IMG/VR virus record: IMGVR_UViG_3300044977_000044 | Location: 1 to 50,567 of that record | DNA length: 50,567 bases | Source of the DNA: a virus | Direction: 5' to 3' (one strand) | Shown: positions 1 through 50,567 of the stretch, piece after piece | Layout of the letters: the number at the start of each line of letters is the position of its first letter | Numbering within the stretch: position 1 is the stretch's first letter | Position numbers and translations under genes: made by a program | The notes under the pieces: generated by a model | What the model saw: the letters and a program-made list of their open reading frames with translations, nothing else | Told to the model about the DNA's origin: nothing | Databases searched by the model: none

Positions 1-102
1 GCACCATGCGGCATGTGTCCGCAAGGACTGCGCTCAGCAGCACAACGCGCTGTGCGTATGTCCTTGATAACAGAAGAGTTACGTAAGTGCGTGCGTGGCT
101 AA
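1..102 (+). CDS. 3' fragment of the 50227-50532 gene, duplicated by the terminal repeat
   Basis: Reading frame 1 encodes the last 33 residues of the protein that is complete at 50227-50532, stopping at TAA 100-102. It has the same CxMC cysteine pair. It has no start of its own here, so it is simply the wrapped end of that gene and not a separate locus. The stop codon lies inside the left arm of the 85-283 palindrome. Confidence 0.85.
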   Translation, partial: APCGMCPQGLRSAAQRAVRMSLITEELRKCVRG

Positions 103-123
103 TTACGGAGCCTACCCACACGC
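1..123. repeat. Left copy of 123-bp terminal direct repeat
   Basis: Positions 1-123 are identical to 50431-50553. The match breaks at 124 (G here, A in the right copy). It carries the 3' end of the gene that starts at 50227 and the left arm of the palindrome at 85-283. It may be the overlap of a circular or circularly permuted genome, or a true short terminal redundancy. Confidence 0.95.
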
Positions 124-283
124 GTGCGGTCGGGAAAAGGAACGACAAAGGTGGTATCCTCATTTCTATATCATATATTTTTTTTACACTACTACCGTAC
201 TACTATTGTTTTGGTAATTAAATTTTGCCTTAACTTGACCGCGGATGTGTGGGTATGCTCAAGAATTAGCCACGCACGCACTT
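85..283. other. Very long imperfect palindrome (candidate structured RNA, origin or genome-end element)
   Basis: Bases i and 368-i pair over long stretches: 85-104 with 264-283 (20 of 20), 108-111 with 257-260, 113-121 with 247-255 (9 of 9), 126-131 with 237-242, and 137-140 with 228-231. Counted as plus-strand RNA, G-U pairs at 122/246, 125/243, 132/236 and 133/235 fill several gaps. The loop (141-227) is AT-rich and includes a run of nine T at 177-185. The left arm overlaps the end of the preceding gene and the terminal repeat. An early promoter follows at 318. Function is unknown. Confidence 0.85.
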
Positions 284-295
284 TGTGCTATTGTT

Positions 296-316
296 GATTC
301 TAATGCACTTATAGTC
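296..316. promoter_or_regulatory. 21-bp dyad, copy 1 (candidate operator)
   Basis: The sequence is GATTCTAA-N5-TTATAGTC. The arms are imperfectly inverted (6 of 8). Both arms recur unchanged at 5759-5779, while two of the five central bases differ (TGCAC here, AGCAG there). This copy ends one base before the -35 box at 318. Conserved arms, a variable centre and a promoter-adjacent place are what an operator would show. The ribbon-helix-helix protein at 5826 is the obvious candidate ligand, by inference only. Confidence 0.6.
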
Positions 317-317
317 C

Positions 318-346
318 TTGACAAATGCGCGTATCCTCAATACACT
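318..346 (+). promoter_or_regulatory. Sigma70-type early promoter
   Basis: The -35 box TTGACA (318-323) is perfect, the spacer is 17 bp, and the -10 box TACACT (341-346) matches TATAAT at 4 of 6. Transcription would begin near 353, just before the AGGAGG ribosome site at about 359-364 of the gene at 376. It sits directly beside dyad copy 1. Confidence 0.65.
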
Positions 347-375
347 GTACACAGTACAGGAGGATACGCAAGGCC

Positions 376-873
376 ATGGCCTTTCCAGCACCAGATATAC
401 CGGAACTTACATGCCGTTGTGGTCGGTGGAACAATAAGATACATTGTCCGGCTTGTGGCGGCTACGCTATACTTGGACTCGGCGTGAAACACAACATCGC
501 GGTGCAGTTACCGAACACCAACGACACGGTCGTTGTATGCTCGTTCAAATGCCGACGGTGTAACATTAAGTTTAATGACTTTGAATGGCGTTACAAATGC
601 GAAGCGCCACGGTACGAGTCTGCTACTATGCAGATTCGCCGTCTTAAGGACGAGGCGGCAGAAAAGGTCAAACTTGCAGGCGAGGATATGAAGCTTACGG
701 CTATGGCTAATGGTGCTACGATTGAACAAGCACGCCACGTTGCTATGGCTTATATGTTTTACCAACGTAACCCGGCAATGCTCAAGCCAGGTGACTTGGA
801 TGAACTTCGCCGTTTCTTGAAAATGAACATACCAAGACAGGCTGGCGAAGATGAACAGGAGGTTATTCGATGA
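376..873 (+). CDS. Zinc-ribbon-like early protein, unknown function
   Basis: A 165-residue protein. ATG 376 is chosen because AGGAGG lies about 11 bases upstream and the start follows a good promoter at 318; an in-frame ATG at 325 would lie within the promoter. The N-terminal third has CxC, CPxCG and a later CxxC pair (CRRC), the pattern of a zinc ribbon. The C-terminal two thirds is helical and charged (many Ala, Glu, Lys), with no catalytic motif I can name. It is the first gene of the early operon and overlaps the next start by ATGA, so the two are translationally coupled. DNA, RNA or protein binding through the ribbon is plausible. Confidence 0.75.
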   Translation: MAFPAPDIPELTCRCGRWNNKIHCPACGGYAILGLGVKHNIAVQLPNTNDTVVVCSFKCRRCNIKFNDFEWRYKCEAPRYESATMQIRRLKDEAAEKVKLAGEDMKLTAMANGATIEQARHVAMAYMFYQRNPAMLKPGDLDELRRFLKMNIPRQAGEDEQEVIR

Positions 874-983
874 CTTCGTTACCGAAGGTAAGCGCAAGCG
901 ATAAGCTGTGGCTCGCCGTTGCTGTCGCAACTATCGTTGTAATCTTCATTGCACTGTACTTCGCACCTCCATTGCCAAACTGA
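870..983 (+). CDS. 37-residue single-pass membrane protein
   Basis: A small open frame whose ATG overlaps the previous stop (ATGA) and which has AGGAGG at 857-862. After about 13 polar residues, a stretch rich in Leu, Ala, Val and Ile (about residues 14-33) forms one transmembrane helix, ending in a Pro-rich tail. The strong ribosome site, coupling and clear membrane segment argue that it is real. The function is unknown; early phage membrane miniproteins often act on the host envelope or on superinfection, but nothing in the sequence decides this. Confidence 0.65.
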   Translation: MTSLPKVSASDKLWLAVAVATIVVIFIALYFAPPLPN

Positions 984-1026
984 TGTTGTGGTTCAATTTA
1001 CAATCCTGAAAGGAAGGTACACCGCC

Positions 1027-1236
1027 ATGCCGCTACATGGAAACGGACTTACAGTCGTGGAACAGACGTATCGGATTATTAACCGTACTGAGGCGTTGCG
1101 CCGGCTCATTTTGCTTCGCAAACTGGCGTTTGAACACGAAGTACAAGACGCGCAGCGTATGGCGCAAGCTGTCGCTGATTTAGATCCCTTCGGGACGAAG
1201 CAAGAGCAGTTTCGTAATATTTTGGAAGTGATTTAA
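1027..1236 (+). CDS. Small helical early protein, unknown
   Basis: A 69-residue protein. ATG 1027 has AAGGAAGG about 10 bases upstream, and I prefer it to an in-frame ATG at 949 that would overlap the previous gene. The sequence predicts mostly amphipathic helix with alternating Arg/Leu and Glu/Gln. There are no cysteines, membrane segments or known motifs. It is the last gene before the 1345 terminator and so closes the first early transcription unit. Confidence 0.65.
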   Translation: MPLHGNGLTVVEQTYRIINRTEALRRLILLRKLAFEHEVQDAQRMAQAVADLDPFGTKQEQFRNILEVI

Positions 1237-1282
1237 CGCCTTGCGTTGCAGTCACTTACAGCTTGCGTTCACAAAGCGAAGC

Positions 1283-1311
1283 TTGACATCCTAATAAGGA
1301 TGCAATAGACT
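1283..1311 (+). promoter_or_regulatory. Promoter with internal dyads
   Basis: The -35 box TTGACA (1283-1288) is perfect, the spacer is 17 bp, and the -10 box TAGACT (1306-1311) matches at 4 of 6; the same -10 hexamer is used by the leftward promoter at 49250. The spacer carries a perfect inverted repeat CATCCT-AATA-AGGATG (1287-1302), and GACTC-GAA-GAGTC (1308-1320) covers the -10 and start site. Both could bind a regulator or be stems of a larger RNA. Confidence 0.55.
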
Positions 1312-1344
1312 CGAAGAGTCACATGCTACGCAAGTGATCCCGTA

Positions 1345-1374
1345 GCTCCGAGGGCAAAATCGGAGCGTCTTTTT
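1345..1374 (+). terminator. Rho-independent terminator / attenuator
   Basis: A perfect 7-bp stem GCTCCGA (1345-1351) / TCGGAGC (1360-1366) with an 8-base loop is followed by GTCTTTTT. It ends the 318-1236 unit. It also lies only about 30 bases after the presumed start of the 1283 promoter, so it may attenuate transcription toward the gene at 1520 or end a short RNA of about 55 bases. Confidence 0.8.
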
Positions 1375-1460
1375 AAGCCAGCTTTGCTTTCGGTTACTAT
1401 CGGCGCTTCTCAACGTCCGGTTAACCATTTGGACTAGGTTAGCGAAGCTGGCTTAGAAAG
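1369..1460 (+). other. 20-bp leader hairpin that takes in the terminator T-tract
   Basis: Bases 1369-1388 pair with 1441-1460 over 20 positions, 18 Watson-Crick and two G-U (1373/1456 and 1385/1444). The 5' arm includes the T-tract of the preceding terminator. The enclosed 52 bases hold a smaller stem, GTCC (1415-1418) with GGAC (1431-1434). Lying just ahead of the ribosome site of the gene at 1520, it looks like a structured 5' leader. Confidence 0.7.
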
Positions 1461-1519
1461 TTTCGCAGAAACTCAGAATGGTACACTCAACGTACCGGAA
1501 AGAAAGGAGTAACATTACC

Positions 1520-1993
1520 ATGTCGAAGACATACAACGAGACTCGGTATACGTTGAAGTATACCGAGACGAATGACAAACAGGAACAGGTCGATTCCTTT
1601 AAGGTCTTGACCGAAAAGCAAGCCAACGAAGAGCTAGAAGCGGCCAAGGCCGCAGGCACACCGGGGCCGGAAGTGGTAAAGATGCAAACCTTCGGTTATG
1701 TCGAGGCAGAATCACCGGCCGATTTTGAGACGCTGATCGCCAACGAAGTCGAGCGCGTAAACGTGTTCAACCGCGGCTACGTGCTGAAACAGCAAAGCAT
1801 TATCCGCGACTTCATGCTCGATAATGAGCAGCAAGCCACGGACGGAGTCTACGACCTGACGGCGGATGCGGCTGAGGTACGTGAACGACGCAAGGCTACG
1901 CCGGCTGAGAAGGCCATGAAGGCTCTGTCGGCGCTTAGCGCGGATGAAATTGCGAAGATTCTTTCGCAGTTCACTGCTGCGCAATCAGCGTAG
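1520..1993 (+). CDS. Soluble early protein, unknown
   Basis: A 157-residue acidic, Ala/Glu-rich protein. ATG 1520 has AAAGGAGT at 1503-1510, and the in-frame ATG at 1478 lies upstream of that site, so 1520 is chosen. The N-terminal part suggests a beta-rich segment, the centre has an acidic helical stretch (about 85-120), and the C-terminal 40 residues form an Ala/Leu helix. No known motif is visible. It stands alone between a structured leader and a strong terminator (2040-2072), so it is a one-gene transcription unit, which suggests high or separately regulated expression. Confidence 0.75.
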   Translation: MSKTYNETRYTLKYTETNDKQEQVDSFKVLTEKQANEELEAAKAAGTPGPEVVKMQTFGYVEAESPADFETLIANEVERVNVFNRGYVLKQQSIIRDFMLDNEQQATDGVYDLTADAAEVRERRKATPAEKAMKALSALSADEIAKILSQFTAAQSA

Positions 1994-2039
1994 CTGAAAG
2001 TTCGGGCGCTAGCCCGATTCCTCGACCAGAGAGAGGATA

Positions 2040-2072
2040 GAGTGCCACGGAGTATTAGTGGCACTCTTTTTT
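2040..2072 (+). terminator. Strong Rho-independent terminator
   Basis: A perfect 9-bp stem GAGTGCCAC (2040-2048) / GTGGCACTC (2058-2066) with a 9-base loop is followed by six T. It lies 47 bases after the stop at 1993 and isolates that gene from the next promoter at 2131. Confidence 0.92.
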
Positions 2073-2130
2073 GTTTTCCACAGTTTCGTTAAAGTATCGT
2101 AAACTGTTGAAAACAAAGAACATACAACGC

Positions 2131-2158
2131 TTGACAAGCACTTAGTAAGTATTATCAT
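2131..2158 (+). promoter_or_regulatory. Sigma70-type promoter for the 2177 operon
   Basis: The -35 box TTGACA (2131-2136) is perfect, the spacer is 16 bp, and the -10 box TATCAT (2153-2158) matches at 5 of 6. Initiation would fall near 2165, about 12 bases before ATG 2177. It follows directly after the terminator at 2040, so it starts a new unit that could run through the FtsK-like gene. Confidence 0.7.
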
Positions 2159-2176
2159 GGTACAATAAAAGGCCAT

Positions 2177-2848
2177 ATGCCACCACTTGGCGAAATATGT
2201 TGCGATTGTGGTGTTAGGACTACACATTACTTCACGACGTGGTGTTGGGGTGGTGGAAGCAATACGATACAAATACGTTGCCGTAATTGTTACAATGCCC
2301 AAAAAGCGGCGATGCACGCTAGTAATTATGGAGCTAATATGAGCGTAAAAATCCTCTGGGACGACTCCGTACAAGCGTACCGCGTGGCTACGCCTTACTC
2401 GCCAAACTTCGTCGAGTTGCTAAAGCAACAGATACCGATCGCACACAGAGTGTGGGACCCTCAAATGAAAATCTGGACCATTGCCGAGCAATTCGGCGAT
2501 CCGGTTAAGAAGCTCTGCGAAGCGGTGTTCGCGGCGCCGAATGTAACGTTCGTCAGCAAAGCTGAAGCTCAACGGATTGCGGCGCTGCGTGCTGCGCAAG
2601 CGCAACAGGCACAATCTAATCAATACTACGGTTATGTTCCGCCACGCCAACCGCAACCGCAACGCGGTGATCCTTTAGATTCCGTCATGCTTACATTCTG
2701 TAAAATGTTGCCATACGACGCTGCTAAAGCAGCGTACCGTAAAGCGGCTATGGAATTGCATCCGGACCGCAATGGCGGCAACGCCATTTCAATGCAGGTC
2801 CTGAATACTTCGTGGTCAAGGATTGAAAAGGAGTTTTACCAGAAATGA
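2177..2848 (+). CDS. J-domain protein with N-terminal zinc site (DnaJ-like)
   Basis: A 223-residue protein. The last 50 residues form a DnaJ-type J domain: a YRKAAMELHPDRNGG-type segment carries the HPD tripeptide that stimulates Hsp70 ATPase. Residues 8-40 have CxxCG and CRNC, a candidate zinc site. The middle (about 55-130) carries WDDSV...VWDPQMKIWTI, which resembles the small HARP-like fold of SMARCAL1-type proteins; that likeness is only my impression. ATG 2177 has a weak ribosome site, while ATG 2339 has GGAG at good spacing, so a shorter form lacking the zinc site is possible. Its likely role is to recruit host DnaK to a phage replication or assembly complex. Confidence 0.75.
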   Translation: MPPLGEICCDCGVRTTHYFTTWCWGGGSNTIQIRCRNCYNAQKAAMHASNYGANMSVKILWDDSVQAYRVATPYSPNFVELLKQQIPIAHRVWDPQMKIWTIAEQFGDPVKKLCEAVFAAPNVTFVSKAEAQRIAALRAAQAQQAQSNQYYGYVPPRQPQPQRGDPLDSVMLTFCKMLPYDAAKAAYRKAAMELHPDRNGGNAISMQVLNTSWSRIEKEFYQK

Positions 2849-3108
2849 AAGCCATCGGGATGCTCCCAATACTTATCGACCGATCGAAGATGCGGCGCAT
2901 TAAGATTACGTGTCGCTGCTCACGCCATTGGATCGAAGACGTACCGTCTGAGGTCCACGACTCGTGGCTCGTTATGGCGTTCTTCTGTCCTTCGTGCGGA
3001 AGTGAATACCACTTACAAAACAAGAAGCTCGAACGTGCGGAGCAACGCTCCAGCAAGATGCCACGCACAGAGTGGCCCGTTCCGGATGGGCCGGGAGGCA
3101 ATGCATAG
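2845..3108 (+). CDS. Small zinc-ribbon protein, unknown
   Basis: An 87-residue protein starting in ATGA overlap with the J-domain gene. It holds CRC (residues 23-25) and CPSCG (about 48-52), spaced as the two halves of a zinc ribbon, followed by a basic, Lys/Arg-rich helix and a Pro-rich tail. No enzyme motif is seen. A role as a nucleic-acid or protein adaptor is possible. Its last bases overlap the candidate ribosome site of the next gene. Confidence 0.7.
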   Translation: MKAIGMLPILIDRSKMRRIKITCRCSRHWIEDVPSEVHDSWLVMAFFCPSCGSEYHLQNKKLERAEQRSSKMPRTEWPVPDGPGGNA

Positions 3109-3109
3109 C

Positions 3110-3394
3110 ATGAGAAACTTAACATGGCTTACGCCGAAGGTACTACGTAGCATACTCAAAGATTTCGAGAATACGAAGTATGCGAACGACCCAGAACGCC
3201 GCGCGGTCGCTGGCCACGTTAAATTCTTGGTAATGCAAACGCCACAGCTCGGCGCACTTGCGTTCAGCACGTTGTCGCTAACGCCGGACCCAATCGAAGC
3301 AGCTCTAATTTTAATAAGTGCCGGAATACAGCTAGGTTTTGAACTAGCGGAAAAGGAACAGGAGTTATGCCAGACAAAGAACAAGATAAACTGA
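3110..3394 (+). CDS. Small early protein, unknown
   Basis: A 94-residue protein. The frame is open from 3002, but GGGAGG at 3093-3098 points to ATG 3110 (an ATG at 3101 is too close to it). The N-terminal half is helical and charged. A hydrophobic stretch at about 48-78 (alternating Leu/Ile/Ala with few charges) could be a membrane-dipping helix or a buried core. It overlaps the next gene by 28 bases. No known family is recognised. Confidence 0.6.
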   Translation: MRNLTWLTPKVLRSILKDFENTKYANDPERRAVAGHVKFLVMQTPQLGALAFSTLSLTPDPIEAALILISAGIQLGFELAEKEQELCQTKNKIN

Positions 3395-4242
3395 CGTTGC
3401 ATACGCCAGGCAGCTCTACGAGCTTGGCTAACAGGATTAAAATCGGCGGCAGCAAGCTGCACCAGCGCGTAGCGGCGGCTGCACCCTTGGACGTTGCGAA
3501 GCAAGCGGCGCTTTCGGTACCGTTACAAGTACCAAACGCCAAGAATCCATATGATGCCTCGTTAGAAATGCCGAACCGCATCGGTATGATGCTTGACGGT
3601 TCATTTTCGATGTGTTCTGCCGAAGGCGACGGTAAATCGAAGATTAACCATCTTAAAGAGGCTTGCCTCGATTTTATACGAAGTTGCGACTTTTCGACTA
3701 CGTCGATTGCCATCGAAACGTTCCCCACCTCTGGTGTTGAAGACGATGATGAAGGTGCGTGGGCGCCACAGAACAACGATCCGCTTGCGCATTTGTTACC
3801 GCCAGGTCAATCACCGCAACGAAGTCGCAAGTCTGCAAGACGCGGTCTCTGCAACATTGAGGCATTCCTGCAAGCCGACATCGACGCGTTGCAGGCGTGT
3901 GGCGGAACGCCAATGGCTGGCGCCATGCAGCGTAGCCTTACAACGAACTCGCTTACGCGAGGCATTCTTGTAAGTGACGGTGAAGCCGATTCGGCACAGC
4001 GCGCAATTGACATTGCAAAGCAATGGAAAGAGGCAGAAATCGCCATCGACTGCGTCCACATCGGGCGCTCTTCGAGTGGCGAAGCGTTGCTCAAGGAAAT
4101 AGCGGAGCTTACCGGCGGTTTGTACATCAAGTTCGATAACGTTAGTAACTTCTCGAAACATTTCAAGTACCTTGCTCCGGCGTTCCGAGCAATGCTAACC
4201 TCCGGTTCGGCTGGGATGCTTGGGGCGAAGGAGGTAAAATAA
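3367..4242 (+). CDS. von Willebrand factor A (vWA) domain protein
   Basis: A 291-residue protein. A vWA fold starts near residue 70, with the metal-ion-dependent adhesion site motif DGSFS (residues 77-81, DxSxS), a GGTPM loop that supplies the MIDAS threonine, and LVSDGEAD, a typical vWA strand-turn. The first 65 residues are low in structure. There is no signal peptide, so it is cytoplasmic. vWA proteins often pair with AAA+ or other ATPases as metal-dependent protein binders; here an FtsK-like ATPase lies one small gene away. AACAGGAG upstream of ATG 3367 supports the start. Confidence 0.8.
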   Translation: MPDKEQDKLTLHTPGSSTSLANRIKIGGSKLHQRVAAAAPLDVAKQAALSVPLQVPNAKNPYDASLEMPNRIGMMLDGSFSMCSAEGDGKSKINHLKEACLDFIRSCDFSTTSIAIETFPTSGVEDDDEGAWAPQNNDPLAHLLPPGQSPQRSRKSARRGLCNIEAFLQADIDALQACGGTPMAGAMQRSLTTNSLTRGILVSDGEADSAQRAIDIAKQWKEAEIAIDCVHIGRSSSGEALLKEIAELTGGLYIKFDNVSNFSKHFKYLAPAFRAMLTSGSAGMLGAKEVK

Positions 4243-4416
4243 ATGGAACACATCCAAGGAAGATTCGCCTTCCGTTACGATTTCGACTTCAAAGCGATGC
4301 GTTGTTTTGTGTATTGCACCGACTCAGACGGGCGTCGGTGGCTCGGCGAGTGTATCTTGCACGAACAAAAAGACGAGGAATTGAGCTTAGGACCGTTACC
4401 AAAGGCGAAGCCATGA
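4243..4416 (+). CDS. 57-residue protein between the vWA and FtsK-like genes
   Basis: The start ATG 4243 directly follows the vWA stop and has a strong GGAGGT site about 10 bases upstream. The stop overlaps the FtsK-like start as ATGA. The protein is rich in Phe, Arg and Asp in its first half and reads like a small beta-rich domain (alternating hydrophobics in RCFVYCTDS and WLGECILH) with an acidic tail. It has three cysteines with no CxxC pair. Its position suggests a partner or coupling factor for the two flanking proteins. It is not recognised. Confidence 0.7.
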   Translation: MEHIQGRFAFRYDFDFKAMRCFVYCTDSDGRRWLGECILHEQKDEELSLGPLPKAKP

Positions 4417-5585
4417 TCCCCAACACCGCCCAAAAAGCATCGCTAACGCCGGAGCAGCTCGACATTGTTAGTAAGCTCGTAAGCAAGTTTATCGAACTTG
4501 GCGTAGATGTTGAATTCACACCCCCGGTAATGGTCGGTCCCGTTATATCACTGTATAAGTTCCGACCGTCCGGTCGTACTCGCGTTAGCCATATCGAGAA
4601 CCTAGCCGCGGACTTTGCCGTTCTTCTCGGCCACGAACGCATCTTGATCCAACGTCGTACTGGCGATACTGCTGTAAGTGTAAGCGTTCCAAACGCGGAG
4701 CGCAGCGTGGTGGATTTCAAAGCCTCAATGGGCGTCGTGACTAAAGTCTTAGCCGCGTCCGCCGCTGCAAGCAAGCCAATCCGGCTGCCGCTCAATCTCG
4801 GCGTAGACGAACAGGGCGTGCCAGTAATCGAAGATTTACCGAACATGCCCCACCTGCTTATAGCAGGGCACACCGACAGCGGCAAGTCAACGTTGTTGCA
4901 TTCGATTCTCGGTACGATCGTATACACTATGAACAGTCGTGACGTTCAGCTTGTTCTATCGGACATGAAAGCTGGCATTGAATTCAACATTTATGAAGGT
5001 GCACCGCACCTTGCGTTCCCTGTGTCAAAGACACCGTTCCAAACTCTGGAACGTATGCAATGGATCATTGACATAATGGAAGATCGGCTTCGTATCATTG
5101 CTCACGCCAGTAAGCGCGACATCTTTGGCTACAACGAAGTTGCAAAGCACATTGGCGGTAACCACTTACCGTACATCATACTTGTCATCGACGAGGCAGC
5201 TTCGCTCTTTGGAAAAGGAGGCAAAGGCAATGGCAAAGGCTCATCGAAGATTGCCGACGAAATGCTCGGAACCATCTGTGCCAAAGCAAGAGCCGCCGGC
5301 GTGTACATCATCGTCGCAACGCAGCGACCGTCGGTCGATGTTATTGGCGGTAGCATCAAAGTTAATATCCCCGCTCGACTTTCGTTTAGATTGCCTACCG
5401 GCGTTGATAGTCGAACAGTCCTCGGAACAGAAGGGGCAGAAAATCTTCTATCCCGAGGTGATTGCCTGTTCGTTTCGCCAATGCGTCCAGCACCGATCAG
5501 ATTGCATTCTCCCTACGCTTCCATTGAAGATGTGCGGGCCGCAGTAGAATACGCCAAGGCGCGCGAAGCAGGAACTGCGTTATGA
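4413..5585 (+). CDS. FtsK/SpoIIIE-type ATPase (DNA translocase-like)
   Basis: A 390-residue protein. The FtsK family core is clear: Walker A AGHTDSGKST (about 149-158), a following conserved SDMKAGIEF-type segment, Walker B YIILVIDEAA, and the FtsK signature IVATQRPSVDVIGG...KVNIPARLSFR. The N-terminal 120 residues resemble the alpha/beta module of FtsK-type motors. No membrane segments and no obvious gamma (DNA-sequence-reading) domain are seen. Such ATPases move dsDNA. Phages normally package with terminase, so this early copy probably acts on replicating or host DNA, or comes from a plasmid-type transfer module. Position-coupled (ATGA) to genes on both sides. Confidence 0.85.
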   Translation: MIPNTAQKASLTPEQLDIVSKLVSKFIELGVDVEFTPPVMVGPVISLYKFRPSGRTRVSHIENLAADFAVLLGHERILIQRRTGDTAVSVSVPNAERSVVDFKASMGVVTKVLAASAAASKPIRLPLNLGVDEQGVPVIEDLPNMPHLLIAGHTDSGKSTLLHSILGTIVYTMNSRDVQLVLSDMKAGIEFNIYEGAPHLAFPVSKTPFQTLERMQWIIDIMEDRLRIIAHASKRDIFGYNEVAKHIGGNHLPYIILVIDEAASLFGKGGKGNGKGSSKIADEMLGTICAKARAAGVYIIVATQRPSVDVIGGSIKVNIPARLSFRLPTGVDSRTVLGTEGAENLLSRGDCLFVSPMRPAPIRLHSPYASIEDVRAAVEYAKAREAGTAL

Positions 5586-5794
5586 GAATCACCTACGGTA
5601 AACTTGACGAAGATGACTGGCTTTGCCACTTAAACCATATTCTTAACGGAGTGGAGACATCCACAAAGTGGTGTGGCGTATGCCACTGGTACAGCAAGTG
5701 CGACCCGCTGGCGCGGAACAGGCTCCTGTGCAAATCTCTTCGAGATGCGTATGTTGTTGATTCTAAAGCAGTTATAGTCGAAAAAATGTCTTGA
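5582..5794 (+). CDS. Small Cys-rich protein downstream of the FtsK-like gene
   Basis: A 70-residue protein coupled by ATGA to the ATPase gene. CGVC followed by single Cys residues about 8 and 17 positions after the pair looks like a compact zinc knuckle. The C-terminal codons contain dyad copy 2 and the upstream edge of the promoter at 5791. The peptide it encodes there (VDSKAVIV) resembles that of an open frame over dyad copy 1, so either the DNA site or a former duplicated gene end is conserved. The function is unknown. Confidence 0.65.
   Translation: MRITYGKLDEDDWLCHLNHILNGVETSTKWCGVCHWYSKCDPLARNRLLCKSLRDAYVVDSKAVIVEKMS
5759..5779. promoter_or_regulatory. 21-bp dyad, copy 2 (candidate operator)
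   Basis: The arms GATTCTAA and TTATAGTC are identical to those at 296-316, with centre AGCAG. Here the gap to the -35 box is 11 bases, against 1 at copy 1: a 10-bp shift, about one helical turn. That places a bound protein on the same DNA face relative to both promoters. It lies inside the end of the 5582 gene. Confidence 0.6.
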
Positions 5795-5819
5795 CACTAA
5801 GTACGCAATAAGCTATGCT
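5791..5819 (+). promoter_or_regulatory. Promoter giving a probably leaderless transcript
   Basis: The -35 box TTGACA (5791-5796) is perfect, the spacer is 17 bp, and the -10 box TATGCT (5814-5819) matches at 4 of 6. The expected start site falls at about 5826, the A of the ATG of the RHH gene, and there is no ribosome site between. Confidence 0.65.
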
Positions 5820-5825
5820 GGCAAC

Positions 5826-5999
5826 ATGGCACCGTCACTGACTCATCAGGTAACCAGCTTCAGCATCAAGCGCGATTTGTACGAACGCCTCAAGAAACGC
5901 TTGCCAAGGTACGGAGACCGTAGCAAAGCTATTGCACTTTTAGTGGAAAAGTTCATTAACGGCGAAGTAAGGCTTGAAATTCCGCCTCGCCGTCTGTAA
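5826..5999 (+). CDS. Ribbon-helix-helix (CopG/Arc-like) regulator
   Basis: A 57-residue protein. Residues 9-15 form a short beta-strand (VTSFSIK), followed by a first helix (DLYERLKKRLPR), a turn at YGDRS and a second helix (KAIALLVEKFI): the ribbon-helix-helix layout of CopG/Arc repressors, where the strand contacts the major groove. It lies right after its own promoter, which has dyad copy 2 upstream. Autoregulation through that dyad, and control of the 318 promoter through copy 1, is my inference. The mRNA is probably leaderless. Confidence 0.75.
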   Translation: MAPSLTHQVTSFSIKRDLYERLKKRLPRYGDRSKAIALLVEKFINGEVRLEIPPRRL

Positions 6000-6028
6000 C
6001 ACGGCAATTTTAACCGAAGGTGATCCTG

Positions 6029-6640
6029 ATGGCAGATTCAACAATACCAGCTCCAGCGGAGCTGGACGTTACGCCAGAGCCGTTAATTTGTGCTGACCTG
6101 GCACCAGAACACTTCCACGAACGTCAACATTGTATACAATGTCACCGTATTTACTGTCCCCACTTCCAGTCTGAAATTGACTCCAACTTCTGTCGAGTCT
6201 GCCTAACGGCAGCGTCCGCTTCGGTAACTGAAAGTCCCCTTCCACCTGACTCTGAAGGAATCCACCACGAAGGCAAGTACATCATGCCTACCGGCTCGGT
6301 TTACAAGACTTTACCTCGCGCGATCGCGGACATGGCCGATAACGAGCTTGAAGAATACCTCAAGCTCATGAAAAACGAAGTTAAGAACGCCGAAACTACG
6401 TTGCAGTACCGGCGCATTGCGGTAAGCATCGGCGAAGTCGAGTCGGATCATCGGAAAGTCTTGGAAAGCCGAAGGCTTCGTGGACTAAAGTTACCGAAGC
6501 AGGAAGGCGTTATTAAGATTGGCAGTGATGCTGGCAAGCCTAGCAAGAGCTTGGCAGGCGTAGCCGTCCAGCTCAAGACGCTCGGTATTACGAAAGAAAT
6601 GCTAGAAGCATTACTAAAAGCGAAAGGACCGAAACCATGA
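6029..6640 (+). CDS. Cys/His-rich N-terminal domain protein, unknown
   Basis: A 203-residue protein. ATG 6029 is preferred over GTG 6020, which lies inside the GAAGGTG ribosome site. Residues 22-60 hold C, H, H, CxxCH, CPH and CxxC, a two-metal cross-brace-like pattern (reminiscent of B-box or similar zinc modules). The rest is a long charged helix (about 105-150) and a Lys-rich C-terminal segment. No catalytic motif is visible. It is translationally coupled (ATGA) to the membrane protein at 6637. A protein-protein adaptor role is plausible. Confidence 0.7.
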   Translation: MADSTIPAPAELDVTPEPLICADLAPEHFHERQHCIQCHRIYCPHFQSEIDSNFCRVCLTAASASVTESPLPPDSEGIHHEGKYIMPTGSVYKTLPRAIADMADNELEEYLKLMKNEVKNAETTLQYRRIAVSIGEVESDHRKVLESRRLRGLKLPKQEGVIKIGSDAGKPSKSLAGVAVQLKTLGITKEMLEALLKAKGPKP

Positions 6641-6891
6641 ACATAGTTGCCAAACTTGGCCAGAACATCCAATTCGTTGCGTTTTGGGCACATTTCGGCG
6701 TAGCCGCCTTGGCGGTGGGGCACTTGCCACATCCGTGGCTTGCGTTCGTAATTATTGCGTTAGCGGCGGGTGTAAAAGAATTTTGGTTCGATGCCAAGTA
6801 TGAAAGCAATCCGCCGCAAACGTTCATGGACGGCTTAGAAGATTGGATTGGATGGGCCGCTGGTGCGTTTGTTGGTATTTATTTACGGTAA
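6637..6891 (+). CDS. Small membrane protein (phage inner-membrane type)
   Basis: An 84-residue protein with two strong hydrophobic segments (about 12-28 and 33-45) and a third weaker one at the C-terminus (WIGWAAGAFVGIYL). A conserved-looking loop KEFWFDAKYE...QTFMDGLEDW links them; I recall similar loops in many phage-encoded membrane proteins of unknown role. It is coupled by ATGA to the preceding gene. A holin-like function cannot be excluded, but its place among early genes argues against lysis. Confidence 0.7.
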   Translation: MNIVAKLGQNIQFVAFWAHFGVAALAVGHLPHPWLAFVIIALAAGVKEFWFDAKYESNPPQTFMDGLEDWIGWAAGAFVGIYLR

Positions 6892-6952
6892 GGAGTAGCG
6901 TTGAACACGGTGGAATCGAAGGCATCTTCGAGGAAACCACAAGGAGAATCCA

Positions 6953-7330
6953 ATGAAAAACTCAGAGCTCGCAAAGCAGGCATACGACGAACTCGAGCAA
7001 GTCATGAGAGAGGCTTTTGAGAAGTGCCACGCGGTCCTGATTGGATCGCACTACGACTTCGACAAGTACGAACTGACCAGCGACGGTGTCGAGATCACAG
7101 GCTACGACTACCGCTGCGGCGGTGACTACGAATCGTTCACCATTCCCTATGCCGATCTCGACGACATCGACGCCTTCGTGGTCAGGCGGCAGGCTGAGAT
7201 CGAGGAAGCAAAGCGCAAAGCGGTAGAGAAGCAAGCTGCCGAAGAAGCGCGGAAGAAGGCGACGGCAGCCGAAGCTGAGCACCAGCAGTACCTCAAACTG
7301 AAAGCAAAATACGAAGGAGCAGCACAATGA
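6953..7330 (+). CDS. Coiled-coil early protein, unknown
   Basis: A 125-residue protein with AAGGAGA just upstream of ATG 6953. The N-terminal part (1-80) is a mixed alpha/beta acidic domain with Asp/Tyr-rich strands. Residues 80-120 form a long Ala/Glu/Lys helix, likely a coiled coil. It overlaps the next start by ATGA. It is not recognised; the shape suggests a small adaptor or inhibitor that dimerises through its C-terminus. Confidence 0.7.
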   Translation: MKNSELAKQAYDELEQVMREAFEKCHAVLIGSHYDFDKYELTSDGVEITGYDYRCGGDYESFTIPYADLDDIDAFVVRRQAEIEEAKRKAVEKQAAEEARKKATAAEAEHQQYLKLKAKYEGAAQ

Positions 7331-7449
7331 AAACGAAAGACCTGATCACAGAACTGCAAGAAGCCGATCTGAGTAGACATTTGGCGGCTCCCGGCTCTCC
7401 CTCAACTCAAACGGCTCAGAAGAACGAGCAGAAAGGAACGCACGAGTGA
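7327..7449 (+). CDS. 40-residue coupled small protein
   Basis: The ATG overlaps the previous stop (ATGA), with AAGGAG about 8 bases upstream, and its TGA overlaps the GTG start of the next gene (GTGA). The first 18 residues form an amphipathic helix; the remainder is polar and probably disordered. The tight coupling on both sides is the main evidence that it is translated; it may chiefly serve to bring ribosomes to the 7446 gene. Confidence 0.5.
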   Translation: MKTKDLITELQEADLSRHLAAPGSPSTQTAQKNEQKGTHE

Positions 7450-7928
7450 GAACTGACGCGTATCTGTCAGATGATCGTAAGTATCGGTACTGGCTACTTC
7501 GCGTATGGGACGATTCGCTGCCGATTGATTGCAAATGTGGTGTCAATCCGTCTAAGGCAGATGAGAAAGAGAACGATCCAACAATCCGAAAGGATATCGG
7601 CTTCTCAGAGAGACAAGGATTCGGGGGCTTGCTAAAGGTCAACCTATCCGCGTTTCGTAGCACCGACCCAAAGGGTGCGCGGTATCAGCCAATTGGTGAG
7701 TTCAACACACCTTCACACATTCGGCAATACTATGACACGTTCAACGCAAAACAGATGACGTTCTGTTGGGGAAGAAACGGAAGTCATTTCTTTACTCAGG
7801 CTTCTAACCTGCGAGCCGAATTTCCTAAGGCGATGTGTTTCGGTAAAAATCCAGATGGCACGCCGCGTCACACGCTAATGCTGCCGTATACAACAGAATT
7901 AGAACTGTACGAGCCGATACCGTATTGA
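7446..7928 (+). CDS. DUF1643 family protein
   Basis: A 160-residue protein starting at GTG 7446, coupled by GTGA, with AAAGGAACG upstream. It shows the family hallmarks: GVNPSKAD near residue 32, DPTIRKDIGF, GFGGLLKVNLSAFRSTDPK, and the later AKQMTFCWGRNG with a final short strand region. DUF1643 proteins are common in phages and bacteria and have no settled function as far as I know. The length is close to the usual 150-180 residues, so it appears intact. Confidence 0.85.
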   Translation: MRTDAYLSDDRKYRYWLLRVWDDSLPIDCKCGVNPSKADEKENDPTIRKDIGFSERQGFGGLLKVNLSAFRSTDPKGARYQPIGEFNTPSHIRQYYDTFNAKQMTFCWGRNGSHFFTQASNLRAEFPKAMCFGKNPDGTPRHTLMLPYTTELELYEPIPY

Positions 7929-7972
7929 CACGTGGCGGCTCTCCCTCAGTAGAAGAGAAAGGAACGGAGTAA

Positions 7973-8119
7973 ATGATGCCTTCCGAAATGACGCCTTGCG
8001 AAATAGGGAGCGCTGGGATGCTGGTCATGTTCCTCGCGTGCTGCTACTTAGTTGATCGCATACGCGACTTGCAGAAAGAAATTGAGCGACTAGCAGAGAC
8101 AAGAAAGGAACCGCAATGA
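7973..8119 (+). CDS. 48-residue single-pass membrane protein
   Basis: ATG 7973 (or 7976) follows a GGAACGGAGT ribosome site. Residues 11-28 are hydrophobic (GSAGMLVMFLACCYLV), predicting one membrane helix, followed by a charged helix RIRDLQKEIERLAETRK that could form a coiled coil in the cytoplasm. The stop overlaps the next start (ATGA). This resembles small phage membrane anchors or an i-spanin-like layout, but the function is unknown. Confidence 0.6.
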   Translation: MMPSEMTPCEIGSAGMLVMFLACCYLVDRIRDLQKEIERLAETRKEPQ

Positions 8120-8295
8120 GCGACCAGGAAACGACCGAAATGACTACCGCAAAGCCGGAACAGGCTCGACAAGCCGTTAAACTCCGCTCTCAGTATGAAT
8201 CGGATCGTGCAGCCTTAGCCCAGTTCTACCGCGACTTGATCGCATCCGCAACCGACGACGAGAAACTCCACAACTTGTATCAGGAGCATGGGTAG
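8116..8295 (+). CDS. 59-residue helical protein, unknown
   Basis: Coupled by ATGA to the membrane peptide, with AAAGGAA upstream. After a polar N-terminus, residues 13-58 predict one or two helices rich in Gln, Ala and Asp. There are no cysteines or motifs. It could pair with its membrane-anchored neighbour. Confidence 0.55.
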   Translation: MSDQETTEMTTAKPEQARQAVKLRSQYESDRAALAQFYRDLIASATDDEKLHNLYQEHG

Positions 8296-8382
8296 GGACC
8301 CGTAAAGAACTCACCGCAAGCGTTGCTTCGTAGAATAAAAAGCGTTTGAACTTTTAAGGGGCTATGGGGCAGGAAAGGGTGA

Positions 8383-8679
8383 ATGATGACGACTAAACTC
8401 GGACGGAGTCGAGAAGGTCACGATAAAGAGGCCGCGTCGGACGATCCGCCAACCTGCAACAAGTGTGGCGATGAATTTACGGTGCCAGACGGCTACGAAG
8501 TCACTGATTACTGCAATCCATGCGCTCAGGAATTGGTGCCGGAACTACTCACAGTCTTAGAAGCGATTGTGACTTCCGCCAACAACGGCAACGAGCCGGG
8601 GCGGACATGGATTATGGTCGCAGGCGGATTGATTGATTCTGCCGAGGCCGCAATCAAAAAGGCGAAGGCTAACTTATGA
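8383..8679 (+). CDS. Small zinc-binding protein ahead of the nuclease gene
   Basis: A 98-residue protein with AGGAAAGGG a few bases before ATG 8383 (ATG 8386 is also possible). Residues 25-48 hold CNKCG and CNPC, a classical four-cysteine zinc ribbon, followed by two helices with a small hydrophobic centre. It overlaps the nuclease start as ATGA, and that nuclease also begins with a CPNCG ribbon, so the two may work together on DNA. The gap before it (8296-8382) shows only AT-rich spacer. Confidence 0.7.
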   Translation: MMTTKLGRSREGHDKEAASDDPPTCNKCGDEFTVPDGYEVTDYCNPCAQELVPELLTVLEAIVTSANNGNEPGRTWIMVAGGLIDSAEAAIKKAKANL

Positions 8680-9908
8680 GCGAAAAACCAGTGGACCATA
8701 ACGCTAAGCAAGATACAGCGTCGCAGAAATGCCCCAATTGCGGAAGCGAAACTGGTAAACGTGGATGGATAACGATCCCGCCGCGATCAGTCGGCTCTAT
8801 AGCAATGTTCGGACGTGATGAACTATGTACGCATCGCTGGCATGACGAGCCTGCCGATTCCCTCGCTGCCATGTGCGACCGAGCAAGCCGAGAAACGCCG
8901 CTACCGTACTTTGTAAAACAAAACGGCGACGGTCGTTTACACTTCAGTGTCGATTCTTCGATGCTAACTTCATTCTCGAAGTGTCCCACACTTTTCCGTT
9001 ACCAATACGTCCAGTTACAACGCCGTAAGGGAATGCCCGGAGCCATGAGCATCGGCGGATGGTGGTCCAAAGTCCTGGAGCTGTTTTACACGAACATGCA
9101 GTCTCGACAAAAGAGCAACGCCGGTTACGTAACGCGTAGCGAAATGATGGCCTTTGCCGCAAGCGCGTGGCAGTCTTGTAACATGGAAGCCATGAAGTTA
9201 CAAAACGCGAAAGCGTATGACGCCTTTGGCGGCCCGCTCGGCGCCGCGGCAATGGCCAGTGAATATTACGACCGCATCGGCGGCATTGACAACACCAATC
9301 TAAAGATTATATCTAGCGAAGCTGGCTTCGGACTTCGCGGTGAAATGGTCCTCTTCGAGGACAATGAAATTGTCATTCATTACATCGGTAAACCAGACCT
9401 TACGGTCTATGATAGTGCATCAAAAGTGCTTGCACCGTTAGATCACAAAACTGTAGACCGTATCAAATCCGATATCCAACGCAAGTACAAACCGCACGGT
9501 CAAACCTGCGGTTATATTTGGGCTATCGGCAAGTTAGCTAAAAGCCTCGGCTTTGACATCCCCGTGGACCGCTGCATCATAAACATCGCAGCGCGACTAC
9601 CACCGGCGGAGAAACCGAAGGACGGCAAGCCGAAACCGCGCTTCACGCGCGTGTATCCAACGTATTCGCCAGATGAAATCGAAGAGTGGCGACTTTCAGT
9701 TCTGTCGAAGGTAAGAGCAATCCGTAACGCAATCTTGACAGACTCATGGTACATGAGCGACAGCTCCTGCCACTTGTACGGAGGTTGCGACTTCCGCCTC
9801 GTCGATAGTGTAGCTCCAGCGAACCGAGACATAGTCCTACGAAGTGACTACGTTACGGTGGAACCGTGGGTGCCTTACGAAGTTGAAGATGAACAAACCG
9901 GAGAATAA
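8676..9908 (+). CDS. PD-(D/E)XK nuclease (RecB/Cas4-like exonuclease)
   Basis: A 410-residue protein. An N-terminal ribbon CPNCG (about 19-23) precedes the nuclease domain. The SMLTSFSKCPTLFRYQYV segment (about 90-107) is the helix-1 signature of the PDDEXK_1 superfamily. Later, GKPDLTVYD supplies the active-site Asp, LDHKT the (D/E)XK pair, and GQTCGYIWAI the conserved motif IV Gln/Tyr helix. Such phage enzymes resect DNA ends for recombination; the next two genes (Sak4-like ATPase, ssDNA-binding-like protein) fit that job. An extra Cys group near the C-terminus (CHLYGGC) might ligate a metal or an iron-sulfur cluster, as in Cas4-type nucleases. Confidence 0.82.
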   Translation: MSEKPVDHNAKQDTASQKCPNCGSETGKRGWITIPPRSVGSIAMFGRDELCTHRWHDEPADSLAAMCDRASRETPLPYFVKQNGDGRLHFSVDSSMLTSFSKCPTLFRYQYVQLQRRKGMPGAMSIGGWWSKVLELFYTNMQSRQKSNAGYVTRSEMMAFAASAWQSCNMEAMKLQNAKAYDAFGGPLGAAAMASEYYDRIGGIDNTNLKIISSEAGFGLRGEMVLFEDNEIVIHYIGKPDLTVYDSASKVLAPLDHKTVDRIKSDIQRKYKPHGQTCGYIWAIGKLAKSLGFDIPVDRCIINIAARLPPAEKPKDGKPKPRFTRVYPTYSPDEIEEWRLSVLSKVRAIRNAILTDSWYMSDSSCHLYGGCDFRLVDSVAPANRDIVLRSDYVTVEPWVPYEVEDEQTGE

Positions 9909-9910
9909 AA

Positions 9911-10708
9911 ATGCCAACAGACGTTACAAGTATGGAAAAGGCTACCGCCTTTGAGAAGCTGACGCTCCTTGAAGTTGGGCCAGAGAAAGGCGGCAAGTCT
10001 CGCCTTGCGGCCACGGGGCGTAAACCCGTACTGTTCCTTGACTATGACCGACGCGCCGCGGCAGTAAGCGGAATACCTGGCGTATTCGCCATCACGAAAC
10101 CGTTAATCGACCCGGCTTGGCCGAACCAACCTACTGCGTATCAGCAAACGCTTAACATCCTTGGCGAGTTGGAACAGCACAAGATTGATCTCGGTGATGC
10201 CTCTGGTCCCAAGTTGCCAAAGACTCTCGTCTTTGACTCCGTCGCAAGCTTCGCTAAGTGCGCTGGCGCATATGCGTGGTTCACCACACCGGACATCCGT
10301 CGAACAATCTCCGTTGGCGGTCAACAGTTCCACCTCCCGAAGGGCTTTGACGGCTGGAACGCCGAGATGTCTCTTGTAGAGTCGGCCATCTTGCGAGCGT
10401 TAGCGATACCAGACCTGGACGTCATTTGTACGCTGCATGAACAGCCCGAAGAGGCTCCAGAATCCACGAACGAAAAGCCCAGTTTCACTGGCAAGTTCGC
10501 CATTTACCCCACCCGGTACAAACTCCTGCTCAAATGGTTTAACGAAGTTTGGAGGGTAACAAGAGAAGACGCAAATGGCCCGAAGATTCAAGTCGTGCCG
10601 AATTGGCAATTTACTTCCGCTGCTACAAACCTTGGTATAACGTTAGTTGACAAACCGGACATTTCTTATTTAATAGACAAGGCTTTATCCAACGGTCACA
10701 AGCCGTAA
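9911..10708 (+). CDS. Sak4-like RecA-fold ATPase (single-strand annealing)
   Basis: A 265-residue protein. Walker A is GPEKGGKSR (near residue 23), Walker B is TLVFDSV, and a C-terminal strand VICTLHEQPEE fits the AAA_24 / phage nucleotide-binding family that includes Sak4 annealases. The serine after the lysine satisfies the P-loop. These proteins bind ssDNA and promote annealing or short strand exchange together with a phage SSB. It lies 3 bases after the nuclease and 28 bases before the SSB-like gene, forming a recombination trio. The length is normal for the family. Confidence 0.8.
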   Translation: MPTDVTSMEKATAFEKLTLLEVGPEKGGKSRLAATGRKPVLFLDYDRRAAAVSGIPGVFAITKPLIDPAWPNQPTAYQQTLNILGELEQHKIDLGDASGPKLPKTLVFDSVASFAKCAGAYAWFTTPDIRRTISVGGQQFHLPKGFDGWNAEMSLVESAILRALAIPDLDVICTLHEQPEEAPESTNEKPSFTGKFAIYPTRYKLLLKWFNEVWRVTREDANGPKIQVVPNWQFTSAATNLGITLVDKPDISYLIDKALSNGHKP

Positions 10709-10736
10709 CTTAACTAAACCAGAAAAGGACAAAACA

Positions 10737-11195
10737 ATGCCAAAAATCAAAGGTTCCAAAGAGTCGCTTGAAGGCAAAGCGGCATTGCCGGGCGGAATTT
10801 TCACGTTCCGTCTTGACGGTTTCGATCCAAAGCTGTCCAAGGACACAAAGTCGGTAAACCTTCAACCTAAGATGAAGGTTATCAATCACCAACAGCACAA
10901 CGATTCGAGAATCTTCGAGAACCTGAACTCTCAGGCGACTTGGGTCATGCGTGATTTTTGCCACTCTCTTGGCGTTCTGATGGATGGACCAGATCAGACG
11001 GATATGCCAGGTGAGTTCCAAGGGCCAGAAGCCGATCCGAGCCAATGGAAGTACGTCGGCCCACTTGTGGGCCAGACTGGCCAAGTCGAACTGACGACAG
11101 TTCCGAATCTGAAAGGTGGAACACGAACCGTACCGAAGCGTTACCTTTGCAGGATTCTGGGCTGCGTCGTAAAACATTCTGAGTCCCTCGTCTAA
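10737..11195 (+). CDS. ssDNA-binding-like protein (DUF669-type)
   Basis: A 152-residue protein. LPGGIFTFRLDGFDPKLSKDTKSVNLQPKM-type strands followed by NSQATWVMRDFCHSLGV resemble phage DUF669-type proteins, which are proposed single-stranded DNA-binding proteins and commonly sit beside Sak4-like ATPases. No zinc site or enzyme motif is seen. AGAAAAGGA upstream of ATG 10737 supports the start. The tail has a basic segment (RTVPKRYLCR). Assignment rests on context as much as on sequence. Confidence 0.6.
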   Translation: MPKIKGSKESLEGKAALPGGIFTFRLDGFDPKLSKDTKSVNLQPKMKVINHQQHNDSRIFENLNSQATWVMRDFCHSLGVLMDGPDQTDMPGEFQGPEADPSQWKYVGPLVGQTGQVELTTVPNLKGGTRTVPKRYLCRILGCVVKHSESLV

Positions 11196-11412
11196 CGACG
11201 ATAACTTGGAACAAGTTCACCGTGGCTGTGCCAAGCTCCACCACTTACGTGGTACAAACTGAGCGTCAGGCAAAGCCGTAGACGGTGAGTGGACTCCGTT
11301 GCTAATCCGGCGGCTAACACCAAAGCGTAGTTGAGCAATGCTATGTAGCGTCGTCAAGGATCACGCGGAGCGGGAAGGTTAGCAAAACCGCATAGTCCAT
11401 TTGAGGAGCCGA
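11196..11412 (+). other. 217-bp structured non-coding gap inside the early operon
   Basis: No convincing reading frame, though its neighbours are tightly packed. It contains several perfect hairpins: AACTTG-GAA-CAAGTT (11203-11217), TGGC-TGT-GCCA (11223-11233), ACCAC-TTAC-GTGGT (11240-11253) and a two-part stem CGTC/GACG outside GGC-AAA-GCC (11264-11284). ACGACG (11195-11200) can pair with CGTCGT (11349-11354) to close the whole group. GGTG (11284-11287) can pair with CACC (11318-11321). This reads like a multi-branched RNA (leader, processing site or ncRNA). No T-tract is present, so it is not a simple terminator. Confidence 0.55.
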
Positions 11413-11628
11413 ATGGCTGACAAAGAACTAACATCGAATGCCTACTGCATCGGATGCAGCGCACGCATTCCAGTCTACGAACTTATGTGTAGTTCCTGCA
11501 AACGTAAGTTTCCAGTCCTTGCCTCAAGAGCGAAGCTCTGCTCGGAGTGCGGCAGGCCATATTTTGTACCGCCTACGGCGGAGCAAGTTGAACAGGAAAG
11601 GCTTGAAAAATGCCAGAAACAATCCTGA
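11413..11628 (+). CDS. Double zinc-ribbon small protein
   Basis: A 71-residue protein. ATG 11413 has GAGGAG at good spacing; a TTG at 11401 lies within that site. Three cysteine pairs (CIGC, CSSC, CSECG) cover residues 12-48, enough for one to two zinc ribbons of the zinc-ribbon/rubredoxin-like type. The tail is acidic. It overlaps the methyltransferase gene by 19 bases. Likely a nucleic-acid or protein adaptor; not recognised as a family. Confidence 0.7.
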   Translation: MADKELTSNAYCIGCSARIPVYELMCSSCKRKFPVLASRAKLCSECGRPYFVPPTAEQVEQERLEKCQKQS

Positions 11629-12902
11629 CCGATACAATCCTAACCGATGGGCGTATCCGCGCCGATATGGGGGACATTGACGGTCTTTGTAATTCCATTC
11701 GAGAGTTTGGTTTGATTCAACCAATTGTTATTATACTACTTTCAAGGGCACTAACACCGACGTTAGTCGTTGGCGGCCGCCGGCTTGCAGCTTTGAAACG
11801 CCTCGGTATTAAGAAGCTACAACACGGTATCCATTTTATTTACCGAGGCGAAGAAAGTGACTATCAAAGAAAAGCTGTCGAATTGGAGGAGAATCTCCGA
11901 CGTAAGGAACTTAGCTGGCAAGAACAAGTTACCGCTAAACAAGAACTTCTCCGACTTATGCAGAGCATCCATGGAGTTGCAGAAGTTGGCGGAAGAACTC
12001 GGCAAGAACTTGCGGAAGGAAGCTCAAACGGATTTGGCGTCCGCAAGCTGGCGGCACTCCTTGGCGAAAACCCAACACAGACTAGCAAAGACTTGCGTAT
12101 TGCTGGCGCGATTAAATCCCTACCTCAACTTGCCAAGGCAGACACCAAGGAAGGAGCCTTCCGGCAATTATCCATACTAGGCGCGTTAGCGAGTATGGTC
12201 GTGAACAGGGCGCCGGTTGGGACGACGGTGCCGCAATGGACATTGTATGAAGGAGACTTTAATGCGAATGCAAAACAACTTGGGGACCAAACCGTTGATC
12301 TGGTTTATTCAGATTTGCCGTTTGGCGTATCGCTCTCTCAAATGTCGAAACACGCTGGCGGCGTCGTGGATTACAATGACTCGTGGGATGACATCGTTAA
12401 CTCCCTGGATGCCGTTGGGGTCACCGCCTACAGAGTTCTACGCCCAGATAGATTTGGAATCTTCTGGTTCGGATTCAAGTATTACGAATTACTACGAACT
12501 GCACTTGAGCGAGCGGGATTTACAGTCAATCCTGTTCCTGTTGTCTGGTGGAAGCACACTCGTTCGACAGAGAACCCGAACACCCGCTACGCTAACGGAT
12601 ACGACGCCGCGCTAGTTGCCATGAAAGGCTCCCCGGTCTTTATCCGTCCCGGCTCCGCCAACGTTGTCGATCTACCTTCGGTAGCATCAACCGACAGGCT
12701 GCAAATTGCGCAGCAGCCGGTGGCACTTGTAAAAAAGTTCATTGAAGATACCACTGCCGAAGGCGCTACTGTCGTAGACTTCACCGCAGGTAGCGGCACC
12801 ACAGGCGTTGCGGCGTTGGAGCTGAAACGTAAAGTAATTCTCTTTGAGAAGGAGCCTGCCGCATGTACGTTGATAAAAGCGAGGCTGGGAGCCATCAAAT
12901 AA
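11610..12902 (+). CDS. ParB-like / DNA methyltransferase fusion
   Basis: A 430-residue protein. Residues 1-180 look like a ParB/Srx-type domain: GRIRADMGDIDGLCNSIREFGLIQPIVI, VVGGRRLAALKRLG, and ELEENLRRKELSWQEQ are the classic ParBc boxes. Residues 200-430 form an amino-methyltransferase: SDLPFG is motif IV (catalytic), and VDFTAGSGTTG is motif I (AdoMet binding) placed after it, the order of the beta class (N6-adenine or N4-cytosine). DLPF instead of the usual DPPY/NPPY is a modest deviation. The product would methylate phage DNA, either for restriction protection or for regulation. AGGAAAGG precedes ATG 11610. Confidence 0.85.
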   Translation: MPETILTDTILTDGRIRADMGDIDGLCNSIREFGLIQPIVIILLSRALTPTLVVGGRRLAALKRLGIKKLQHGIHFIYRGEESDYQRKAVELEENLRRKELSWQEQVTAKQELLRLMQSIHGVAEVGGRTRQELAEGSSNGFGVRKLAALLGENPTQTSKDLRIAGAIKSLPQLAKADTKEGAFRQLSILGALASMVVNRAPVGTTVPQWTLYEGDFNANAKQLGDQTVDLVYSDLPFGVSLSQMSKHAGGVVDYNDSWDDIVNSLDAVGVTAYRVLRPDRFGIFWFGFKYYELLRTALERAGFTVNPVPVVWWKHTRSTENPNTRYANGYDAALVAMKGSPVFIRPGSANVVDLPSVASTDRLQIAQQPVALVKKFIEDTTAEGATVVDFTAGSGTTGVAALELKRKVILFEKEPAACTLIKARLGAIK

Positions 12903-13030
12903 AAGAGCTGGTTCTGCAAACTTTGTTTGCGTTAGCCTACGAAGTACAATGGTATCACGAACACTGCCTTGCAGTGTTAGATGAGGACGGAAGTGGGATT
13001 ACTGACCGACGCTTTAAGCAATCTTTGTAG
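12863..13030 (+). CDS. 55-residue protein overlapping methyltransferase and polymerase genes
   Basis: ATG 12863 has GGAG about 9 bases upstream. The frame covers the last 40 bases of the methyltransferase gene and the first 50 of the polymerase gene and bridges the gap between them. The peptide is predicted helical with an acidic tail. The good ribosome site and the gap-filling position support it; overlap with both neighbours weakens it. It may mainly couple translation into the polymerase gene, whose own ribosome site is poor. Confidence 0.45.
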   Translation: MYVDKSEAGSHQIKELVLQTLFALAYEVQWYHEHCLAVLDEDGSGITDRRFKQSL

Positions 13031-15584
13031 GTCCAAGGGGCTGAACTTCGTTCAGTTCCGTGGCGACCCACGAAGCCCTGTGTGGGTAATCGGCGAAGCC
13101 CCTGGCGCCGACGAGGACCAGTACGGAGTACCGTTCTGCGGTGCCTCCGGCAAAGAGCTTGATCGGATGCTTGCAGAAGCCGGCTTTCGCCCAGATACAG
13201 TCTGTTTCACGAACCCTTACAATGTAAGGCCGCCAGACAATGATCTATCACGTATCGAAGAACTTGGTGTTCCGAAGGAACAGTATGAAAAAGCTTTTCT
13301 CGAAATGCTCACCGAGTATAAACCCACTATACTTATTCTCACTGGCGGGACTCCCACTTCGTTGCTTTGCCCAGATACCATTTCTAAACGAGCAGGAGAA
13401 ACGCAGATTACGAAGTGGCGAGGCAGCTTGCTATGTAGCCCGAAGCTCGACTGGCCACACTACTGCGTTCCTGTGTACCACCCAGCCTTCGTCTTGCGGG
13501 AATGGTCTGAGCGACAAGTCGCAATCTTGTGTCTCGAACGAGCTAGAGAAGAGTTCGATTTCTGGCGACAGAACCAGCGACTCCAAACACTTCCTGAGAG
13601 GCAACTTATTGTACAACCCGGAGCGTCGGAAGTTGTAGACTTCTTGCGTTCGTGTCTCGCCTCGGACAGTTACGTCAGTAACGATATTGAAACGATCAGC
13701 GGTAAATACCCCTACACCTTCGGTATTGCACCGTCGGCCAAACTTGGCATGAGCTTCAGCTTATGGAATTATGAACCAGAACAACTCCGTAAAATCTGGC
13801 AAAGCCTCGACCTGGTACTTAAAACAAGAAAACAAATTGGACAAAATTATCTCGGATTTGACTGCTGCCACTTGGAGGCCCTCGGATTCCGACCGAGGAC
13901 GGATTTGGCAAGCGATACTATGGTTAGGCACCACATTTTATGGCCCGAGTTTGAGCACAAGTTACAGTTTCAAACATTCCAATACACGCGCCAGCCTTAC
14001 TATAAAGATGAAGGCCGACTCTGGCACCCCCGGCAGGGGATCGCCCCGCTCATGCGGTATAACGCTATGGATGCGTGTGTCACTTATGAAGCTCACGAAA
14101 GGCAGGAGGAAGAATTTGATGACAGACCATACCTGCGAACGTTCTACGAAACGTACCAAAAGAAACTTAACCACCACTTCCATTGGATCGAAAAACGCGG
14201 ACTCCTTACGGACGCCACTGCGCTGGCGGGACTTAATAACTTTATTCTCACCGAACTTGGAAAGGCTTGCGGAGAAATATCCAAGTTTACGAACAGGCCG
14301 GTATCGGCTGATAAGCCTGGCTGCATTAAGCTTGCCAAAAGCCTCGGTTGTACGGAGAAAGAAATCGTCAACCTCAATTCGCCAACGCAAGTCATCACGC
14401 TGCTTAAAGCGGCAGGCTGTAAAATCCCAAAGAAGCGCGGTTCCGGTAAGGAAAGCAGCGACTCGGAAACGCTAAACAAGATCGTCGCCGAAACGGCCAA
14501 TCCCGTTGCCGTTCAGGTACTGCAAACGCGTGAGTTATCGAAGATAAAAGGAACCTATGTCAATGCGAAGCTTGCTGATGGCATCCTCTATTGCTCTTAT
14601 GTCGTTACTGGCACCGTTACTGGCCGGCGGAGTAGTCGCGCTAATGTTTTTGGACTCGGCACCAACCACCAGAACTTACCTAAGCATTCTATTCTTGGTA
14701 AGAAGTTTCGCCGTTGTCTGGTTGCTCGGCCTGGTTACATTTTTGTTAGCTGTGACCAAGCTTCCGCTGAAGATTGGATCGTCCAGGGGATAATCGCAGA
14801 TCAGACTGGCGTTCTTTCAGGTTTACAGGAACTGCGCGATGGCGTCGATAGGCACCAGAACCTCGCCGCGTTCGTGTTCTCGAAGCCGAAGGCTGAATGC
14901 GGTAAAGATACAATGTACCGTTACCTTGGTAAGAAGACGCGCCACGCAGCTAATTATGATATGGGTCCGTTCCGGATGTCGCAGGCACTGGCAACTGAAG
15001 GTTATACCATAACACAGGATCATTGCGAATCGTTGCTTAACAGTTTTCATACGTTCGATCCGTCGATACGTGGCGTGTTCCATGCTTACATACAACATGA
15101 AATGCTCACGTCACGGACGTTACGAACACCACTCGGTAGAGAGCGGTACTTTTTCGGTCTTCGACCGTACTCCGACAATCACAAACTCTTCAAAGAAGGC
15201 TATGCCTACATTCCCCAATCCACCGTAGGTGACAACACCGGCCTTGCCATCAACTATGTTGAAGAACACTACCCTGAACACTGCGTATTGGAAACCCATG
15301 ATGCAATCACACTGGAAGTGAAGGACGAGCCGGCGGAGATTATAAAAGCCGCAGGCGTGCTGCAAGCAGCTTTTCACCGAACACTTGTGTTCCCGAAGGG
15401 ACTCGAAATTGAAATTCCGATCGAGACCGAAATCGGTTACAATCTACAGGATACAAAGAAATGGACAGAGAATGGCGACCTGTACCAATTGCTTTCTATG
15501 CTTCGTTCTATGAAATCTCAAACCTTGGCGAAGTCAGAAGAACAAAATCAGCCAGTCCAAGAAACCGCTTCGGTAAGTTGCTAA
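12981..15584 (+). CDS. Uracil-DNA glycosylase domain fused to family A DNA polymerase
   Basis: An 867-residue protein. Residues 30-195 match family 4-type uracil-DNA glycosylases: GEAPGADEDQYG (38-49), PFCGASGKELDRML, NPYNVRPPDN (78-87) and YHPAFVLR (166-173). The paired cysteines that hold their 4Fe-4S cluster are not clearly kept. Residues 230-370 form a 3'-5' exonuclease (DIE at 235-237; NYLGFD; NAMDACVTY). Residues 520-780 form the polymerase: motif A CDQASAED (591-598), motif B KKTRHAANYD (651-660), motif C THDA (772-775). His replaces the usual motif B lysine and Ala replaces the Glu of HDE. ATG 12981 has a weak ribosome site; GTG 12993 is an alternative. The last 40 residues overlap the HNH gene. 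Confidence 0.88.
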   Translation: MRTEVGLLTDALSNLCRSKGLNFVQFRGDPRSPVWVIGEAPGADEDQYGVPFCGASGKELDRMLAEAGFRPDTVCFTNPYNVRPPDNDLSRIEELGVPKEQYEKAFLEMLTEYKPTILILTGGTPTSLLCPDTISKRAGETQITKWRGSLLCSPKLDWPHYCVPVYHPAFVLREWSERQVAILCLERAREEFDFWRQNQRLQTLPERQLIVQPGASEVVDFLRSCLASDSYVSNDIETISGKYPYTFGIAPSAKLGMSFSLWNYEPEQLRKIWQSLDLVLKTRKQIGQNYLGFDCCHLEALGFRPRTDLASDTMVRHHILWPEFEHKLQFQTFQYTRQPYYKDEGRLWHPRQGIAPLMRYNAMDACVTYEAHERQEEEFDDRPYLRTFYETYQKKLNHHFHWIEKRGLLTDATALAGLNNFILTELGKACGEISKFTNRPVSADKPGCIKLAKSLGCTEKEIVNLNSPTQVITLLKAAGCKIPKKRGSGKESSDSETLNKIVAETANPVAVQVLQTRELSKIKGTYVNAKLADGILYCSYVVTGTVTGRRSSRANVFGLGTNHQNLPKHSILGKKFRRCLVARPGYIFVSCDQASAEDWIVQGIIADQTGVLSGLQELRDGVDRHQNLAAFVFSKPKAECGKDTMYRYLGKKTRHAANYDMGPFRMSQALATEGYTITQDHCESLLNSFHTFDPSIRGVFHAYIQHEMLTSRTLRTPLGRERYFFGLRPYSDNHKLFKEGYAYIPQSTVGDNTGLAINYVEEHYPEHCVLETHDAITLEVKDEPAEIIKAAGVLQAAFHRTLVFPKGLEIEIPIETEIGYNLQDTKKWTENGDLYQLLSMLRSMKSQTLAKSEEQNQPVQETASVSC

Positions 15585-15847
15585 AACCAATGGTAGCCAA
15601 GGGCTATTACTTTGTAATGCTTTGGCGACTTGGCATGTCATCAGTGTACCAGGTACATTGCCTTGTAGCCGGTGCATTTTTAGGAGAACGTCCTCCTAAT
15701 TATGTAATCCACCACAAAGACGATAACCGTACCAATAACGCTGCAATAAACTTGGTATATATACCAACAAGAGTCAATACTTGCGCGAGGTATTCGCAGA
15801 CAAGGGCAAGTTACCTTGAGACAGCTAAAAGGATCGTGGGTAGATAA
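15461..15847 (+). CDS. HNH homing endonuclease (NUMOD4-HNH type)
   Basis: A 128-residue protein. The N-terminus (EWRPVPIAFYASFYEISNLG-type segment, then EVRRTK) is a NUMOD4 DNA-binding repeat, followed by VHCLVAGAFLG and HHKDDNRTNNAAINLVY, the HNH core with catalytic HH and N residues. This is the usual free-standing homing endonuclease. It starts 124 bases inside the polymerase gene and ends 32 bases into the next ATPase frame, so it appears to have been inserted between two replication genes and to have remodelled the 3' end of one and the 5' end of the other. Its cleavage target is probably an uninvaded polymerase-ATPase junction, by inference. Confidence 0.85.
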   Translation: MDREWRPVPIAFYASFYEISNLGEVRRTKSASPRNRFGKLLKPMVAKGYYFVMLWRLGMSSVYQVHCLVAGAFLGERPPNYVIHHKDDNRTNNAAINLVYIPTRVNTCARYSQTRASYLETAKRIVGR

Positions 15848-16988
15848 TTATGTAACGTGGGTATCCAAACTTGCTGACAGCCCTTCTCAATACCACTGGT
15901 GGAGTGCGGTATCGGTCATAGCTGCAACTCTAAAACGCCGTGTTTGGGTGAATAGGGGATCGTGGAAGTTAATGCCTAACCTTTTCACGATACTCGTCGG
16001 CCGTCCTGGGTACGGTAAAGGCGGAGCTGTCAACCCGGCAGTTGGGATACTAAATGAGGCCAATTCCGCCAACGTTTTATCTGACCGTCTTACAATTGAA
16101 TATGTACTTGAAAGACTTTCAAAAGGTTTCGCGGCAACAGCACCTGGCGCAACGCCGCAATCGTTCACACTTGGAAAAGAAGCGTCAGCGATGATATTCG
16201 CGCCAGAATTATCAATTTTTGTATCGTCAACGCACACACTTCAGATTCTGTCAGATTTGTGGGATGCCAGAGAAGGAAAATTCCATTATGGGACACGGCA
16301 TAAGGGAGAATGGCACATTCAAGACCCTTGCCTTAGTATGCTCGCTGCTTCTGCTCCTGATTGGCTTATACGAACAATCCCTACGGACGCAGTCGGCGGC
16401 GGTTTTACTCGCCGTGTTAATTTTGTACTTGCGTCCAAGCCGTCGGTAAAGACAAATGCTTGGCCGGTTTACAACGGGGCTGGACAGGTCCGACAGGAAC
16501 TCATTGAAGACCTTCGCAGAATAAGCCAACTACAAGGCGAGTTCAAGTTCGATTCCGGCGCGAAGCTCGACTTTGAAAAGTTGTTTGGCGAGACACTCGG
16601 AGAGTGGGAAGATGAAGCGACTGCTTCGTATATTACTACAAAGTGGGCTCATTCTACTAAGCTGGCCATGGTGCTTTCTGCTTCTCGCGGTGACGATCTT
16701 GTTATTACCGCTGCTGATTTTGCCGCAGCTAGAGGAATGGTTGACCAGGTCACTACGGACCTTAAAACGGTGTTCAGGGGCGCTGGCACCGGGGATTACG
16801 TCACGGCGTGTGATAAAATAGTTCAGTACCTTGAAATGAAACCTGGCGCTTCGCGCAGAGAAATTATGGGCTTCGCCTGGAAGTACGTTCACTCAGCAGA
16901 GCTTGACGTTTGTTTAGTAACCTTGGAACAAGGTAACATGATCGAGTCGCGTCAGCGTGGCAACAATACTGTATATTTTAAGAAGTGA
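15816..16988 (+). CDS. DUF3987-type phage ATPase / primase-helicase-like
   Basis: A 390-residue protein. The start region (VDNYVTWVSKLADSPSQYHWW), a P-loop GRPGYGKGGA (62-71), MIFAPELSIFV as Walker B-like strand, ILSDLWDAREGKF and GGGFTRRVNFVLA (arginine-finger region) fit the DUF3987-type helicase/ATPase proteins common in phages. The P-loop has GKG where GKS/GKT is usual, which could weaken Mg-ATP binding. The C-terminal 70 residues suggest a winged helix. TTG 15816 is the only plausible start, with a weak site, perhaps a scar of the HNH insertion. The likely role is a replicative helicase or helicase loader. Confidence 0.7.
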   Translation: MRQLKGSWVDNYVTWVSKLADSPSQYHWWSAVSVIAATLKRRVWVNRGSWKLMPNLFTILVGRPGYGKGGAVNPAVGILNEANSANVLSDRLTIEYVLERLSKGFAATAPGATPQSFTLGKEASAMIFAPELSIFVSSTHTLQILSDLWDAREGKFHYGTRHKGEWHIQDPCLSMLAASAPDWLIRTIPTDAVGGGFTRRVNFVLASKPSVKTNAWPVYNGAGQVRQELIEDLRRISQLQGEFKFDSGAKLDFEKLFGETLGEWEDEATASYITTKWAHSTKLAMVLSASRGDDLVITAADFAAARGMVDQVTTDLKTVFRGAGTGDYVTACDKIVQYLEMKPGASRREIMGFAWKYVHSAELDVCLVTLEQGNMIESRQRGNNTVYFKK

Positions 16989-17000
16989 AAGGATACCAAA

Positions 17001-17369
17001 ATGAAGAACGCAACCGAAGATGGTCCATTCACGTCGTTAAGTGAGTGGATTGCCGAAGAAGAAAAGAAATGTTTCTTGACGCCGGTCCTGATCGACGGCG
17101 GACGAATCGTCATCAAACAGGATAACTTCCACTATTCCGGACGCATCGCCATTCCTGACACAGCGAAGCGCCGGCCAACAACTGGCCACGTAGTGCGGGT
17201 CGATGACGTTGAGAAGTTTGGTGACCTGCTCGGCAAACGTGTCGTTTTTGGCATGTACTCCGGCACGCTCATCGTATTCAAGGACAAGACTCCGTACAGA
17301 GTCTTGGATACAAGAGAGATTCTCGCGGTGGTCGAAATCGAAGATGTCGAACTTGACAACGTCGAATAA
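17001..17369 (+). CDS. GroES-like co-chaperonin (Cpn10)
   Basis: A 122-residue protein. After about 27 extra N-terminal residues, the Cpn10 pattern is clear: DGGRIVIKQDN, SGRIAIPDTAKRRP, TGHVVRVDD, VEKFGDLLGKRVVFGMYSGT and LDTREILAVVE. The usual mobile loop that contacts GroEL lies near FHYSGRIAIP; the small insertion before it is short. Phage GroES homologues (T4 gp31 is the known case) adapt host GroEL to fold the capsid protein. It stands near the end of the early block, 13 bases after the ATPase gene, with AAAGGA upstream. Confidence 0.8.
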   Translation: MKNATEDGPFTSLSEWIAEEEKKCFLTPVLIDGGRIVIKQDNFHYSGRIAIPDTAKRRPTTGHVVRVDDVEKFGDLLGKRVVFGMYSGTLIVFKDKTPYRVLDTREILAVVEIEDVELDNVE

Positions 17370-17398
17370 GACCGCTACGTCCAGAACGCAATACAATT

Positions 17399-17413
17399 CC
17401 GTCTAAGAGACGG
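17399..17413 (+). other. Perfect 6-bp hairpin in the leader of the 17449 gene
   Basis: CCGTCT (17399-17404), loop AAG, AGACGG (17408-17413). No T-tract follows, so it is not a terminator; it may stabilise or separate the mRNA between the co-chaperonin and the 17449 gene. The remaining 17370-17448 shows only the ribosome site. Confidence 0.45.
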
Positions 17414-17448
17414 AAGTTTATCCCCGTCAAGCCTGAGGAAGGTGGCAA

Positions 17449-17700
17449 ATGCCAAAAGACAAAATTGGAAACTCGCTGGCCGAAGGCGATCTGGTTAAGG
17501 TCGAAGTAGCCGGTGATCTAATCGGCGAGATACGAAGTTATGAGGAGGGAAGTACGCTTGGCCTTAACAAGATGGTCCTTCCGGCCAAAATGCGAATTAT
17601 CATAGACATAACGTTACAAGACGGCTCGGCTCGCGGAGTATTTGGCAACTTGCTAAAGATTTACAACCCCAAAAGGAACGAGCCGTCAGGCAACGCTTAG
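17449..17700 (+). CDS. Small beta-rich protein, unknown
   Basis: An 83-residue protein with GAGGAAGGTGG before ATG 17449. The alternation DLVKVEVAGDLIGEIRSY and AKMRIIIDITLQDGS suggests a small SH3-like or KOW-like barrel, a fold often used to touch RNA or proteins. No cysteines and no catalytic motif. It ends the early block and overlaps by 4 bases with the convergent leftward gene at 17697-17900. Confidence 0.65.
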   Translation: MPKDKIGNSLAEGDLVKVEVAGDLIGEIRSYEEGSTLGLNKMVLPAKMRIIIDITLQDGSARGVFGNLLKIYNPKRNEPSGNA

Positions 17701-17900
17701 CGCCGTGGACCTTTCGTCGAATTCGGCGCGCCTTTAAACCCGCTTTCAACCCCGCCTCTAGCAGAGCTACGGCCGCTGGGGGCTTTTTTGCTGTCCTTTG
17801 CCGCGTTCAGCAAGTCGCCGGACGAGTTCTTGCTCGGGCTGATTTCGAGTTTATCGGTGATGGAACATACTTCCGAAGGATGCAATACTCCGTTGCTCAT
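17697..17900 (-). CDS. 67-residue low-complexity protein, last leftward gene
   Basis: ATG at 17900 has AAGGAGA about 10 bases upstream on the minus strand, which supports real translation. The protein is polar and rich in Ser, Gly, Lys and Arg with no hydrophobic core, so it is probably disordered; the basic C-terminus could bind nucleic acid or a virion partner. It follows the large internal-virion-like protein after a 91-base gap with dyads. Function unknown. Confidence 0.55.
   Translation of the reverse strand: MSNGVLHPSEVCSITDKLEISPSKNSSGDLLNAAKDSKKAPSGRSSARGGVESGFKGAPNSTKGPRR
17750..17789 (+). terminator. Probable terminator of the rightward block, inside the convergent gene
   Basis: On the plus strand CCCCGCC (17750-17756) pairs with GGC (17771-17773) and GGGG (17778-17781) around a CTCT-AGC-AGAG inner hairpin (17756-17766), followed by C and six T (17784-17789). 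It is imperfect (bulge CGCT) but has a good T-run and lies 50 bases after the last rightward gene. Confidence 0.5.
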
Positions 17901-17933
17901 TTTGTTATTCTCCTTGGACCAAGTTTACTTGCT

Positions 17934-17986
17934 CTTTGTTAGCTAGACAAAGACGACACGGACGTGTATAAAGTATACGATCGTAT
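17934..17986. other. Three stacked dyads between the last two leftward genes
   Basis: CTTTGT-TAGCTAG-ACAAAG (17934-17952), ACACG-GA-CGTGT (17956-17967) and the 12-base palindrome ATACGATCGTAT (17975-17986) lie in a row within 53 bases, five bases after the 17992 gene ends. No T-tract marks a terminator. RNA processing, mRNA 3' protection or a protein-binding cluster are possible. Confidence 0.6.
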
Positions 17987-17991
17987 CAAAG

Positions 17992-20205
17992 TTATTTTCC
18001 GCCGTGCTCCTTCATAAATTTATAAACCTCAAGAGCTTCACTAAACTCCGTCGTGGAATCCATCTTCATATCTTTCGCCATCTTCTTCAGCGCCGTGACA
18101 TACGTTTTACCTTCCGGCATCTTTGTTAATTCACCGTACACGCCTTCAAGAGCTGAAAGCGCAGCTTCTGGCGAAGCGCCTTGAGCCAATGGCTCGAAGG
18201 ACTTCGTCCCTGTCTCCGTTACCGTCGCTTTAGCGACTGGCGAAGCCTCGACCGGAGCTTTCACTGCTGCTTCGCTACGTGATTTCTGCTTACGCTGGCG
18301 CGTTTCGATCTTCTCCGCAAGCGCGGCTCTTCGGGCCTCTGTTGTTGCTGGATTCAGAATCTCCTTCAGGTCGGCAAGCTCCTTTTGGTACTGAGCCTTG
18401 TTCAACGCCGACTTTGATTCGTCGATCTTCTGCAATGTTGAATCGACAAGGTCAAAGTATTTCTTCATTTCCGGCGGAACACCGCTAACACCTTCCGCGA
18501 CTTTCGTCGTCGTAGCTGACGCTTTGGCTTGCGCTGGTGCACGGCCAAGTGCCTTGTCAGTTGCAGCCTGTGTAATTGGATCAGCAACCGGCGCTGCCTT
18601 TGGTACTGGTGCCGCTACAGGGGCCGAAGGCGCAGCCGGAGCAGGAGCCGCCGGAATCGGTCCCGCCCCAGCGCTCGCGCCTGGTGCCGCCGCACTCACC
18701 GGCGAGGGTCGAGGAGCTGCTGGAGTAGCTCCTCCGCCAGGACCGGCTTTCACACCACTTCGTGGCGGAGGTGTTGCCATCGAATCGCCACTTAAAATGT
18801 CTGCTACACGAGCCGCTGCTGCCGCGCGAAGCGATGCGCTTGGCAACTTGTTCCACAAGTACATCAAGCCGGCTGCGCCAAAGTAGCTTCCAAAGCCGGC
18901 TCCGCCCAGTCGTAATACACCATAAGCTAACAGCCCTGGGGCACCAGCTTGTAACATGCCTTTAAGCTTGTCTTGTAAACCGACTTTAGCGCTGGCCCTG
19001 GCCGCATTAGCGGCCTCGCGTGCGTCGATCAGCGCAGCATCTTGCTTGGAAAGCTGTCCCAGCCCAGGCACTTGTTTGTCAAGCGCATCTGCCATTGCAT
19101 GGCCAAGCTGGCGATTTAGGTTACGAACATACTCCGGATCGCCGGTCTCCCACCCACGATTCATTACCGCACGTTTCTTTGCCAACGCAGTTATTGGGTC
19201 TATGCCTTTGGCATAGTCGATTGGTTGTAGTGTTTCTTTACCTGTAAGCGGGTCTTTCGCCACGACGCCGGATGCTTGCATCTTCTCAGACTGCAAGCGA
19301 CGAACCGTCTCGACCTTACCAAGGTTCCGCGCCTTAGCCATAGCCGGGTCATAGACTGCATCTACGACTTTGTCCAAGCCGTTCACTACCGTGCCTTTGG
19401 ATTTCGCGTCTGTGACTAGCTTGTCAATCTGCGGTGTGATCCGCTCGATCAAACCTTGCGCTTTCTTGACAGCTTGGCTATAAGACCAAACCGGCCCTAC
19501 AAGACGGGCCATGTGACCGCCGGGATCGGTACCAGAAGCCTCTGGCTTTACGCCAAGCGCCTTGTCATAGGTCCTCTCCGCATACGTACCAAGACCTTTT
19601 ACAATGACTGGCTTGACCAACTTACCTACGACTTCAGTCGCCTTCGGCAGCCCAGCGTAAGTAGACATCTCCGATACAGCACCTACGGTTTGGGGCGTTA
19701 GCTTGGCGTAGCCTGGACCGGCCTCCTCTGCTTTCTTGGCCGCTCCGCCGAACATTGAATTTTCCAGGAACGAAAGTATCTGCCCGGCTACGCCCTCACC
19801 GCTTTCAGCGGATTTTTTCCGCGCCGCTTCGGCGGTAAGCACGCTCTGACCAATGTCAAGTACCGGATTCAGTAACAAGCGTCCGACAGGTCCAATAGCC
19901 GCATCCTGCTCACGGGACGTGTCCATTGTTGCGTGCGGCGTAAGCGTCTGCTTTATAGCACCACCAACGTTAGTTAACGCTCGTCCTACGCCAGAGACGG
20001 CTTCGCTTACATAGCCTGGCTTCTCCGTGCCACTGGCGCTAGCCGCAGGCTTCGCAACCGGCGGTTTCGGTTGCGAACTCTTCGAGACTTTGGCCTTGGC
20101 CTCGTCTGGCGACGCAGCCTGGGTCCTGTACCATTTCTGGTCCGGTCCCTGTACCTTGTACCACTTCGGCGTTGCCGCCTGTGGCGTTATTGTAGGCGTT
20201 TCCAT
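17992..20205 (-). CDS. Large internal virion / ejection-like protein
   Basis: A 737-residue protein. The N-terminus has PKWYKVQGPDQKWYRTQAASPDEA, a short repeat of the kind seen near the start of phage internal proteins. A central part (about 60-470) is helical and Ala/Lys rich, with a Gly-rich hydrophobic patch (about 425-460) that could insert in a membrane. It then runs through a Pro/Ala/Gly linker (about 490-590) and ends in helical segments. No transglycosylase motif is visible. Its size, last-gene place behind two more such proteins and composition fit podovirus DNA-ejection proteins. Identification is by layout, not by family match. Confidence 0.6.
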   Translation of the reverse strand: METPTITPQAATPKWYKVQGPDQKWYRTQAASPDEAKAKVSKSSQPKPPVAKPAASASGTEKPGYVSEAVSGVGRALTNVGGAIKQTLTPHATMDTSREQDAAIGPVGRLLLNPVLDIGQSVLTAEAARKKSAESGEGVAGQILSFLENSMFGGAAKKAEEAGPGYAKLTPQTVGAVSEMSTYAGLPKATEVVGKLVKPVIVKGLGTYAERTYDKALGVKPEASGTDPGGHMARLVGPVWSYSQAVKKAQGLIERITPQIDKLVTDAKSKGTVVNGLDKVVDAVYDPAMAKARNLGKVETVRRLQSEKMQASGVVAKDPLTGKETLQPIDYAKGIDPITALAKKRAVMNRGWETGDPEYVRNLNRQLGHAMADALDKQVPGLGQLSKQDAALIDAREAANAARASAKVGLQDKLKGMLQAGAPGLLAYGVLRLGGAGFGSYFGAAGLMYLWNKLPSASLRAAAAARVADILSGDSMATPPPRSGVKAGPGGGATPAAPRPSPVSAAAPGASAGAGPIPAAPAPAAPSAPVAAPVPKAAPVADPITQAATDKALGRAPAQAKASATTTKVAEGVSGVPPEMKKYFDLVDSTLQKIDESKSALNKAQYQKELADLKEILNPATTEARRAALAEKIETRQRKQKSRSEAAVKAPVEASPVAKATVTETGTKSFEPLAQGASPEAALSALEGVYGELTKMPEGKTYVTALKKMAKDMKMDSTTEFSEALEVYKFMKEHGGK

Positions 20206-20206
20206 G

Positions 20207-21475
20207 TTATTGTACTATGATCGGATCGTCTTCTGTTCCCTTACCAGCCGGTTCGCTTCCACCACCAGAACCGGACGCAGGCGCTGGCGCCTCTGTAATG
20301 TCCGGTATCGTCCCGAACTTCATCATCGTCTCACGTTTGGTTTCCACGAGCGACATCTGCTTTTGCAGAATATCCTGCTGCGCCTTAATACCCTCAATTT
20401 GATTCTGTTTCTGCTTCGCCTCGGCGGAGTTCCACCACGACGCGATCGGATGATCGTCGATTTCCTTCTGAAGCTTTCCGGCGTCCGTACCGAGGTTCTT
20501 GAACTGCGTAGACAGGTTGCTGTATTCCTTAGCTAACGATCCCAATATCTTATCGTCACCTGTGTTCTTGTTCTTGATCGCATCAACGCGCATTCGAGTC
20601 GTTTTTATCGCTGTATCTGCTTGTATTTGAGCAGCTTCGAGCGTCGTATGTGACTTTAGACGCTCCGCGTCGGCTCGCTGTTGTAACTGTGCTGAAAGCG
20701 CGGGAGTGACTGTCCCAGCAAGATCAGTCTGCTTTTGTTCATGCGCAGCGCGAGCAGCTTCGGCTTTAGCTCGCTCCTGTTCCGCCCCGGCACGAGCTAA
20801 CTCCGCTTGCATTCTTGCTTGCAGCTCCTGTTGCTTATATTTCTGTTCGTTCTCGGCCATGATGTCTTTGTACGCCTGCTGCGCGCCAAAGTACGCGGCG
20901 GAGCCAGGCTTGTTGATGTCTTTGAGAATTTTGCTGGCTTCTTTTGCCCCAAGCATTTCGTTCGCTTTTTGTTGCAAGAGCTTCTTCGCTTCGGGGTCCT
21001 GTGAGTTGTCTGCGGCAATGCCCATGCGCAGCATCGTGGCAACAACGCCGCGCGCCTCTTCAGTCTGCTTCTCATACTTATGCTTCGCAAGGTTTTCCCC
21101 AAACTGTCCCAGCGATTCCATCATGTTCGTCACAACGGCAGCGTTGCGCGCCTTCGGGTTTGGGAAGCTAAAGCCACTTGCGTAATTGGGACTCTGTGAG
21201 TGAGCCGCTTGCGGTAGCACTGGTTGCGCACCAGGTGAAGCCCCTGGCCCGCCAGGGATCGAAGGCGAAGCGCCTGCGGCAATAGAGCCTTGCGGAACCG
21301 GAGGTTTTGCCGCCTGCGGTACTTGAGGTGTAATGCCAGGCGTTCCGCCTCCGCCTGGCGCAGCTCCAGAAACGGCCTGTCCAGTACCAGAAAGCATCTT
21401 AGCCAAAGCCTGAAGAATCTGTTGCGGTTTCGATGGATCGTTCTGCGCTCCGCTAGGATCAATTGGTGGTGCCAT
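20207..21475 (-). CDS. Coiled-coil virion protein (internal/ejection candidate)
   Basis: A 422-residue protein. A Pro/Gly/Ala-rich N-terminal third (to about 100) is followed by a long coiled-coil region of Gln, Ala, Glu and Lys (about 110-370), and a Ser/Gly-rich tail. No enzyme motif. It abuts the 17992 gene with a one-base gap and is co-oriented with it and with the 21491 gene, forming a three-gene group of the sort that supplies the internal core proteins in podoviruses. The upstream AGAGGTACTTT gives a weak ribosome site. Confidence 0.6.
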   Translation of the reverse strand: MAPPIDPSGAQNDPSKPQQILQALAKMLSGTGQAVSGAAPGGGGTPGITPQVPQAAKPPVPQGSIAAGASPSIPGGPGASPGAQPVLPQAAHSQSPNYASGFSFPNPKARNAAVVTNMMESLGQFGENLAKHKYEKQTEEARGVVATMLRMGIAADNSQDPEAKKLLQQKANEMLGAKEASKILKDINKPGSAAYFGAQQAYKDIMAENEQKYKQQELQARMQAELARAGAEQERAKAEAARAAHEQKQTDLAGTVTPALSAQLQQRADAERLKSHTTLEAAQIQADTAIKTTRMRVDAIKNKNTGDDKILGSLAKEYSNLSTQFKNLGTDAGKLQKEIDDHPIASWWNSAEAKQKQNQIEGIKAQQDILQKQMSLVETKRETMMKFGTIPDITEAPAPASGSGGGSEPAGKGTEDDPIIVQ

Positions 21476-21490
21476 AAAGTACCTCTTCTG

Positions 21491-22543
21491 TTACGGAAAT
21501 AATACAGGCCATAAATTGGCCAGCCCAGTAGCAGCTTGACCAGAACCGCCAAGTAACGCTCCCAAACCGCCCATGCCACTCGGCGTAGACGTTGTTGGCG
21601 GGTACTGGCCAGTCAGTCCTTGCATGTTTGAAATCAACGGATTGTATTGTGGCTGCGTTCGTAGGAACTCACTATACTGGTTCTGTATCGCCTGCTGGTC
21701 GAGCCCTTGTAGGTACTGTCCGGTGCCGGAGGCCAAGTTCGCCTCGGCCGAAATGGCTGGCATCTGTATATTCTGAATATTCGATTGTTGTAACTGACCC
21801 AGCAACGACTCCTGTTGCAACGCAGTCTGTTGACCGAAATTAGACATCGCCGTCCCAAACGGAGAGCCGGCAAGATTACCCATCGACCCAAATTGTTCAC
21901 GCAAGTTGGCAGTTTGCTGCGCGATTGGATCCTGCATCGCAGCGACCATTGACTGCCATTCTGGCAGCGCGCTAACGCCTTGCGATGCAATCGTGTTCAG
22001 TGTGTTACCGCCAGGTATACTCGAATTGTTGCCGCTAAGCATCTGCGTTAGCTGTTGTAGCAACGGATTCATGCCTGCGGTAAGCTGGCCCGGAGCTGTG
22101 CTCCCGCCAGTCGGCAACGGCGTGCCAAGATTGAACGGCGTCAGCCCCTGACCGATCTGGCTCTGTATCCAGTTTGCGAACTGGTTCCCAAGTCCCGGAT
22201 ACTGCTGTTGCACTACGTGGGAGCCAGGAATGTTCTGCGGGCCGGGACTGCCCACGTACTGCGACGGCGACGAAGAGGATGGTACTTGATACGGGTTACT
22301 CCCCGAAGGGGAAGACTCACCGAAATTGAACGTCGGAAACGGCGACGGTGACTTTACGCCACCAGAGGTGGGACTGATGTTAAATCCGCCAGGGTTGCCA
22401 CCGCCGGTCGGCGAGCTTCCAGCCGCAGGCATGGACGGCAGCGCCGAGAAATATTGGTTGCTTGCACCAGCTCCGCCAGGGACTGAACCATCTACGCTCA
22501 TGCTCGCCCTGTCGATCGGATTCGCCATTGGAAAGCTAGCCAT
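21491..22543 (-). CDS. Gly/Ser/Gln-rich virion protein
   Basis: A 350-residue protein rich in Gly, Ser, Pro, Gln and Asn, with short repeats such as SPSGSNP, QQTALQQ and GGLGALLGG. Its start overlaps the stop of the preceding adaptor gene (ATG 22543). A helical middle (about 175-290) carries many Gln residues. The C-terminal stretch is hydrophobic and Gly-rich. No family is recognised; together with its neighbours it probably belongs to the ejected internal proteins or to a tail-core element. Confidence 0.55.
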   Translation of the reverse strand: MASFPMANPIDRASMSVDGSVPGGAGASNQYFSALPSMPAAGSSPTGGGNPGGFNISPTSGGVKSPSPFPTFNFGESSPSGSNPYQVPSSSSPSQYVGSPGPQNIPGSHVVQQQYPGLGNQFANWIQSQIGQGLTPFNLGTPLPTGGSTAPGQLTAGMNPLLQQLTQMLSGNNSSIPGGNTLNTIASQGVSALPEWQSMVAAMQDPIAQQTANLREQFGSMGNLAGSPFGTAMSNFGQQTALQQESLLGQLQQSNIQNIQMPAISAEANLASGTGQYLQGLDQQAIQNQYSEFLRTQPQYNPLISNMQGLTGQYPPTTSTPSGMGGLGALLGGSGQAATGLANLWPVLFP

Positions 22544-23349
22544 TACCGGCCTCCTCTCGTTCCGTAACCTATTGTATGCACGATGGGCCGAAGCGACTGT
22601 TGTTGTCGCCAGTTCTCTCGCCGTCTTCGACTCTTGATATTTTTAATCAAGCCGGGATTGCCTGGCTCCTTCGGATCGCCGTAAAGCATCGTGTGAATTT
22701 CATTGGCCCGCTCGTACTCAAGCAGCTCCATAAACCCACGCATCGCGGCGGCCCATTCAATTACTTCGTACCATTCGGCCGGTAACAAGACTGGCGTTGT
22801 GTTGAGTAGTCCCTGCGCATTGAAATAGTCAATGAACGGATGTCGGCGCAAGTACCTTGCCTGCACCTGATAGTTCATGCTCGGCGCAGGCGAAACGCCA
22901 AAATTGTAACCGAACCTGTACCACTCACTCGGCAACGAAGTGTACTGCGGGACTTTGTCAGAAGCCTGGTACGAAGTGTAGTTCAATCGCCGTCGATTAT
23001 TGTTCGTCGGATAGTCAATCCAGATTAGAATATCCAACGTCGATAAGTTATAATCCGCCATGTTCTGTTCATTGAATTGGCTAATGATATTCGTAAACGA
23101 ATATTCTTGAACCGCACCTGCGGCGATTGACGAACCTCCGGTTAGGTTGAACGTAGGACCAAGCACCTCAAGATCATCAAAGTCGTCACGATAGTCTGGA
23201 TTGCCAGAGATTTCAAGCAACGCATCGCGTATCCAGACATCCGCACGTGCGGTGTCCGTGGTCCGGTTCTCAACACGGAGTATAACTTCCGGTTCGAGAT
23301 TAGCGATCGTGACTATAACTGGTGCTACGAGCGGTAACAAAACTGGCAC
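22543..23349 (-). CDS. Putative head-tail adaptor or tail-completion protein
   Basis: A 268-residue protein. The N-terminal 100 residues read as a beta-rich domain with alternating hydrophobics (VIVTIANLEPEVILRVENR). RADVWIRDALLEISGNPDYRDDFDDLEVLG resembles the start helices of podovirus head-tail connectors. The C-terminus (about 180-255) is helical and ends in a basic RRRREN segment. It lies just downstream of the exported fibre-like genes and overlaps the next gene by one base. The family name is uncertain. Confidence 0.45.
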   Translation of the reverse strand: MPVLLPLVAPVIVTIANLEPEVILRVENRTTDTARADVWIRDALLEISGNPDYRDDFDDLEVLGPTFNLTGGSSIAAGAVQEYSFTNIISQFNEQNMADYNLSTLDILIWIDYPTNNNRRRLNYTSYQASDKVPQYTSLPSEWYRFGYNFGVSPAPSMNYQVQARYLRRHPFIDYFNAQGLLNTTPVLLPAEWYEVIEWAAAMRGFMELLEYERANEIHTMLYGDPKEPGNPGLIKNIKSRRRRENWRQQQSLRPIVHTIGYGTRGGR

Positions 23350-23358
23350 AAAAGTCTC

Positions 23359-25143
23359 CTAATCGCAGTGCGTTCCTGCGCCGAGCGTAACCTTAACAGT
23401 TACGGTACAGGTATTTGTACTTACCGGAGGTGTGATTGGCAGCACCGCTAAGAACACGTCAGTGCGGCCATTGCCATAATCCGTCCAGGTACAAGTACCG
23501 TCAGACTGCGTTCCGCCAAGCGTCTGGTTCCATGTTCCCGGTTCGGTCGCTCCGCTGGTACAGTTCGACGCGTTATTGAATGAATAATAGCCAAGTGCTC
23601 CGCCGCTGCCGCCTGATCCAGTATTACCTACCGTAGGTGTAATCATAGCACCTGCGGTGTAAGCGTGGTTCGCTTGCCAGTCAGGCAACGTAACACTACA
23701 GCCTACGTGTACGCCATCGATGCAACCAAGCTGGCCGAGGAAGTCTGGCGACCATAGTAGGTACTTGCCATCTTGTGAAAGGCTTCCTGTTAAGTAAGCA
23801 AGCTCCAAGCTTGCATAAGAGTGCATCGCTCGGTAAGTAACCGCACTGCCCACTGGCGTCGTCGTCTGTATAAGAACTTCGTTGTCCCAAGGATACGTTG
23901 TGGTGCCGTTTGCAGGACCGTAAGGTAACACAACGAACGGAGCAGTGTCAGTTAAATTATCATCGGCCCATGTCAAGTGCGATTCGTTTTGCTGCTCCGG
24001 CGATGGGTAACCAGACGTTAGTGACGGCAGTGACACGTTCGTGTTTGGTGCAAGTAATGTATTGATGAACATGCCGTTCACGTTGCCATTCGGTGGGTTC
24101 ATACCATCACATTTGTTGACCCAAGAATTGTAACCTACAGCAGAATGCCCACAGCTATTGGAGGCGTTAGCGTAAGTAACGGTCGTTGTGCCAACGTTCC
24201 AGAAATAATTCTGAATACTCGTGATGCACGTTCCGGTACATACACCTTGCTGTACCTTTACCCACGACCCGCCCTTTGCACCGCGCACGTTATGTATCGT
24301 GAAAGTAACGGCGCTCCCTGCTGTTATGGTACCTTGATCGACGCCAGCCTTGAAAACGTGCGCAGTGCCGGTGTTCCAATAAGAACAAGTACCAGAACGG
24401 TTCCATGCAATGACATAAACGTTACCGCTACTCTCGGAGCCTACCGTGGTACTGGCATTGACAAAGAACGTTTGGTCATCACCACTGACTGTGACTTGCG
24501 AACCGTTGGAATTAGAATTACCAGAAAGGGCCGAGATACTACACGCGGTACTTAAATCGACGACGAGAGTTCCGGTCGGGTTACAGGTAACGATTCCGCC
24601 AGCGCACGTCGTGTCGTATGAAAATACGCCAATATCATACTGCGGACACCCAGTGATTCCAGTACCGCACGCATGTGCGTGGTACATTATGTACGGTTGA
24701 GTATAACTGAAGAAAGCTGAGCCTACGCCGGGGCTAACAAAACTGGTACTGCGTGAAAACGTCGGCGGTGAAGTCGTCGAATTGAATGCCCATAACTGCT
24801 GCCAGTTCCCTGTCTGGCAAAGCGTGATACGGTTATTGTTCATCTCTATTGTATGAACTTCCGAACTGGCATCACACGAAGTAACGTAACCGCCATGAGC
24901 TACGCTTTGACCTCCGGTGGCGTTATCGGTTACACCCACGAAAGTGGTATAAGGGAAATCAGAAGGAGTAAACTGGTAATTCGACCTTCCAGTAAGGGCT
25001 CCGCCACCAGCGCAGCCAGAGCTTGACGGGCAAGGAATAGAACCGGGATACGACTGCGCCGTAAAGTCAGTACGGGCAGTGTAACTTTGGCCAAAGGACG
25101 CCGCTATCAAGAACAAGAACAATGCAAAGCATAAAATCTTCAT
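23359..25143 (-). CDS. Exported Cys-rich beta protein (594 residues)
   Basis: The N-terminus MKILCFALFLFLIAASFGQ is a textbook Sec signal peptide (Lys, hydrophobic core, Ala-x-x-Gly end). The mature part is rich in Thr, Ser, Gly and Asn with many cysteines, often in close pairs (CPSSSGC, CGTGITGC, CAGGIVTC), which would form disulfides outside the cytoplasm. Several short strands and Gly/Asn turns suggest a beta-propeller or beta-sandwich. Nothing I can name is catalytic. It lies four bases after the 25147 gene, also exported, and ahead of the adaptor-like gene. Confidence 0.75.
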   Translation of the reverse strand: MKILCFALFLFLIAASFGQSYTARTDFTAQSYPGSIPCPSSSGCAGGGALTGRSNYQFTPSDFPYTTFVGVTDNATGGQSVAHGGYVTSCDASSEVHTIEMNNNRITLCQTGNWQQLWAFNSTTSPPTFSRSTSFVSPGVGSAFFSYTQPYIMYHAHACGTGITGCPQYDIGVFSYDTTCAGGIVTCNPTGTLVVDLSTACSISALSGNSNSNGSQVTVSGDDQTFFVNASTTVGSESSGNVYVIAWNRSGTCSYWNTGTAHVFKAGVDQGTITAGSAVTFTIHNVRGAKGGSWVKVQQGVCTGTCITSIQNYFWNVGTTTVTYANASNSCGHSAVGYNSWVNKCDGMNPPNGNVNGMFINTLLAPNTNVSLPSLTSGYPSPEQQNESHLTWADDNLTDTAPFVVLPYGPANGTTTYPWDNEVLIQTTTPVGSAVTYRAMHSYASLELAYLTGSLSQDGKYLLWSPDFLGQLGCIDGVHVGCSVTLPDWQANHAYTAGAMITPTVGNTGSGGSGGALGYYSFNNASNCTSGATEPGTWNQTLGGTQSDGTCTWTDYGNGRTDVFLAVLPITPPVSTNTCTVTVKVTLGAGTHCD

Positions 25144-25146
25144 AAG

Positions 25147-28100
25147 TTACCTTACCGTATCCACCGAAAGCATCATGTCCCATGTCGAGGTGTGGGTATT
25201 GGTTACACCGTTGATTTGCCACTGAATTGTCTGCGCGTTGCCGACAAAAATGGAATGTGTAATTTCGCCTACTGAGGCTGCGCCGAGAGTCGTACACAAC
25301 GCAGCAGCGTTGTAATTTTGCGTTGTACCGGAGTTGTCCACATAGAAAACGTTCAGGTTGGCCGTATCGCCAGACGCAGTAGCGCGGCATGAAATTACGG
25401 CCTTGATGAAATATTCTTGCAACACGCCGGTACTGTTCGTTGTCGCTGTTACAGCAGCAGTCGATGCCGTAGGTGCTTGCACCGTTTTGTAAATTTGCGA
25501 GCCGCTGGCAGGGGCAATCAAAACATCGACTGTGCCGGGAGTGCCGGTAGACCCAGTCGCAGCAGAAAGTGCGTAGCCCACGCGCCGTGGCGAGTCGAAC
25601 GGCGAGCAGTCACCTTGCCCGTTAATGGCCGAAGCATTATTGGAGATTTCATAATACTGACCTGCGGTGCAGTTGCTAACGGTTACCGCGCCTCGATAAA
25701 TTCCTGCAACCTGAATCTGCGACGGACTGCCGATGTTAAAGCCAGAATAGACAATGCCAATCGCGCCGTAATAATCGGCCGCTGCATTGGTTCCGGGAAC
25801 TACCATGCGTACAGCGGTTGTGTTCGCCGGCAGAGTATTGGAACAATCCACGTTATCAAATGCTCGACAGGAGCGAACAATATAACCATTCTTGCTCAGC
25901 AACGAGACGCCAGACTCCATCGTTTGTACTGTGCGGCACAAGCCAGGAATGCCACTGGCAGGATCAGAGCCGCTAATGCACCCACCGTCACCTCCAGTTG
26001 CGCCCGTGGAGTTTGAGTCACCGCCTCCGGTAAACAAGTTCGCCCCGTTATTGGCTGCTGAACCACCGCCAGACCACGAGCCGCCTTTGAGCAGTACAGA
26101 ATTAAGTGCCAAACCAGGAGCGATCTGGTCCACTGGAATTGAAGCCGCTCCTGGGATTGTCGCCCACACGTTACCATTCGTTCGTATTTCAGTACCTTGT
26201 CGGATCGAAATATTAATCGAAGACGAACCACCATCGAGCGTAGCTGCTGCGCCCGCACAGGCGATGCCATACAACGAGGTTGATCCTGGTGGAGTGATCG
26301 AAATGAACTGGTTCCCAGCGCCAGGAATGTAAGTTACCTTAAACGAATAGCCCGGTGGATAACCATTGGCAAGACCTGGCGGTGGTAGGCACAACGTTGA
26401 ACCGGCGGTGTTATTCGCCATGACCAGCTTTTTGTCATCAGAAGATTGACATACGCCATTATTTGGCGATGAGCAGGTCGGTACGCCAGTGATACCAGCA
26501 CCTACGGTTGTTGTAGGCTGCGGCGTGTACGCGACGCTCTGATTGCCATTGTAAGTCAGAACGTAACCGTCAACCATGTGCGTAACGCCGTTCGACCCTT
26601 CGCATATATCCATGCGCGAGCCGTCGTAGAAGTATCGCGCCGTTGCACCGAGGCAGTTCTGTGGCAGCGTTTCCTGATTCGGCACGAACGGCACTTGAAA
26701 TACCGTGTCTTGTGTGACGTTCTCACCGGTGTATTCGGCTATACCTACGCCGGAATTGAGTATAGTAGATTCAGCGCCCACGCATGTTCCGGCTCCGCCA
26801 CACGCACCTGTGTTGATGATACCAGACTCATTGGCCCCGGTCTGCGTCCACGTCAACGTAGTAATCCCGGTCGAATCGTTAGTGCTAACGCTAGTTACAG
26901 GGAACAAGCCATTAAACGAAGTTGTACCTCCGGTTACGTTGTAAACGTTAACTAAAGTACCGACAAGTATGCTCAATAAGCCGTTGTTACCGTTAGCGGT
27001 AGTAAATGTAGTAACAACGTTGGAAACGCGCTGTACAGACGAGATATTCGTTTGCCAACCTGTGAACCGCTTCGCGGCCACTATTCGGCTAGACTGCAAC
27101 GCGACTTGGTCGATTATAAGGTCAACGCCGTTGGTACCGTTAAAGATAGGCGTAATAATGCTAGTGTTCTGTGTGTTCGGGCCGATGTAGTAACCAACGC
27201 CAGTAGTCACTACTTGTACACCGTCAAAGACGTTACCGTTAGAGAACGTTGCGCTATCACCAGTAACGGCAACGCCGATCTGTCCGCTACCACGGTTATC
27301 AAGGCCGTTCTCCATGGCTTTACCAAAGAAGTGGTTGCCACCGGAGTTGTACAGGCCAATGCCGACAGAACAGTTCTGTGCTTGGCTGTTAGCCGTGGTC
27401 TCAGAAGCGTTGCTCTGTCCAACAACGTGGTTCGTGTAACCAAGGTCGATGTCAACTGAACCAGGGATTATGTCTGTGTTACCAGCGGCAGCACAAGTGC
27501 CCATGCCACCATAGATGTAATTAGACGCAGTCTTGCCAGTAGTTTGGATACGGAACTTCGTATTCGCGGTAATGATATTATACAGGTGAATGAATTGGGT
27601 AAAGTTCGATCCACCGTCTAGTTCGATACACGCTCCAACGTAGTAGGCGTTGCAAGCAATATTGACGAGAGTCCCGTTATTGGTAGCAAGAACATGAACT
27701 CCGCCAAGACCGTTACCTGTAAGGTCTTTGAACCCAACGTTTGCGATCGTAAACCCAGCCTGGTTCGGAGAAGTTCCAGTTCCTACAGATATTCCATAAA
27801 TCGCGCCGCTAGTTTCGATCGTAGACGCCGAGCCAGTAACGCCAAGTGCGCCAGTGCCTACAATCGCAACGCCCTGTAATAATGCAGTTGCAATGGTACT
27901 TGTGACCTTAAAATCACCGGCAGGTAACGGTATTATACAACCAACGGCAGTCCCTGTCTGTGGACAGGCGTTGACCGCTGCTTGCAGCGCAGCAGTGTCA
28001 TCAGACGAGCCGTCACCTTTAAGGTTACTGACGCCCGGTAAACAATTGTAAGGCGCCGATGTACCGAAGGCACACGTCCAGCCTTGTGCTGTCGCACGGA

Positions 28101-28620
28101 TGTAATTAGAACCGGCAAGTGGCGTACCTTCAACAGTGCCTTGCACTGCCGTAAGGCAACCAGTGGCACCTACGGCTCCGCCACACGGCCCAGTAGAGCT
28201 GCCGCCACTAACGCCAATGGCAAAGTTCCAGCAACTTGCCAGTACATTCACGGCCGAGGCACAATACTGGTAAGTGCCGACAGGCAGCCAGAAGCCGAAG
28301 TTACCGCCCAAGTCTGGTGTGTTTCGGCAAATATTCGTTGTAGTTAAAGTTACTGGCGAACCGACAGGACAAGCCGTTAGGCCAGTCGCGTCTGTGTAAC
28401 CGGCCGTGGCAGTACATATACCAGAGGTCAAACAGTTTACTGTTCCACCCGGCGCTACATACAACGTAATCGTAGCGTTATTAAGCGGCGATGAAACAGT
28501 ACGTGACGTTCCAGCAATCGCTACAGGAATCTGCAATGGCGACGGATCGTAGCGAGTAGCCTGGCTTTCGGCCAGCGTCGCTAACGCCAGTAACACAACG
28601 ATAGTGATGAAGTTTTTCAT
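25147..28620 (-). CDS. Exported beta-helix tailspike-like protein (1157 residues)
   Basis: MKNFITIVVLLALATLAES is a Sec signal peptide. Downstream, LKGDGSSDDTAALQAAVNACP (about 195-215) is the pectate-lyase-superfamily start of a right-handed beta-helix, the layout of phage tailspikes (polysaccharide depolymerases), followed by hundreds of residues of repeated Gly/Asn/Thr turns. The C-terminal 350 residues carry further beta repeats (PASGIPGLCR, YEISNNASAING) that could be a trimerisation or host-binding domain. A signal peptide on a tailspike-like protein is unusual: tailspikes are normally cytoplasmic. It may be displayed on or released from the host. Confidence 0.78.
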   Translation of the reverse strand: MKNFITIVVLLALATLAESQATRYDPSPLQIPVAIAGTSRTVSSPLNNATITLYVAPGGTVNCLTSGICTATAGYTDATGLTACPVGSPVTLTTTNICRNTPDLGGNFGFWLPVGTYQYCASAVNVLASCWNFAIGVSGGSSTGPCGGAVGATGCLTAVQGTVEGTPLAGSNYIRATAQGWTCAFGTSAPYNCLPGVSNLKGDGSSDDTAALQAAVNACPQTGTAVGCIIPLPAGDFKVTSTIATALLQGVAIVGTGALGVTGSASTIETSGAIYGISVGTGTSPNQAGFTIANVGFKDLTGNGLGGVHVLATNNGTLVNIACNAYYVGACIELDGGSNFTQFIHLYNIITANTKFRIQTTGKTASNYIYGGMGTCAAAGNTDIIPGSVDIDLGYTNHVVGQSNASETTANSQAQNCSVGIGLYNSGGNHFFGKAMENGLDNRGSGQIGVAVTGDSATFSNGNVFDGVQVVTTGVGYYIGPNTQNTSIITPIFNGTNGVDLIIDQVALQSSRIVAAKRFTGWQTNISSVQRVSNVVTTFTTANGNNGLLSILVGTLVNVYNVTGGTTSFNGLFPVTSVSTNDSTGITTLTWTQTGANESGIINTGACGGAGTCVGAESTILNSGVGIAEYTGENVTQDTVFQVPFVPNQETLPQNCLGATARYFYDGSRMDICEGSNGVTHMVDGYVLTYNGNQSVAYTPQPTTTVGAGITGVPTCSSPNNGVCQSSDDKKLVMANNTAGSTLCLPPPGLANGYPPGYSFKVTYIPGAGNQFISITPPGSTSLYGIACAGAAATLDGGSSSINISIRQGTEIRTNGNVWATIPGAASIPVDQIAPGLALNSVLLKGGSWSGGGSAANNGANLFTGGGDSNSTGATGGDGGCISGSDPASGIPGLCRTVQTMESGVSLLSKNGYIVRSCRAFDNVDCSNTLPANTTAVRMVVPGTNAAADYYGAIGIVYSGFNIGSPSQIQVAGIYRGAVTVSNCTAGQYYEISNNASAINGQGDCSPFDSPRRVGYALSAATGSTGTPGTVDVLIAPASGSQIYKTVQAPTASTAAVTATTNSTGVLQEYFIKAVISCRATASGDTANLNVFYVDNSGTTQNYNAAALCTTLGAASVGEITHSIFVGNAQTIQWQINGVTNTHTSTWDMMLSVDTVR

Positions 28621-28624
28621 AGCG

Positions 28625-28990
28625 TTAATGCAAAAATAACGTAAGAGCTATACCAGCAGCGCTAGCCCGTAGAATAATCTGAGTGTTCGGACTCGCGTTC
28701 GCCGTAGGCGATGTGTAAACATCACAAGCTGCGCTCTTGGTCTTTACATCGTAACCGACACAAGGCTTACCAAGATTATGAACCACAACGAAGTCCGTGT
28801 TGGCAACGCCCGGCGTAACCGGCGAAGCCCATACTCCAAGAATATTTACTGGACCAGAGGTCGGGTTGCCGAACTCGACGTTGCCATTGAAAGCTTTAGC
28901 TAACTGTTCATAAGTCTGCCGAACACGTTTGGCGAGCTTGTCAACGGGCTGGCCCAAACCGGCAAGGTTAATCGAGGATGGTATATTCAC
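28625..28990 (-). CDS. Small tail-cluster protein (GTG start)
   Basis: A 121-residue protein starting at GTG 28990, coupled by GTGA to the stop of the gp10-like gene, with GGAGG 6-7 bases upstream. The N-terminal helix has NLAGLGQPVDKLAKRVRQTYEQLAKAF; the rest is a beta-rich domain with GNVEFGNPTSGPVNILGVW and a final hydrophobic strand region. No known family is recognised. Its coupling to the tail protein argues that it is a tail or fibre attachment component. Confidence 0.6.
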   Translation of the reverse strand: MNIPSSINLAGLGQPVDKLAKRVRQTYEQLAKAFNGNVEFGNPTSGPVNILGVWASPVTPGVANTDFVVVHNLGKPCVGYDVKTKSAACDVYTSPTANASPNTQIILRASAAGIALTLFLH

Positions 28991-30603
28991 GCAGAACCTC
29001 CTCGAACTTCGCCACTTACATCGTACATGAGGGCAAACTCGACGATACCGACTCGAACATTCGGCGGACCGGAAAGTTCCCAAGTAATATACTTTCCGTG
29101 TATCGAAGTCTCAACGACGTGAGTTATCATGTTGCCGGAACCAGTACCTAACGTGAACGTCTGCACCTTCGGTGAGACGCCTTTCTCATTCGTGAACCGA
29201 AGGTTAAATGTCATGTTTGGTGAATAGTCTTCGAGCAACAAGCGAAACTTCTTCACGGAGTGACTATGCCGCGAATCGTCGAACGTAAGTTGCCCAGAAC
29301 GAATGTACCAACCATCTGTCGGGTAAATAGAACTCAACGTAGGTGCGGCGCTTTGCGCATTGAAGTTGAAATATGAAACAGAGTTGGCAATGCCATCGGA
29401 GACGGCCATTGTATCAAGCTGATTAGCATTGCTAAGCTGCGACGGAGTCCAACTCTGTTGTGCAATCGTTCCGATAAGGTCTTCGATACGCGGAATCTGT
29501 GCGAGCGGAAACGTTCCGCAGGGGCCAACAAGTTGGCCGGGAGCAAAGAACACTTGTGTCCAATTGCCTTCGTCAAAGTGATACACCCAAGCCTTGTTCA
29601 AGCTTGGTATAAACAACCAATACGACTCGAACTCAAAGCCGTTGGCTGAAGTCAAGATCATGCCAAAAATGTTCGTTTGTAGCGCTGTGAACAAGTCTTG
29701 AAAGATACGAATGCGAGCGCCTAACCTACGGTTACCGTCTATCGGCTTTGAGCCGATACCTTGAGACTCCGTCCCGTCAAAGACGTAAATGTCATCCTTG
29801 CCGACGTAACAAGCTACCAGCTCACCGAACGATGCTAATGAATACGGCAAAATGTTGCCCTTGGCGTAAGCCCCCATCGGGATGAACTGAAACGGCGACG
29901 TTCCTATTCCGGTAGGAACGATCTGCGTAATACCCCATTGCTGAAAAGCAAAGCCACTCTGAAAGAGTCGGCACAGTCCAGTTATAGGACCAAGGTTGTT
30001 GAACAAGTCCGTCTGGCCAGAATTATATGAAGTCCAATCAGTTCCGTCACCGGAACCAGTCCAATGAATTCGATTCGGGGCTGCGCCGGGTTCGAGCGTG
30101 TTACCAACGAGCAGATGAAACGCCAATTCGATTAGGTACTTTCCTGGAACGGCGGTTGCTGCTGCTGCTGTGAAATTCAACGAAAGCCCATCCCAAACCT
30201 GGACTACGTCTTTCTGCTGGCTAAAATACAGTTTGTACCCAACAACAGTCCACTGAAAGTACTGCGTAGCATTCCCGGTAAGCGCCCCCGTTATCTGAAC
30301 CCAATTACCAGCTTGCCAAGAATACATCTTTGTCGGTGTCCACACAACTGGCAAACGAACGCCATTGACATTAAAGAAGTCAGCAATGCCCATGATCGGC
30401 TCGCCTGACGGCGACGCTAACGCAGTGAAACCGGGAACAGTACGACAGTGAGACTTGCGGAAGATTAGGTTCTGTACTTCAGCAAAGCCTTTGTTCCCGA
30501 TCTGTCCCAAAGCAACTTCGCTCTGAATACCGCCGAAAGGTCCCTGATAAGAATACTCAGGCATCTCATCTTGACGCAACGTGTTTGGGGCAGCACCGGA
30601 CAT
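28987..30603 (-). CDS. Podovirus tail protein, P22 gp10-like (stabilisation/tail hub)
   Basis: A 538-residue protein. A repeated pattern of WT-, F- and Gly-containing strands (for example SWQAGNWVQITGAL, YFQWTVVGYKLYFSQQ, HWTGSGDGTDWTSY, FAFQQWGITQIVPTG) is typical of the beta-propeller tail-accessory proteins of P22-like podoviruses (gp10, the packaged-DNA stabilising tail component). The FRKSHCRTVPGF start region fits this class. It would join the portal-side tail to the fibre or needle. Upstream is a fibre-like gene. The assignment is by overall pattern. Confidence 0.65.
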   Translation of the reverse strand: MSGAAPNTLRQDEMPEYSYQGPFGGIQSEVALGQIGNKGFAEVQNLIFRKSHCRTVPGFTALASPSGEPIMGIADFFNVNGVRLPVVWTPTKMYSWQAGNWVQITGALTGNATQYFQWTVVGYKLYFSQQKDVVQVWDGLSLNFTAAAATAVPGKYLIELAFHLLVGNTLEPGAAPNRIHWTGSGDGTDWTSYNSGQTDLFNNLGPITGLCRLFQSGFAFQQWGITQIVPTGIGTSPFQFIPMGAYAKGNILPYSLASFGELVACYVGKDDIYVFDGTESQGIGSKPIDGNRRLGARIRIFQDLFTALQTNIFGMILTSANGFEFESYWLFIPSLNKAWVYHFDEGNWTQVFFAPGQLVGPCGTFPLAQIPRIEDLIGTIAQQSWTPSQLSNANQLDTMAVSDGIANSVSYFNFNAQSAAPTLSSIYPTDGWYIRSGQLTFDDSRHSHSVKKFRLLLEDYSPNMTFNLRFTNEKGVSPKVQTFTLGTGSGNMITHVVETSIHGKYITWELSGPPNVRVGIVEFALMYDVSGEVRGGSA

Positions 30604-31308
30604 TTAATAGATTTCAACCGTAAAGTAATCGAATTGCTGGCTATCTGATACAAGACCGTTGCGCCACTTCGCCACGACCGCAACACCTACGGTTGTGTCG
30701 ATGGCACTTGAAGTTCCGATAGCTTCGCTTGAAACAAAGTTCGGGGTCATCAACAAGATGTTGTCCCAATTCTGAGCGTTTGTGACTCCGTTATTCCCAC
30801 CTTCAATGACCAGCTTACCAAGAGAGGCTCCAGCTGGTATGTTAAGCCCTGCAATGTTTGAGGCACCGAAGTTTATAAAAACTGAGTTGGTACTACCGCC
30901 AAGGGAGTTTATAATAATCGGTAATGTAATCCTCAAACGCCCCGTCGGCCCCATTACATTGGCCGGCAAATTGATCGTAAACAACGTATCTTGTGTCACC
31001 GTTCCGGTATGTACGACCGGAACAACAATCTTCAGTGAACTCTTCAGAGTAAAACCTGAAGTAACATCCGTCCACAACGGGTTGTTGAACTGGTAAATCT
31101 TCCCGGTATCCGTAGCAAAAAACAAAATGCCGTTCCAATTAGCTGGCTGAGCATCGCCGGCAAAGTTCGGCTTCGCCGCATCTAGTCCGCTGATGGCCGC
31201 CATACGCTGTTGCGTGTCAATGCGGAAGTTACGCAAATCCTGACCCAACAAGTTGGCGAGCTGTGTATCCGGCGGAAATGTTACATCCCATAGGTTAGTA
31301 AACGGCAT
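30604..31308 (-). CDS. Beta-rich tail fibre-like protein
   Basis: A 234-residue protein with N-terminal helix NLLGQDLRNFRIDTQQRMAAIS and then a beta-rich body with short Thr/Gly/Asn turns (GILFFATDTGKIYQF, the head of a common phage-fibre/hub motif). There is no signal peptide or cysteine pair. Its stop lies directly before the ATG of the gp10-like gene. A structural tail component is likely. Confidence 0.6.
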   Translation of the reverse strand: MPFTNLWDVTFPPDTQLANLLGQDLRNFRIDTQQRMAAISGLDAAKPNFAGDAQPANWNGILFFATDTGKIYQFNNPLWTDVTSGFTLKSSLKIVVPVVHTGTVTQDTLFTINLPANVMGPTGRLRITLPIIINSLGGSTNSVFINFGASNIAGLNIPAGASLGKLVIEGGNNGVTNAQNWDNILLMTPNFVSSEAIGTSSAIDTTVGVAVVAKWRNGLVSDSQQFDYFTVEIY

Positions 31309-31310
31309 AA

Positions 31311-32627
31311 CTAAACCTCCACTGAAAGCTCCACACCAGCTTCGCTAAGAGCTTCTAAGTCTTCCTTGAAGCGTTCAGCAAGATCAGTTCGGTACTGCTT
31401 ATTCTTTAACCGAAGCTGCTTAGCAGCTTCAAGAGGCTTTGCCAAAGCGCGAGCTGGATTAGTAGAACGGCCAGTAAACAGAGCAACAATGCCCCAAGCA
31501 CCGGCAGTGCACAAACCATTATCGTTCGATTTGACATTGTACAAATACGTATGTTTCGCCAACGTTTCATCGTCGATACCACGTAGTGGTACGTTCTCTT
31601 CTGCGTTGTGACGCTCGGTGGGCCAAGGCGGAATCGTTACACGTACCGCGCCAGCGAAGCTATCGCTTCGTAGATCAAGCTCACGTAACTGTCCACGTGC
31701 CGCATCAGCAAAGAATTTGCCAAGGCCGTCAGGCACCAGCTCCCACAACAGCGTTGGCGACGCATCGTAACCGAAACGGGGCGTAAACTCAAGGCCGTAG
31801 ATGCGACCGTCTCGCTCCGCGACGATTACATTCAGGTCAAGCATACCGTGATAACGCTCGCTTCGTGCCCATGGAATAAGTTGCTTTGCAGCTTCGCAGA
31901 CTCGACATCCTTGACAGAACCACGTTATGTTGCCAAGACATCCTCCGGAAGGACCGATGTCTTCGTTCATCAACTCTTTACGTTCAAGTGTATGGTTCGT
32001 GAGCGGTGGCACGAAGTCACCGTGTTGGAACCAAAGCTCTGTACTGAAAGCAACGCCTTTCTCGAAAGCTTGCAGCTCAAACTGAGGCTCGGCAATGTCC
32101 ACCTCGCTTGAAATGTTTTCGAGCATTTCGAGTAAATCTTCGGTGTCGAACGAAACGTGGGATGGTGACAAATCGCCTAACTGCTTAGATGGCTTATAGA
32201 CCCACCTAACGTCTGGATTGTTCCGGACAAATTCTGTAGCGACTTCAAAGGAGCTAAAACTCTCAGTGTGAGGGATATCAATGCCCGCATCTTCCATTAC
32301 CCCCGCTCCGTAGGAGCGGTCCCTTTCTAGCCTGTCGGCTAGTATGCTACCGCCTAAAACGGCAAAGCCCTGCGTAGCAACGAAGTCGGCCATAACTCCG
32401 TTACCACTTACATCAAATATGAATATATCGTTAGATGGATCGGCGTCAGTAAGCAGGTCCTCAAAGTCTCCGACTTTTTCAACGATATTATCGCCAACGC
32501 TCTTAGCATCACTACTGCGTATCCAAAGACGCATGGCGTAGCCTTCATTAGAAAGCCGCTTGGCAAAGCCAGCACCGTCTCCGGTCTCGGAAGCGATATT
32601 AAAGCGAAGCTGGTTCAATCTTCCCAA
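31311..32627 (-). CDS. PurD-like ATP-grasp enzyme
   Basis: A 438-residue protein. Features of the ATP-grasp fold include GGSILADRLERDRSYGAGVMEDAGIDIP (the PurD-type N-terminal boundary), YKPSKQLGD (ATP-binding Lys-containing loop), IYGLEFTPRFGYDASP (EFxxRFG, metal-binding) and a Cys-rich segment (CQGCRVCEA). In PurD this fold makes glycinamide ribonucleotide, joining phosphoribosylamine and glycine. Here it sits in the virion-gene block beside tail genes, so a protein- or DNA-modifying ligation is conceivable. TTG 32627 is forced by an in-frame stop just upstream; GAGG lies 8-9 bases before it. Confidence 0.72.
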   Translation of the reverse strand: MGRLNQLRFNIASETGDGAGFAKRLSNEGYAMRLWIRSSDAKSVGDNIVEKVGDFEDLLTDADPSNDIFIFDVSGNGVMADFVATQGFAVLGGSILADRLERDRSYGAGVMEDAGIDIPHTESFSSFEVATEFVRNNPDVRWVYKPSKQLGDLSPSHVSFDTEDLLEMLENISSEVDIAEPQFELQAFEKGVAFSTELWFQHGDFVPPLTNHTLERKELMNEDIGPSGGCLGNITWFCQGCRVCEAAKQLIPWARSERYHGMLDLNVIVAERDGRIYGLEFTPRFGYDASPTLLWELVPDGLGKFFADAARGQLRELDLRSDSFAGAVRVTIPPWPTERHNAEENVPLRGIDDETLAKHTYLYNVKSNDNGLCTAGAWGIVALFTGRSTNPARALAKPLEAAKQLRLKNKQYRTDLAERFKEDLEALSEAGVELSVEV

Positions 32628-32758
32628 AGATCATCCTCGCTAAAACCGGCGAAGCCTATATAACCGTCAGTGTACGGATCAGGCTCAAACTCGTCTTGGT
32701 CGGCCTCGATCAATTCACTGTCCTCGAAGGACAGCTCCGCTTCTATCGGTGTTCTCAC
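32615..32758 (-). CDS. 47-residue acidic protein, coupled on both sides
   Basis: GTG 32758 overlaps the stop of the M15-like peptidase gene (GTGA), and the frame runs to TGA at 32615, overlapping the start of the ATP-grasp gene. The protein is strongly acidic (Glu and Asp in most positions) with a few aromatic residues, so it is probably disordered until bound. Coupling on both ends is the main evidence. A small acidic partner, perhaps of the ATP-grasp enzyme or peptidase, is possible. Confidence 0.5.
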   Translation of the reverse strand: MRTPIEAELSFEDSELIEADQDEFEPDPYTDGYIGFAGFSEDDLWED

Positions 32759-33099
32759 GGGTACGTAGTACCTTTCCTAACCTGAAAGTGAAAATGTTCA
32801 TTGTCCGTTCCCGGCGCTTCGAGAAAGCCATAGAAGTGTTCGGTGCCAAGAAGGTTCTTCATCGTATCAAGCAAGTTGTTTTTCTGCTCCGGTGTAAAGT
32901 CATGGCTACGAATGTCGTATGCTTCGCCACGATGGTGCGGGTCGTTCGGCCCAGAATGGGCACCGTCACATGCCGATGTGATGACAAGATCAACGCCCAT
33001 ACGCGCACAGGTCTGGTCAATAGCCGAAAGGATACGAAAACCGCCCGGCGCTATCTTAGCAAAGCTGACGCCGTCTTTAACCTGTACAACGCTGTTCAT
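32755..33099 (-). CDS. M15-like peptidase (candidate endolysin)
   Basis: A 114-residue protein with HHRGEAYDIR (residues about 55-64: H, G, D of the M15 zinc site) and EHFHFQ (HxH) near the C-terminus, the two halves of the D-Ala-D-Ala carboxypeptidase/endopeptidase fold (M15). Such domains cleave peptide bonds in the cell wall and serve as phage lysins. No signal peptide or membrane segment is seen. It is unusually short for a full endolysin, without a binding domain. The neighbours are the GH71-like hydrolase and the tail genes. Confidence 0.72.
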   Translation of the reverse strand: MNSVVQVKDGVSFAKIAPGGFRILSAIDQTCARMGVDLVITSACDGAHSGPNDPHHRGEAYDIRSHDFTPEQKNNLLDTMKNLLGTEHFYGFLEAPGTDNEHFHFQVRKGTTYP

Positions 33100-33104
33100 G
33101 TTAT

Positions 33105-33956
33105 TTATCCTTGGCTGTATTCAACCCCTGTACCTTCTTCATGATCGTTCCAGGTCGGCAGCAACGCGTATTTTGCGGTCTTCGGAAGCACCGCGAGCGT
33201 GTCAAGCAGTGTCTGGCCAAGACGGCGGGACATAAAGCGATTCTTGCCCCATGAGGCCATTGAATCATCAAAGCCGGTGTAGAACGGATAAAGAGCAATC
33301 TTGCTCGGATTTGCGTTAGCCGTAGTAATGAACGCTTGAATATCTGGTAAGTTGATGTTACTTACCGGCGTCGTCGGGTTAATCCAGCCAAAGGCTCCGT
33401 CAGATTCGGCGTGTGTAAAGCCGCTGCTTTCCTCAAAGAGCAACGCCAGTTTCGCGGCAGTGCCGGCGCGTACCTGGGTCCAGTTCACCCCAGCCGGTTC
33501 ACCAAAGAAATTCACCACATAGCGCCCAGCATCTTGTAGATAAGCCGAGCTGGAGAAGAACGCCTCGGAACAAAACTTCAGGATACGAATGTATTCCGCA
33601 ACAGCGGCCGCGCCTGTCAAGGCGCCGAGCGCGCCTTGGTCAATACAAAGAGAAAACGCCAAGCCGTTGCGTTCACAAGAATCAAGCATCCGTAAACACG
33701 CCAGTGCGGATGCCGAATCCGGTCCATAATAATCAACGTTAATGCCTGCAATGCCCATGGCCACCATGGCGACAGCCTGAGCATCGCAGGCAGACTGGTC
33801 AGCGGAGTTGTAACCAATCTTGGTATGACCGGGCGTTCCGAACCACGGCATCCAATGCGCAAGCACTTTCGCCGAAGTATAATCAGTGAACTTAATCGGT
33901 CTACCAAGTATTGGTAACATACTGCCTCCTCCGTCATAACTCAACAAAACTGGCAT
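33105..33956 (-). CDS. Glycoside hydrolase-like protein (GH71/GH99-like)
   Basis: A 283-residue protein. The frame is open from 34046, but the start at 33956 (MPVLLSYDGG) follows an AAAGGTAAT site and avoids overlapping the upstream gene. AHWMPWFG, GINVDYYGPDS and PFYTGFDDS are the kind of strand-loop segments found in GH71/GH99-like (beta/alpha) barrels, acting on polysaccharides. I cannot place the catalytic residues with confidence. It probably degrades a host surface or wall polysaccharide and could be part of a tail or of the lysis set. Confidence 0.5.
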   Translation of the reverse strand: MPVLLSYDGGGSMLPILGRPIKFTDYTSAKVLAHWMPWFGTPGHTKIGYNSADQSACDAQAVAMVAMGIAGINVDYYGPDSASALACLRMLDSCERNGLAFSLCIDQGALGALTGAAAVAEYIRILKFCSEAFFSSSAYLQDAGRYVVNFFGEPAGVNWTQVRAGTAAKLALLFEESSGFTHAESDGAFGWINPTTPVSNINLPDIQAFITTANANPSKIALYPFYTGFDDSMASWGKNRFMSRRLGQTLLDTLAVLPKTAKYALLPTWNDHEEGTGVEYSQG

Positions 33957-33976
33957 ATTACCTTTGCACCGAAGCG

Positions 33977-34279
33977 TCAGCGGGCCGGCCACTCCGGTAT
34001 CGTAACCTTCGGTATCTTTGCTTGAACCTGAGCGGCCAAGATACAAACCACTCTCTTAATATCTGAAAGCTCCTCAGCGTGCCGACGCAAAGCGTCGTCC
34101 CGTTCATCGTTTTTAGACTCGGCTTTAAGCCCGCGCTCGGCTTCGCTCTTTTCAACTCGAAGCACAGTGCGACGATAACGCCACCAAAGAACAGTACCGA
34201 GGCCAAGAACCCCATACTGCAAAGCAACGAATGTAGCATGTAGCCATTCGGTACGAAACTGCCCCCAAAAGTCATTCAC
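33977..34279 (-). CDS. Membrane protein with coiled coil (lysis candidate)
   Basis: A 100-residue protein. GTG 34279 has GGAGG four bases before it. One membrane helix (about 15-34, ATFVALQYGVLGLGTVLWW) is followed by a basic patch and a long charged helix (about 38-80) likely to form a coiled coil, the layout of i-spanins and similar phage membrane proteins. It is placed just before the hydrolase and peptidase genes, so a lysis role is reasonable, though a holin or spanin call cannot be proven from sequence. Confidence 0.55.
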   Translation of the reverse strand: MNDFWGQFRTEWLHATFVALQYGVLGLGTVLWWRYRRTVLRVEKSEAERGLKAESKNDERDDALRRHAEELSDIKRVVCILAAQVQAKIPKVTIPEWPAR

Positions 34280-34303
34280 GTCGCCTCCGGCCTAAAGCCT
34301 TAG

Positions 34304-34972
34304 TTAGTTGTAATTAAACTCTAACAGGCAGTCAAAGCCACGGAAGTCGAACGTGCCAGTAGCGGCGGTTTGAACAGCAAGCTCGATCCATAACGCCTGA
34401 TCGGCAAGATTCGAGTAAGCTGGTGCCGGAATGGCTACATTGATAGCGGTTGTAGTCGCATCCTGTGTCAGGTCAAGGCCGTTAACGGCCGAAGGCAAAA
34501 TGTTAACTGGAGCGGGCGCCGCGCCTTCGTCGATGTATTGCACTATGTCAGCACGACACGTTAGTGCCGTCAGGTTCACTACACCTACGGTGTAAATTAC
34601 GTCAAAGCTGTTCAGCTTGAAGCCTTTGACTTTGAGCGCACTGCGCGGTTGAATCTCTTGTCCAGTAATCATCGAGCCAAGAGTATCTGGACGGCCTTGG
34701 TACTCAGCTGAGGCGGCAATGCCACCGCCACCGTACTGTTCTTGTAGATCTTCAAAGAAGCCAAGCCGACGCAGGATCGACTGCGTTATGTTAACGGCGA
34801 TAATGCCGGTCGTCGCCACCGGCGAGTGAATCGACCAATCACCTGCCGCTACGCGTGTAAGAACGAATGGACCACCTGCGGTAGTGGCAAAGACAACATC
34901 ACCGGCGCCTGCAAAAACGCGAGCGTCGTTGAATCCCAAGTCTTGTTGGTAACGTGATTTCGTGTGCGGCAT
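34304..34972 (-). CDS. Virion protein, likely capsid decoration or fibre
   Basis: A 222-residue Ala/Thr/Gly-rich beta protein. NDARVFAGAGDVVFATTAGGPFVLTRVAAGDWSIHSP at the start and multiple short strands (TTAINVAIPAPAYSNLADQALWIELAVQTA) indicate a beta-sandwich. No signal peptide. The position between the lysis group and small capsid-associated genes fits a decoration or head-fibre protein. Not recognised. Confidence 0.55.
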   Translation of the reverse strand: MPHTKSRYQQDLGFNDARVFAGAGDVVFATTAGGPFVLTRVAAGDWSIHSPVATTGIIAVNITQSILRRLGFFEDLQEQYGGGGIAASAEYQGRPDTLGSMITGQEIQPRSALKVKGFKLNSFDVIYTVGVVNLTALTCRADIVQYIDEGAAPAPVNILPSAVNGLDLTQDATTTAINVAIPAPAYSNLADQALWIELAVQTAATGTFDFRGFDCLLEFNYN

Positions 34973-35008
34973 TATGACTCCCTTCGAGTCGCGGCTAGCG
35001 CCGACTAG

Positions 35009-35269
35009 TTAGCTTTCGTCTGGTTGAATGGTGGCGTCGTCTGTTGTTTCCTTTAGCAATTGCATTACGTCCATTTCATGGTCATTCTGTTCCAATACTT
35101 CGCGGATCAACTCATCACGCTCGTAGGTCAGTAGATTGTCTACGCACTTCTCGGTGCATAGAATCAAACCATTCTGGCGCGTGAGCTGCGGTGCAGGATA
35201 CTCCATCCCGCACCGATCGCAACGGTGCCAAGGACCTTTCCGAAATCCGCTATGTGATTGGTTAGGCAT
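35009..35269 (-). CDS. Small zinc-finger-like protein in capsid cluster
   Basis: An 86-residue protein with CDRCG (16-20) and LCTEKC (about 36-42), a CxxC...CxxxC zinc site, followed by an acidic helix. Its start overlaps the stop of the exported 35269 gene by a base. Small zinc proteins in virion clusters are common and often act in assembly; the function here is unknown. Confidence 0.65.
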   Translation of the reverse strand: MPNQSHSGFRKGPWHRCDRCGMEYPAPQLTRQNGLILCTEKCVDNLLTYERDELIREVLEQNDHEMDVMQLLKETTDDATIQPDES

Positions 35270-35868
35270 TACGGTACCGTAACAGCCGTCCAGGTGTTCG
35301 CCGTACCACAGACATAAAGACTAGTCGAGGCAGTCGTCGCGCCTAGGTTTATGTCCAATGAACCGATCGGACAGTTACTTGTCGGCACGGCCATACTGAC
35401 CTGTATCGGCAGTGTTGGCCCTGCCGATCCTTGAGCTGTACCGTAGTAATTAAACTGCACCGCGTCGTTGCCGGTGGTCGTCAACGCCGTTACATTAAAC
35501 TTAACGTAGTTGGCGGCTGTGCCATAGTACGTGTACGTTCCTGACGAAGTACAGGTCTGTGCAATAGCACCTGTCATCGCAACGAACGTAGCGCCTGCGG
35601 CACTCGATTCCAACTGAACAGTACAAGAGCTGACAGAGCCAGTCCCTGTCACCGTCCAACTAATCGTATGTGCGATGATATTCGCGCCTTCAAACATTGC
35701 GCCCTGACCACCACACACGCCGGCAGCACCGCCGGTGGCCACGCCAGTTGCCGCTGTACAAGCGACGGTGGAGGCCACCGGTCCATAAGACTGGGAAAAC
35801 TGAGTCTGCGCAAGTACAGGCAAGGCACTTGCGAAGGCAAGAAACAGCAACAAGCCAAACCTTTTCAT
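35269..35868 (-). CDS. Exported beta protein with shared domain (199 residues)
   Basis: ATG 35868 is chosen since GGAGA lies 10 bases before and the protein then begins MKRFGLLLFLAFASALPVLAQ, a clear Sec signal peptide; the 35919 start would put 17 residues in front. The mature part holds a beta domain (about 60-145) with SW..G, SCTVQL, GAIAQTC and ANYVKFNV, which matches the N-terminal domain of the 44543-47065 protein (SW.G, TCQVSI, GILAAQTC, ANYVRVNV). Several close Cys pairs suggest disulfides outside the cytoplasm. Confidence 0.7.
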   Translation of the reverse strand: MKRFGLLLFLAFASALPVLAQTQFSQSYGPVASTVACTAATGVATGGAAGVCGGQGAMFEGANIIAHTISWTVTGTGSVSSCTVQLESSAAGATFVAMTGAIAQTCTSSGTYTYYGTAANYVKFNVTALTTTGNDAVQFNYYGTAQGSAGPTLPIQVSMAVPTSNCPIGSLDINLGATTASTSLYVCGTANTWTAVTVP

Positions 35869-35930
35869 CGAAGATTCTCCTTGAAACGAACGTTTACTTT
35901 GTATACGAACGTACCGCACGTTGTGTACGG

Positions 35931-36884
35931 TTACGGACCGTTACTGCCCCATGTTCCCATCCAGCTTAGTGCGCCGACAGAGAAGCGCATGTACGAAATC
36001 TGCTTGATGCTCCGAGTATCGAAGTCATCAGAGAAGTCTTCGTCAAGCTCTTTGCGGTTGAGGAACTTGAGCCAGTGTGAGTCTTGGTCACAGACCGCGA
36101 ACCACTGCGATTGGCTCGTTAGGTAGTGGCAAATGAAATAGTTCAGGTCTTCGCCAAGAACAGCGTTGATTTCATTGTCACTGGTGTACGGCTTGTGCGG
36201 GCTGCCAAGAATCTCGCGCGCGATCCATTTCAGCTCAGGCGGGATAATCAAGTGCCGAGGCTTGAGAGTCATCGGTAGACCCTGCGAGTCTACGAGACGT
36301 TCAAACTGGTTCACCATGAGCTGAATGCCCGTAAACGAAATGTCAATGTCTGTCAGCGGACGGTTTGGATACGTCCCACTTGAGGCAATGATATTCGTTA
36401 GGCCAGGGCCGATGTTCGTGGCGCCAGTGCCGCCGAGCAACGGATGTGCGGAGTTGAAGAGGCTTACGCCGTCGCTTGTAACGAACGTCGAGAAGCCAGT
36501 GTTGAAAATATTCCACGCAACTTGTTCTTTGGTGAAATGCGCAGAACGCGCCAGTGCCTTCGGCACCTGCATGATGAGATTGTACTGGTCGTCATCATAT
36601 AGCTCCCACGAAGAGCGTACGCCAAGACCATACGACAAGTGCTCAAAACGGAACGTCCCGCCTTGAATCGCGTCTTGGTACGTAATCGACTCTCCTTCAG
36701 GCTTTTCTGGCATCGGGCCGAGACCGCTGAACTCGACTTCGTCAACGAAGGCGTGAGTATCGCTCTCGACGTGGAAGATATGGCTGAACTCTTCTTCGCG
36801 CTGTTTCATGTCAATCCAATGCACGAAGATATCGTGTAAACCTTCAGCCATAAGCTGACTGAACTCACCACGTACCATTGTCAT
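35931..36884 (-). CDS. Major capsid protein (HK97-fold, Mu gpT-like)
   Basis: A 317-residue protein. The arrangement of an N-terminal helix, then DTHAFVDEVEFSGLGPMPEKPEG and an E-loop-type stretch (FRFEHLSYGLGVRSSWELYDDD), a helical P-domain (LARSAHFTKEQVAWNIFNTGF, LLGGTGATN), and a C-terminal beta section agree with Mu gpT-type / HK97-like capsid proteins. GELSQL and WIARE helices are typical. The length is normal for the class. The neighbours are scaffold- and portal-like genes in the usual order. AGGAACAAG lies before ATG 36884. Confidence 0.8.
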   Translation of the reverse strand: MTMVRGEFSQLMAEGLHDIFVHWIDMKQREEEFSHIFHVESDTHAFVDEVEFSGLGPMPEKPEGESITYQDAIQGGTFRFEHLSYGLGVRSSWELYDDDQYNLIMQVPKALARSAHFTKEQVAWNIFNTGFSTFVTSDGVSLFNSAHPLLGGTGATNIGPGLTNIIASSGTYPNRPLTDIDISFTGIQLMVNQFERLVDSQGLPMTLKPRHLIIPPELKWIAREILGSPHKPYTSDNEINAVLGEDLNYFICHYLTSQSQWFAVCDQDSHWLKFLNRKELDEDFSDDFDTRSIKQISYMRFSVGALSWMGTWGSNGP

Positions 36885-36925
36885 GGTCTTGTTCCTTTTA
36901 TCACTAAAATGCAGTTAGCCGAAGG

Positions 36926-37510
36926 CTAAGCTGGTGAAATTTGCTGCGCAGCCAAATTGACTTGAAATGCTACCGCTCTCGGATCGAATGCGACGACGGC
37001 TCCCTGAGCGCCGATAGGGCTACCGCCGCCAAGATTGACGATAGTCACAACAGCAGCGGCACCGACCTTTGTTAGGTCAACGTACCAGTGACCGTCAGTA
37101 TCTTTCGTCAAACCGTATTGTTTGCCGATATTTGCCGCAGTCGGCACCTGCAACGGTCCAACTTGCCCAGCAAACACCGTATCTGATCCTGCAACTTCAA
37201 AGCCGACACGGCCGTCATTGTACGGCACGCCACGGAATATAGTCTGCCCCAAAGGTTGGTTAGGCGGAGGAGGCCCCGTAAGGAACTTCCGAACGCCAGT
37301 CGTCGTAAGGCCCGAAGCAGGCTCTTTAGCAAAACCCGCAATACCGGCAGCTACTGTCACACCATCCCACGCCTGCACCCCACCATCAACAGGGTTGAGC
37401 ATGACTGGTGTTCCATCCAGAAACGTTTGTGCCGCTTCTTCTGGAAGCCGACGGATCGCAGGTTGATTGCCGCTAATGGTTCGTCTTGAAGCAATTAACG
37501 CGCTTGCCAT
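36926..37510 (-). CDS. Capsid decoration-like protein
   Basis: A 194-residue Gly/Ala/Val-rich beta protein (GTPVMLNPVDGGVQAWDGVTVAAG-type strands, GFAKEPASG) resembling the capsid-stabilising, head-decoration class. It lies between the capsid gene and the 37527 gene. AAGGGAGAAT precedes ATG 37510. No enzyme motif. Confidence 0.6.
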   Translation of the reverse strand: MASALIASRRTISGNQPAIRRLPEEAAQTFLDGTPVMLNPVDGGVQAWDGVTVAAGIAGFAKEPASGLTTTGVRKFLTGPPPPNQPLGQTIFRGVPYNDGRVGFEVAGSDTVFAGQVGPLQVPTAANIGKQYGLTKDTDGHWYVDLTKVGAAAVVTIVNLGGGSPIGAQGAVVAFDPRAVAFQVNLAAQQISPA

Positions 37511-37526
37511 CTTCTATTCTCCCTTC

Positions 37527-38084
37527 CTATGTCTTGGTGTCTTTGTCAGAACCGACAAGTGCGCCAAGTTCATCCGCGTTCGGAACGAACGTAGAAATTT
37601 TGTTAAGCTGTGATCGTGGAGCACCACTCGATCGTAGATCGGCGTCAGCTCCGCGTTGCGCTTCACGGTTCAAAGAACGCCCGCGACGGCGCTGTGCCCG
37701 CTCCCAGTTCCACTTCTTGGCCCCGTCGATCAAGGACTTCTTGATCTTCATAAGGATTACATCGCCAACGATAATCTTGCCATCGGTGGTAACGTAAGTC
37801 TTTGCCAAGTTCTTCACGTCCGCTGGCGAAGCTACTACATAGCCTGCGGCTTTCATCTGCTCAAAACGCAAGCCGGATTCTTTGTCTCCGACTTTGAAGT
37901 TGACAAGGCGGAACTCCATTGACGGATCGACCGGCACAAAGTGCTCAAACTCCGGCATTTGCAACGGCCGTGCAACGACGTTGTCATCAATCTCCGGCGG
38001 CACGCTTCGCGTTCGTTTTTCTGCAAGCACCTGTTGCGGAACTTGCGCTCCGCTTCCAGGTATGGTCTGGTTGGTAACTGGCAT
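37527..38084 (-). CDS. Virion-cluster protein, unknown
   Basis: A 185-residue protein: the N-terminal segment is disordered and Pro/Gln-rich. A middle part (50-120) has DPSMEFRLVNFKVGDKESGLRFEQMKAAGY, a strand-helix pattern, followed by a Lys/Arg-rich helix (KKWNWERAQRRRGRSLNREAQRG) that could bind nucleic acid or contact the scaffold. No named family. It lies between the decoration-like and scaffold-like genes. Confidence 0.55.
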   Translation of the reverse strand: MPVTNQTIPGSGAQVPQQVLAEKRTRSVPPEIDDNVVARPLQMPEFEHFVPVDPSMEFRLVNFKVGDKESGLRFEQMKAAGYVVASPADVKNLAKTYVTTDGKIIVGDVILMKIKKSLIDGAKKWNWERAQRRRGRSLNREAQRGADADLRSSGAPRSQLNKISTFVPNADELGALVGSDKDTKT

Positions 38085-38111
38085 CTCTATTCACCTTCGT
38101 TTACGGCGACA

Positions 38112-38846
38112 TTACGCAGTAACGAATTTCATCGCTTTCTTCCGTTCAAGATACTTTTCCGGAGTCATTCTGAATTTCTTTGCAATTTCAAGTTCCTGTG
38201 GCGAAAGCTTGTCTTTATTCTCATCGCCGTTGCCGCCAGAGCCGGCACCAGAGCTAGAGCCAACTTCCGCAAAGACATCAGTCTTTTTTGTGGCCAGGTC
38301 TTGCAGGTCAGTAAAGTGCATTCCCTTCACATAAATAAACGCATTGATCCATGAATGCGGGTTGATCTGATTGGCTGGCGCCTCTTTGGCCATGAGCGTA
38401 TTGATTTCGTTGGCGTACTTGTTCCAAATCTTCGTCTCGATGTGGCCGTTGGCTGCGCCCTGAATCGCTTCGCGCGCGGTCATTCGCGCGGCTAGCGCTC
38501 CAGCACCATAGGCAGCCGCCGCAAGTGGGCCAGTGGCAGTACCGATACGATCGGCGAAAGCCTGATCTTCGTTGACGAAGACGCTTGCAGGGCCTTTCGA
38601 TCCTTCGTCTTTGATTTCACGGTTTCCACCGCCAGCTTCGAGCGCAGCAAGCTTGTCTTTAACTGTTTGGAACTCCGTCTTCTGCGATTCAACGGTTGTC
38701 TTCAACGTGTTAAGTTCAGTGTCCTTCGCCGTAAGAGAATCCTCAAGAGCCTTCTTGTCTCTCAAGGCTTTGTCCAAATCCTCCGGTGACAGCTCACGAA
38801 TACTTTCCGGCAAATCTTCCTTCCGAGTTTGGAACCACTTCGCCAT
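38112..38846 (-). CDS. Scaffold-like protein
   Basis: A 244-residue protein. An N-terminal MAKWFQTRKEDLPESIRELSPEDLDKALRDKKALE-type start and a long coiled-coil helix (about 20-75) of Glu, Lys and Leu are typical of phage scaffolding proteins, with an acidic middle and a Lys-rich C-terminal helix that could bind the capsid protein. It lies just downstream of the portal and 94-residue genes, in the order portal-scaffold-capsid common in tailed phages. Identification is by position and composition. Confidence 0.65.
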   Translation of the reverse strand: MAKWFQTRKEDLPESIRELSPEDLDKALRDKKALEDSLTAKDTELNTLKTTVESQKTEFQTVKDKLAALEAGGGNREIKDEGSKGPASVFVNEDQAFADRIGTATGPLAAAAYGAGALAARMTAREAIQGAANGHIETKIWNKYANEINTLMAKEAPANQINPHSWINAFIYVKGMHFTDLQDLATKKTDVFAEVGSSSGAGSGGNGDENKDKLSPQELEIAKKFRMTPEKYLERKKAMKFVTA

Positions 38847-38861
38847 ACTTTGTTTCCTTTC

Positions 38862-39146
38862 TTATTTAAGGACAAGTCCCGTTCTGCTGCCTCCGGTGAC
38901 AGGGCTTACCTTTTTCTTCCGAACATTCTCTTGATACTGTCGTATTTCCTCCGGTAAGCCAAGGATACGGGACAGCACCTTGAACTCGCCCTGCGCCCGC
39001 GCGGCAGCAAGACCTTCCGCCGTTGCGAGCGTTTTCAGCGCCGAGTCTTGCCACTCCGTTAGGAATTGTATAACGGCTTTGCCGTCGGCAGATTCAAGCC
39101 ACTTCTTTGAGCTGGTCGTAGACGTTAGTACAACGTCGATATTCAC
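38862..39146 (-). CDS. Small virion-cluster protein, unknown
   Basis: A 94-residue protein whose ATG 39146 overlaps the portal stop by ATGA. Two helices (about 14-45 and 50-85) with hydrophobic faces; the tail is basic. No named motif. Small proteins of this size often sit between portal and scaffold genes. Confidence 0.6.
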   Translation of the reverse strand: MNIDVVLTSTTSSKKWLESADGKAVIQFLTEWQDSALKTLATAEGLAAARAQGEFKVLSRILGLPEEIRQYQENVRKKKVSPVTGGSRTGLVLK

Positions 39147-41071
39147 TGAATACCTCCAGGCCCAGGTCCAGCACCGCTCGGTAACGCAGCGGTAGCCGGT
39201 AAGCCCGGCAATGCCCCGTTCGCACCAGCAGGGATCGGAGAAGCGGGCGGCGGAGCGTTATTAGCGCCGGCACCGCCCGGTCTCGCCTGCGGCTGTTGGG
39301 GAGGAGCTGCTTCCGCATCGGGTACAAGACGGTCTACCTCGTCCCGCCCGAAGTGCCGCAGAACACTTTTCATCAACAAGTTGCTTGCAAGTACGGCTTC
39401 GCCAATATATTTCTTAACCGGGTCCGGTAACATGGCATTCTGCGCCTGCATAAGCATCTGTGTTACCATACCGTAATGCTTCTGCATCATCTGGCTTAGC
39501 ATCACGTCAGCTTGTTTCTCAACCTCACGGTTAACCGACGCAGTAGCGGCGTACACCGGCAAAGCTATCGCTTTTTGTTTAACAAGATCCATCGCCTCAC
39601 GCAAGCGGTCCGACATCTTACCGAATAGACCTACACGGTCACCAAGACCAAAATGCGCATATTGATTCAAGAGGATACGCCCGAGTTTGGTATGAGCATA
39701 CCGTATATCTGTAACATTGAGATCGGTACGAGTATTGCCCTCTTGCATAAGGGACAAAGTCCCCATAGCAGTATATACACCTCGTTTGGTGTTAGTTCCA
39801 GCTCCGTAACCTTGCATAGGCGGAGACACGCCGGACAATTTTTCTGCGAGTTCAATGGAAAGATTCTCCTCTTCAATCGACATCGCACTCACATCGCCTT
39901 GCGAGAGCGGTTCGATTTCGTCTTTCCTTGCCGGAAGCATCGCGCTCGGAAACACGCGATAGCCTTTGTGAAGCTGACTGTCGGGATCAACTCTCCACAC
40001 TTTCGTGTTAACGACAGTCATGTTATCACGACGCTGGTTGTGCATCTGGCTTATCTCTTCCTGAAAGGGCGCCAGCCGTTCGCAGAAGCCATAACCAAAA
40101 AACATATCGTCCCGGTAAAAGAGACGAGCCGTAACAAAGATTTGGTCGGGGTAATAGAAATAAAACGCACGTAGAATGGAATTGGTACGTTCGTGGTACC
40201 ACGCAATTACACGAACGTAATGCTCGCCAAAGCGGTACTTAAAATGACATTCGTAAATGTGGTACTCAGCGTAGCCAAAGCTCGCTAGTGAAACGGCTCC
40301 GGTGTCCTGCTCTTCGGAGCTTTGAACTACATCCGGTGATGTACGATCCGGCGACTTCAAGACTTCGTCTACGACCTTCTTGTCATAAATATCATAGAAC
40401 GCCCTCTCTTGAAGCTGGTGTTTCTGCAACCGGATACGGTGATAAACGAAGTCTGCATCTTCGAGAGTCTTTGCCGAAGGCGGCACGCCAAAGTCACTAA
40501 AGCGGATCTTTTCCGGTCGTGGGCCTTTGTAAAGAACCTCATCCTCAAACTCCGTCTTCCCGGAACCATCACCTGCGGTATAAGCTGACGCTTCAATAAT
40601 CTTGACTTGCGGGCACTTTACAGTGCTCGTACCATAACGAATCGTCTCCCCATACCATTCATGGTACACACGAAACAAGTCGAGTTCCGAAGGTTCGATG
40701 GAGACGTAAGTCATAAACTCTTCAACCGCTTCGCGCCGCTCATCCATTGCCTTAGCATCGACGTGCTCACCGTAAATTTTTGCGACCCAAGGCGGTTGTG
40801 TTTTCAACACTGCGGCCATTACTCTGGCGAGTAGCGTGTCGGAGTGAATGGCGATTATCGGGATAACGTTGTTGGACGCGTTATAGAACGGAAATTCTCG
40901 AATAGATTCCGCAGGAATCGCTTCATAAGCTTTGCGCCAATTCACGACACGATCTTCATGTATTACTTGACAGCCCTGGCGTATCGCCATGATACGACGA
41001 CGCATAAAGGCTTTCAGGCGCACCTCTACACCGGAGGTGGGCTTAAGCGGGATTGGTGTCGTATTAGGCAT
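39143..41071 (-). CDS. Portal protein
   Basis: A 642-residue protein. The N-terminal region VRLKAFMRRRIMAIRQGCQVIHEDRVVNWRKAYEAIP and long mixed alpha/beta body (IIAIHSDTLLARVMAAVLKTQPPW, YHEWYGETIRYGTSTVKCPQVKI, FGYGFCERLAPFQEEISQMHNQRRDN) match the layout of podovirus portals, which form the dodecameric DNA gate. A Gly/Pro/Ala-rich C-terminal tail (from about 595) is unlike the rest. The neighbours are the terminase upstream and scaffold downstream. The size is in the usual 500-750 range. Confidence 0.8.
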   Translation of the reverse strand: MPNTTPIPLKPTSGVEVRLKAFMRRRIMAIRQGCQVIHEDRVVNWRKAYEAIPAESIREFPFYNASNNVIPIIAIHSDTLLARVMAAVLKTQPPWVAKIYGEHVDAKAMDERREAVEEFMTYVSIEPSELDLFRVYHEWYGETIRYGTSTVKCPQVKIIEASAYTAGDGSGKTEFEDEVLYKGPRPEKIRFSDFGVPPSAKTLEDADFVYHRIRLQKHQLQERAFYDIYDKKVVDEVLKSPDRTSPDVVQSSEEQDTGAVSLASFGYAEYHIYECHFKYRFGEHYVRVIAWYHERTNSILRAFYFYYPDQIFVTARLFYRDDMFFGYGFCERLAPFQEEISQMHNQRRDNMTVVNTKVWRVDPDSQLHKGYRVFPSAMLPARKDEIEPLSQGDVSAMSIEEENLSIELAEKLSGVSPPMQGYGAGTNTKRGVYTAMGTLSLMQEGNTRTDLNVTDIRYAHTKLGRILLNQYAHFGLGDRVGLFGKMSDRLREAMDLVKQKAIALPVYAATASVNREVEKQADVMLSQMMQKHYGMVTQMLMQAQNAMLPDPVKKYIGEAVLASNLLMKSVLRHFGRDEVDRLVPDAEAAPPQQPQARPGGAGANNAPPPASPIPAGANGALPGLPATAALPSGAGPGPGGIQ

Positions 41072-41072
41072 T

Positions 41073-41405
41073 TTATTTCTTGAACAAGGCTATGACCAAG
41101 GTTATAATAATACCAAAAAGGGCCAATAACATCTTGTTCAACGCTGAAAAACGTTGCTCAATCTCAACACGCGGCATTTGATTCCGGTCCCGATCTTGCA
41201 TCGCTGCGCGCCATTCATTCGTGTTGTCAAACCGTTTCTCCTGTGCAATCTCAGCTTTATTAACCGCCTCTTTACTTGACGTAAGCGCAAGTGAAGTCTT
41301 CTCATCCATGGCCGTAAAACGGTCCATATACCGTCGATCACGTTCGTCCATAAGTTCACGGACCGCGTCCAGACGCGCCACGAGCTTGTCGATTATACCA
41401 GACAT
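41073..41405 (-). CDS. Tail-anchored coiled-coil membrane protein
   Basis: A 110-residue protein. ATG 41405 (MSGIIDKLVARLDAVRELMD) is chosen because the frame above it overlaps the 41431 gene; its ribosome site is weak. The first 85 residues are a charged, helical segment likely forming a coiled coil; the last 20 (LALFGIIITLVIALF) form a membrane helix at the very C-terminus. This topology resembles phage membrane anchors of the lysis or superinfection-exclusion kind. It lies two bases before the portal gene. Confidence 0.55.
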   Translation of the reverse strand: MSGIIDKLVARLDAVRELMDERDRRYMDRFTAMDEKTSLALTSSKEAVNKAEIAQEKRFDNTNEWRAAMQDRDRNQMPRVEIEQRFSALNKMLLALFGIIITLVIALFKK

Positions 41406-41430
41406 CTTTGTCGTAGATTGAACTCCGCAT

Positions 41431-41631
41431 TTACCACTTCGGCTCGACGCGCAATGACTCAAGCTGCGCAAACGTTACTGGCGTTCCCTGCACGGCCGTT
41501 AATTGAGTAATCGCCGCTTCAATTCCCGTCACGGCGGTTGAAATCTCCGAGGTAACTTTACCGCTTTTTAAGTTGCTCAGGACCATCTGCAACAGGCCAA
41601 GAGACAAGTTAATAATCATTGCCGCTGTCAT
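41431..41631 (-). CDS. 66-residue protein with hydrophobic N-terminus
   Basis: ATG 41631 overlaps the previous stop (ATGA), with AAAGGAAT about 9 bases upstream. Residues 1-20 are hydrophobic (IINLSLGLLQMVLS), a short membrane-dipping or amphipathic helix; the rest is Thr/Val-rich with an acidic middle. No named family. It belongs to the string of small membrane proteins between terminase and portal. Confidence 0.5.
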   Translation of the reverse strand: MTAAMIINLSLGLLQMVLSNLKSGKVTSEISTAVTGIEAAITQLTAVQGTPVTFAQLESLRVEPKW

Positions 41632-41996
41632 TGGATTATTCCTTTCAGTTCGGTAATGAACAAATTGGCATTCGCAGTCGCAGCGGTAAGGCCAGCGGCT
41701 GCACCTTTAACCGGAGCACAAGCAACAGTAGTTGGATTCGCCGGTGGCGAAAGCGGGTTCCAGCCACAGTACGCCTCAACTGCCGTTACAAGAGCATTCT
41801 GGCCATCAATGGCCTTGTTTATGGTAACACAAGGCGACAGCTTTGGGTTTGCAACGCACTGCGTTTGGTACTGCGTTTGGGCCGCGCTAAGCGCACCGTT
41901 AAGGCCCGCGGCCGCGCTACGAGCATTCTGCTCCAACGGAGTTGTGTTACACACCATTAGAGACAGCGTTAAAACGAACATAGTTAAAGTTTTCAC
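41628..41996 (-). CDS. Exported or lipoprotein-like small protein
   Basis: A 122-residue protein. GTG 41996 has GGAGG 6-7 bases upstream, so the start is there and not at the upstream 42329. MKTLTMFVLTLSLMVCNTT looks like a signal peptide with a Cys at 16; the residue before the Cys (V) makes a lipobox only weak. The body is Ala/Thr/Pro-rich with four more cysteines. An o-spanin-like or periplasmic role is possible given the membrane-protein neighbours. Confidence 0.5.
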   Translation of the reverse strand: MKTLTMFVLTLSLMVCNTTPLEQNARSAAAGLNGALSAAQTQYQTQCVANPKLSPCVTINKAIDGQNALVTAVEAYCGWNPLSPPANPTTVACAPVKGAAAGLTAATANANLFITELKGIIQ

Positions 41997-42010
41997 AAAG
42001 AACCTCCGGT

Positions 42011-42190
42011 TTAACTGAATATAAGTGAAGCTACCCAACAGGCCAATCCTGCCCACCCGAAATGGAAACCGATACGTCCAGCGTACCATGGCGAACCTGC
42101 AACTGGGGCAGGGCCTTCCAATCGAATTAACGTTGCGATGACAAAGAACACAAGCGCAAACACCAACAAGATTGAAGTATGTCCGTGCAT
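42011..42190 (-). CDS. 59-residue two-helix membrane protein (holin-like)
   Basis: ATG 42190 has AGGAGG seven to eight bases upstream, and the frame is intact to TAA at 42011. Residues 6-22 (SILLVFALVFFVIATLI) and 44-58 (HFGWAGLACWVASLIFS) form two membrane helices, linked by a Gly/Pro loop. The size and topology match small holins of class II. It sits with other small membrane genes between terminase and portal. Confidence 0.65.
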   Translation of the reverse strand: MHGHTSILLVFALVFFVIATLIRLEGPAPVAGSPWYAGRIGFHFGWAGLACWVASLIFS

Positions 42191-42198
42191 AAAGCCTC

Positions 42199-42483
42199 CT
42201 ATTGTTTCTTTGGTACCAACGGCACTGGCGCACCGGGTGCAGCCTTGTCAGCCGTCGCTTGTTGCACCTGCGCCACTGTCGAATGGTTATCACCATCCTT
42301 GGCAACAGCCAAGCCTGCCGCCACGACAAGGCTGATTACAGCCTGATGCCAATCAGGCTTCTGTCCAGCTTGCCACTGACCAATGGCGGTTACCACTTGT
42401 GGTACGGAGTACGCAAACGCACAGGCGGCGGCCAGGTTTGTCTTCCAATTCGCTTTCAAGTACGCAAGCAGGCTAGCTCCCAT
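42199..42483 (-). CDS. Small holin-like membrane protein
   Basis: A 94-residue protein with two hydrophobic stretches (about 17-35 AAACAFAYSVPQVVTAIG and 47-61 VISLVVAAGLAVAKD). WKTNLAAACAFA and LAVAKDGDNHS recall phage holin-like proteins that I have seen beside terminase or lysin genes. The tail (65-94) is Pro/Ala/Gln-rich and cytosolic. Adjacent to terminase with one-base spacing. Confidence 0.6.
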   Translation of the reverse strand: MGASLLAYLKANWKTNLAAACAFAYSVPQVVTAIGQWQAGQKPDWHQAVISLVVAAGLAVAKDGDNHSTVAQVQQATADKAAPGAPVPLVPKKQ

Positions 42484-44202
42484 TTAATTCACTCCTACGG
42501 AGTAAGGTTGGTTAACTTTCCGACTTTGTTGCCAATTAGCACGCTTCATTGACATCACCGATTCCATTGACATCGGTGAGTACATGATCTGTGGAGCATA
42601 CGCCATCGCGTCAAGAAGGTCACAAAAACGCCCCTTCGGAAATGTCTGATACTCACCGACAAAGTCGGTATGCTGACGTTGGCACCAGAAGCGTTCACTT
42701 TCAAAGATCGGCGCAAGAACGTTTCGGATACGCCACTCTTTCTTACGAGAAATGCTACCGTCAGGAGCTTCAACTTCGCCTTTTAGCTCCACGATGCGAA
42801 TAGGCCAAGTCTCGTAACGGTTCCGTTGTTCGATATGGTAAATCGCATACTTCTGCGCAGCAACGCTCTCGAAGCCGACCCGACGAATCTTCCACTTCCG
42901 TGCCATCTTATATATCGCGGCAAAGAACGTATCGTAATTGCTTTGCAACGCGGCGTTGTCGAGCAGGTAATAATGTTGACGGTCCTGCGGATCGGCGCCC
43001 TTCATAGCCACAAAGTCTTTCGACAGGAGCGATCCCAGAACGACGAGGGCGTGACGGCAACGTCCGGCTGAATCGTTACCAGAATGGCGAGGATCAACAG
43101 TCATCGCAAGCGACATTTCGCTTATGCGCCGGTCCTTATAAATAAGTCCATTCTTTGGTTCATGCACAATCAACGGATATGCGTTAGCATCCACACCAAG
43201 CGTGTAGTAACTGAGCCATTCTGGCTTGAAATCGGCATCTTCTGGCGAGCAGGGATTGTTCAGGAACTGACAACTAAAGTGATAATTACCGAGACGCTCC
43301 TTCAAGCGCATCAGTTTTTCAAACGAGAATTCTTCCGGAAAGATCGGCGTATCCGCAAGGTGCAAGGGACAGCAACCGCCAAGCGCGGAGTGGTTCACGA
43401 ACACGAACCAAGGTTCGTGCTCTTGTATATACGTGTTCAGGTCGTGGTATGCCCAACGATTGCCAACAACGAGTTCGTCGTTCTCGAATAGGGCATCCTC
43501 GTTCTCGAAGACACCTACAAGGAGTTTATGGTAGTCAATGGTCTTATCCATGATCGAGGGCGATTCGAGCGCCTTGCGACCGACGAGGTCATCTTCGATA
43601 AGGAGGCCATTGTAGTGGCGAGATTGCACTGCGGAACCGACGCCGAGGAAATCAAATGTTCCCTCGCCGTGTGAGCCAGTTGCATTAGGGCGTTTAATGT
43701 GGAGCGAGAAATCGGTCCAGGTGCATGATGTATCTGGAAGAATGTCCGAAAACGCTGCGCGGAAGATTGCATTCGACTCAAAGTGACCTCGTATTTTCCG
43801 ACCAAGCTTTGCTGCGTTTGTGATGTTTTCGCTTACCAGCAAGTTACGTGCATCAGTATCGTGAACTTCGTGCATCCAACGAATGAATTCGTCAGAATAG
43901 CCTTCGGCTTTGAACGCGTCCTCATCCGCAGGAGTAACCGGCAACGCCCGCCACATCGGCAAGCCTTCACCACAAATCGTAGATTTGAAATGGTCGCGCG
44001 GCATTTCATACACATCTTTGATGTGTTTACGTTCCAACGATCGACAGATCGGATGGTGCAGTGTGTCCGTAAGCCGACGGCGTTTTAATGCAACCTTAAT
44101 AAAATAATACAACGAGCCAAGGCTGTTAAGCCGCAAGGCGCGCACTGCCGCCTGCGGCGACAGCCCGGTGATTGGAAGCGGCTTGTATTGTTCTACGGAC
44201 AT
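42484..44202 (-). CDS. terL: Terminase large subunit
   Basis: A 572-residue protein. The ATPase has MPRDHFKST (Walker A variant with HFKS, as in T7-type terminases), LLIEDD as Walker B, and later SRHYNGLL between them. The nuclease half shows MTVDPRHS (RNase H-fold Asp), GFESVAAQKYA and FCDLLDAMAYA (acidic residues). It is the packaging motor and headful or unit-length cutter. The neighbours are holin-like and portal genes, and the TerS-like protein is at 48516. The length is standard. CAATGTCCG-type start at 44202 with a modest ribosome site. Confidence 0.9.
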   Translation of the reverse strand: MSVEQYKPLPITGLSPQAAVRALRLNSLGSLYYFIKVALKRRRLTDTLHHPICRSLERKHIKDVYEMPRDHFKSTICGEGLPMWRALPVTPADEDAFKAEGYSDEFIRWMHEVHDTDARNLLVSENITNAAKLGRKIRGHFESNAIFRAAFSDILPDTSCTWTDFSLHIKRPNATGSHGEGTFDFLGVGSAVQSRHYNGLLIEDDLVGRKALESPSIMDKTIDYHKLLVGVFENEDALFENDELVVGNRWAYHDLNTYIQEHEPWFVFVNHSALGGCCPLHLADTPIFPEEFSFEKLMRLKERLGNYHFSCQFLNNPCSPEDADFKPEWLSYYTLGVDANAYPLIVHEPKNGLIYKDRRISEMSLAMTVDPRHSGNDSAGRCRHALVVLGSLLSKDFVAMKGADPQDRQHYYLLDNAALQSNYDTFFAAIYKMARKWKIRRVGFESVAAQKYAIYHIEQRNRYETWPIRIVELKGEVEAPDGSISRKKEWRIRNVLAPIFESERFWCQRQHTDFVGEYQTFPKGRFCDLLDAMAYAPQIMYSPMSMESVMSMKRANWQQSRKVNQPYSVGVN

Positions 44203-44204
44203 TG

Positions 44205-44489
44205 TTAGTCCAAATACACGTACACCGCACCAGCATCAAGCGTGTCAAGGATCAGTCCATTAACTACACCAATTTTGGCGCTACGCACCTCTGACAAGTC
44301 AGCGGCGCCTGTAAACGTTTCGATTATGTTACCGTTCTGATCTTTCAAGATCGCACGGTTACCTTGTGCGGCGTAGCCGCTGAACTGGAAGTGGTTCACT
44401 TTTATGTTCCAGTTGGCAATGACAGCGTTAGGCTGGCCGAAGGCGATTGGAGTGTCAAGGCGCCATTGACGAGGACCGATGTTGTTCAT
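44205..44489 (-). CDS. Small beta protein ahead of terminase
   Basis: A 94-residue protein with strands such as WNIKVNHFQFSGYAAQGNRAILKDQNGNIIET and a hydrophobic C-terminal end (LILDTLDAGAVYVYLD), suggesting a small Ig- or jelly-roll-like fold. It begins with AACGGAGT upstream of ATG 44489. Its neighbours are the exported protein at 44543 and the terminase. Possibly a virion-associated beta domain. Not recognised. Confidence 0.6.
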   Translation of the reverse strand: MNNIGPRQWRLDTPIAFGQPNAVIANWNIKVNHFQFSGYAAQGNRAILKDQNGNIIETFTGAADLSEVRSAKIGVVNGLILDTLDAGAVYVYLD

Positions 44490-44542
44490 AAACTCCGTTC
44501 CTTAACTCGAAGGGTGCTATACTTTCCGGCCATGATGAGCGA

Positions 44543-47065
44543 CTAGTACGCCATCGAAGCGGAAAGATTCGATAAAGTTGCGCACGATCCTGCCGTAACT
44601 TCGCCTACGATAAAATCTCCCGAAGCAATTACCGGGTTACTTACAGTTCCTGCTGTGATCGTATTCGCAGCCGTAACCGTCACCGTGCCAATGGTCGTTG
44701 GCGAAGCACATGTCGTTGACGCTCCACAATCTAAAAACGTGATTGTCGGATTCGTGGTGCAAGTCGCTAGAGCGGCAGCAGAGCCAATAATATTTTGGAC
44801 AGTTAACGATTCTGCCGCTTTCATGGACGACGAAAAATCGGCCCCCACGATACCCGTAATGGAGCTAGCTGTTATTTGAAACACCGCTCCTTTGATAGCG
44901 ACCGCTAGATTCGCAACAGGCGTGGTGCTGGTGATGGATAAAGGAGCGGTTCCGGTTGCGAGAGTAGAGGTGATCTGACCCGTGGAACTTAAATCTGTGA
45001 CCTTAGCATGATTGATTGAAAAATTGTTTCCGTTGGTTTGGTAATCGAAATTGGCTACTCCCCCATAAGTTGTGCTCGTGACGGGATCGACCATCGGCAT
45101 GAACTTCCAAGTAGCGGCAGACGTACCTGTTGCGTCGGAGAGGAGAACTTTGTAGCGGAATGGAACTTGATGAATGGCCGCCGCGCCATCGTTGTAATTG
45201 GCGGCCAATGCAAAGCCGGGAGAAGAATACCACTGACTCGTGCCTTGACTATAAACTTGAGTTGATCCCAAATATAAAGCATTAACGGGTCCCGTCAGTG
45301 CATCGTTATCTCCTGCTTGACTGTTTTTCTGTATGGTGAAAGCAGTTATTCCGCCATAGGTAGCGCTCCCAGAAAAATTTCCACCCGTGAAAGGGGTTAT
45401 AGTCCCAATCGTAATAGCTCGTTGAAATTGGGGGAGAACCGGAAGGGCGCTTATTGTTGCGTTGGGCATTTCATCCAAAATTGAAACCCACTGACCAGAA
45501 CTCTGCGGCTTGACTGCTTTGGTGACGCTGGAATTTGATTTCATAATATTTCCCAGCGAAAGAACATCGGATAGTCCACCCGAAAAATCCCAGTAGTACT
45601 TGGTTAGATCGGGAGAATCCATCTCGTAACTATTGTTGAAAAGGACCGTGGCATAAGAACTCGATCCTGAAGCAGTAACCCCTTGTTTTGACGATTCATC
45701 GTGAACGAATGCATAGGTGCCTCCGAACGATGCACCTACGGTGAGTGCCACTATATGTTGTTCGGTAAGCCCACCGAGCACATGCCAACTACCGCCTGCT
45801 AAAGAAAACCCAGTGCCGCAACCTAGTAACTCACTTTCATAAAAAGCGATGCTACGGGCATTCGCTGAGGTTCCGAGATTGAAGCAAGTTGAACCAGAAT
45901 TGTAGGTTGTATTTGCTCCAATTCCCATGCGCCAAAAGGTGTGAGCTTCATTGTTGGCTTGAGTGTCGCCGGAAGCCGCTACGATATTAAATCCTATCGC
46001 ACCGCTCCCGTTTAGCCCGCTAATCTGCCAATCGTGATATAGATTGTGTGAACTGATCTGACCAGATGTTCCCGTCAGTTGAGTGACGGTGACGCCTCCG
46101 GCGCCACTAATTGCGTTCAAATTCAAATTCATTCGTCCAACGATACTATCTCGCTGACGATCAAGATTGAAGGCATAAGCCGCGCCGCCCGTCCATAAAA
46201 AATTCGCGCCTGAACCTAACTGACCCGCTCCACCAAGCCCTTCCATCCCATAAGCGCCGAATGAGTTTGGTGCGACACTAGTTCCGAATTGATAGTTGCC
46301 AGAGGGATTTGAACGAATTAGTCCTGCATTCTTCGAACCCACCGCATTCCATGCGGCCGTGATATTTGTGGACTGATCACCTGTAGTCGTCACGTTTTGA
46401 TCGAGCCAATCAATCGCTGGCTTGGACTGGTACGCGCAGGGAAGGCCGACGCCGTTGGAGACGCAAGCTGAGCCAGCGGCGACTCCAGTAGGCAAAGGAT
46501 TTGTAACAGCTACTGTGGGTAAGGGCGGAGAGCCGGAAACCGTAATGCCAGTACCTGCTGTTACTCCTGTAACGGTTCCTGTACCTGGAATAGGGTTATA
46601 AGCCCAGCCTTTGTATACAATCGTTACAGGATTAACACTCCACGTACTAACGTTGACACGAACGTAGTTTGCGTTACCGGACGTAATAGCGGATGAACCT
46701 GCGGTTGTGCAAGTCTGCGCAGCAAGAATACCACCCACGGTCCACGTTACGTTGTCAGGCGAAGAGTCGATCGAAACTTGGCAAGTTGACGGAGTCCCGG
46801 ACCAGCTTAGCTGATGGTACAAGATTACGGTATTTTCAACGATTGGTGCGGCGGTGGTTACGGAAGTGAACGTAGTCTGTTGGTAGGCATTGTAAGCCTG
46901 AGGCTGTGCCTGCGGCACCAGTAACAGAAATAGGAATACAGCTGCAAGTCCAGAACGCAATGCGTCCGCGGCATAGCCGTAAAACAAAGAATGGCAACTT
47001 CGCTCGACTCGCTTCGCTCGTCTCACTCGCGCAGAACTCTCTTCCTCTGTCAAGCCAACTGTCAT
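44543..47065 (-). CDS. Exported fibre-like protein with duplicated domain (840 residues)
   Basis: ATG 47065 overlaps the endonuclease VII-like stop (ATGA) and has GGAG 7-8 bases upstream. A long charged n-region of about 40 residues leads into AAVFLFLLLVPQAQPQA, a signal peptide or membrane anchor. Residues about 70-165 match the shared domain of the 35269 protein (SWSG, TCQVSI, GILAAQTC, ANYVRVNV). The rest is Gly/Thr/Ser/Asn-rich with many short strands. This resembles a surface fibre. The body ends in a Thr/Cys-rich domain (CTTNPTITFLDCGASTTC). Confidence 0.7.
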   Translation of the reverse strand: MTVGLTEEESSARVRRAKRVERSCHSLFYGYAADALRSGLAAVFLFLLLVPQAQPQAYNAYQQTTFTSVTTAAPIVENTVILYHQLSWSGTPSTCQVSIDSSPDNVTWTVGGILAAQTCTTAGSSAITSGNANYVRVNVSTWSVNPVTIVYKGWAYNPIPGTGTVTGVTAGTGITVSGSPPLPTVAVTNPLPTGVAAGSACVSNGVGLPCAYQSKPAIDWLDQNVTTTGDQSTNITAAWNAVGSKNAGLIRSNPSGNYQFGTSVAPNSFGAYGMEGLGGAGQLGSGANFLWTGGAAYAFNLDRQRDSIVGRMNLNLNAISGAGGVTVTQLTGTSGQISSHNLYHDWQISGLNGSGAIGFNIVAASGDTQANNEAHTFWRMGIGANTTYNSGSTCFNLGTSANARSIAFYESELLGCGTGFSLAGGSWHVLGGLTEQHIVALTVGASFGGTYAFVHDESSKQGVTASGSSSYATVLFNNSYEMDSPDLTKYYWDFSGGLSDVLSLGNIMKSNSSVTKAVKPQSSGQWVSILDEMPNATISALPVLPQFQRAITIGTITPFTGGNFSGSATYGGITAFTIQKNSQAGDNDALTGPVNALYLGSTQVYSQGTSQWYSSPGFALAANYNDGAAAIHQVPFRYKVLLSDATGTSAATWKFMPMVDPVTSTTYGGVANFDYQTNGNNFSINHAKVTDLSSTGQITSTLATGTAPLSITSTTPVANLAVAIKGAVFQITASSITGIVGADFSSSMKAAESLTVQNIIGSAAALATCTTNPTITFLDCGASTTCASPTTIGTVTVTAANTITAGTVSNPVIASGDFIVGEVTAGSCATLSNLSASMAY

Positions 47066-47535
47066 GGTATCTCCTTTCGGAGAATACCTCGCGCGCCAAC
47101 CGAGAATGTCTTGACAGCCACCGTTGAATGGTCTGCGATTCCTTCAGCGCGGTTAGTTGAAACAACCCCGGCCAGCGCGCAAGCTTTTTTGAAAATCGGT
47201 GTAACATAAAAAGTTGGAGCCTTCCAACGTTGACGAGGACCTAAACCTCTTTTCATTTCCGCGACACTGTAGTATTTTTCGCCGGTGTTTTTAAGAAGAT
47301 GGGCCTCGATCTGTTCTTTGTAGTAACTATACCAAACTTGGTATTCTGTCAGGCGCTTTCGTGCTAAGTTTTGTAAAAACCGCCCTTTGTGGCGGGCTTC
47401 GTGTATACCAAGAAGTTGGTTACAATCATCGCAAAGGGGACCACGAATCATGCCAGTAGCATGGTCGTGGTCCCGAACGAGGCGCTTGAAACGGGTCTGC
47501 CACGCTTCGTTGCCGTAGATGCCGCAAGTTTGCAT
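47062..47535 (-). CDS. Endonuclease VII-like protein with an incomplete zinc knuckle
   Basis: A 157-residue protein. LVRDHDHATGMIRGPLCDDCNQLLG is the core of the T4 endonuclease VII / recombination-endonuclease family (HNH-type: DHDH, then CxxC). T4 endoVII cuts Holliday junctions and branched DNA before packaging. The first CxxC knuckle is broken: MQTCGIY has only one Cys (Tyr where the second is expected), so zinc binding may be altered or supplied otherwise. The C-terminal half is basic and helical. It lies between the 44543 protein and the zinc-finger gene at 47536. Confidence 0.72.
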   Translation of the reverse strand: MQTCGIYGNEAWQTRFKRLVRDHDHATGMIRGPLCDDCNQLLGIHEARHKGRFLQNLARKRLTEYQVWYSYYKEQIEAHLLKNTGEKYYSVAEMKRGLGPRQRWKAPTFYVTPIFKKACALAGVVSTNRAEGIADHSTVAVKTFSVGARGILRKEIP

Positions 47536-47907
47536 TCAGACTTGAAACAAGTGGCGCTGCGCGTGCTCTTTGATGGATTCGATAGCGCCAGCTAGGCTTT
47601 GAACGTGAGTTTGCCACGCGCACTCACGGCAAGTTGCCTTGTAGTTATACCGTGCCGGCTGCGGCAACTGCTCGACGATGACGTAGTCATCAAGCGCAGC
47701 TTGCAGCTTTTCTCGACCGTTAGGCGTAGCCGGATCAGTGCCGATCAGGCGAGTACCACGGCCAAAGCTGCGCAGCTTGTACTTGTCGTCTGGAGCTTTC
47801 GCGCCAGCGACTTGCGCAGCAGCGGCAACGTCCTGCGGCTTGGGAGGCATCTGCGCCGGGGTGGGGGCAGTAGCCAAAGGCTGGAGTGGTTTTGCTTGCG
47901 TTCCCAT
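47536..47907 (-). CDS. C2H2-like zinc-finger protein
   Basis: A 123-residue protein. The first 45 residues are Pro/Ala/Gln-rich and disordered. The C-terminus has CRECAWQTHVQSLAGAIESIKEHAQRH, a C-x2-C...H-x3-H pattern like a zinc finger. It lies directly before the endonuclease VII-like gene (TGA-ATG adjoining). A DNA-binding adaptor is likely. Confidence 0.65.
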   Translation of the reverse strand: MGTQAKPLQPLATAPTPAQMPPKPQDVAAAAQVAGAKAPDDKYKLRSFGRGTRLIGTDPATPNGREKLQAALDDYVIVEQLPQPARYNYKATCRECAWQTHVQSLAGAIESIKEHAQRHLFQV

Positions 47908-47916
47908 AAAGCTCCT

Positions 47917-48246
47917 TTATCCGTTGGCATCCGCCAAGTCAAAACTTACGTTGTAGGAGCCAGGCGCCGTAGGCGTTCCCGATAGGGAGCCGTCACTGTT
48001 GATGGTTACACCTGGAGGTGGCGTTCCCGCTAACGCGGACAGAACGTAAGGCGGCGTACCGCCAGTGATGGCAAGCTTACTACCTGCCGGCAACGCAGTG
48101 CCGCTAGGACCAATGTCCTCTGGACTTGCGACAGCAAGCGGTGGAGCCGAAGGCGGATCGACCGTGAGTGTGATTGCGAAAGTTCCCTTCATGTGAATTA
48201 CCAGTCCCTTCTCGTGTAGAGTACGTTCAAATTCGTAACGGTTCAT
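47917..48246 (-). CDS. Ig-like domain protein (He_PIG-type)
   Basis: A 109-residue protein. After an N-terminal helix, residues 50-105 carry LAITGGTPPYVLSALAGTPPPGVTINSDGSLSGTPTAPGSYNVSFDLAD-type strands, typical of the putative Ig (He_PIG) domain widely found on surface and virion proteins. No signal peptide. Likely a small virion surface component displayed with other capsid-associated proteins. Confidence 0.7.
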   Translation of the reverse strand: MNRYEFERTLHEKGLVIHMKGTFAITLTVDPPSAPPLAVASPEDIGPSGTALPAGSKLAITGGTPPYVLSALAGTPPPGVTINSDGSLSGTPTAPGSYNVSFDLADANG

Positions 48247-48249
48247 CGC

Positions 48250-48516
48250 TTACTTGCCTTTACGCGCCGTACGGTACTGCGGTGCGCCGAGACGCTCAAG
48301 CTGACGTTCGATAATATCCAGTCGTTGGTGCAATGGAATCTTACCAGCTACTCCAATCTCACGGTTCATGTGATTGATTAAACGTGTTTCGCAACGTTCA
48401 CAGACAACGATGCGCTTTTCCAAATCCGGATCATGTTTCGACGCCAGTCGAAGCGCCTCTTTTGACCGCTTCTCGGTATCAAGGAAGCGTTGCCAGTCAA
48501 CCGTCTTTGTCTTCAT
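48250..48516 (-). CDS. Small helical protein with one Cys pair
   Basis: An 88-residue charged protein with CERC (about residue 38) but no second pair, so any zinc site would need a His or another subunit. Two long helices flank it. It overlaps the terminase small subunit end by one base. Not recognised. Confidence 0.55.
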   Translation of the reverse strand: MKTKTVDWQRFLDTEKRSKEALRLASKHDPDLEKRIVVCERCETRLINHMNREIGVAGKIPLHQRLDIIERQLERLGAPQYRTARKGK

Positions 48517-49055
48517 TATTGCACCTTTTGTGAAACGCTCGATAACGGAACATTAGCCTTCGGCTCACTTTCAGTTATATCAACCGAAGGTTGCGAAGGC
48601 ACAACGTTAGCAAGCTTTGTGGCGACAGCATCTGCCCCAGTCTGTAACGCAGACAGCACTTCGCCACTAAGCGTGGGCACTTGCGGTTGGGAGTCGGTTC
48701 GACCCGCTTTGGCGAAGACTCTGTCTGGGTCTCTGTCGAGGATTTCGCTTGCGGCTTGAAGCGAAGCTCGCAGATCGCGACGCTGTTGTACAGCTTCCAG
48801 CAAGGTTCGCATTGCCATCGGCACGCCGACCTTGAACTCCTGGCGGAGCAGATCAGCGCGTCCCGCAAGCGCAATGTCCATTTTCGAGATGGTGCCCTGA
48901 AGGACGGCGTTCTCTACATCTTTGTACTCTGGCAACGCAACGATACGTGCCAGGCCCGCAGGCGTTAGCCCAACAGTCTGTGCAATGATCGCATCTCGGT
49001 GCCCCGCTACGCGCATCCGAGCAATCTGCGGTATTCGTATGTCAACTTTTGACAT
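48516..49055 (-). CDS. terS: Terminase small subunit-like protein
   Basis: A 179-residue protein. The N-terminal helix-turn-helix (IARMRVAGHRDAIIAQTVGLTPAGLARIV) and the middle long helices (LLRQEFKVGVPMAMRTLLEAVQQRRDLRASLQAASEILDRD) are typical of small terminase subunits, which recognise packaging sites. The C-terminal 50 residues are polar and probably disordered. It is the first well-defined gene of the late block, as expected, though separated from TerL by five genes. Confidence 0.75.
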   Translation of the reverse strand: MSKVDIRIPQIARMRVAGHRDAIIAQTVGLTPAGLARIVALPEYKDVENAVLQGTISKMDIALAGRADLLRQEFKVGVPMAMRTLLEAVQQRRDLRASLQAASEILDRDPDRVFAKAGRTDSQPQVPTLSGEVLSALQTGADAVATKLANVVPSQPSVDITESEPKANVPLSSVSQKVQ

Positions 49056-49239
49056 CTGTAAGATCGTCCTCGACGGACAACGTAGTTGCCGGCTTACACT
49101 TCGTGTACGTAGCGCCGCTAGGCAACTTCACCCGCGACGCCAGTAACCGCAGGTTACGACTGGCGTTCTCCTTCGGAACACGATCGTTTATGAGCCGACC
49201 GTGATCTGAAAGACGAACGCCAGTTGGCCTATTCCCCAT
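49042..49239 (-). CDS. 65-residue basic protein, first leftward gene
   Basis: ATG 49239 is chosen because the frame above it contains the promoter -35/-10 and starts with TTG. It has no strong ribosome site. The expected transcription start lies only about four bases before the ATG, so the mRNA is nearly leaderless. The protein is basic and predicts one beta-turn domain (VRLSDHGRLINDRV) and a tail; it overlaps the terminase small subunit start by 14 bases. Not recognised. Confidence 0.5.
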   Translation of the reverse strand: MGNRPTGVRLSDHGRLINDRVPKENASRNLRLLASRVKLPSGATYTKCKPATTLSVEDDLTDVKS

Positions 49240-49249
49240 GAGCACTTTC

Positions 49250-49278
49250 AGTCTAACACGCAGAGCGTAGCGGGTCAA
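49250..49278 (-). promoter_or_regulatory. Leftward (late-block) promoter
   Basis: On the minus strand TTGACC (49278-49273, 5 of 6), a 17-bp spacer and TAGACT (49255-49250, 4 of 6), the same -10 as at 1306. The start site would be near 49243. It is the only good leftward promoter found upstream of the late genes, so it probably drives the block unless a phage factor uses hidden promoters. Confidence 0.6.
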
Positions 49279-49578
49279 GGCTTTTCTTACTTCGTAAGTC
49301 GTTACGCACAGTGGGCTTAGCCGAAAGGCTACGAACTAGTTACTAACTTCGTTATGTCTTGTTCCGTTACCGCAACGAAGTTTCAATGCCGTAGCGCAAG
49401 CGCTACGAACGTATACGAAGTACACAACCGTACCGTACACGAAGTGTGGCAACTTCGTTATTGAAAGTTGGGAAGCAGGAAAAATTATTTTAGCGGCCAA
49501 TGGCACCTCTGGTAGTGGCTATGGTTTTGGGGCCTAGGGGTCCGGCGACCCGCCGTAGCAAGTCCTTGCCGCGTAAGC

Positions 49579-49608
49579 GTGACACTATATGTGTACGATG
49601 TGTATAAA
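49579..49608 (+). promoter_or_regulatory. Possible rightward promoter
   Basis: GTGACA (49579-49584, 5 of 6), an 18-bp spacer and TATAAA (49603-49608, 5 of 6). Initiation would fall near 49615, inside the left arm of the 49610-49662 dyad, and about 170 bases upstream of the 49788 gene. It is weaker evidence than for the early promoters. Confidence 0.45.
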
Positions 49609-49609
49609 T

Positions 49610-49662
49610 ATCACAGCGCATAGCGTGTAGTGTTAGATGCATGAGTGGTACGACGCTGTGAT
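49610..49662. other. 9-bp inverted repeat with 35-base loop
   Basis: ATCACAGCG (49610-49618) is the exact inverse complement of CGCTGTGAT (49654-49662). One arm covers the expected start of the 49579 promoter. It may be an operator or the stem of a leader RNA. Confidence 0.55.
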
Positions 49663-49787
49663 CATACGCGAAGCGTATAGCGACAAAGAACCTTTACGCA
49701 TCAGCGACTAACGTTAGTACCGTGCTCCGCACTGCCGTGCATAGACTTCGTCTAAGGACGATACGCAGTATCTCTCTGGAGGAGAAT

Positions 49788-50177
49788 ATGCCAAACGAAG
49801 AAACAGTGCAAGAGAAAGCCCAACGTGAACGGCGCGAAGCTCTGGAACTTGCTATCGAAGATGTGCCACAAGCGTGCATCGACTTGATGTGTGTTGTTGT
49901 GGAGCAAGACCCAGAAAAACGCAGTACAAGCTACTGGCTTGGCGAAGCCTTCGTGTACGTCCACAAGTACCAGAAACGACTGCGCGAGTATGCCGCAGAA
50001 CGTGAGGACAATCGCAAGCGCAAGGAGAACGAGAACTTGTTCTCCAAGTACATTGCGATGACGCCGCCGAAGAATGCCACAGAGTTGCTCACGCTTATGC
50101 AACGCTTCGGCATCTGCCCACAAGTGCCTGTTCCTGTGGAAGCGCCAGCAGCGCCAACAGCAACGCAAGTAGCGTAA
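49788..50177 (+). CDS. Helical early protein, unknown
   Basis: A 129-residue protein. ATG 49788 has GGAGGAG 4-10 bases upstream, better than the open frame from 49722. The middle (about 35-90) is a charged helical region (YVHKYQKRLREYAAEREDNRKRKENENLF) likely a coiled coil; the C-terminus is Pro/Ala/Val-rich. No named family. It is one of two rightward genes in front of the wrapped end. Confidence 0.7.
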   Translation: MPNEETVQEKAQRERREALELAIEDVPQACIDLMCVVVEQDPEKRSTSYWLGEAFVYVHKYQKRLREYAAEREDNRKRKENENLFSKYIAMTPPKNATELLTLMQRFGICPQVPVPVEAPAAPTATQVA

Positions 50178-50226
50178 ACGAAGTTCAACCACAACAGCAC
50201 GCCAGTGCGGAGCGAGGTACTCACGT

Positions 50227-50532
50227 ATGAATACACGAACCAAGCGTGCGCTTGCGCGCTTGGGCTTTACGCGCGTCGCAGGCGAATCAATGGAATTGCC
50301 TAATTCGCCCGCGAATCGGTTTCCGATTGTTCGAGAACCGTCGCAAACGGAGTTGGAAACCACAACGTCGAAGACGTACGTACCGTGGTACTGGTGGAAG
50401 ATACATTGCGCACATGGTAAGTTATGGACGGCACCATGCGGCATGTGTCCGCAAGGACTGCGCTCAGCAGCACAACGCGCTGTGCGTATGTCCTTGATAA
50501 CAGAAGAGTTACGTAAGTGCGTGCGTGGCTAA
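50227..50532 (+). CDS. Small Cys-containing protein spanning the terminal repeat
   Basis: A 101-residue basic protein with GAGGT about 9 bases before ATG 50227. It includes a TRVAGESMELPNSPANRFPI segment and WWKIHCAHGKLWTAPCGMCPQG, where four Cys/His residues (CAH...CGMC) could bind zinc. Its last 33 residues lie in the repeated end and recur at 1-102. It ends within the palindrome left arm. Function unknown; position suggests it is the first gene transcribed across the genome junction. Confidence 0.7.
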   Translation: MNTRTKRALARLGFTRVAGESMELPNSPANRFPIVREPSQTELETTTSKTYVPWYWWKIHCAHGKLWTAPCGMCPQGLRSAAQRAVRMSLITEELRKCVRG

Positions 50533-50553
50533 TTACGGAGCCTACCCACACGC
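50431..50553. repeat. Right copy of 123-bp terminal direct repeat
   Basis: Identical to 1-123, then the sequence diverges into a 14-base tail (50554-50567) that does not match 124-137. The tail could be a minor assembly variant, an end-specific sequence or a sequencing error; the rest of the window gives no second copy. Confidence 0.95.
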
Positions 50554-50567
50554 ACTAACGTAACTAT

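Follow-up and report, generated by a model that had tools for sequence, protein, structure and literature searches.

Long stems of freely changing sequence in the early region of an uncultured phage group, tentatively read as early-mRNA structures

The early mRNA of bacteriophage T7 is cut by RNase III at long stems between cistrons, and T7 gene 1.2 is inhibited by a downstream segment. Palindromic viral origins consist of a long dyad with an AT-rich centre, occur once or a few times per genome, and retain initiator-binding sequences in their arms. N4-type promoter hairpins, for their part, are short and sequence-specific. In the icaR mRNA of S. aureus, the end of the 3' UTR pairs with the Shine-Dalgarno region, which blocks initiation and makes the duplex a substrate of RNase III; the pairing element is a short motif, UCCCCUG, of a host gene (PMC3868564). 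Cluster K mycobacteriophages carry ESAS, imperfect inverted repeats of unproven function at the starts of some non-structural genes, with 17-bp repeats that share a consensus, spacers of 4-13 bp, many copies and a 13-bp start sequence (PMC3203893).

The early region described here resembles several of these systems and differs from each of them. With T7 it shares long stems between early cistrons, which RNase III could cut into units, and with the 16S/23S pre-rRNA stems it shares long, likewise cuttable stems around a segment of the transcript. At 19-73 pairs, the stems reach or exceed the approximately two helical turns of a T7-type site in an intercistronic gap, provided that the gap is transcribed, as we infer. 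Unlike those of T7, which by the same scan has no inverted repeat scoring 13 or more, the stems of 19-73 bp enclose ORFs and are joined by one T-rich giant hairpin per genome. In contrast to ESAS, they share no sequence and have loops of 60-590 bases; no arm consensus was found between lineages, and the start sequence GGGATAGGAGCCC was not seen by eye. Viral origins are similar in dyad, AT-rich centre and copy number and differ in that no arm sequence is conserved here.

The window, meaning the whole 50,567-base stretch of DNA analysed, is a tailed-phage contig with early genes on the plus strand (from 49,722 across the contig junction to 17,700) and late genes, including those for TerL (42484-44202) and portal (39143-41071), on the minus strand. 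The early region encodes an FtsK-like protein (4302-5585), a DUF3987 primase-like protein (15816-16988) and, in a single plus-strand ORF (12981-15584), a family A polymerase with an N-terminal uracil-DNA glycosylase domain (PF00476 and PF03167). Its first genes, all on the plus strand, are the short gene A (49788-50177), gene B (50227-50532), whose last 102 bases are repeated at 1-102, and gene C (376-873), which encodes a CxCG/HCPxCG zinc-ribbon-like protein and served as the synteny marker for finding relatives. A promoter-like TTGACA-N17-TACACT sequence, read from the plus strand, lies upstream of gene C at 318-346, and most relatives have the same arrangement ahead of this gene. Directly before the promoter, a 26-base segment (291-316) that recurs with 92% identity at 5754-5779 may be a shared upstream promoter element. 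Farther upstream, ahead of the first early genes, the window (~49577-49595) and its relatives carry at the same position a conserved CACTATATATGAG-like motif, preceded in the relatives by ATTTTGAGCC and GGAAAATTTTT blocks; it is promoter-like and resembles promoters of single-subunit RNA polymerases, for which no match was found among the proteins scanned. The window contains no tRNA gene; one relative does (L018:12334-12405, Rfam 57 bits).

Between genes B and C lies a palindrome at 85-283. Its arms (85-140 and 228-283), in which base i faces base 368-i, form 44 Watson-Crick, 4 G-T, 2 A-C and 6 other oppositions. Direct recounting reproduced the blocks of 20, 4, 9, 6 and 4 pairs described in an earlier note, plus one single pair, as well as its match of 48 in 56 once G-U pairs are allowed. 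In a search of the window with 56-base arms and loops of up to 300, this was the top-scoring ungapped inverted repeat, and all matches of 33 or more were the same palindrome shifted around its own centre. It scored 27 in a genome-wide inverted-repeat scan that returned a single hit, of score 14, from nine shuffled genomes. Folding of 60-320 as RNA, the check that the earlier note had proposed, gave -98.3 kcal/mol for the plus strand (z -8.0, equalled by 0 of 200 shuffles) and -88.0 kcal/mol for the minus strand (z -7.65); both fold far beyond chance, but fold energy alone picks no strand. The left arm, as the earlier note had also described, overlaps the end of gene B (stop codon TAA, 100-102) as well as the direct repeat that the two contig ends share. 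The loop (141-227) is AT-rich, again as described, with an apex resembling TATATATTTTTTTTA that is also present in relatives, but its T run (178-185) counts eight bases rather than the nine reported. The stem could be aligned to that of no relative, none being close enough for a direct comparison of compensatory changes. A blastn search of window 1-3000 against 50,697 phage records gave no match, an exact 18-base stem pattern matched only one, unrelated, contig, and Rfam 15 contained no family scoring above its gathering threshold in the window or 16 related loci, apart from one tRNA.

Relatives were collected from IMG/VR by TerL, gene C and gene A searches. Scanning with a single gene C sequence returned nothing, and a profile search was required to reach them; a gene C search of genome contigs found no prophage and no host. 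The resulting set comprised 20 distinct uncultured-phage contigs of one TerL family, window included (TerL of the relatives ~52-68% identical to that of the window), compared over the syntenic stretch (Z)-A-B-(D/E)-C, in which A and B are short genes and C is the zinc-ribbon-like gene. The nearest named phages are very distant, with 28% identity in TerL to MW202554 and 27% in the polymerase to Microcystis phage Mel-JY34. Across nine contigs, inverted repeats scoring at least 16 numbered 20 within 24.8 kb of early region versus 4 within 270 kb elsewhere, and none as strong occurred in nine shuffled genomes. Those of the early operon recur in two kinds, which we call class I and class II.

Class II consists of one long hairpin per genome in most contigs, with an AT- or T-rich apex, located in the A-B gap in most contigs and in the B-C gap in the window. 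The T-tract search by which such hairpins were sought in relatives was itself biased towards T; all 7 family hairpins found without a T criterion have a T run, not an A run, in the loop, as do those of Mel-JY34 and MW202489. Tract length varies strongly, and L022 has at least 29 T (around 3400-3430) compared with 14 in its relative G004. When named phages were scanned in the same way as the relatives, three distant genomes showed a single dominant class II-like hairpin: MW202554 (73-nt arms, z -10.8), Mel-JY34 (at 44129-44291; 28-nt arms, 9 T in the loop, then a TTGACA promoter) and MW202489 (68-nt arms, 9 T in the loop on the early strand, followed by TTGACA). Less clear are the hairpins of Vibrio phage VS-ABTNL-3 and a Desulfofustis phage, with A runs in the loop on the strand shown and uncertain orientation, and that of Kuura has a GC-rich loop. 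T7, Pf-WMP3 and TR020 yielded no inverted repeat of comparable strength in the same scan. By this comparison the palindrome at 85-283 is a real, conserved structural element and is not peculiar to the contig in which it was noticed, and the idea that it is a chance palindrome or an assembly artefact, which its position at the contig end beside a chimeric-looking 14-base tail might suggest, is refuted and retains a negligible probability, given scores far outside those of shuffles and equivalently placed hairpins in most related contigs as well as in named complete phages.

Class I stems are 19-50 nt long, have their arms just outside one short ORF, and enclose loops of ~126-590 nt. They were found in 19 of the 20 contigs; L072 has no enclosing stem. 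In the window, a 30-nt 5' arm (49711-49740) is 87% complementary to a 3' arm (50197-50226) on the other side of gene A, and the two pair with a probability of 0.82 when 786 nt are folded. Within the 3' arm lies the ribosome-binding region for gene B (gene start at 50227). A second arrangement occurs around the small Z ORFs (41-55 codons) of G003, G011 and G013, where the 5' arm contains the Shine-Dalgarno sequence and the 3' arm has the stop codon at its start; judged by position, L058 and L074 are arranged likewise. These Z-type stems share the geometry of icaR, in that the 3' region pairs with the Shine-Dalgarno sequence of its own gene, whereas in the window the 3' arm covers the ribosome site of gene B. 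Unlike icaR, the stems are 19-50 bp long, lie on short phage ORFs, and keep their pairing through sequence replacement. The enclosed ORFs (G011 8193-8318, on the contig of L027; G013 14006-14173; G003 11419-11583) are mutually unrelated, and that of G011 resembles a small C2H2-type zinc finger; the stem layout is retained while the enclosed ORF is swapped in the manner of a cassette. Adjacent stems abut (G013 14196|14197; G008 3723|3724). In long folds the arms pair with each other at a probability of at least 0.6 in nearly all cases, although some predicted enclosing stems fail in the longer fold (L010r, and L063 on the plus strand).

The stems of different lineages are unrelated in sequence, even those whose flanking genes are mostly 82-100% identical, yet they still pair. 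For example, G008 and G017 share mostly 90-100% identity in gene A and mostly 82-93% in gene B, but 47-62%, about unalignable, in the class II hairpin between these genes, which folds in both (z -12.4 and -8.2). An identical 4-base loss in both arms distinguishes the class II hairpins of G004 and L022. For the small-ORF class I stem, 18 of 23 pairs have changed on both sides and 94.7% of cells are paired, a combination reached by 0 of 500 shuffles; because the stems were found by an inverted-repeat search, the paired percentage is partly built in, which is not true of the conserved position, the relation to the ORF, the motif and the invariant non-canonical pairs, namely a U-G pair and, two pairs along, a G-G mismatch, both present in 5 of 5 lineages. 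Covariation in the gene A stem is weaker (8 of 25 pairs, 0 of 500 shuffles). Taken together, these comparisons support selection on structure well. We also considered whether hairpins are swapped between lineages, but the stem of no lineage was found in another, and what matched across lineages was mainly the AT apex, along with the neighbouring gene A arm. Quick replacement of stems with pairing kept is a puzzle for which recombination, template switching or diversifying selection could be invoked.

Which molecule and strand act can be approached from the mismatches. The earlier note had taken the G-U pairs as a hint of a plus-strand RNA; the direction proved right, but the signal is weak for the window hairpin alone, with 4 G-T versus 2 A-C. 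Among class I stems the ratio of G-T to A-C is 40:28, with 12 lineages against 2 leaning that way, and among class II hairpins it is 29:19 in the family and 12:5 in five distant genomes (41:24 together); for each class the excess falls short of significance after correction for composition and is suggestive only. The class II strand excess taken alone is not significant (p about 0.06-0.3), the minus strand folding almost as well, and by fold energy 12 of 16 lean plus (p 0.06-0.08), which is not decisive. The invariant U-G wobble and the covariation of the ORF-enclosing stems favour the coding strand, as RNA. Because of the relation to ORFs, the placement of Shine-Dalgarno sequences, loops too long for cruciforms, the U-G wobble, the T run and the G-T excess, we infer that RNA rather than DNA is the acting molecule, an origin of replication being the main rival. 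Of the three readings offered in the earlier note, a large early RNA is the best supported, in view of early-operon hairpins in relatives beside covarying ORF-enclosing stems.

Our data tentatively suggest, with a probability of roughly 0.47, that both classes are early-mRNA structures that part cistrons and hide ribosome sites and are probably cut by RNase III. The palindrome would be the window's copy of a conserved early-operon element of this podovirus-like group, free in stem sequence, AT/U-rich at the apex, placed after the first short early genes, and acting in the plus-strand early mRNA jointly with the ORF-enclosing stems. The early transcript would fold into a row of closed units, in which long stems part cistrons, pair the two ends of single ORFs and cover some ribosome-binding sites (in the window, that of gene B). 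The host's RNase III, which is specific for double strands, would naturally accept stems of 19-73 pairs, and by cutting them it could set free and cap mRNAs of single genes, on the model of T7 early mRNA and S. aureus icaR; the cut ends would stay paired and resist exonucleases, and ribosome sites such as that of gene B would become uncovered. Recurrence at one place, downstream of small early genes and ahead of or next to a TTGACA promoter, speaks for this model; a count of one per genome, by contrast, is uncommon for processing sites and would suit an origin. That there is a widespread phage cis-element defined by shape only, in which one replaceable giant hairpin with a T-rich apex per genome and early genes closed 5' to 3' turn the mRNA into a string of closed loops whose ribosome sites stay hidden up to the processing step, is a bolder proposal that we hold with less confidence. 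So far as searched, the arrangement is new as described and in principle known as early-mRNA structure; a search of openly available papers yielded no description of ORF-enclosing stems or long intergenic hairpins in phages. If the model is correct, a lytic phage group governs its first genes through the shape of their mRNA, and the stems evolve too fast to be caught by sequence, which would account for their absence from Rfam.

The alternative that survives best, although we consider it unlikely, is that the palindrome acts in DNA as a replication origin, with its AT-rich centre serving as an unwinding element or as a single-strand primer hairpin. An origin would explain why most contigs have one class II hairpin per genome and why it is the dominant repeat in MW202554, Mel-JY34 and MW202489. 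Even in genomes of 38-46% AT the loop reaches 59-66% AT, the two strands fold nearly equally, and the phages encode their own family A polymerase and DUF3987 primase-like protein. On the other hand, stems that are unrelated even among close relatives contain no conserved iteron or protein site, and GC skew shows no sharp turn at the hairpin. Both the orientation of the T run and the surplus of G-T mismatches suggest that one strand matters, and an origin leaves unexplained the accompanying ORF-enclosing stems with their loops of 126-590 bases. Should the hairpin be an origin after all, it would show where replication begins in several lineages of uncultured phages.

Transcription termination or attenuation, in which the hairpin and its U tract would end the first early transcript before the gene C promoter, strikes us as improbable. 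The location is suitable, after gene B and before the TTGACA-N17-TACACT promoter, with the U tract on the coding strand and co-directional genes on either side. The U tract, however, is within the loop and not behind the stem, stems of 56-73 bases are far longer than those of intrinsic terminators, and in most relatives the hairpin is followed directly by the ribosome site of gene B, without a promoter. An intrinsic terminator has a GC-rich stem and an immediate U run; in the window, the right arm is followed by TGTGCTATTG.

Still less probable is that the hairpin is a genome-end element for processing of concatemers or packaging beside a terminal repeat, as the earlier note had also proposed. 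A hairpin end has been reported for T7 concatemers. The left arm lies inside a 123-base plus-strand direct repeat of the contig ends (1-123, identical to 50431-50553), the physical ends of Pf-WMP3 (a 234-base repeat) occupy an equivalent map position, one plus-strand gene past the divergent region, and the Mel-JY34 record starts right after its hairpin. Yet a direct terminal repeat would extend to the last base, and here 14 non-matching bases, ACTAACGTAACTAT (50554-50567, plus strand), follow the right copy and are absent from the left, so that the end does not look like a clean one; IMG/VR lists the record as linear and lacking end repeats. Moreover, relatives' contigs of 44-48 kb continue through the region and no relative's long contig ends at the element, a hairpin of this kind is absent from Pf-WMP3, TR020 and T7 despite their terminal repeats of 234, 216 and 160 bases, and in Kuura a 606-base terminal repeat and the hairpin are ~8 kb apart. 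The simplest view is that the 123-base repeat looks like a break where assembly failed at the palindrome. The 14-base tail folds back on 50507-50523 with 16 of 17 pairs and would be either a snap-back assembly chimera at the contig end or a strain variant with a shorter palindrome. A covalently closed hairpin telomere was rejected, as the contig ends repeat directly, not inversely.

Two further kinds of structure were noticed near gene C. Ahead of the gene, relatives carry a third structured element of ~107-150 nt with a near-invariant core, AGCAACGTTCTAGAGCTCTGGCGAAGC (L035:3735-3855, L028:3605-3725, L024:3756-3876, L069:3390-3510, L076:3645-3765 and L029:3660-3812). It is 97-98% conserved between G012 and G017, where the sequence on either side is only about 40-65% identical, and some pairs of its outer stem covary. 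It has no Rfam match, the exact core was found in this phage group only, and it is possibly a new small RNA. Farther hairpins lie 1-3 kb downstream of gene C in G012 (42990-43109), G017 (35140-35258) and G013 (16114-16205); these carry an AGGAGG or GGAGG Shine-Dalgarno sequence in the 3' arm and are putative ribosome-site hairpins of additional early genes.

Follow-up and report, generated by a model that had tools for sequence, protein, structure and literature searches.

A helically phased 25-bp element upstream of early TTGACA promoters in a phage genome and its relatives

When the same DNA site stands upstream of two early promoters of a phage, and a probable gene for a ribbon-helix-helix (RHH) protein lies behind the second, is the site the operator of that protein or does it belong to something wider? 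The question arises from IMG/VR virus record IMGVR_UViG_3300044977_000044, of which positions 1-50,567 were analysed; this whole stretch of 50,567 nt is hereafter called the window. Near-identical phage DNA was not found for its positions 1-8000, and the window has no near relative in the cultured-phage collection. The first-pass annotation described a 21-bp dyad at both promoters, and the pattern GATTCTAA-N5-TTATAGTC is indeed found without mismatch at 296-316 and 5759-5779, with no further copy of it in the window even when three mismatches are allowed. At this three-mismatch setting, two matches were reached in 2 of 100 shuffles; both real sites are exact. The identity extends to a 26-nt direct repeat, TTGTTGATTCTAAnGCAnTTATAGTC, at 291-316 and 5754-5779 (24 of 26 positions the same), which ranks first among the direct repeats of the first 6 kb of the window and whose chance of occurrence we estimate at about 1e-3. 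The gaps to perfect TTGACA boxes, at 318 and 5791, are 1 and 11 bases, as had been claimed, and a 17-bp spacer leads from the first box to TACACT and from the second to TATGCT.

The repeat thus stood, and its symmetry as first drawn did not. Only 6 of 8 arm positions of 296-316 are complementary, and after alignment with relatives the axis falls about 6 bp further left, on GATTCTA, within a 25-bp site. The implied restriction to two copies was not borne out either, as further copies of this 25-bp element are present at 2098-2127, at 55-84 and 50485-50514 (identical to each other) and, in weak reversed form, at 1231-1260. The features of the window are as follows, with scores from the PWM described below.

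57..81, plus strand: element copy without TTGACA, inside the left-end 123-bp repeat (match 55-84, score 20.6).
287..311, plus strand: 25-bp element copy 1, centre 299; the degenerate left arm keeps the PWM score down to 10.2; centre-to-TTGACA distance 19 bp.
318..346, plus strand: promoter P1 (TTGACA 318-323, TACACT 341-346).
376..873, plus strand: first early gene, zinc-ribbon-like protein, with ATG at 376 and AGGAGG before the start.
1231..1260, minus strand: reversed element, weak (score 11.9), centred on 1246 and 37 bp away from TTGACA 1283.
1283..1311, plus strand: promoter P2 (TTGACA 1283-1288, TAGACT 1306-1311).
2100..2124, plus strand: 25-bp element, GAAAACA-centre version, with the 30-mer CGTAAACTGTTGAAAACAAAGAACATACAA at 2098-2127 (score 30.4) abutting TTGACA 2131.
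2131..2158, plus strand: promoter P3 (TTGACA 2131-2136, TATCAT 2153-2158), preceding a DnaJ-like gene at 2177-2848.
5750..5774, plus strand: 25-bp element of the RHH promoter, centre 5762, 29 bp to TTGACA, one turn beyond the common 19.
5791..5819, plus strand: promoter P4 (TTGACA 5791-5796, TATGCT 5814-5819).
5826..5999, plus strand: probable RHH gene, 57 aa (homologue search, profile, structure model).
50487..50511, plus strand: identical element copy without TTGACA, in the right-end repeat (match 50485-50514, score 20.6).

The element at 2100..2124 was outside the PWM training set and is absent from the first-pass annotation. Each of the four early-region TTGACA promoters (318, 1283, 2131 and 5791) has an in-phase element, a weak one at 318 and 1283, and relatives carry up to four sites each, which is at odds with the small two-promoter circuit originally proposed.

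Relatives at 52-61% identity were recovered from IMG/VR by a terminase search; IMG/VR scans with FtsK and DNA polymerase recovered no relatives, and an IMG/VR scan for GATTCTAANGCANTTATAGTC gave no match. In the nearest terminase relative, G001, the homologue of the 57-aa protein is 40% identical and is preceded by TTTGATTCTAAAAGAGATATAGAGCTTGACA, and the early promoter of the zinc-ribbon gene is preceded by TTATTGATTCTATTGGACTTAAATAACTTGACA, both at the same short distance as at the first site of the window. Orthologues of the zinc-ribbon gene in relatives lie behind the same type of promoter. Scanning IMG/VR for TTGATTCTANNNNANNTANA-N(4-14)-TTGACA, which permits eleven lengths, gave 27 stretches, 15 of them with a total length of 30 or 31. 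Upstream of most RHH homologue genes lies an element of one architecture that abuts the -35 box and has centres such as GATTCTA and GAAAACA. A PWM was built from 11 of these RHH-promoter elements, with no -35 columns, and a leave-one-out scan with it found further sites in most genomes. At a score >=16, there were 25 hits in nine family contigs and 0 in Markov surrogates.

The 25-bp consensus, YAAGYNNTTGAAAACAAAGNANTTA, was pooled from 104 distinct sites in related viral contigs, among which the commonest centres are GAAAACA (21) and GATTCTA (18); the window itself uses both. The site precedes orthologous genes, namely the zinc-ribbon first gene, the 1520-type and 2177-type genes, the RHH gene and small divergent genes near the terminase, which run in the opposite direction. 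Looking for the dyad near TTGACA boxes of related phages, a check that the first-pass annotation had suggested, yields about 100 distinct 25-bp versions in family contigs that are related, partly redundant, often fragments and not independent observations. The best reading of these sequences is that the dyad represents one copy of a shared promoter-upstream element, which would define an early-promoter regulon.

Could the repeat instead reflect coding similarity, chance or a DNA or RNA hairpin? Copy 2 overlaps the end of an ORF at 5582-5794, and both copies would read VDS[NK]A[LV]IV in one frame. However, copy 1 lies in no credible gene, the wobble positions are conserved, and in the relatives the sites stand upstream of the start codons of non-homologous genes, so that similarity between gene ends, which had been named as the explanation that would undo the observation, is rejected. 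Chance is opposed by the empty surrogates, and a hairpin by the lack of arm covariation: arm complementarity is 4.98/9 within a site and 4.96/9 between sites, so that the site is a fixed recognition consensus. Taken as one explanation, these three have a negligible probability.

For 103 unique PWM sites of the family contigs, the offset to the TTGAC(A/T) anchor is 24-27 in 47, 32-36 in 7 and 40-44 in 9, and zero sites have offsets of 28-31, 37-39 or 45-50, with a background of 0.18 per offset. The phase agreement of the secondary spacings, whose clusters are small (7 and 9 sites), with the main peak has a p of 1.5e-4 in the family contigs and of 9e-4 in a second set of sites, which came from pattern scans not using TTGACA; these p values are based on simulated offsets uniform on 28-49. 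The PWM was trained on RHH-promoter sites, and just one of the secondary offsets, the 34 of the window, belongs to a training site. Reversed sites cluster at distances of 17-20, 25-29 and 36-37 from the centre, and a TTGAC(A/T) is found within 8-69 bp, on either side, at 76 of 98 sites. With TTGACA taken as -35 to -30, the centre is usually near -54, then near -64 and -73. The view that the 10-bp shift between the two window sites keeps the same DNA face is upheld across the family, where the clusters of offsets are separated by about one helical turn.

Class I activator sites of the CRP type also comprise a dyad upstream of the -35 box, at positions one helical turn apart (-61.5 and -71.5). 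The element resembles them in its one-turn steps and in a spacing to the -35 box that depends on the face of the helix. In contrast to these sites, its centre lies at about -54, -64 or -73, its sequence is different, and a perfect TTGACA is kept. Whole-turn steps are expected if a bound protein must touch RNA polymerase. This spacing favours activation, and it is also compatible with a repressor that holds the polymerase.

Which protein, then, could bind the element? The RHH fold consists of an N-terminal strand followed by two helices, over about 45 residues. The 57-aa product of 5826-5999 is probably an RHH protein. The AlphaFold2 model made with 13 homologues (pLDDT 84.7) has helices at 16-25 and 29-44; the model made from the single sequence was poor. 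Structure prediction, which the first-pass annotation had advised, shows the helix pattern of an RHH protein; no strand is assigned before the two helices in the monomer, and Foldseek with the RHH model returned nothing significant; the sole structural lead is ParD2 (Z 2.7, rmsd 2.9, 38 aligned). The match to RHH_3 is weak (E 0.11), an Arc-like PHROG is matched by 3 of the 13 members (best 0.047), and hhalign against CopG/NikR/Arc/omega gives a probability of 49.5, with an E of 1.7e-4 for one comparison.

RHH homologues were found by BLAST in 16 of 45 related or motif-bearing records, and in one more, G013, by profile. All 18 RHH-bearing records, including the window, have a site with a phased TTGAC. 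In the window and in most of these relatives the RHH gene lies directly behind a copy of the site, with a start codon about 30 nt after the -35 box in most records; G025 and G044 have a degenerate -35 box behind this site. These observations are what would be seen if the 57-aa protein bound the element, regulated its own gene and repressed or activated the other early promoters, in the manner of Arc or SvtR. Arc, from phage P22, is a small RHH protein. SvtR of SIRV1, described in a review of viral RHH repressors, is a repressor of its own promoter that also binds further sites of the virus, and its operator is an imperfect inverted repeat, so that such repeats are possible RHH operators (PMC5569661). 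The predicted 57-aa protein would be similar to both in being a small RHH protein. Unlike the sites of both, the site described here is 25 bp long, keeps a fixed helical phase with the -35 box and also occurs where there is no RHH gene.

This last difference speaks against a circuit run by the RHH protein. A site with a phased TTGAC box is kept in 13 of 15 RHH-less relatives, several of which exceed 40 kb and several of which are fragments. In G031, similarity to FtsK stops at 5127 and that to the next conserved gene begins at 5160, and since these nearly adjoin, the RHH gene is missing there; the site is kept. In addition, ten loci of a second family (L172, L185, L200, L206, L212, L238, L253, L288, L306 and L319) carry the element at TTGAC boxes and have in common another terminase-like protein, of 902 aa. 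Searches of the second-family records G019, G257, G258, G259, G263, G265, G266, G268, G269 and G271, several of which are fragments, detected no RHH homologue. The site does not disappear with the RHH gene, which means that the RHH protein is not its only or necessary reader. Nor is there a clear link between the RHH strand sequence and the centre of the element, of which the window uses both versions. Binding by the RHH protein is possible and is not needed to explain the site. We consider it rather unlikely that this protein runs the early promoters; the RHH gene proposed at the second promoter is probably there, and the RHH-run two-promoter circuit built on it is not established.

We prefer, with about an even chance of being right, an early regulon in which the phased 25-bp element is read by a dimer that contacts the polymerase and most likely comes from the host. 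The element, in either orientation, has its centre some 54 bp before the start point, or one or two helical turns farther away, and keeps to one helix face with respect to the -35 box. A DNA-binding protein sitting there as a dimer would touch the alpha-CTD or sigma region 4 of the host RNA polymerase and would thereby raise early-promoter transcription immediately upon entry of the DNA. The RHH gene would be one member of the regulon and may feed back on it. Protein binding, activation over repression and a host origin of the factor are what we infer from the sites, the host origin being most likely because the element persists in RHH-less phages and in an unrelated phage family. The phi29 protein p4 sites are likewise found at phage promoters where an upstream factor contacts RNA polymerase. 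The arrangement proposed here would be similar, although the element consensus differs.

If the reader is a host protein, host promoters should carry the element too. Against this, the GATTCTA version before TTGACA (lengths 30-31) had only 7 matches in 257 Gb of genomes from bacteria and archaea, near chance by our estimate. The element showed no excess over the control in 199 genomes of one bacterial phylum, which may not be that of the host, and was not found in E. coli genomes. A broader scenario is put forward more tentatively, as a possibility that we regard as somewhat improbable: unrelated uncultured phage families would use a virus-specific, TTGACA-phased 25-bp module to enlist one conserved host transcription factor for immediate-early transcription, and the RHH protein would have been added later, in one lineage, to tune it.

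The host alpha-CTDs might also bind the site directly, as they would an UP-like element, with no separate factor. At about -66 to -42, the element partly coincides with the UP element of sigma-70 promoters (-60 to -40, PMC2613000), next to TTGACA; the centre is A-rich and the helix face is fixed. However, an UP element is an A/T tract with its consensus fixed at -60 to -38, whereas this is a sequence-specific dyad with fixed G positions and conserved bases outside A/T tracts (TAAG, TTG, AAAG and TTA), displaced by whole turns up to two turns further upstream. The promoter-linked form was also not found at host promoters in the bacterial and archaeal scan. Direct binding by alpha-CTDs is thus improbable. 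A different phage-encoded regulator common to these phages would account for a promoter-linked form that was found among the viral records and scarcely at all among cultured phages or in bacterial genomes. ORF clustering argues against it: only a PD-(D/E)XK nuclease, at L185 and L306, is common to both families, and the other second-family loci have no detected protein in common with the window's family. The loci are partial, which is a weak point of this comparison, and we regard such a regulator as improbable too.

Two other resemblances were considered. The IHF site, read on this strand, is YAANNNNTTGATW. The left half of the GATTCTA version fits it, whereas the GAAAACA version, the commonest, and the conserved right arm do not; the right-arm TA, conserved at 0.96 and 0.88, has no counterpart in an IHF site, and this identification was rejected. 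Plasmid matches, such as the R388-type oriT inverted repeat (CGTAAGTCGTTGAAAATCAACGACTTACG), resemble the element; as IR4 is ascribed to TrwA and IR3 to IHF in one paper (PMC4814116), no link is drawn from them. A literature search for the element sequences found none within the papers covered.

The element provides a sequence signature by which early promoters can be recognised across a large set of uncultured phages, and its natural variation indicates that it works on one helix face. It also separates the site from the regulator that proximity had suggested. If a host factor binds it, the signature would point to that factor and would help to assign hosts. In cultured phages, a query of the element with TTGACA gave only partial, chance-like matches, and KL1, VCLv11, A1432 and WTB carry the element core without an adjoining TTGACA. 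Among the phages reached by the pattern alone, 59 of 73 strong copies have no TTGAC nearby, which suggests that the site has some other use besides these promoters.

The window carries an exact direct repeat of 123 bp, which is present at its left end (1-123) and at 50431-50553, 14 bases before its right end. Both copies contain one element each, and outside the copies the two flanking sequences of the window are unlike each other. Immediately 5' of the first early promoter lies an inverted repeat of 56 nt, with arms at 85-140 and 228-283 that are 79% complementary. The left arm of this inverted repeat recurs in the right-end sequence of the window, itself almost palindromic. Paired elements are also observed in L162, a locus from another record, where they occupy positions 3083 and 3154 in opposite orientation, 71 bp apart and 5' of an early gene; an in-phase TTGACA is present at just one of the two.

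Cultured Burkholderia, Variovorax, and Stenotrophomonas phages that are otherwise dissimilar have in common the sequence CTAAGTC(C/G)TTGATTCTAAAG, which is found at the following positions of their loci:
L422, 5211
L425, 6736
L427, 19999
L428, 19999
L429, 394
In these phages, TTGACA is absent from its usual place beside this sequence, which in KL1, WTB, and A1432 is located beyond the 3' end of a primase gene. A palindrome similar to the element, AAGTCGTTGAAAATCAACGACTT, is found in the R388-type oriT region and in a Bordetella plasmid (L420, 2501-2529; L421, 3001-3029), adjoining mobilization genes in both.

With regard to coding sequences, the terminase-like ORF of 902 aa in L212 (8182-10887), a locus of the second phage family, has its matches to phage terminases split between an N-terminal and a C-terminal part, as though it were interrupted by an intein. 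In the window, a single ORF (11610-12902) begins with a match to ParB-like nuclease families, and the rest of it matches DNA methyltransferases.

Follow-up and report, generated by a model that had tools for sequence, protein, structure and literature searches.

Assembly of tailed phages is taught as a cytoplasmic process, and neither disulfides nor host export are expected in their fibres. To our knowledge, no tailed phage exports its fibres via Sec, and in the open-access literature, consulted mostly by title and abstract, we found nothing published on tail fibres that carry Sec signal peptides. Several described systems share features with the locus considered here, a 50.6 kb IMG/VR virus record (IMGVR_UViG_3300044977_000044; hereafter the window), and with its relatives. 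Modular tail fibres and tailspikes have, like the signal-peptide (SP) proteins of this group, a conserved N-terminal domain, exchangeable tips and beta-helix or depolymerase matches, but the window group differs in its signal peptides, its high and even number of cysteines and its apparent export. XepA of Bacillus subtilis PBSX is a late phage protein described as crossing the membrane by export and as missing from mature particles (PMC6834076). Together with YomS, it resembles in fold one of the domains described below (type D), although type D proteins carry a Sec signal peptide before the domain and often larger C-terminal modules after it. Porphyromonas phages encode proteins of unknown function with Q-rule signal peptides, read by their authors as acting on host outer membranes; as in the window, the signal peptidase I (SPase I) site exposes Gln, but these are Bacteroidota phages and the proteins are unreported as fibres (PMC10367356). 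The N-termini of the tail and neck fibres of cyanophage A-1(L) have the transthyretin (TTR)-like fold of our type A domain, a fold so common that the likeness is no proof of homology. Tunturi_1 and Tunturi_2, cultured podoviruses of Tunturiibacter in the Acidobacteriota (PMC11924767), have Cys-rich tail-block proteins with signal peptides and AxA/Q sites (the slash marks the cut) like those of the window, but without detectable window homologues.

The minus strand of the window carries a late block of podovirus type, with a large terminase, an SU10-type portal, an HK97-like major capsid protein (MCP) and a phrog_3287 protein recognised through Pfam and PHROG:

28987..30603, minus strand, virion structural protein (phrog_3287), a landmark
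35931..36884, minus strand, MCP, the query used for finding relatives
39143..41071, minus strand, SU10-type portal
42484..44202, minus strand, large terminase
44205..44489, minus strand, Cys-free 94-aa neighbour of 44543-47065

In the relatives L012, L078 and L081, homologues of the last of these are immediate neighbours of type D SP genes and form with them a linked pair whose genome position varies. Within the block, 31311-32627 may encode an ATP-grasp-like enzyme (its GARS_C match is weak and below cut-off) and has homologues in 29 ORFs of relatives. By eye, 42199-42483, which immediately follows the terminase and encodes 94 aa with hydrophobic segments, looks holin-like, and 33105-34046, a 313-aa ORF, looks glycoside hydrolase-like; neither Pfam nor PHROG gave a match for the latter, and none of the relatives has a homologue of it.

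A first-pass annotation had attributed signal peptides or anchors, and cysteine pairs, to four ORFs without naming their strand. All four exist, and all are encoded on the minus strand:

23359..25143, minus strand, SP protein of 594 aa, 20 Cys in the mature part
25090..25143, minus strand, its Sec signal peptide, MKILCFALFLFLIAASFG followed by Q, predicted cleavage before Q19
25147..28620, minus strand, SP fibre-like protein of 1157 aa, 32 Cys, all in the mature part and even in number
28564..28620, minus strand, its Sec signal peptide, MKNFITIVVLLALATLAES followed by Q, predicted cleavage before Q20
25150..25539, minus strand, its C-terminal tip module, common to SP fibres with other N-terminal types
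35269..35868, minus strand, SP protein of 199 aa, 6 Cys, jelly-roll (type D) domain, next gene after the MCP
35809..35868, minus strand, its Sec signal peptide, MKRFGLLLFLAFASALPVLA followed by Q, predicted cleavage before Q21
35434..35808, minus strand, its type D domain, two Cys invariant in the alignment
44543..47065, minus strand, SP or anchor protein of 840 aa, 11 Cys, N-terminal type D domain
46895..46948, minus strand, its hydrophobic segment, preceded by a 39-residue n-region and with no clean AxA site
46571..46894, minus strand, its type D domain (AlphaFold2 pLDDT 78; best PDB match XepA)

Three of the four carry textbook Sec/SPase I signals, with a positive n-region, a hydrophobic h-region, small residues at -3 and -1 and no lipobox Cys at +1. 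The attribution is less secure for 44543-47065: its start has a good Shine-Dalgarno (AAAGGAGATACCATG) and residues 40-56 form a strongly hydrophobic segment, yet the cleavage site is poor; the protein is doubtful as a Sec/SPase I substrate, and the segment might be an anchor or an atypical signal. Our signal-peptide scorer, a simple, homemade one built on a weight matrix, flagged solely 23359-25143, 25147-28620 and 35269-35919 among 55 window ORFs, the signal peptide of the last being taken from the internal ATG at 35868. The four proteins contain 21, 32, 6 and 11 Cys, in the order of the list, and most neighbouring structural proteins of the window have 0-4. The beta-helix label given to 25147-28620 found no confirmation, as none of the four proteins matches a named family in Pfam or PHROG and no beta-helix match was returned for the window proteins, though families of the pectate-lyase/beta-helix and tail-spike kinds do turn up among the matches of related SP proteins. 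Direct homologues were found neither for 25147-28620 in IMG/VR or INPHARED nor for 44543-47065 in INPHARED, and no SP protein homologous to 23359-25143 was found.

A terminase query retrieved nine contigs, and profiling IMG/VR with an MCP alignment yielded 80 loci, most with 55-77% MCP identity to the window; the type A and type D alignments were too divergent for collection-wide scans. Downstream of the MCP of these relatives, 38 of 239 unique plus-strand ORFs of at least 150 aa (16%) pass the SP criteria, compared with 1.7% of shuffled proteins. Where a locus extends 9.5 kb or more beyond the MCP on the downstream side, it has in most cases one to three SP proteins (in the per-locus table, L027, shown without an SP protein, was read as L008/L090, and the incomplete entry L043 duplicates L042). 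Two related soil phages, L065 and L066, have none within 11 kb downstream of the MCP, and we count this against the explanation preferred below. That the signals arose by chance or artefact, through wrong starts, misassembly or host genes in the contigs, deserves mention given metagenomic contigs and such a scorer. It is highly improbable in view of the pass rate over shuffles, the recurrence of SP proteins in the same late block of dozens of relatives from many samples, and the occurrence of the pattern in two cultured phages. Several relatives also encode SP proteins of ~160-240 aa, mostly Cys-poor, between terminase and portal (including L004:3132-3716, L005:12039-12611, L035:4422-5015 and L056:4899-5429), which by eye have the look of small outer-membrane barrels.

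The predicted cleavage site is strongly conserved. The motif [small]-x-[AGS]/Q is found in 34 of the 38 signal peptides, which were called without a Q criterion, against 13% in random stretches (p=4e-26); an earlier test with automatic cleavage choice placed Gln at +1 in 22/38, over a background of 3.5%. Across 41 aligned SP proteins with a mean identity of 10%, the +1 Gln is the sole column conserved to at least 90%. The AxA/Q pattern is that of the Bacteroidetes Q-rule, described in a paper that does not mention Acidobacteriota (PMC5837995), and a Bacteroidota host was considered on this basis. Shine-Dalgarno motifs precede 60% of phage starts versus 13% of random positions. Such usage argues against a typical Bacteroidota host, which we judge the less likely one. 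AxA/Q signals also occur in Acidobacteriota DNA, at 6/24 in Granulicella under strict automatic choice and at 11/26 in a wider Acidobacteriota set versus 0/9 from other bacteria. Taken together, the Shine-Dalgarno usage and these signals lead us to favour Acidobacteriota as candidate hosts of the window phage group. Gln at +1 appears to be common in Acidobacteriota, for example on Granulicella tundricola pACIX901 (L094, L096-L100). A pattern scan of GTDB contigs for the MCP gave no match, and 396 Acidobacteriota genomes gave one distant MCP (L170), apparently of a different phage.

The mature parts of the SP proteins are rich in cysteine, with a median of 2.19% versus 0.47% in 455 non-SP late-block ORFs (p=2e-21). 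The number is even in 37 of 41 complete SP proteins, whose members are not all independent, and in 17 of the 19 long variable ones with at least 10 Cys; among non-SP proteins with at least two Cys it is even in 182/296. In the tip at 25150..25539, one Cys pair is invariant across five aligned SP proteins. High and even Cys content fits full disulfide pairing in an oxidising compartment. Fibre-like proteins without signal peptides in L075 and L077, at ~+1.9 kb from the MCP, contain 0.3% Cys, and the SP proteins of L069-L076 lie near this place, at +2.9 to +4 kb. An SP-less tip homologue in L075 that lacks both Cys was dropped as proof, the hhalign probability being 42% over 34 columns.

The SP genes are the hypervariable, modular genes of the late block. 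Their first 130 mature residues recur between genomes (mean 6.8 hits), and beyond residue 200 the mean falls to 0.45. Tips are swapped between N-terminal types, that of 25147-28620 being also present in L072, L073, L076 and L035, and that of L042 in L069. Some SP relatives match PHROGs for tail spike, tail fibre and EPS depolymerase as well as pectate-lyase folds, and we recognised no other hypervariable receptor-binding candidate in the window. The SP proteins are thus likely to be receptor-binding or depolymerase fibres. A model of the type A N-terminal domain shows a transthyretin-like fold (pLDDT 83); the tail and neck fibre N-termini of cyanophage A-1(L) match it with Z of 8.0 and 7.8, values that many TTR-like domains equal. 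For the type D domain, which 44543-47065 and 35269-35868 have in common, the structure predicted from 44543-47065 is a jelly roll. It comes closest to PBSX XepA (Z 11.6, with an rmsd of 2.4 A across 95 residues), ahead of YomS (Z 9.6) and a phage cement protein (Z 8.8).

In part of the group the signal is internal. Only 4 bp separate the end of the short protein 28625-29083 from the SP gene 25147-28620. The short protein contains the following domain:

28628..29014, minus strand, short beta domain, in 12 relatives part of one reading frame with an internal signal peptide and fibre

In these fused ORFs (L014, L048, L046, L034, L042, L013, L028, L044, L052, L049, L062 and L084) the signal lies behind the 115-aa short tail domain with its AxA/Q site kept, and the hydrophobic segment begins in what is the last strand of the short domain, where an Arg or Lys is usually present (VLRLF, VIRLF, VKLF). 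L063 differs, its signal being encoded within the short gene in another reading frame. Internal translation starts do not offer a general account, as several fusions have no ATG, GTG or TTG at a suitable place; since suitable start codons are unconserved at the fusion, an internal signal would be the simplest reading. This internal position, which we also count against our preferred explanation, and the poor site of 44543-47065 would suit N-terminal segments that are uncleaved hydrophobic anchors, giving membrane-bound fibres or a hydrophobic tail plug. The strong conservation of AxA/Q, internal segments included, and the enrichment and parity of Cys make anchors improbable.

The explanation that we prefer is that the SP proteins are modular receptor-binding or depolymerase fibres made as Sec pre-proteins. 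SPase I would cut at AxA/Q and leave an N-terminal Gln, probably cyclised; the chains would fold in the periplasm with complete disulfide pairing; and at lysis, virions released from the cytoplasm would meet the finished fibres and dock them through the conserved N-terminal domain. That the SP proteins are Sec-exported, disulfide-bonded receptor-binding or depolymerase fibres is very probable from their sequences. Export itself we hold with high confidence; docking onto virions, if export is granted, appears somewhat more probable than not; and the whole sequence of events stands at little better than an even chance. The several N-terminal domain types per genome weigh against docking, as several docking sites would be needed.

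The first-pass annotation had offered exported decoys or enzymes, or fibres that mature outside the cell, as readings of these signals. Export is strongly supported; a pure decoy copy has become less likely. The SP proteins might never enter the virion and might instead be late secreted depolymerases or adhesins, acting on the host envelope or exopolysaccharide to ease lysis or release, or blocking receptors. This secreted role keeps substantial weight, though clearly less than an even chance, because XepA, the best type D match, is described as exported and absent from mature particles (PMC6834076), a point that also counts against the preferred explanation. Sec export, moreover, takes the chains out of the compartment in which virions are assembled, and the Q-rule proteins of Porphyromonas phages, with their proposed action on host outer membranes, offer a parallel (PMC10367356). 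Against it, a conserved N-terminus and exchangeable tips are what virion fibres combine, SP-less fibres hold a similar place in L075 and L077, and the window has no other recognised receptor-binding candidate of this variability. A receptor-blocking decoy copy of a virion fibre would need an SP-less paralogue with the same tip, and none was found in the window, in 50 kb of the 63 kb Tunturi_2 genome or in five relatives, which are partial contigs. Because of this, and because the SP genes are themselves hypervariable and modular, the decoy copy is the less likely reading and lacks support. The domain architecture, the tail-spike and tail-fibre matches and the position-matched SP-less fibres favour fibres over decoys. 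Of the single readings, incorporation into virions is the strongest, by a small margin over a role in secretion only.

The Tunturi phages extend the pattern to cultured representatives. Tunturi_1 and Tunturi_2 each have four tail-block proteins with signal peptides, three of them with AxA/Q, and with 10-34 Cys, annotated as tail fiber, tail spike/pectin lyase, virion structural or hypothetical. They are ORF12, of 1190 aa with 20 Cys; ORF13, labelled tail fiber in Tunturi_2; ORF14, with the site A/T, labelled tail spike in Tunturi_1 and pectin lyase in Tunturi_2; and ORF17, labelled virion structural protein, which in Tunturi_2 has 34 Cys in 1280 aa. Signal peptides are unmentioned in the text describing these phages (PMC11924767). 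In 50 kb of each, no tail protein of Tunturi_3 or Tunturi_4 has a signal peptide; we take the former to be N4-like, and the latter is a siphovirus. As the 50 kb of Tunturi_2 compared shares no detectable protein homologue with the window, the Tunturi phages seem to owe the SP-fibre trait to a separate origin or acquisition. Export signals on variable, Cys-rich, fibre-like proteins would thus occur in a large uncultured soil phage group and, apparently independently, in two cultured acidobacterial phages. We tentatively propose, with rather less than even confidence, that fibre maturation outside the cytoplasm, with Sec export, N-terminal Gln, periplasmic disulfides and docking at or after lysis, evolved in tailed phages of Acidobacteriota, across two or more unrelated podovirus lineages, and that one sub-group fused its fibres so that an internal signal peptide follows a cytoplasmic tail domain in a polyprotein-like layout.

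If the fibres are exported and then join virions, these phages would have a late assembly step outside the cytoplasm; if they are absent from virions, a widespread group of soil phages would secrete a hypervariable arsenal onto its hosts. Expressing such fibres would need an oxidising compartment. Either way, the matter is testable in a cultured phage-host pair, Tunturi_1 or Tunturi_2 on Tunturiibacter.
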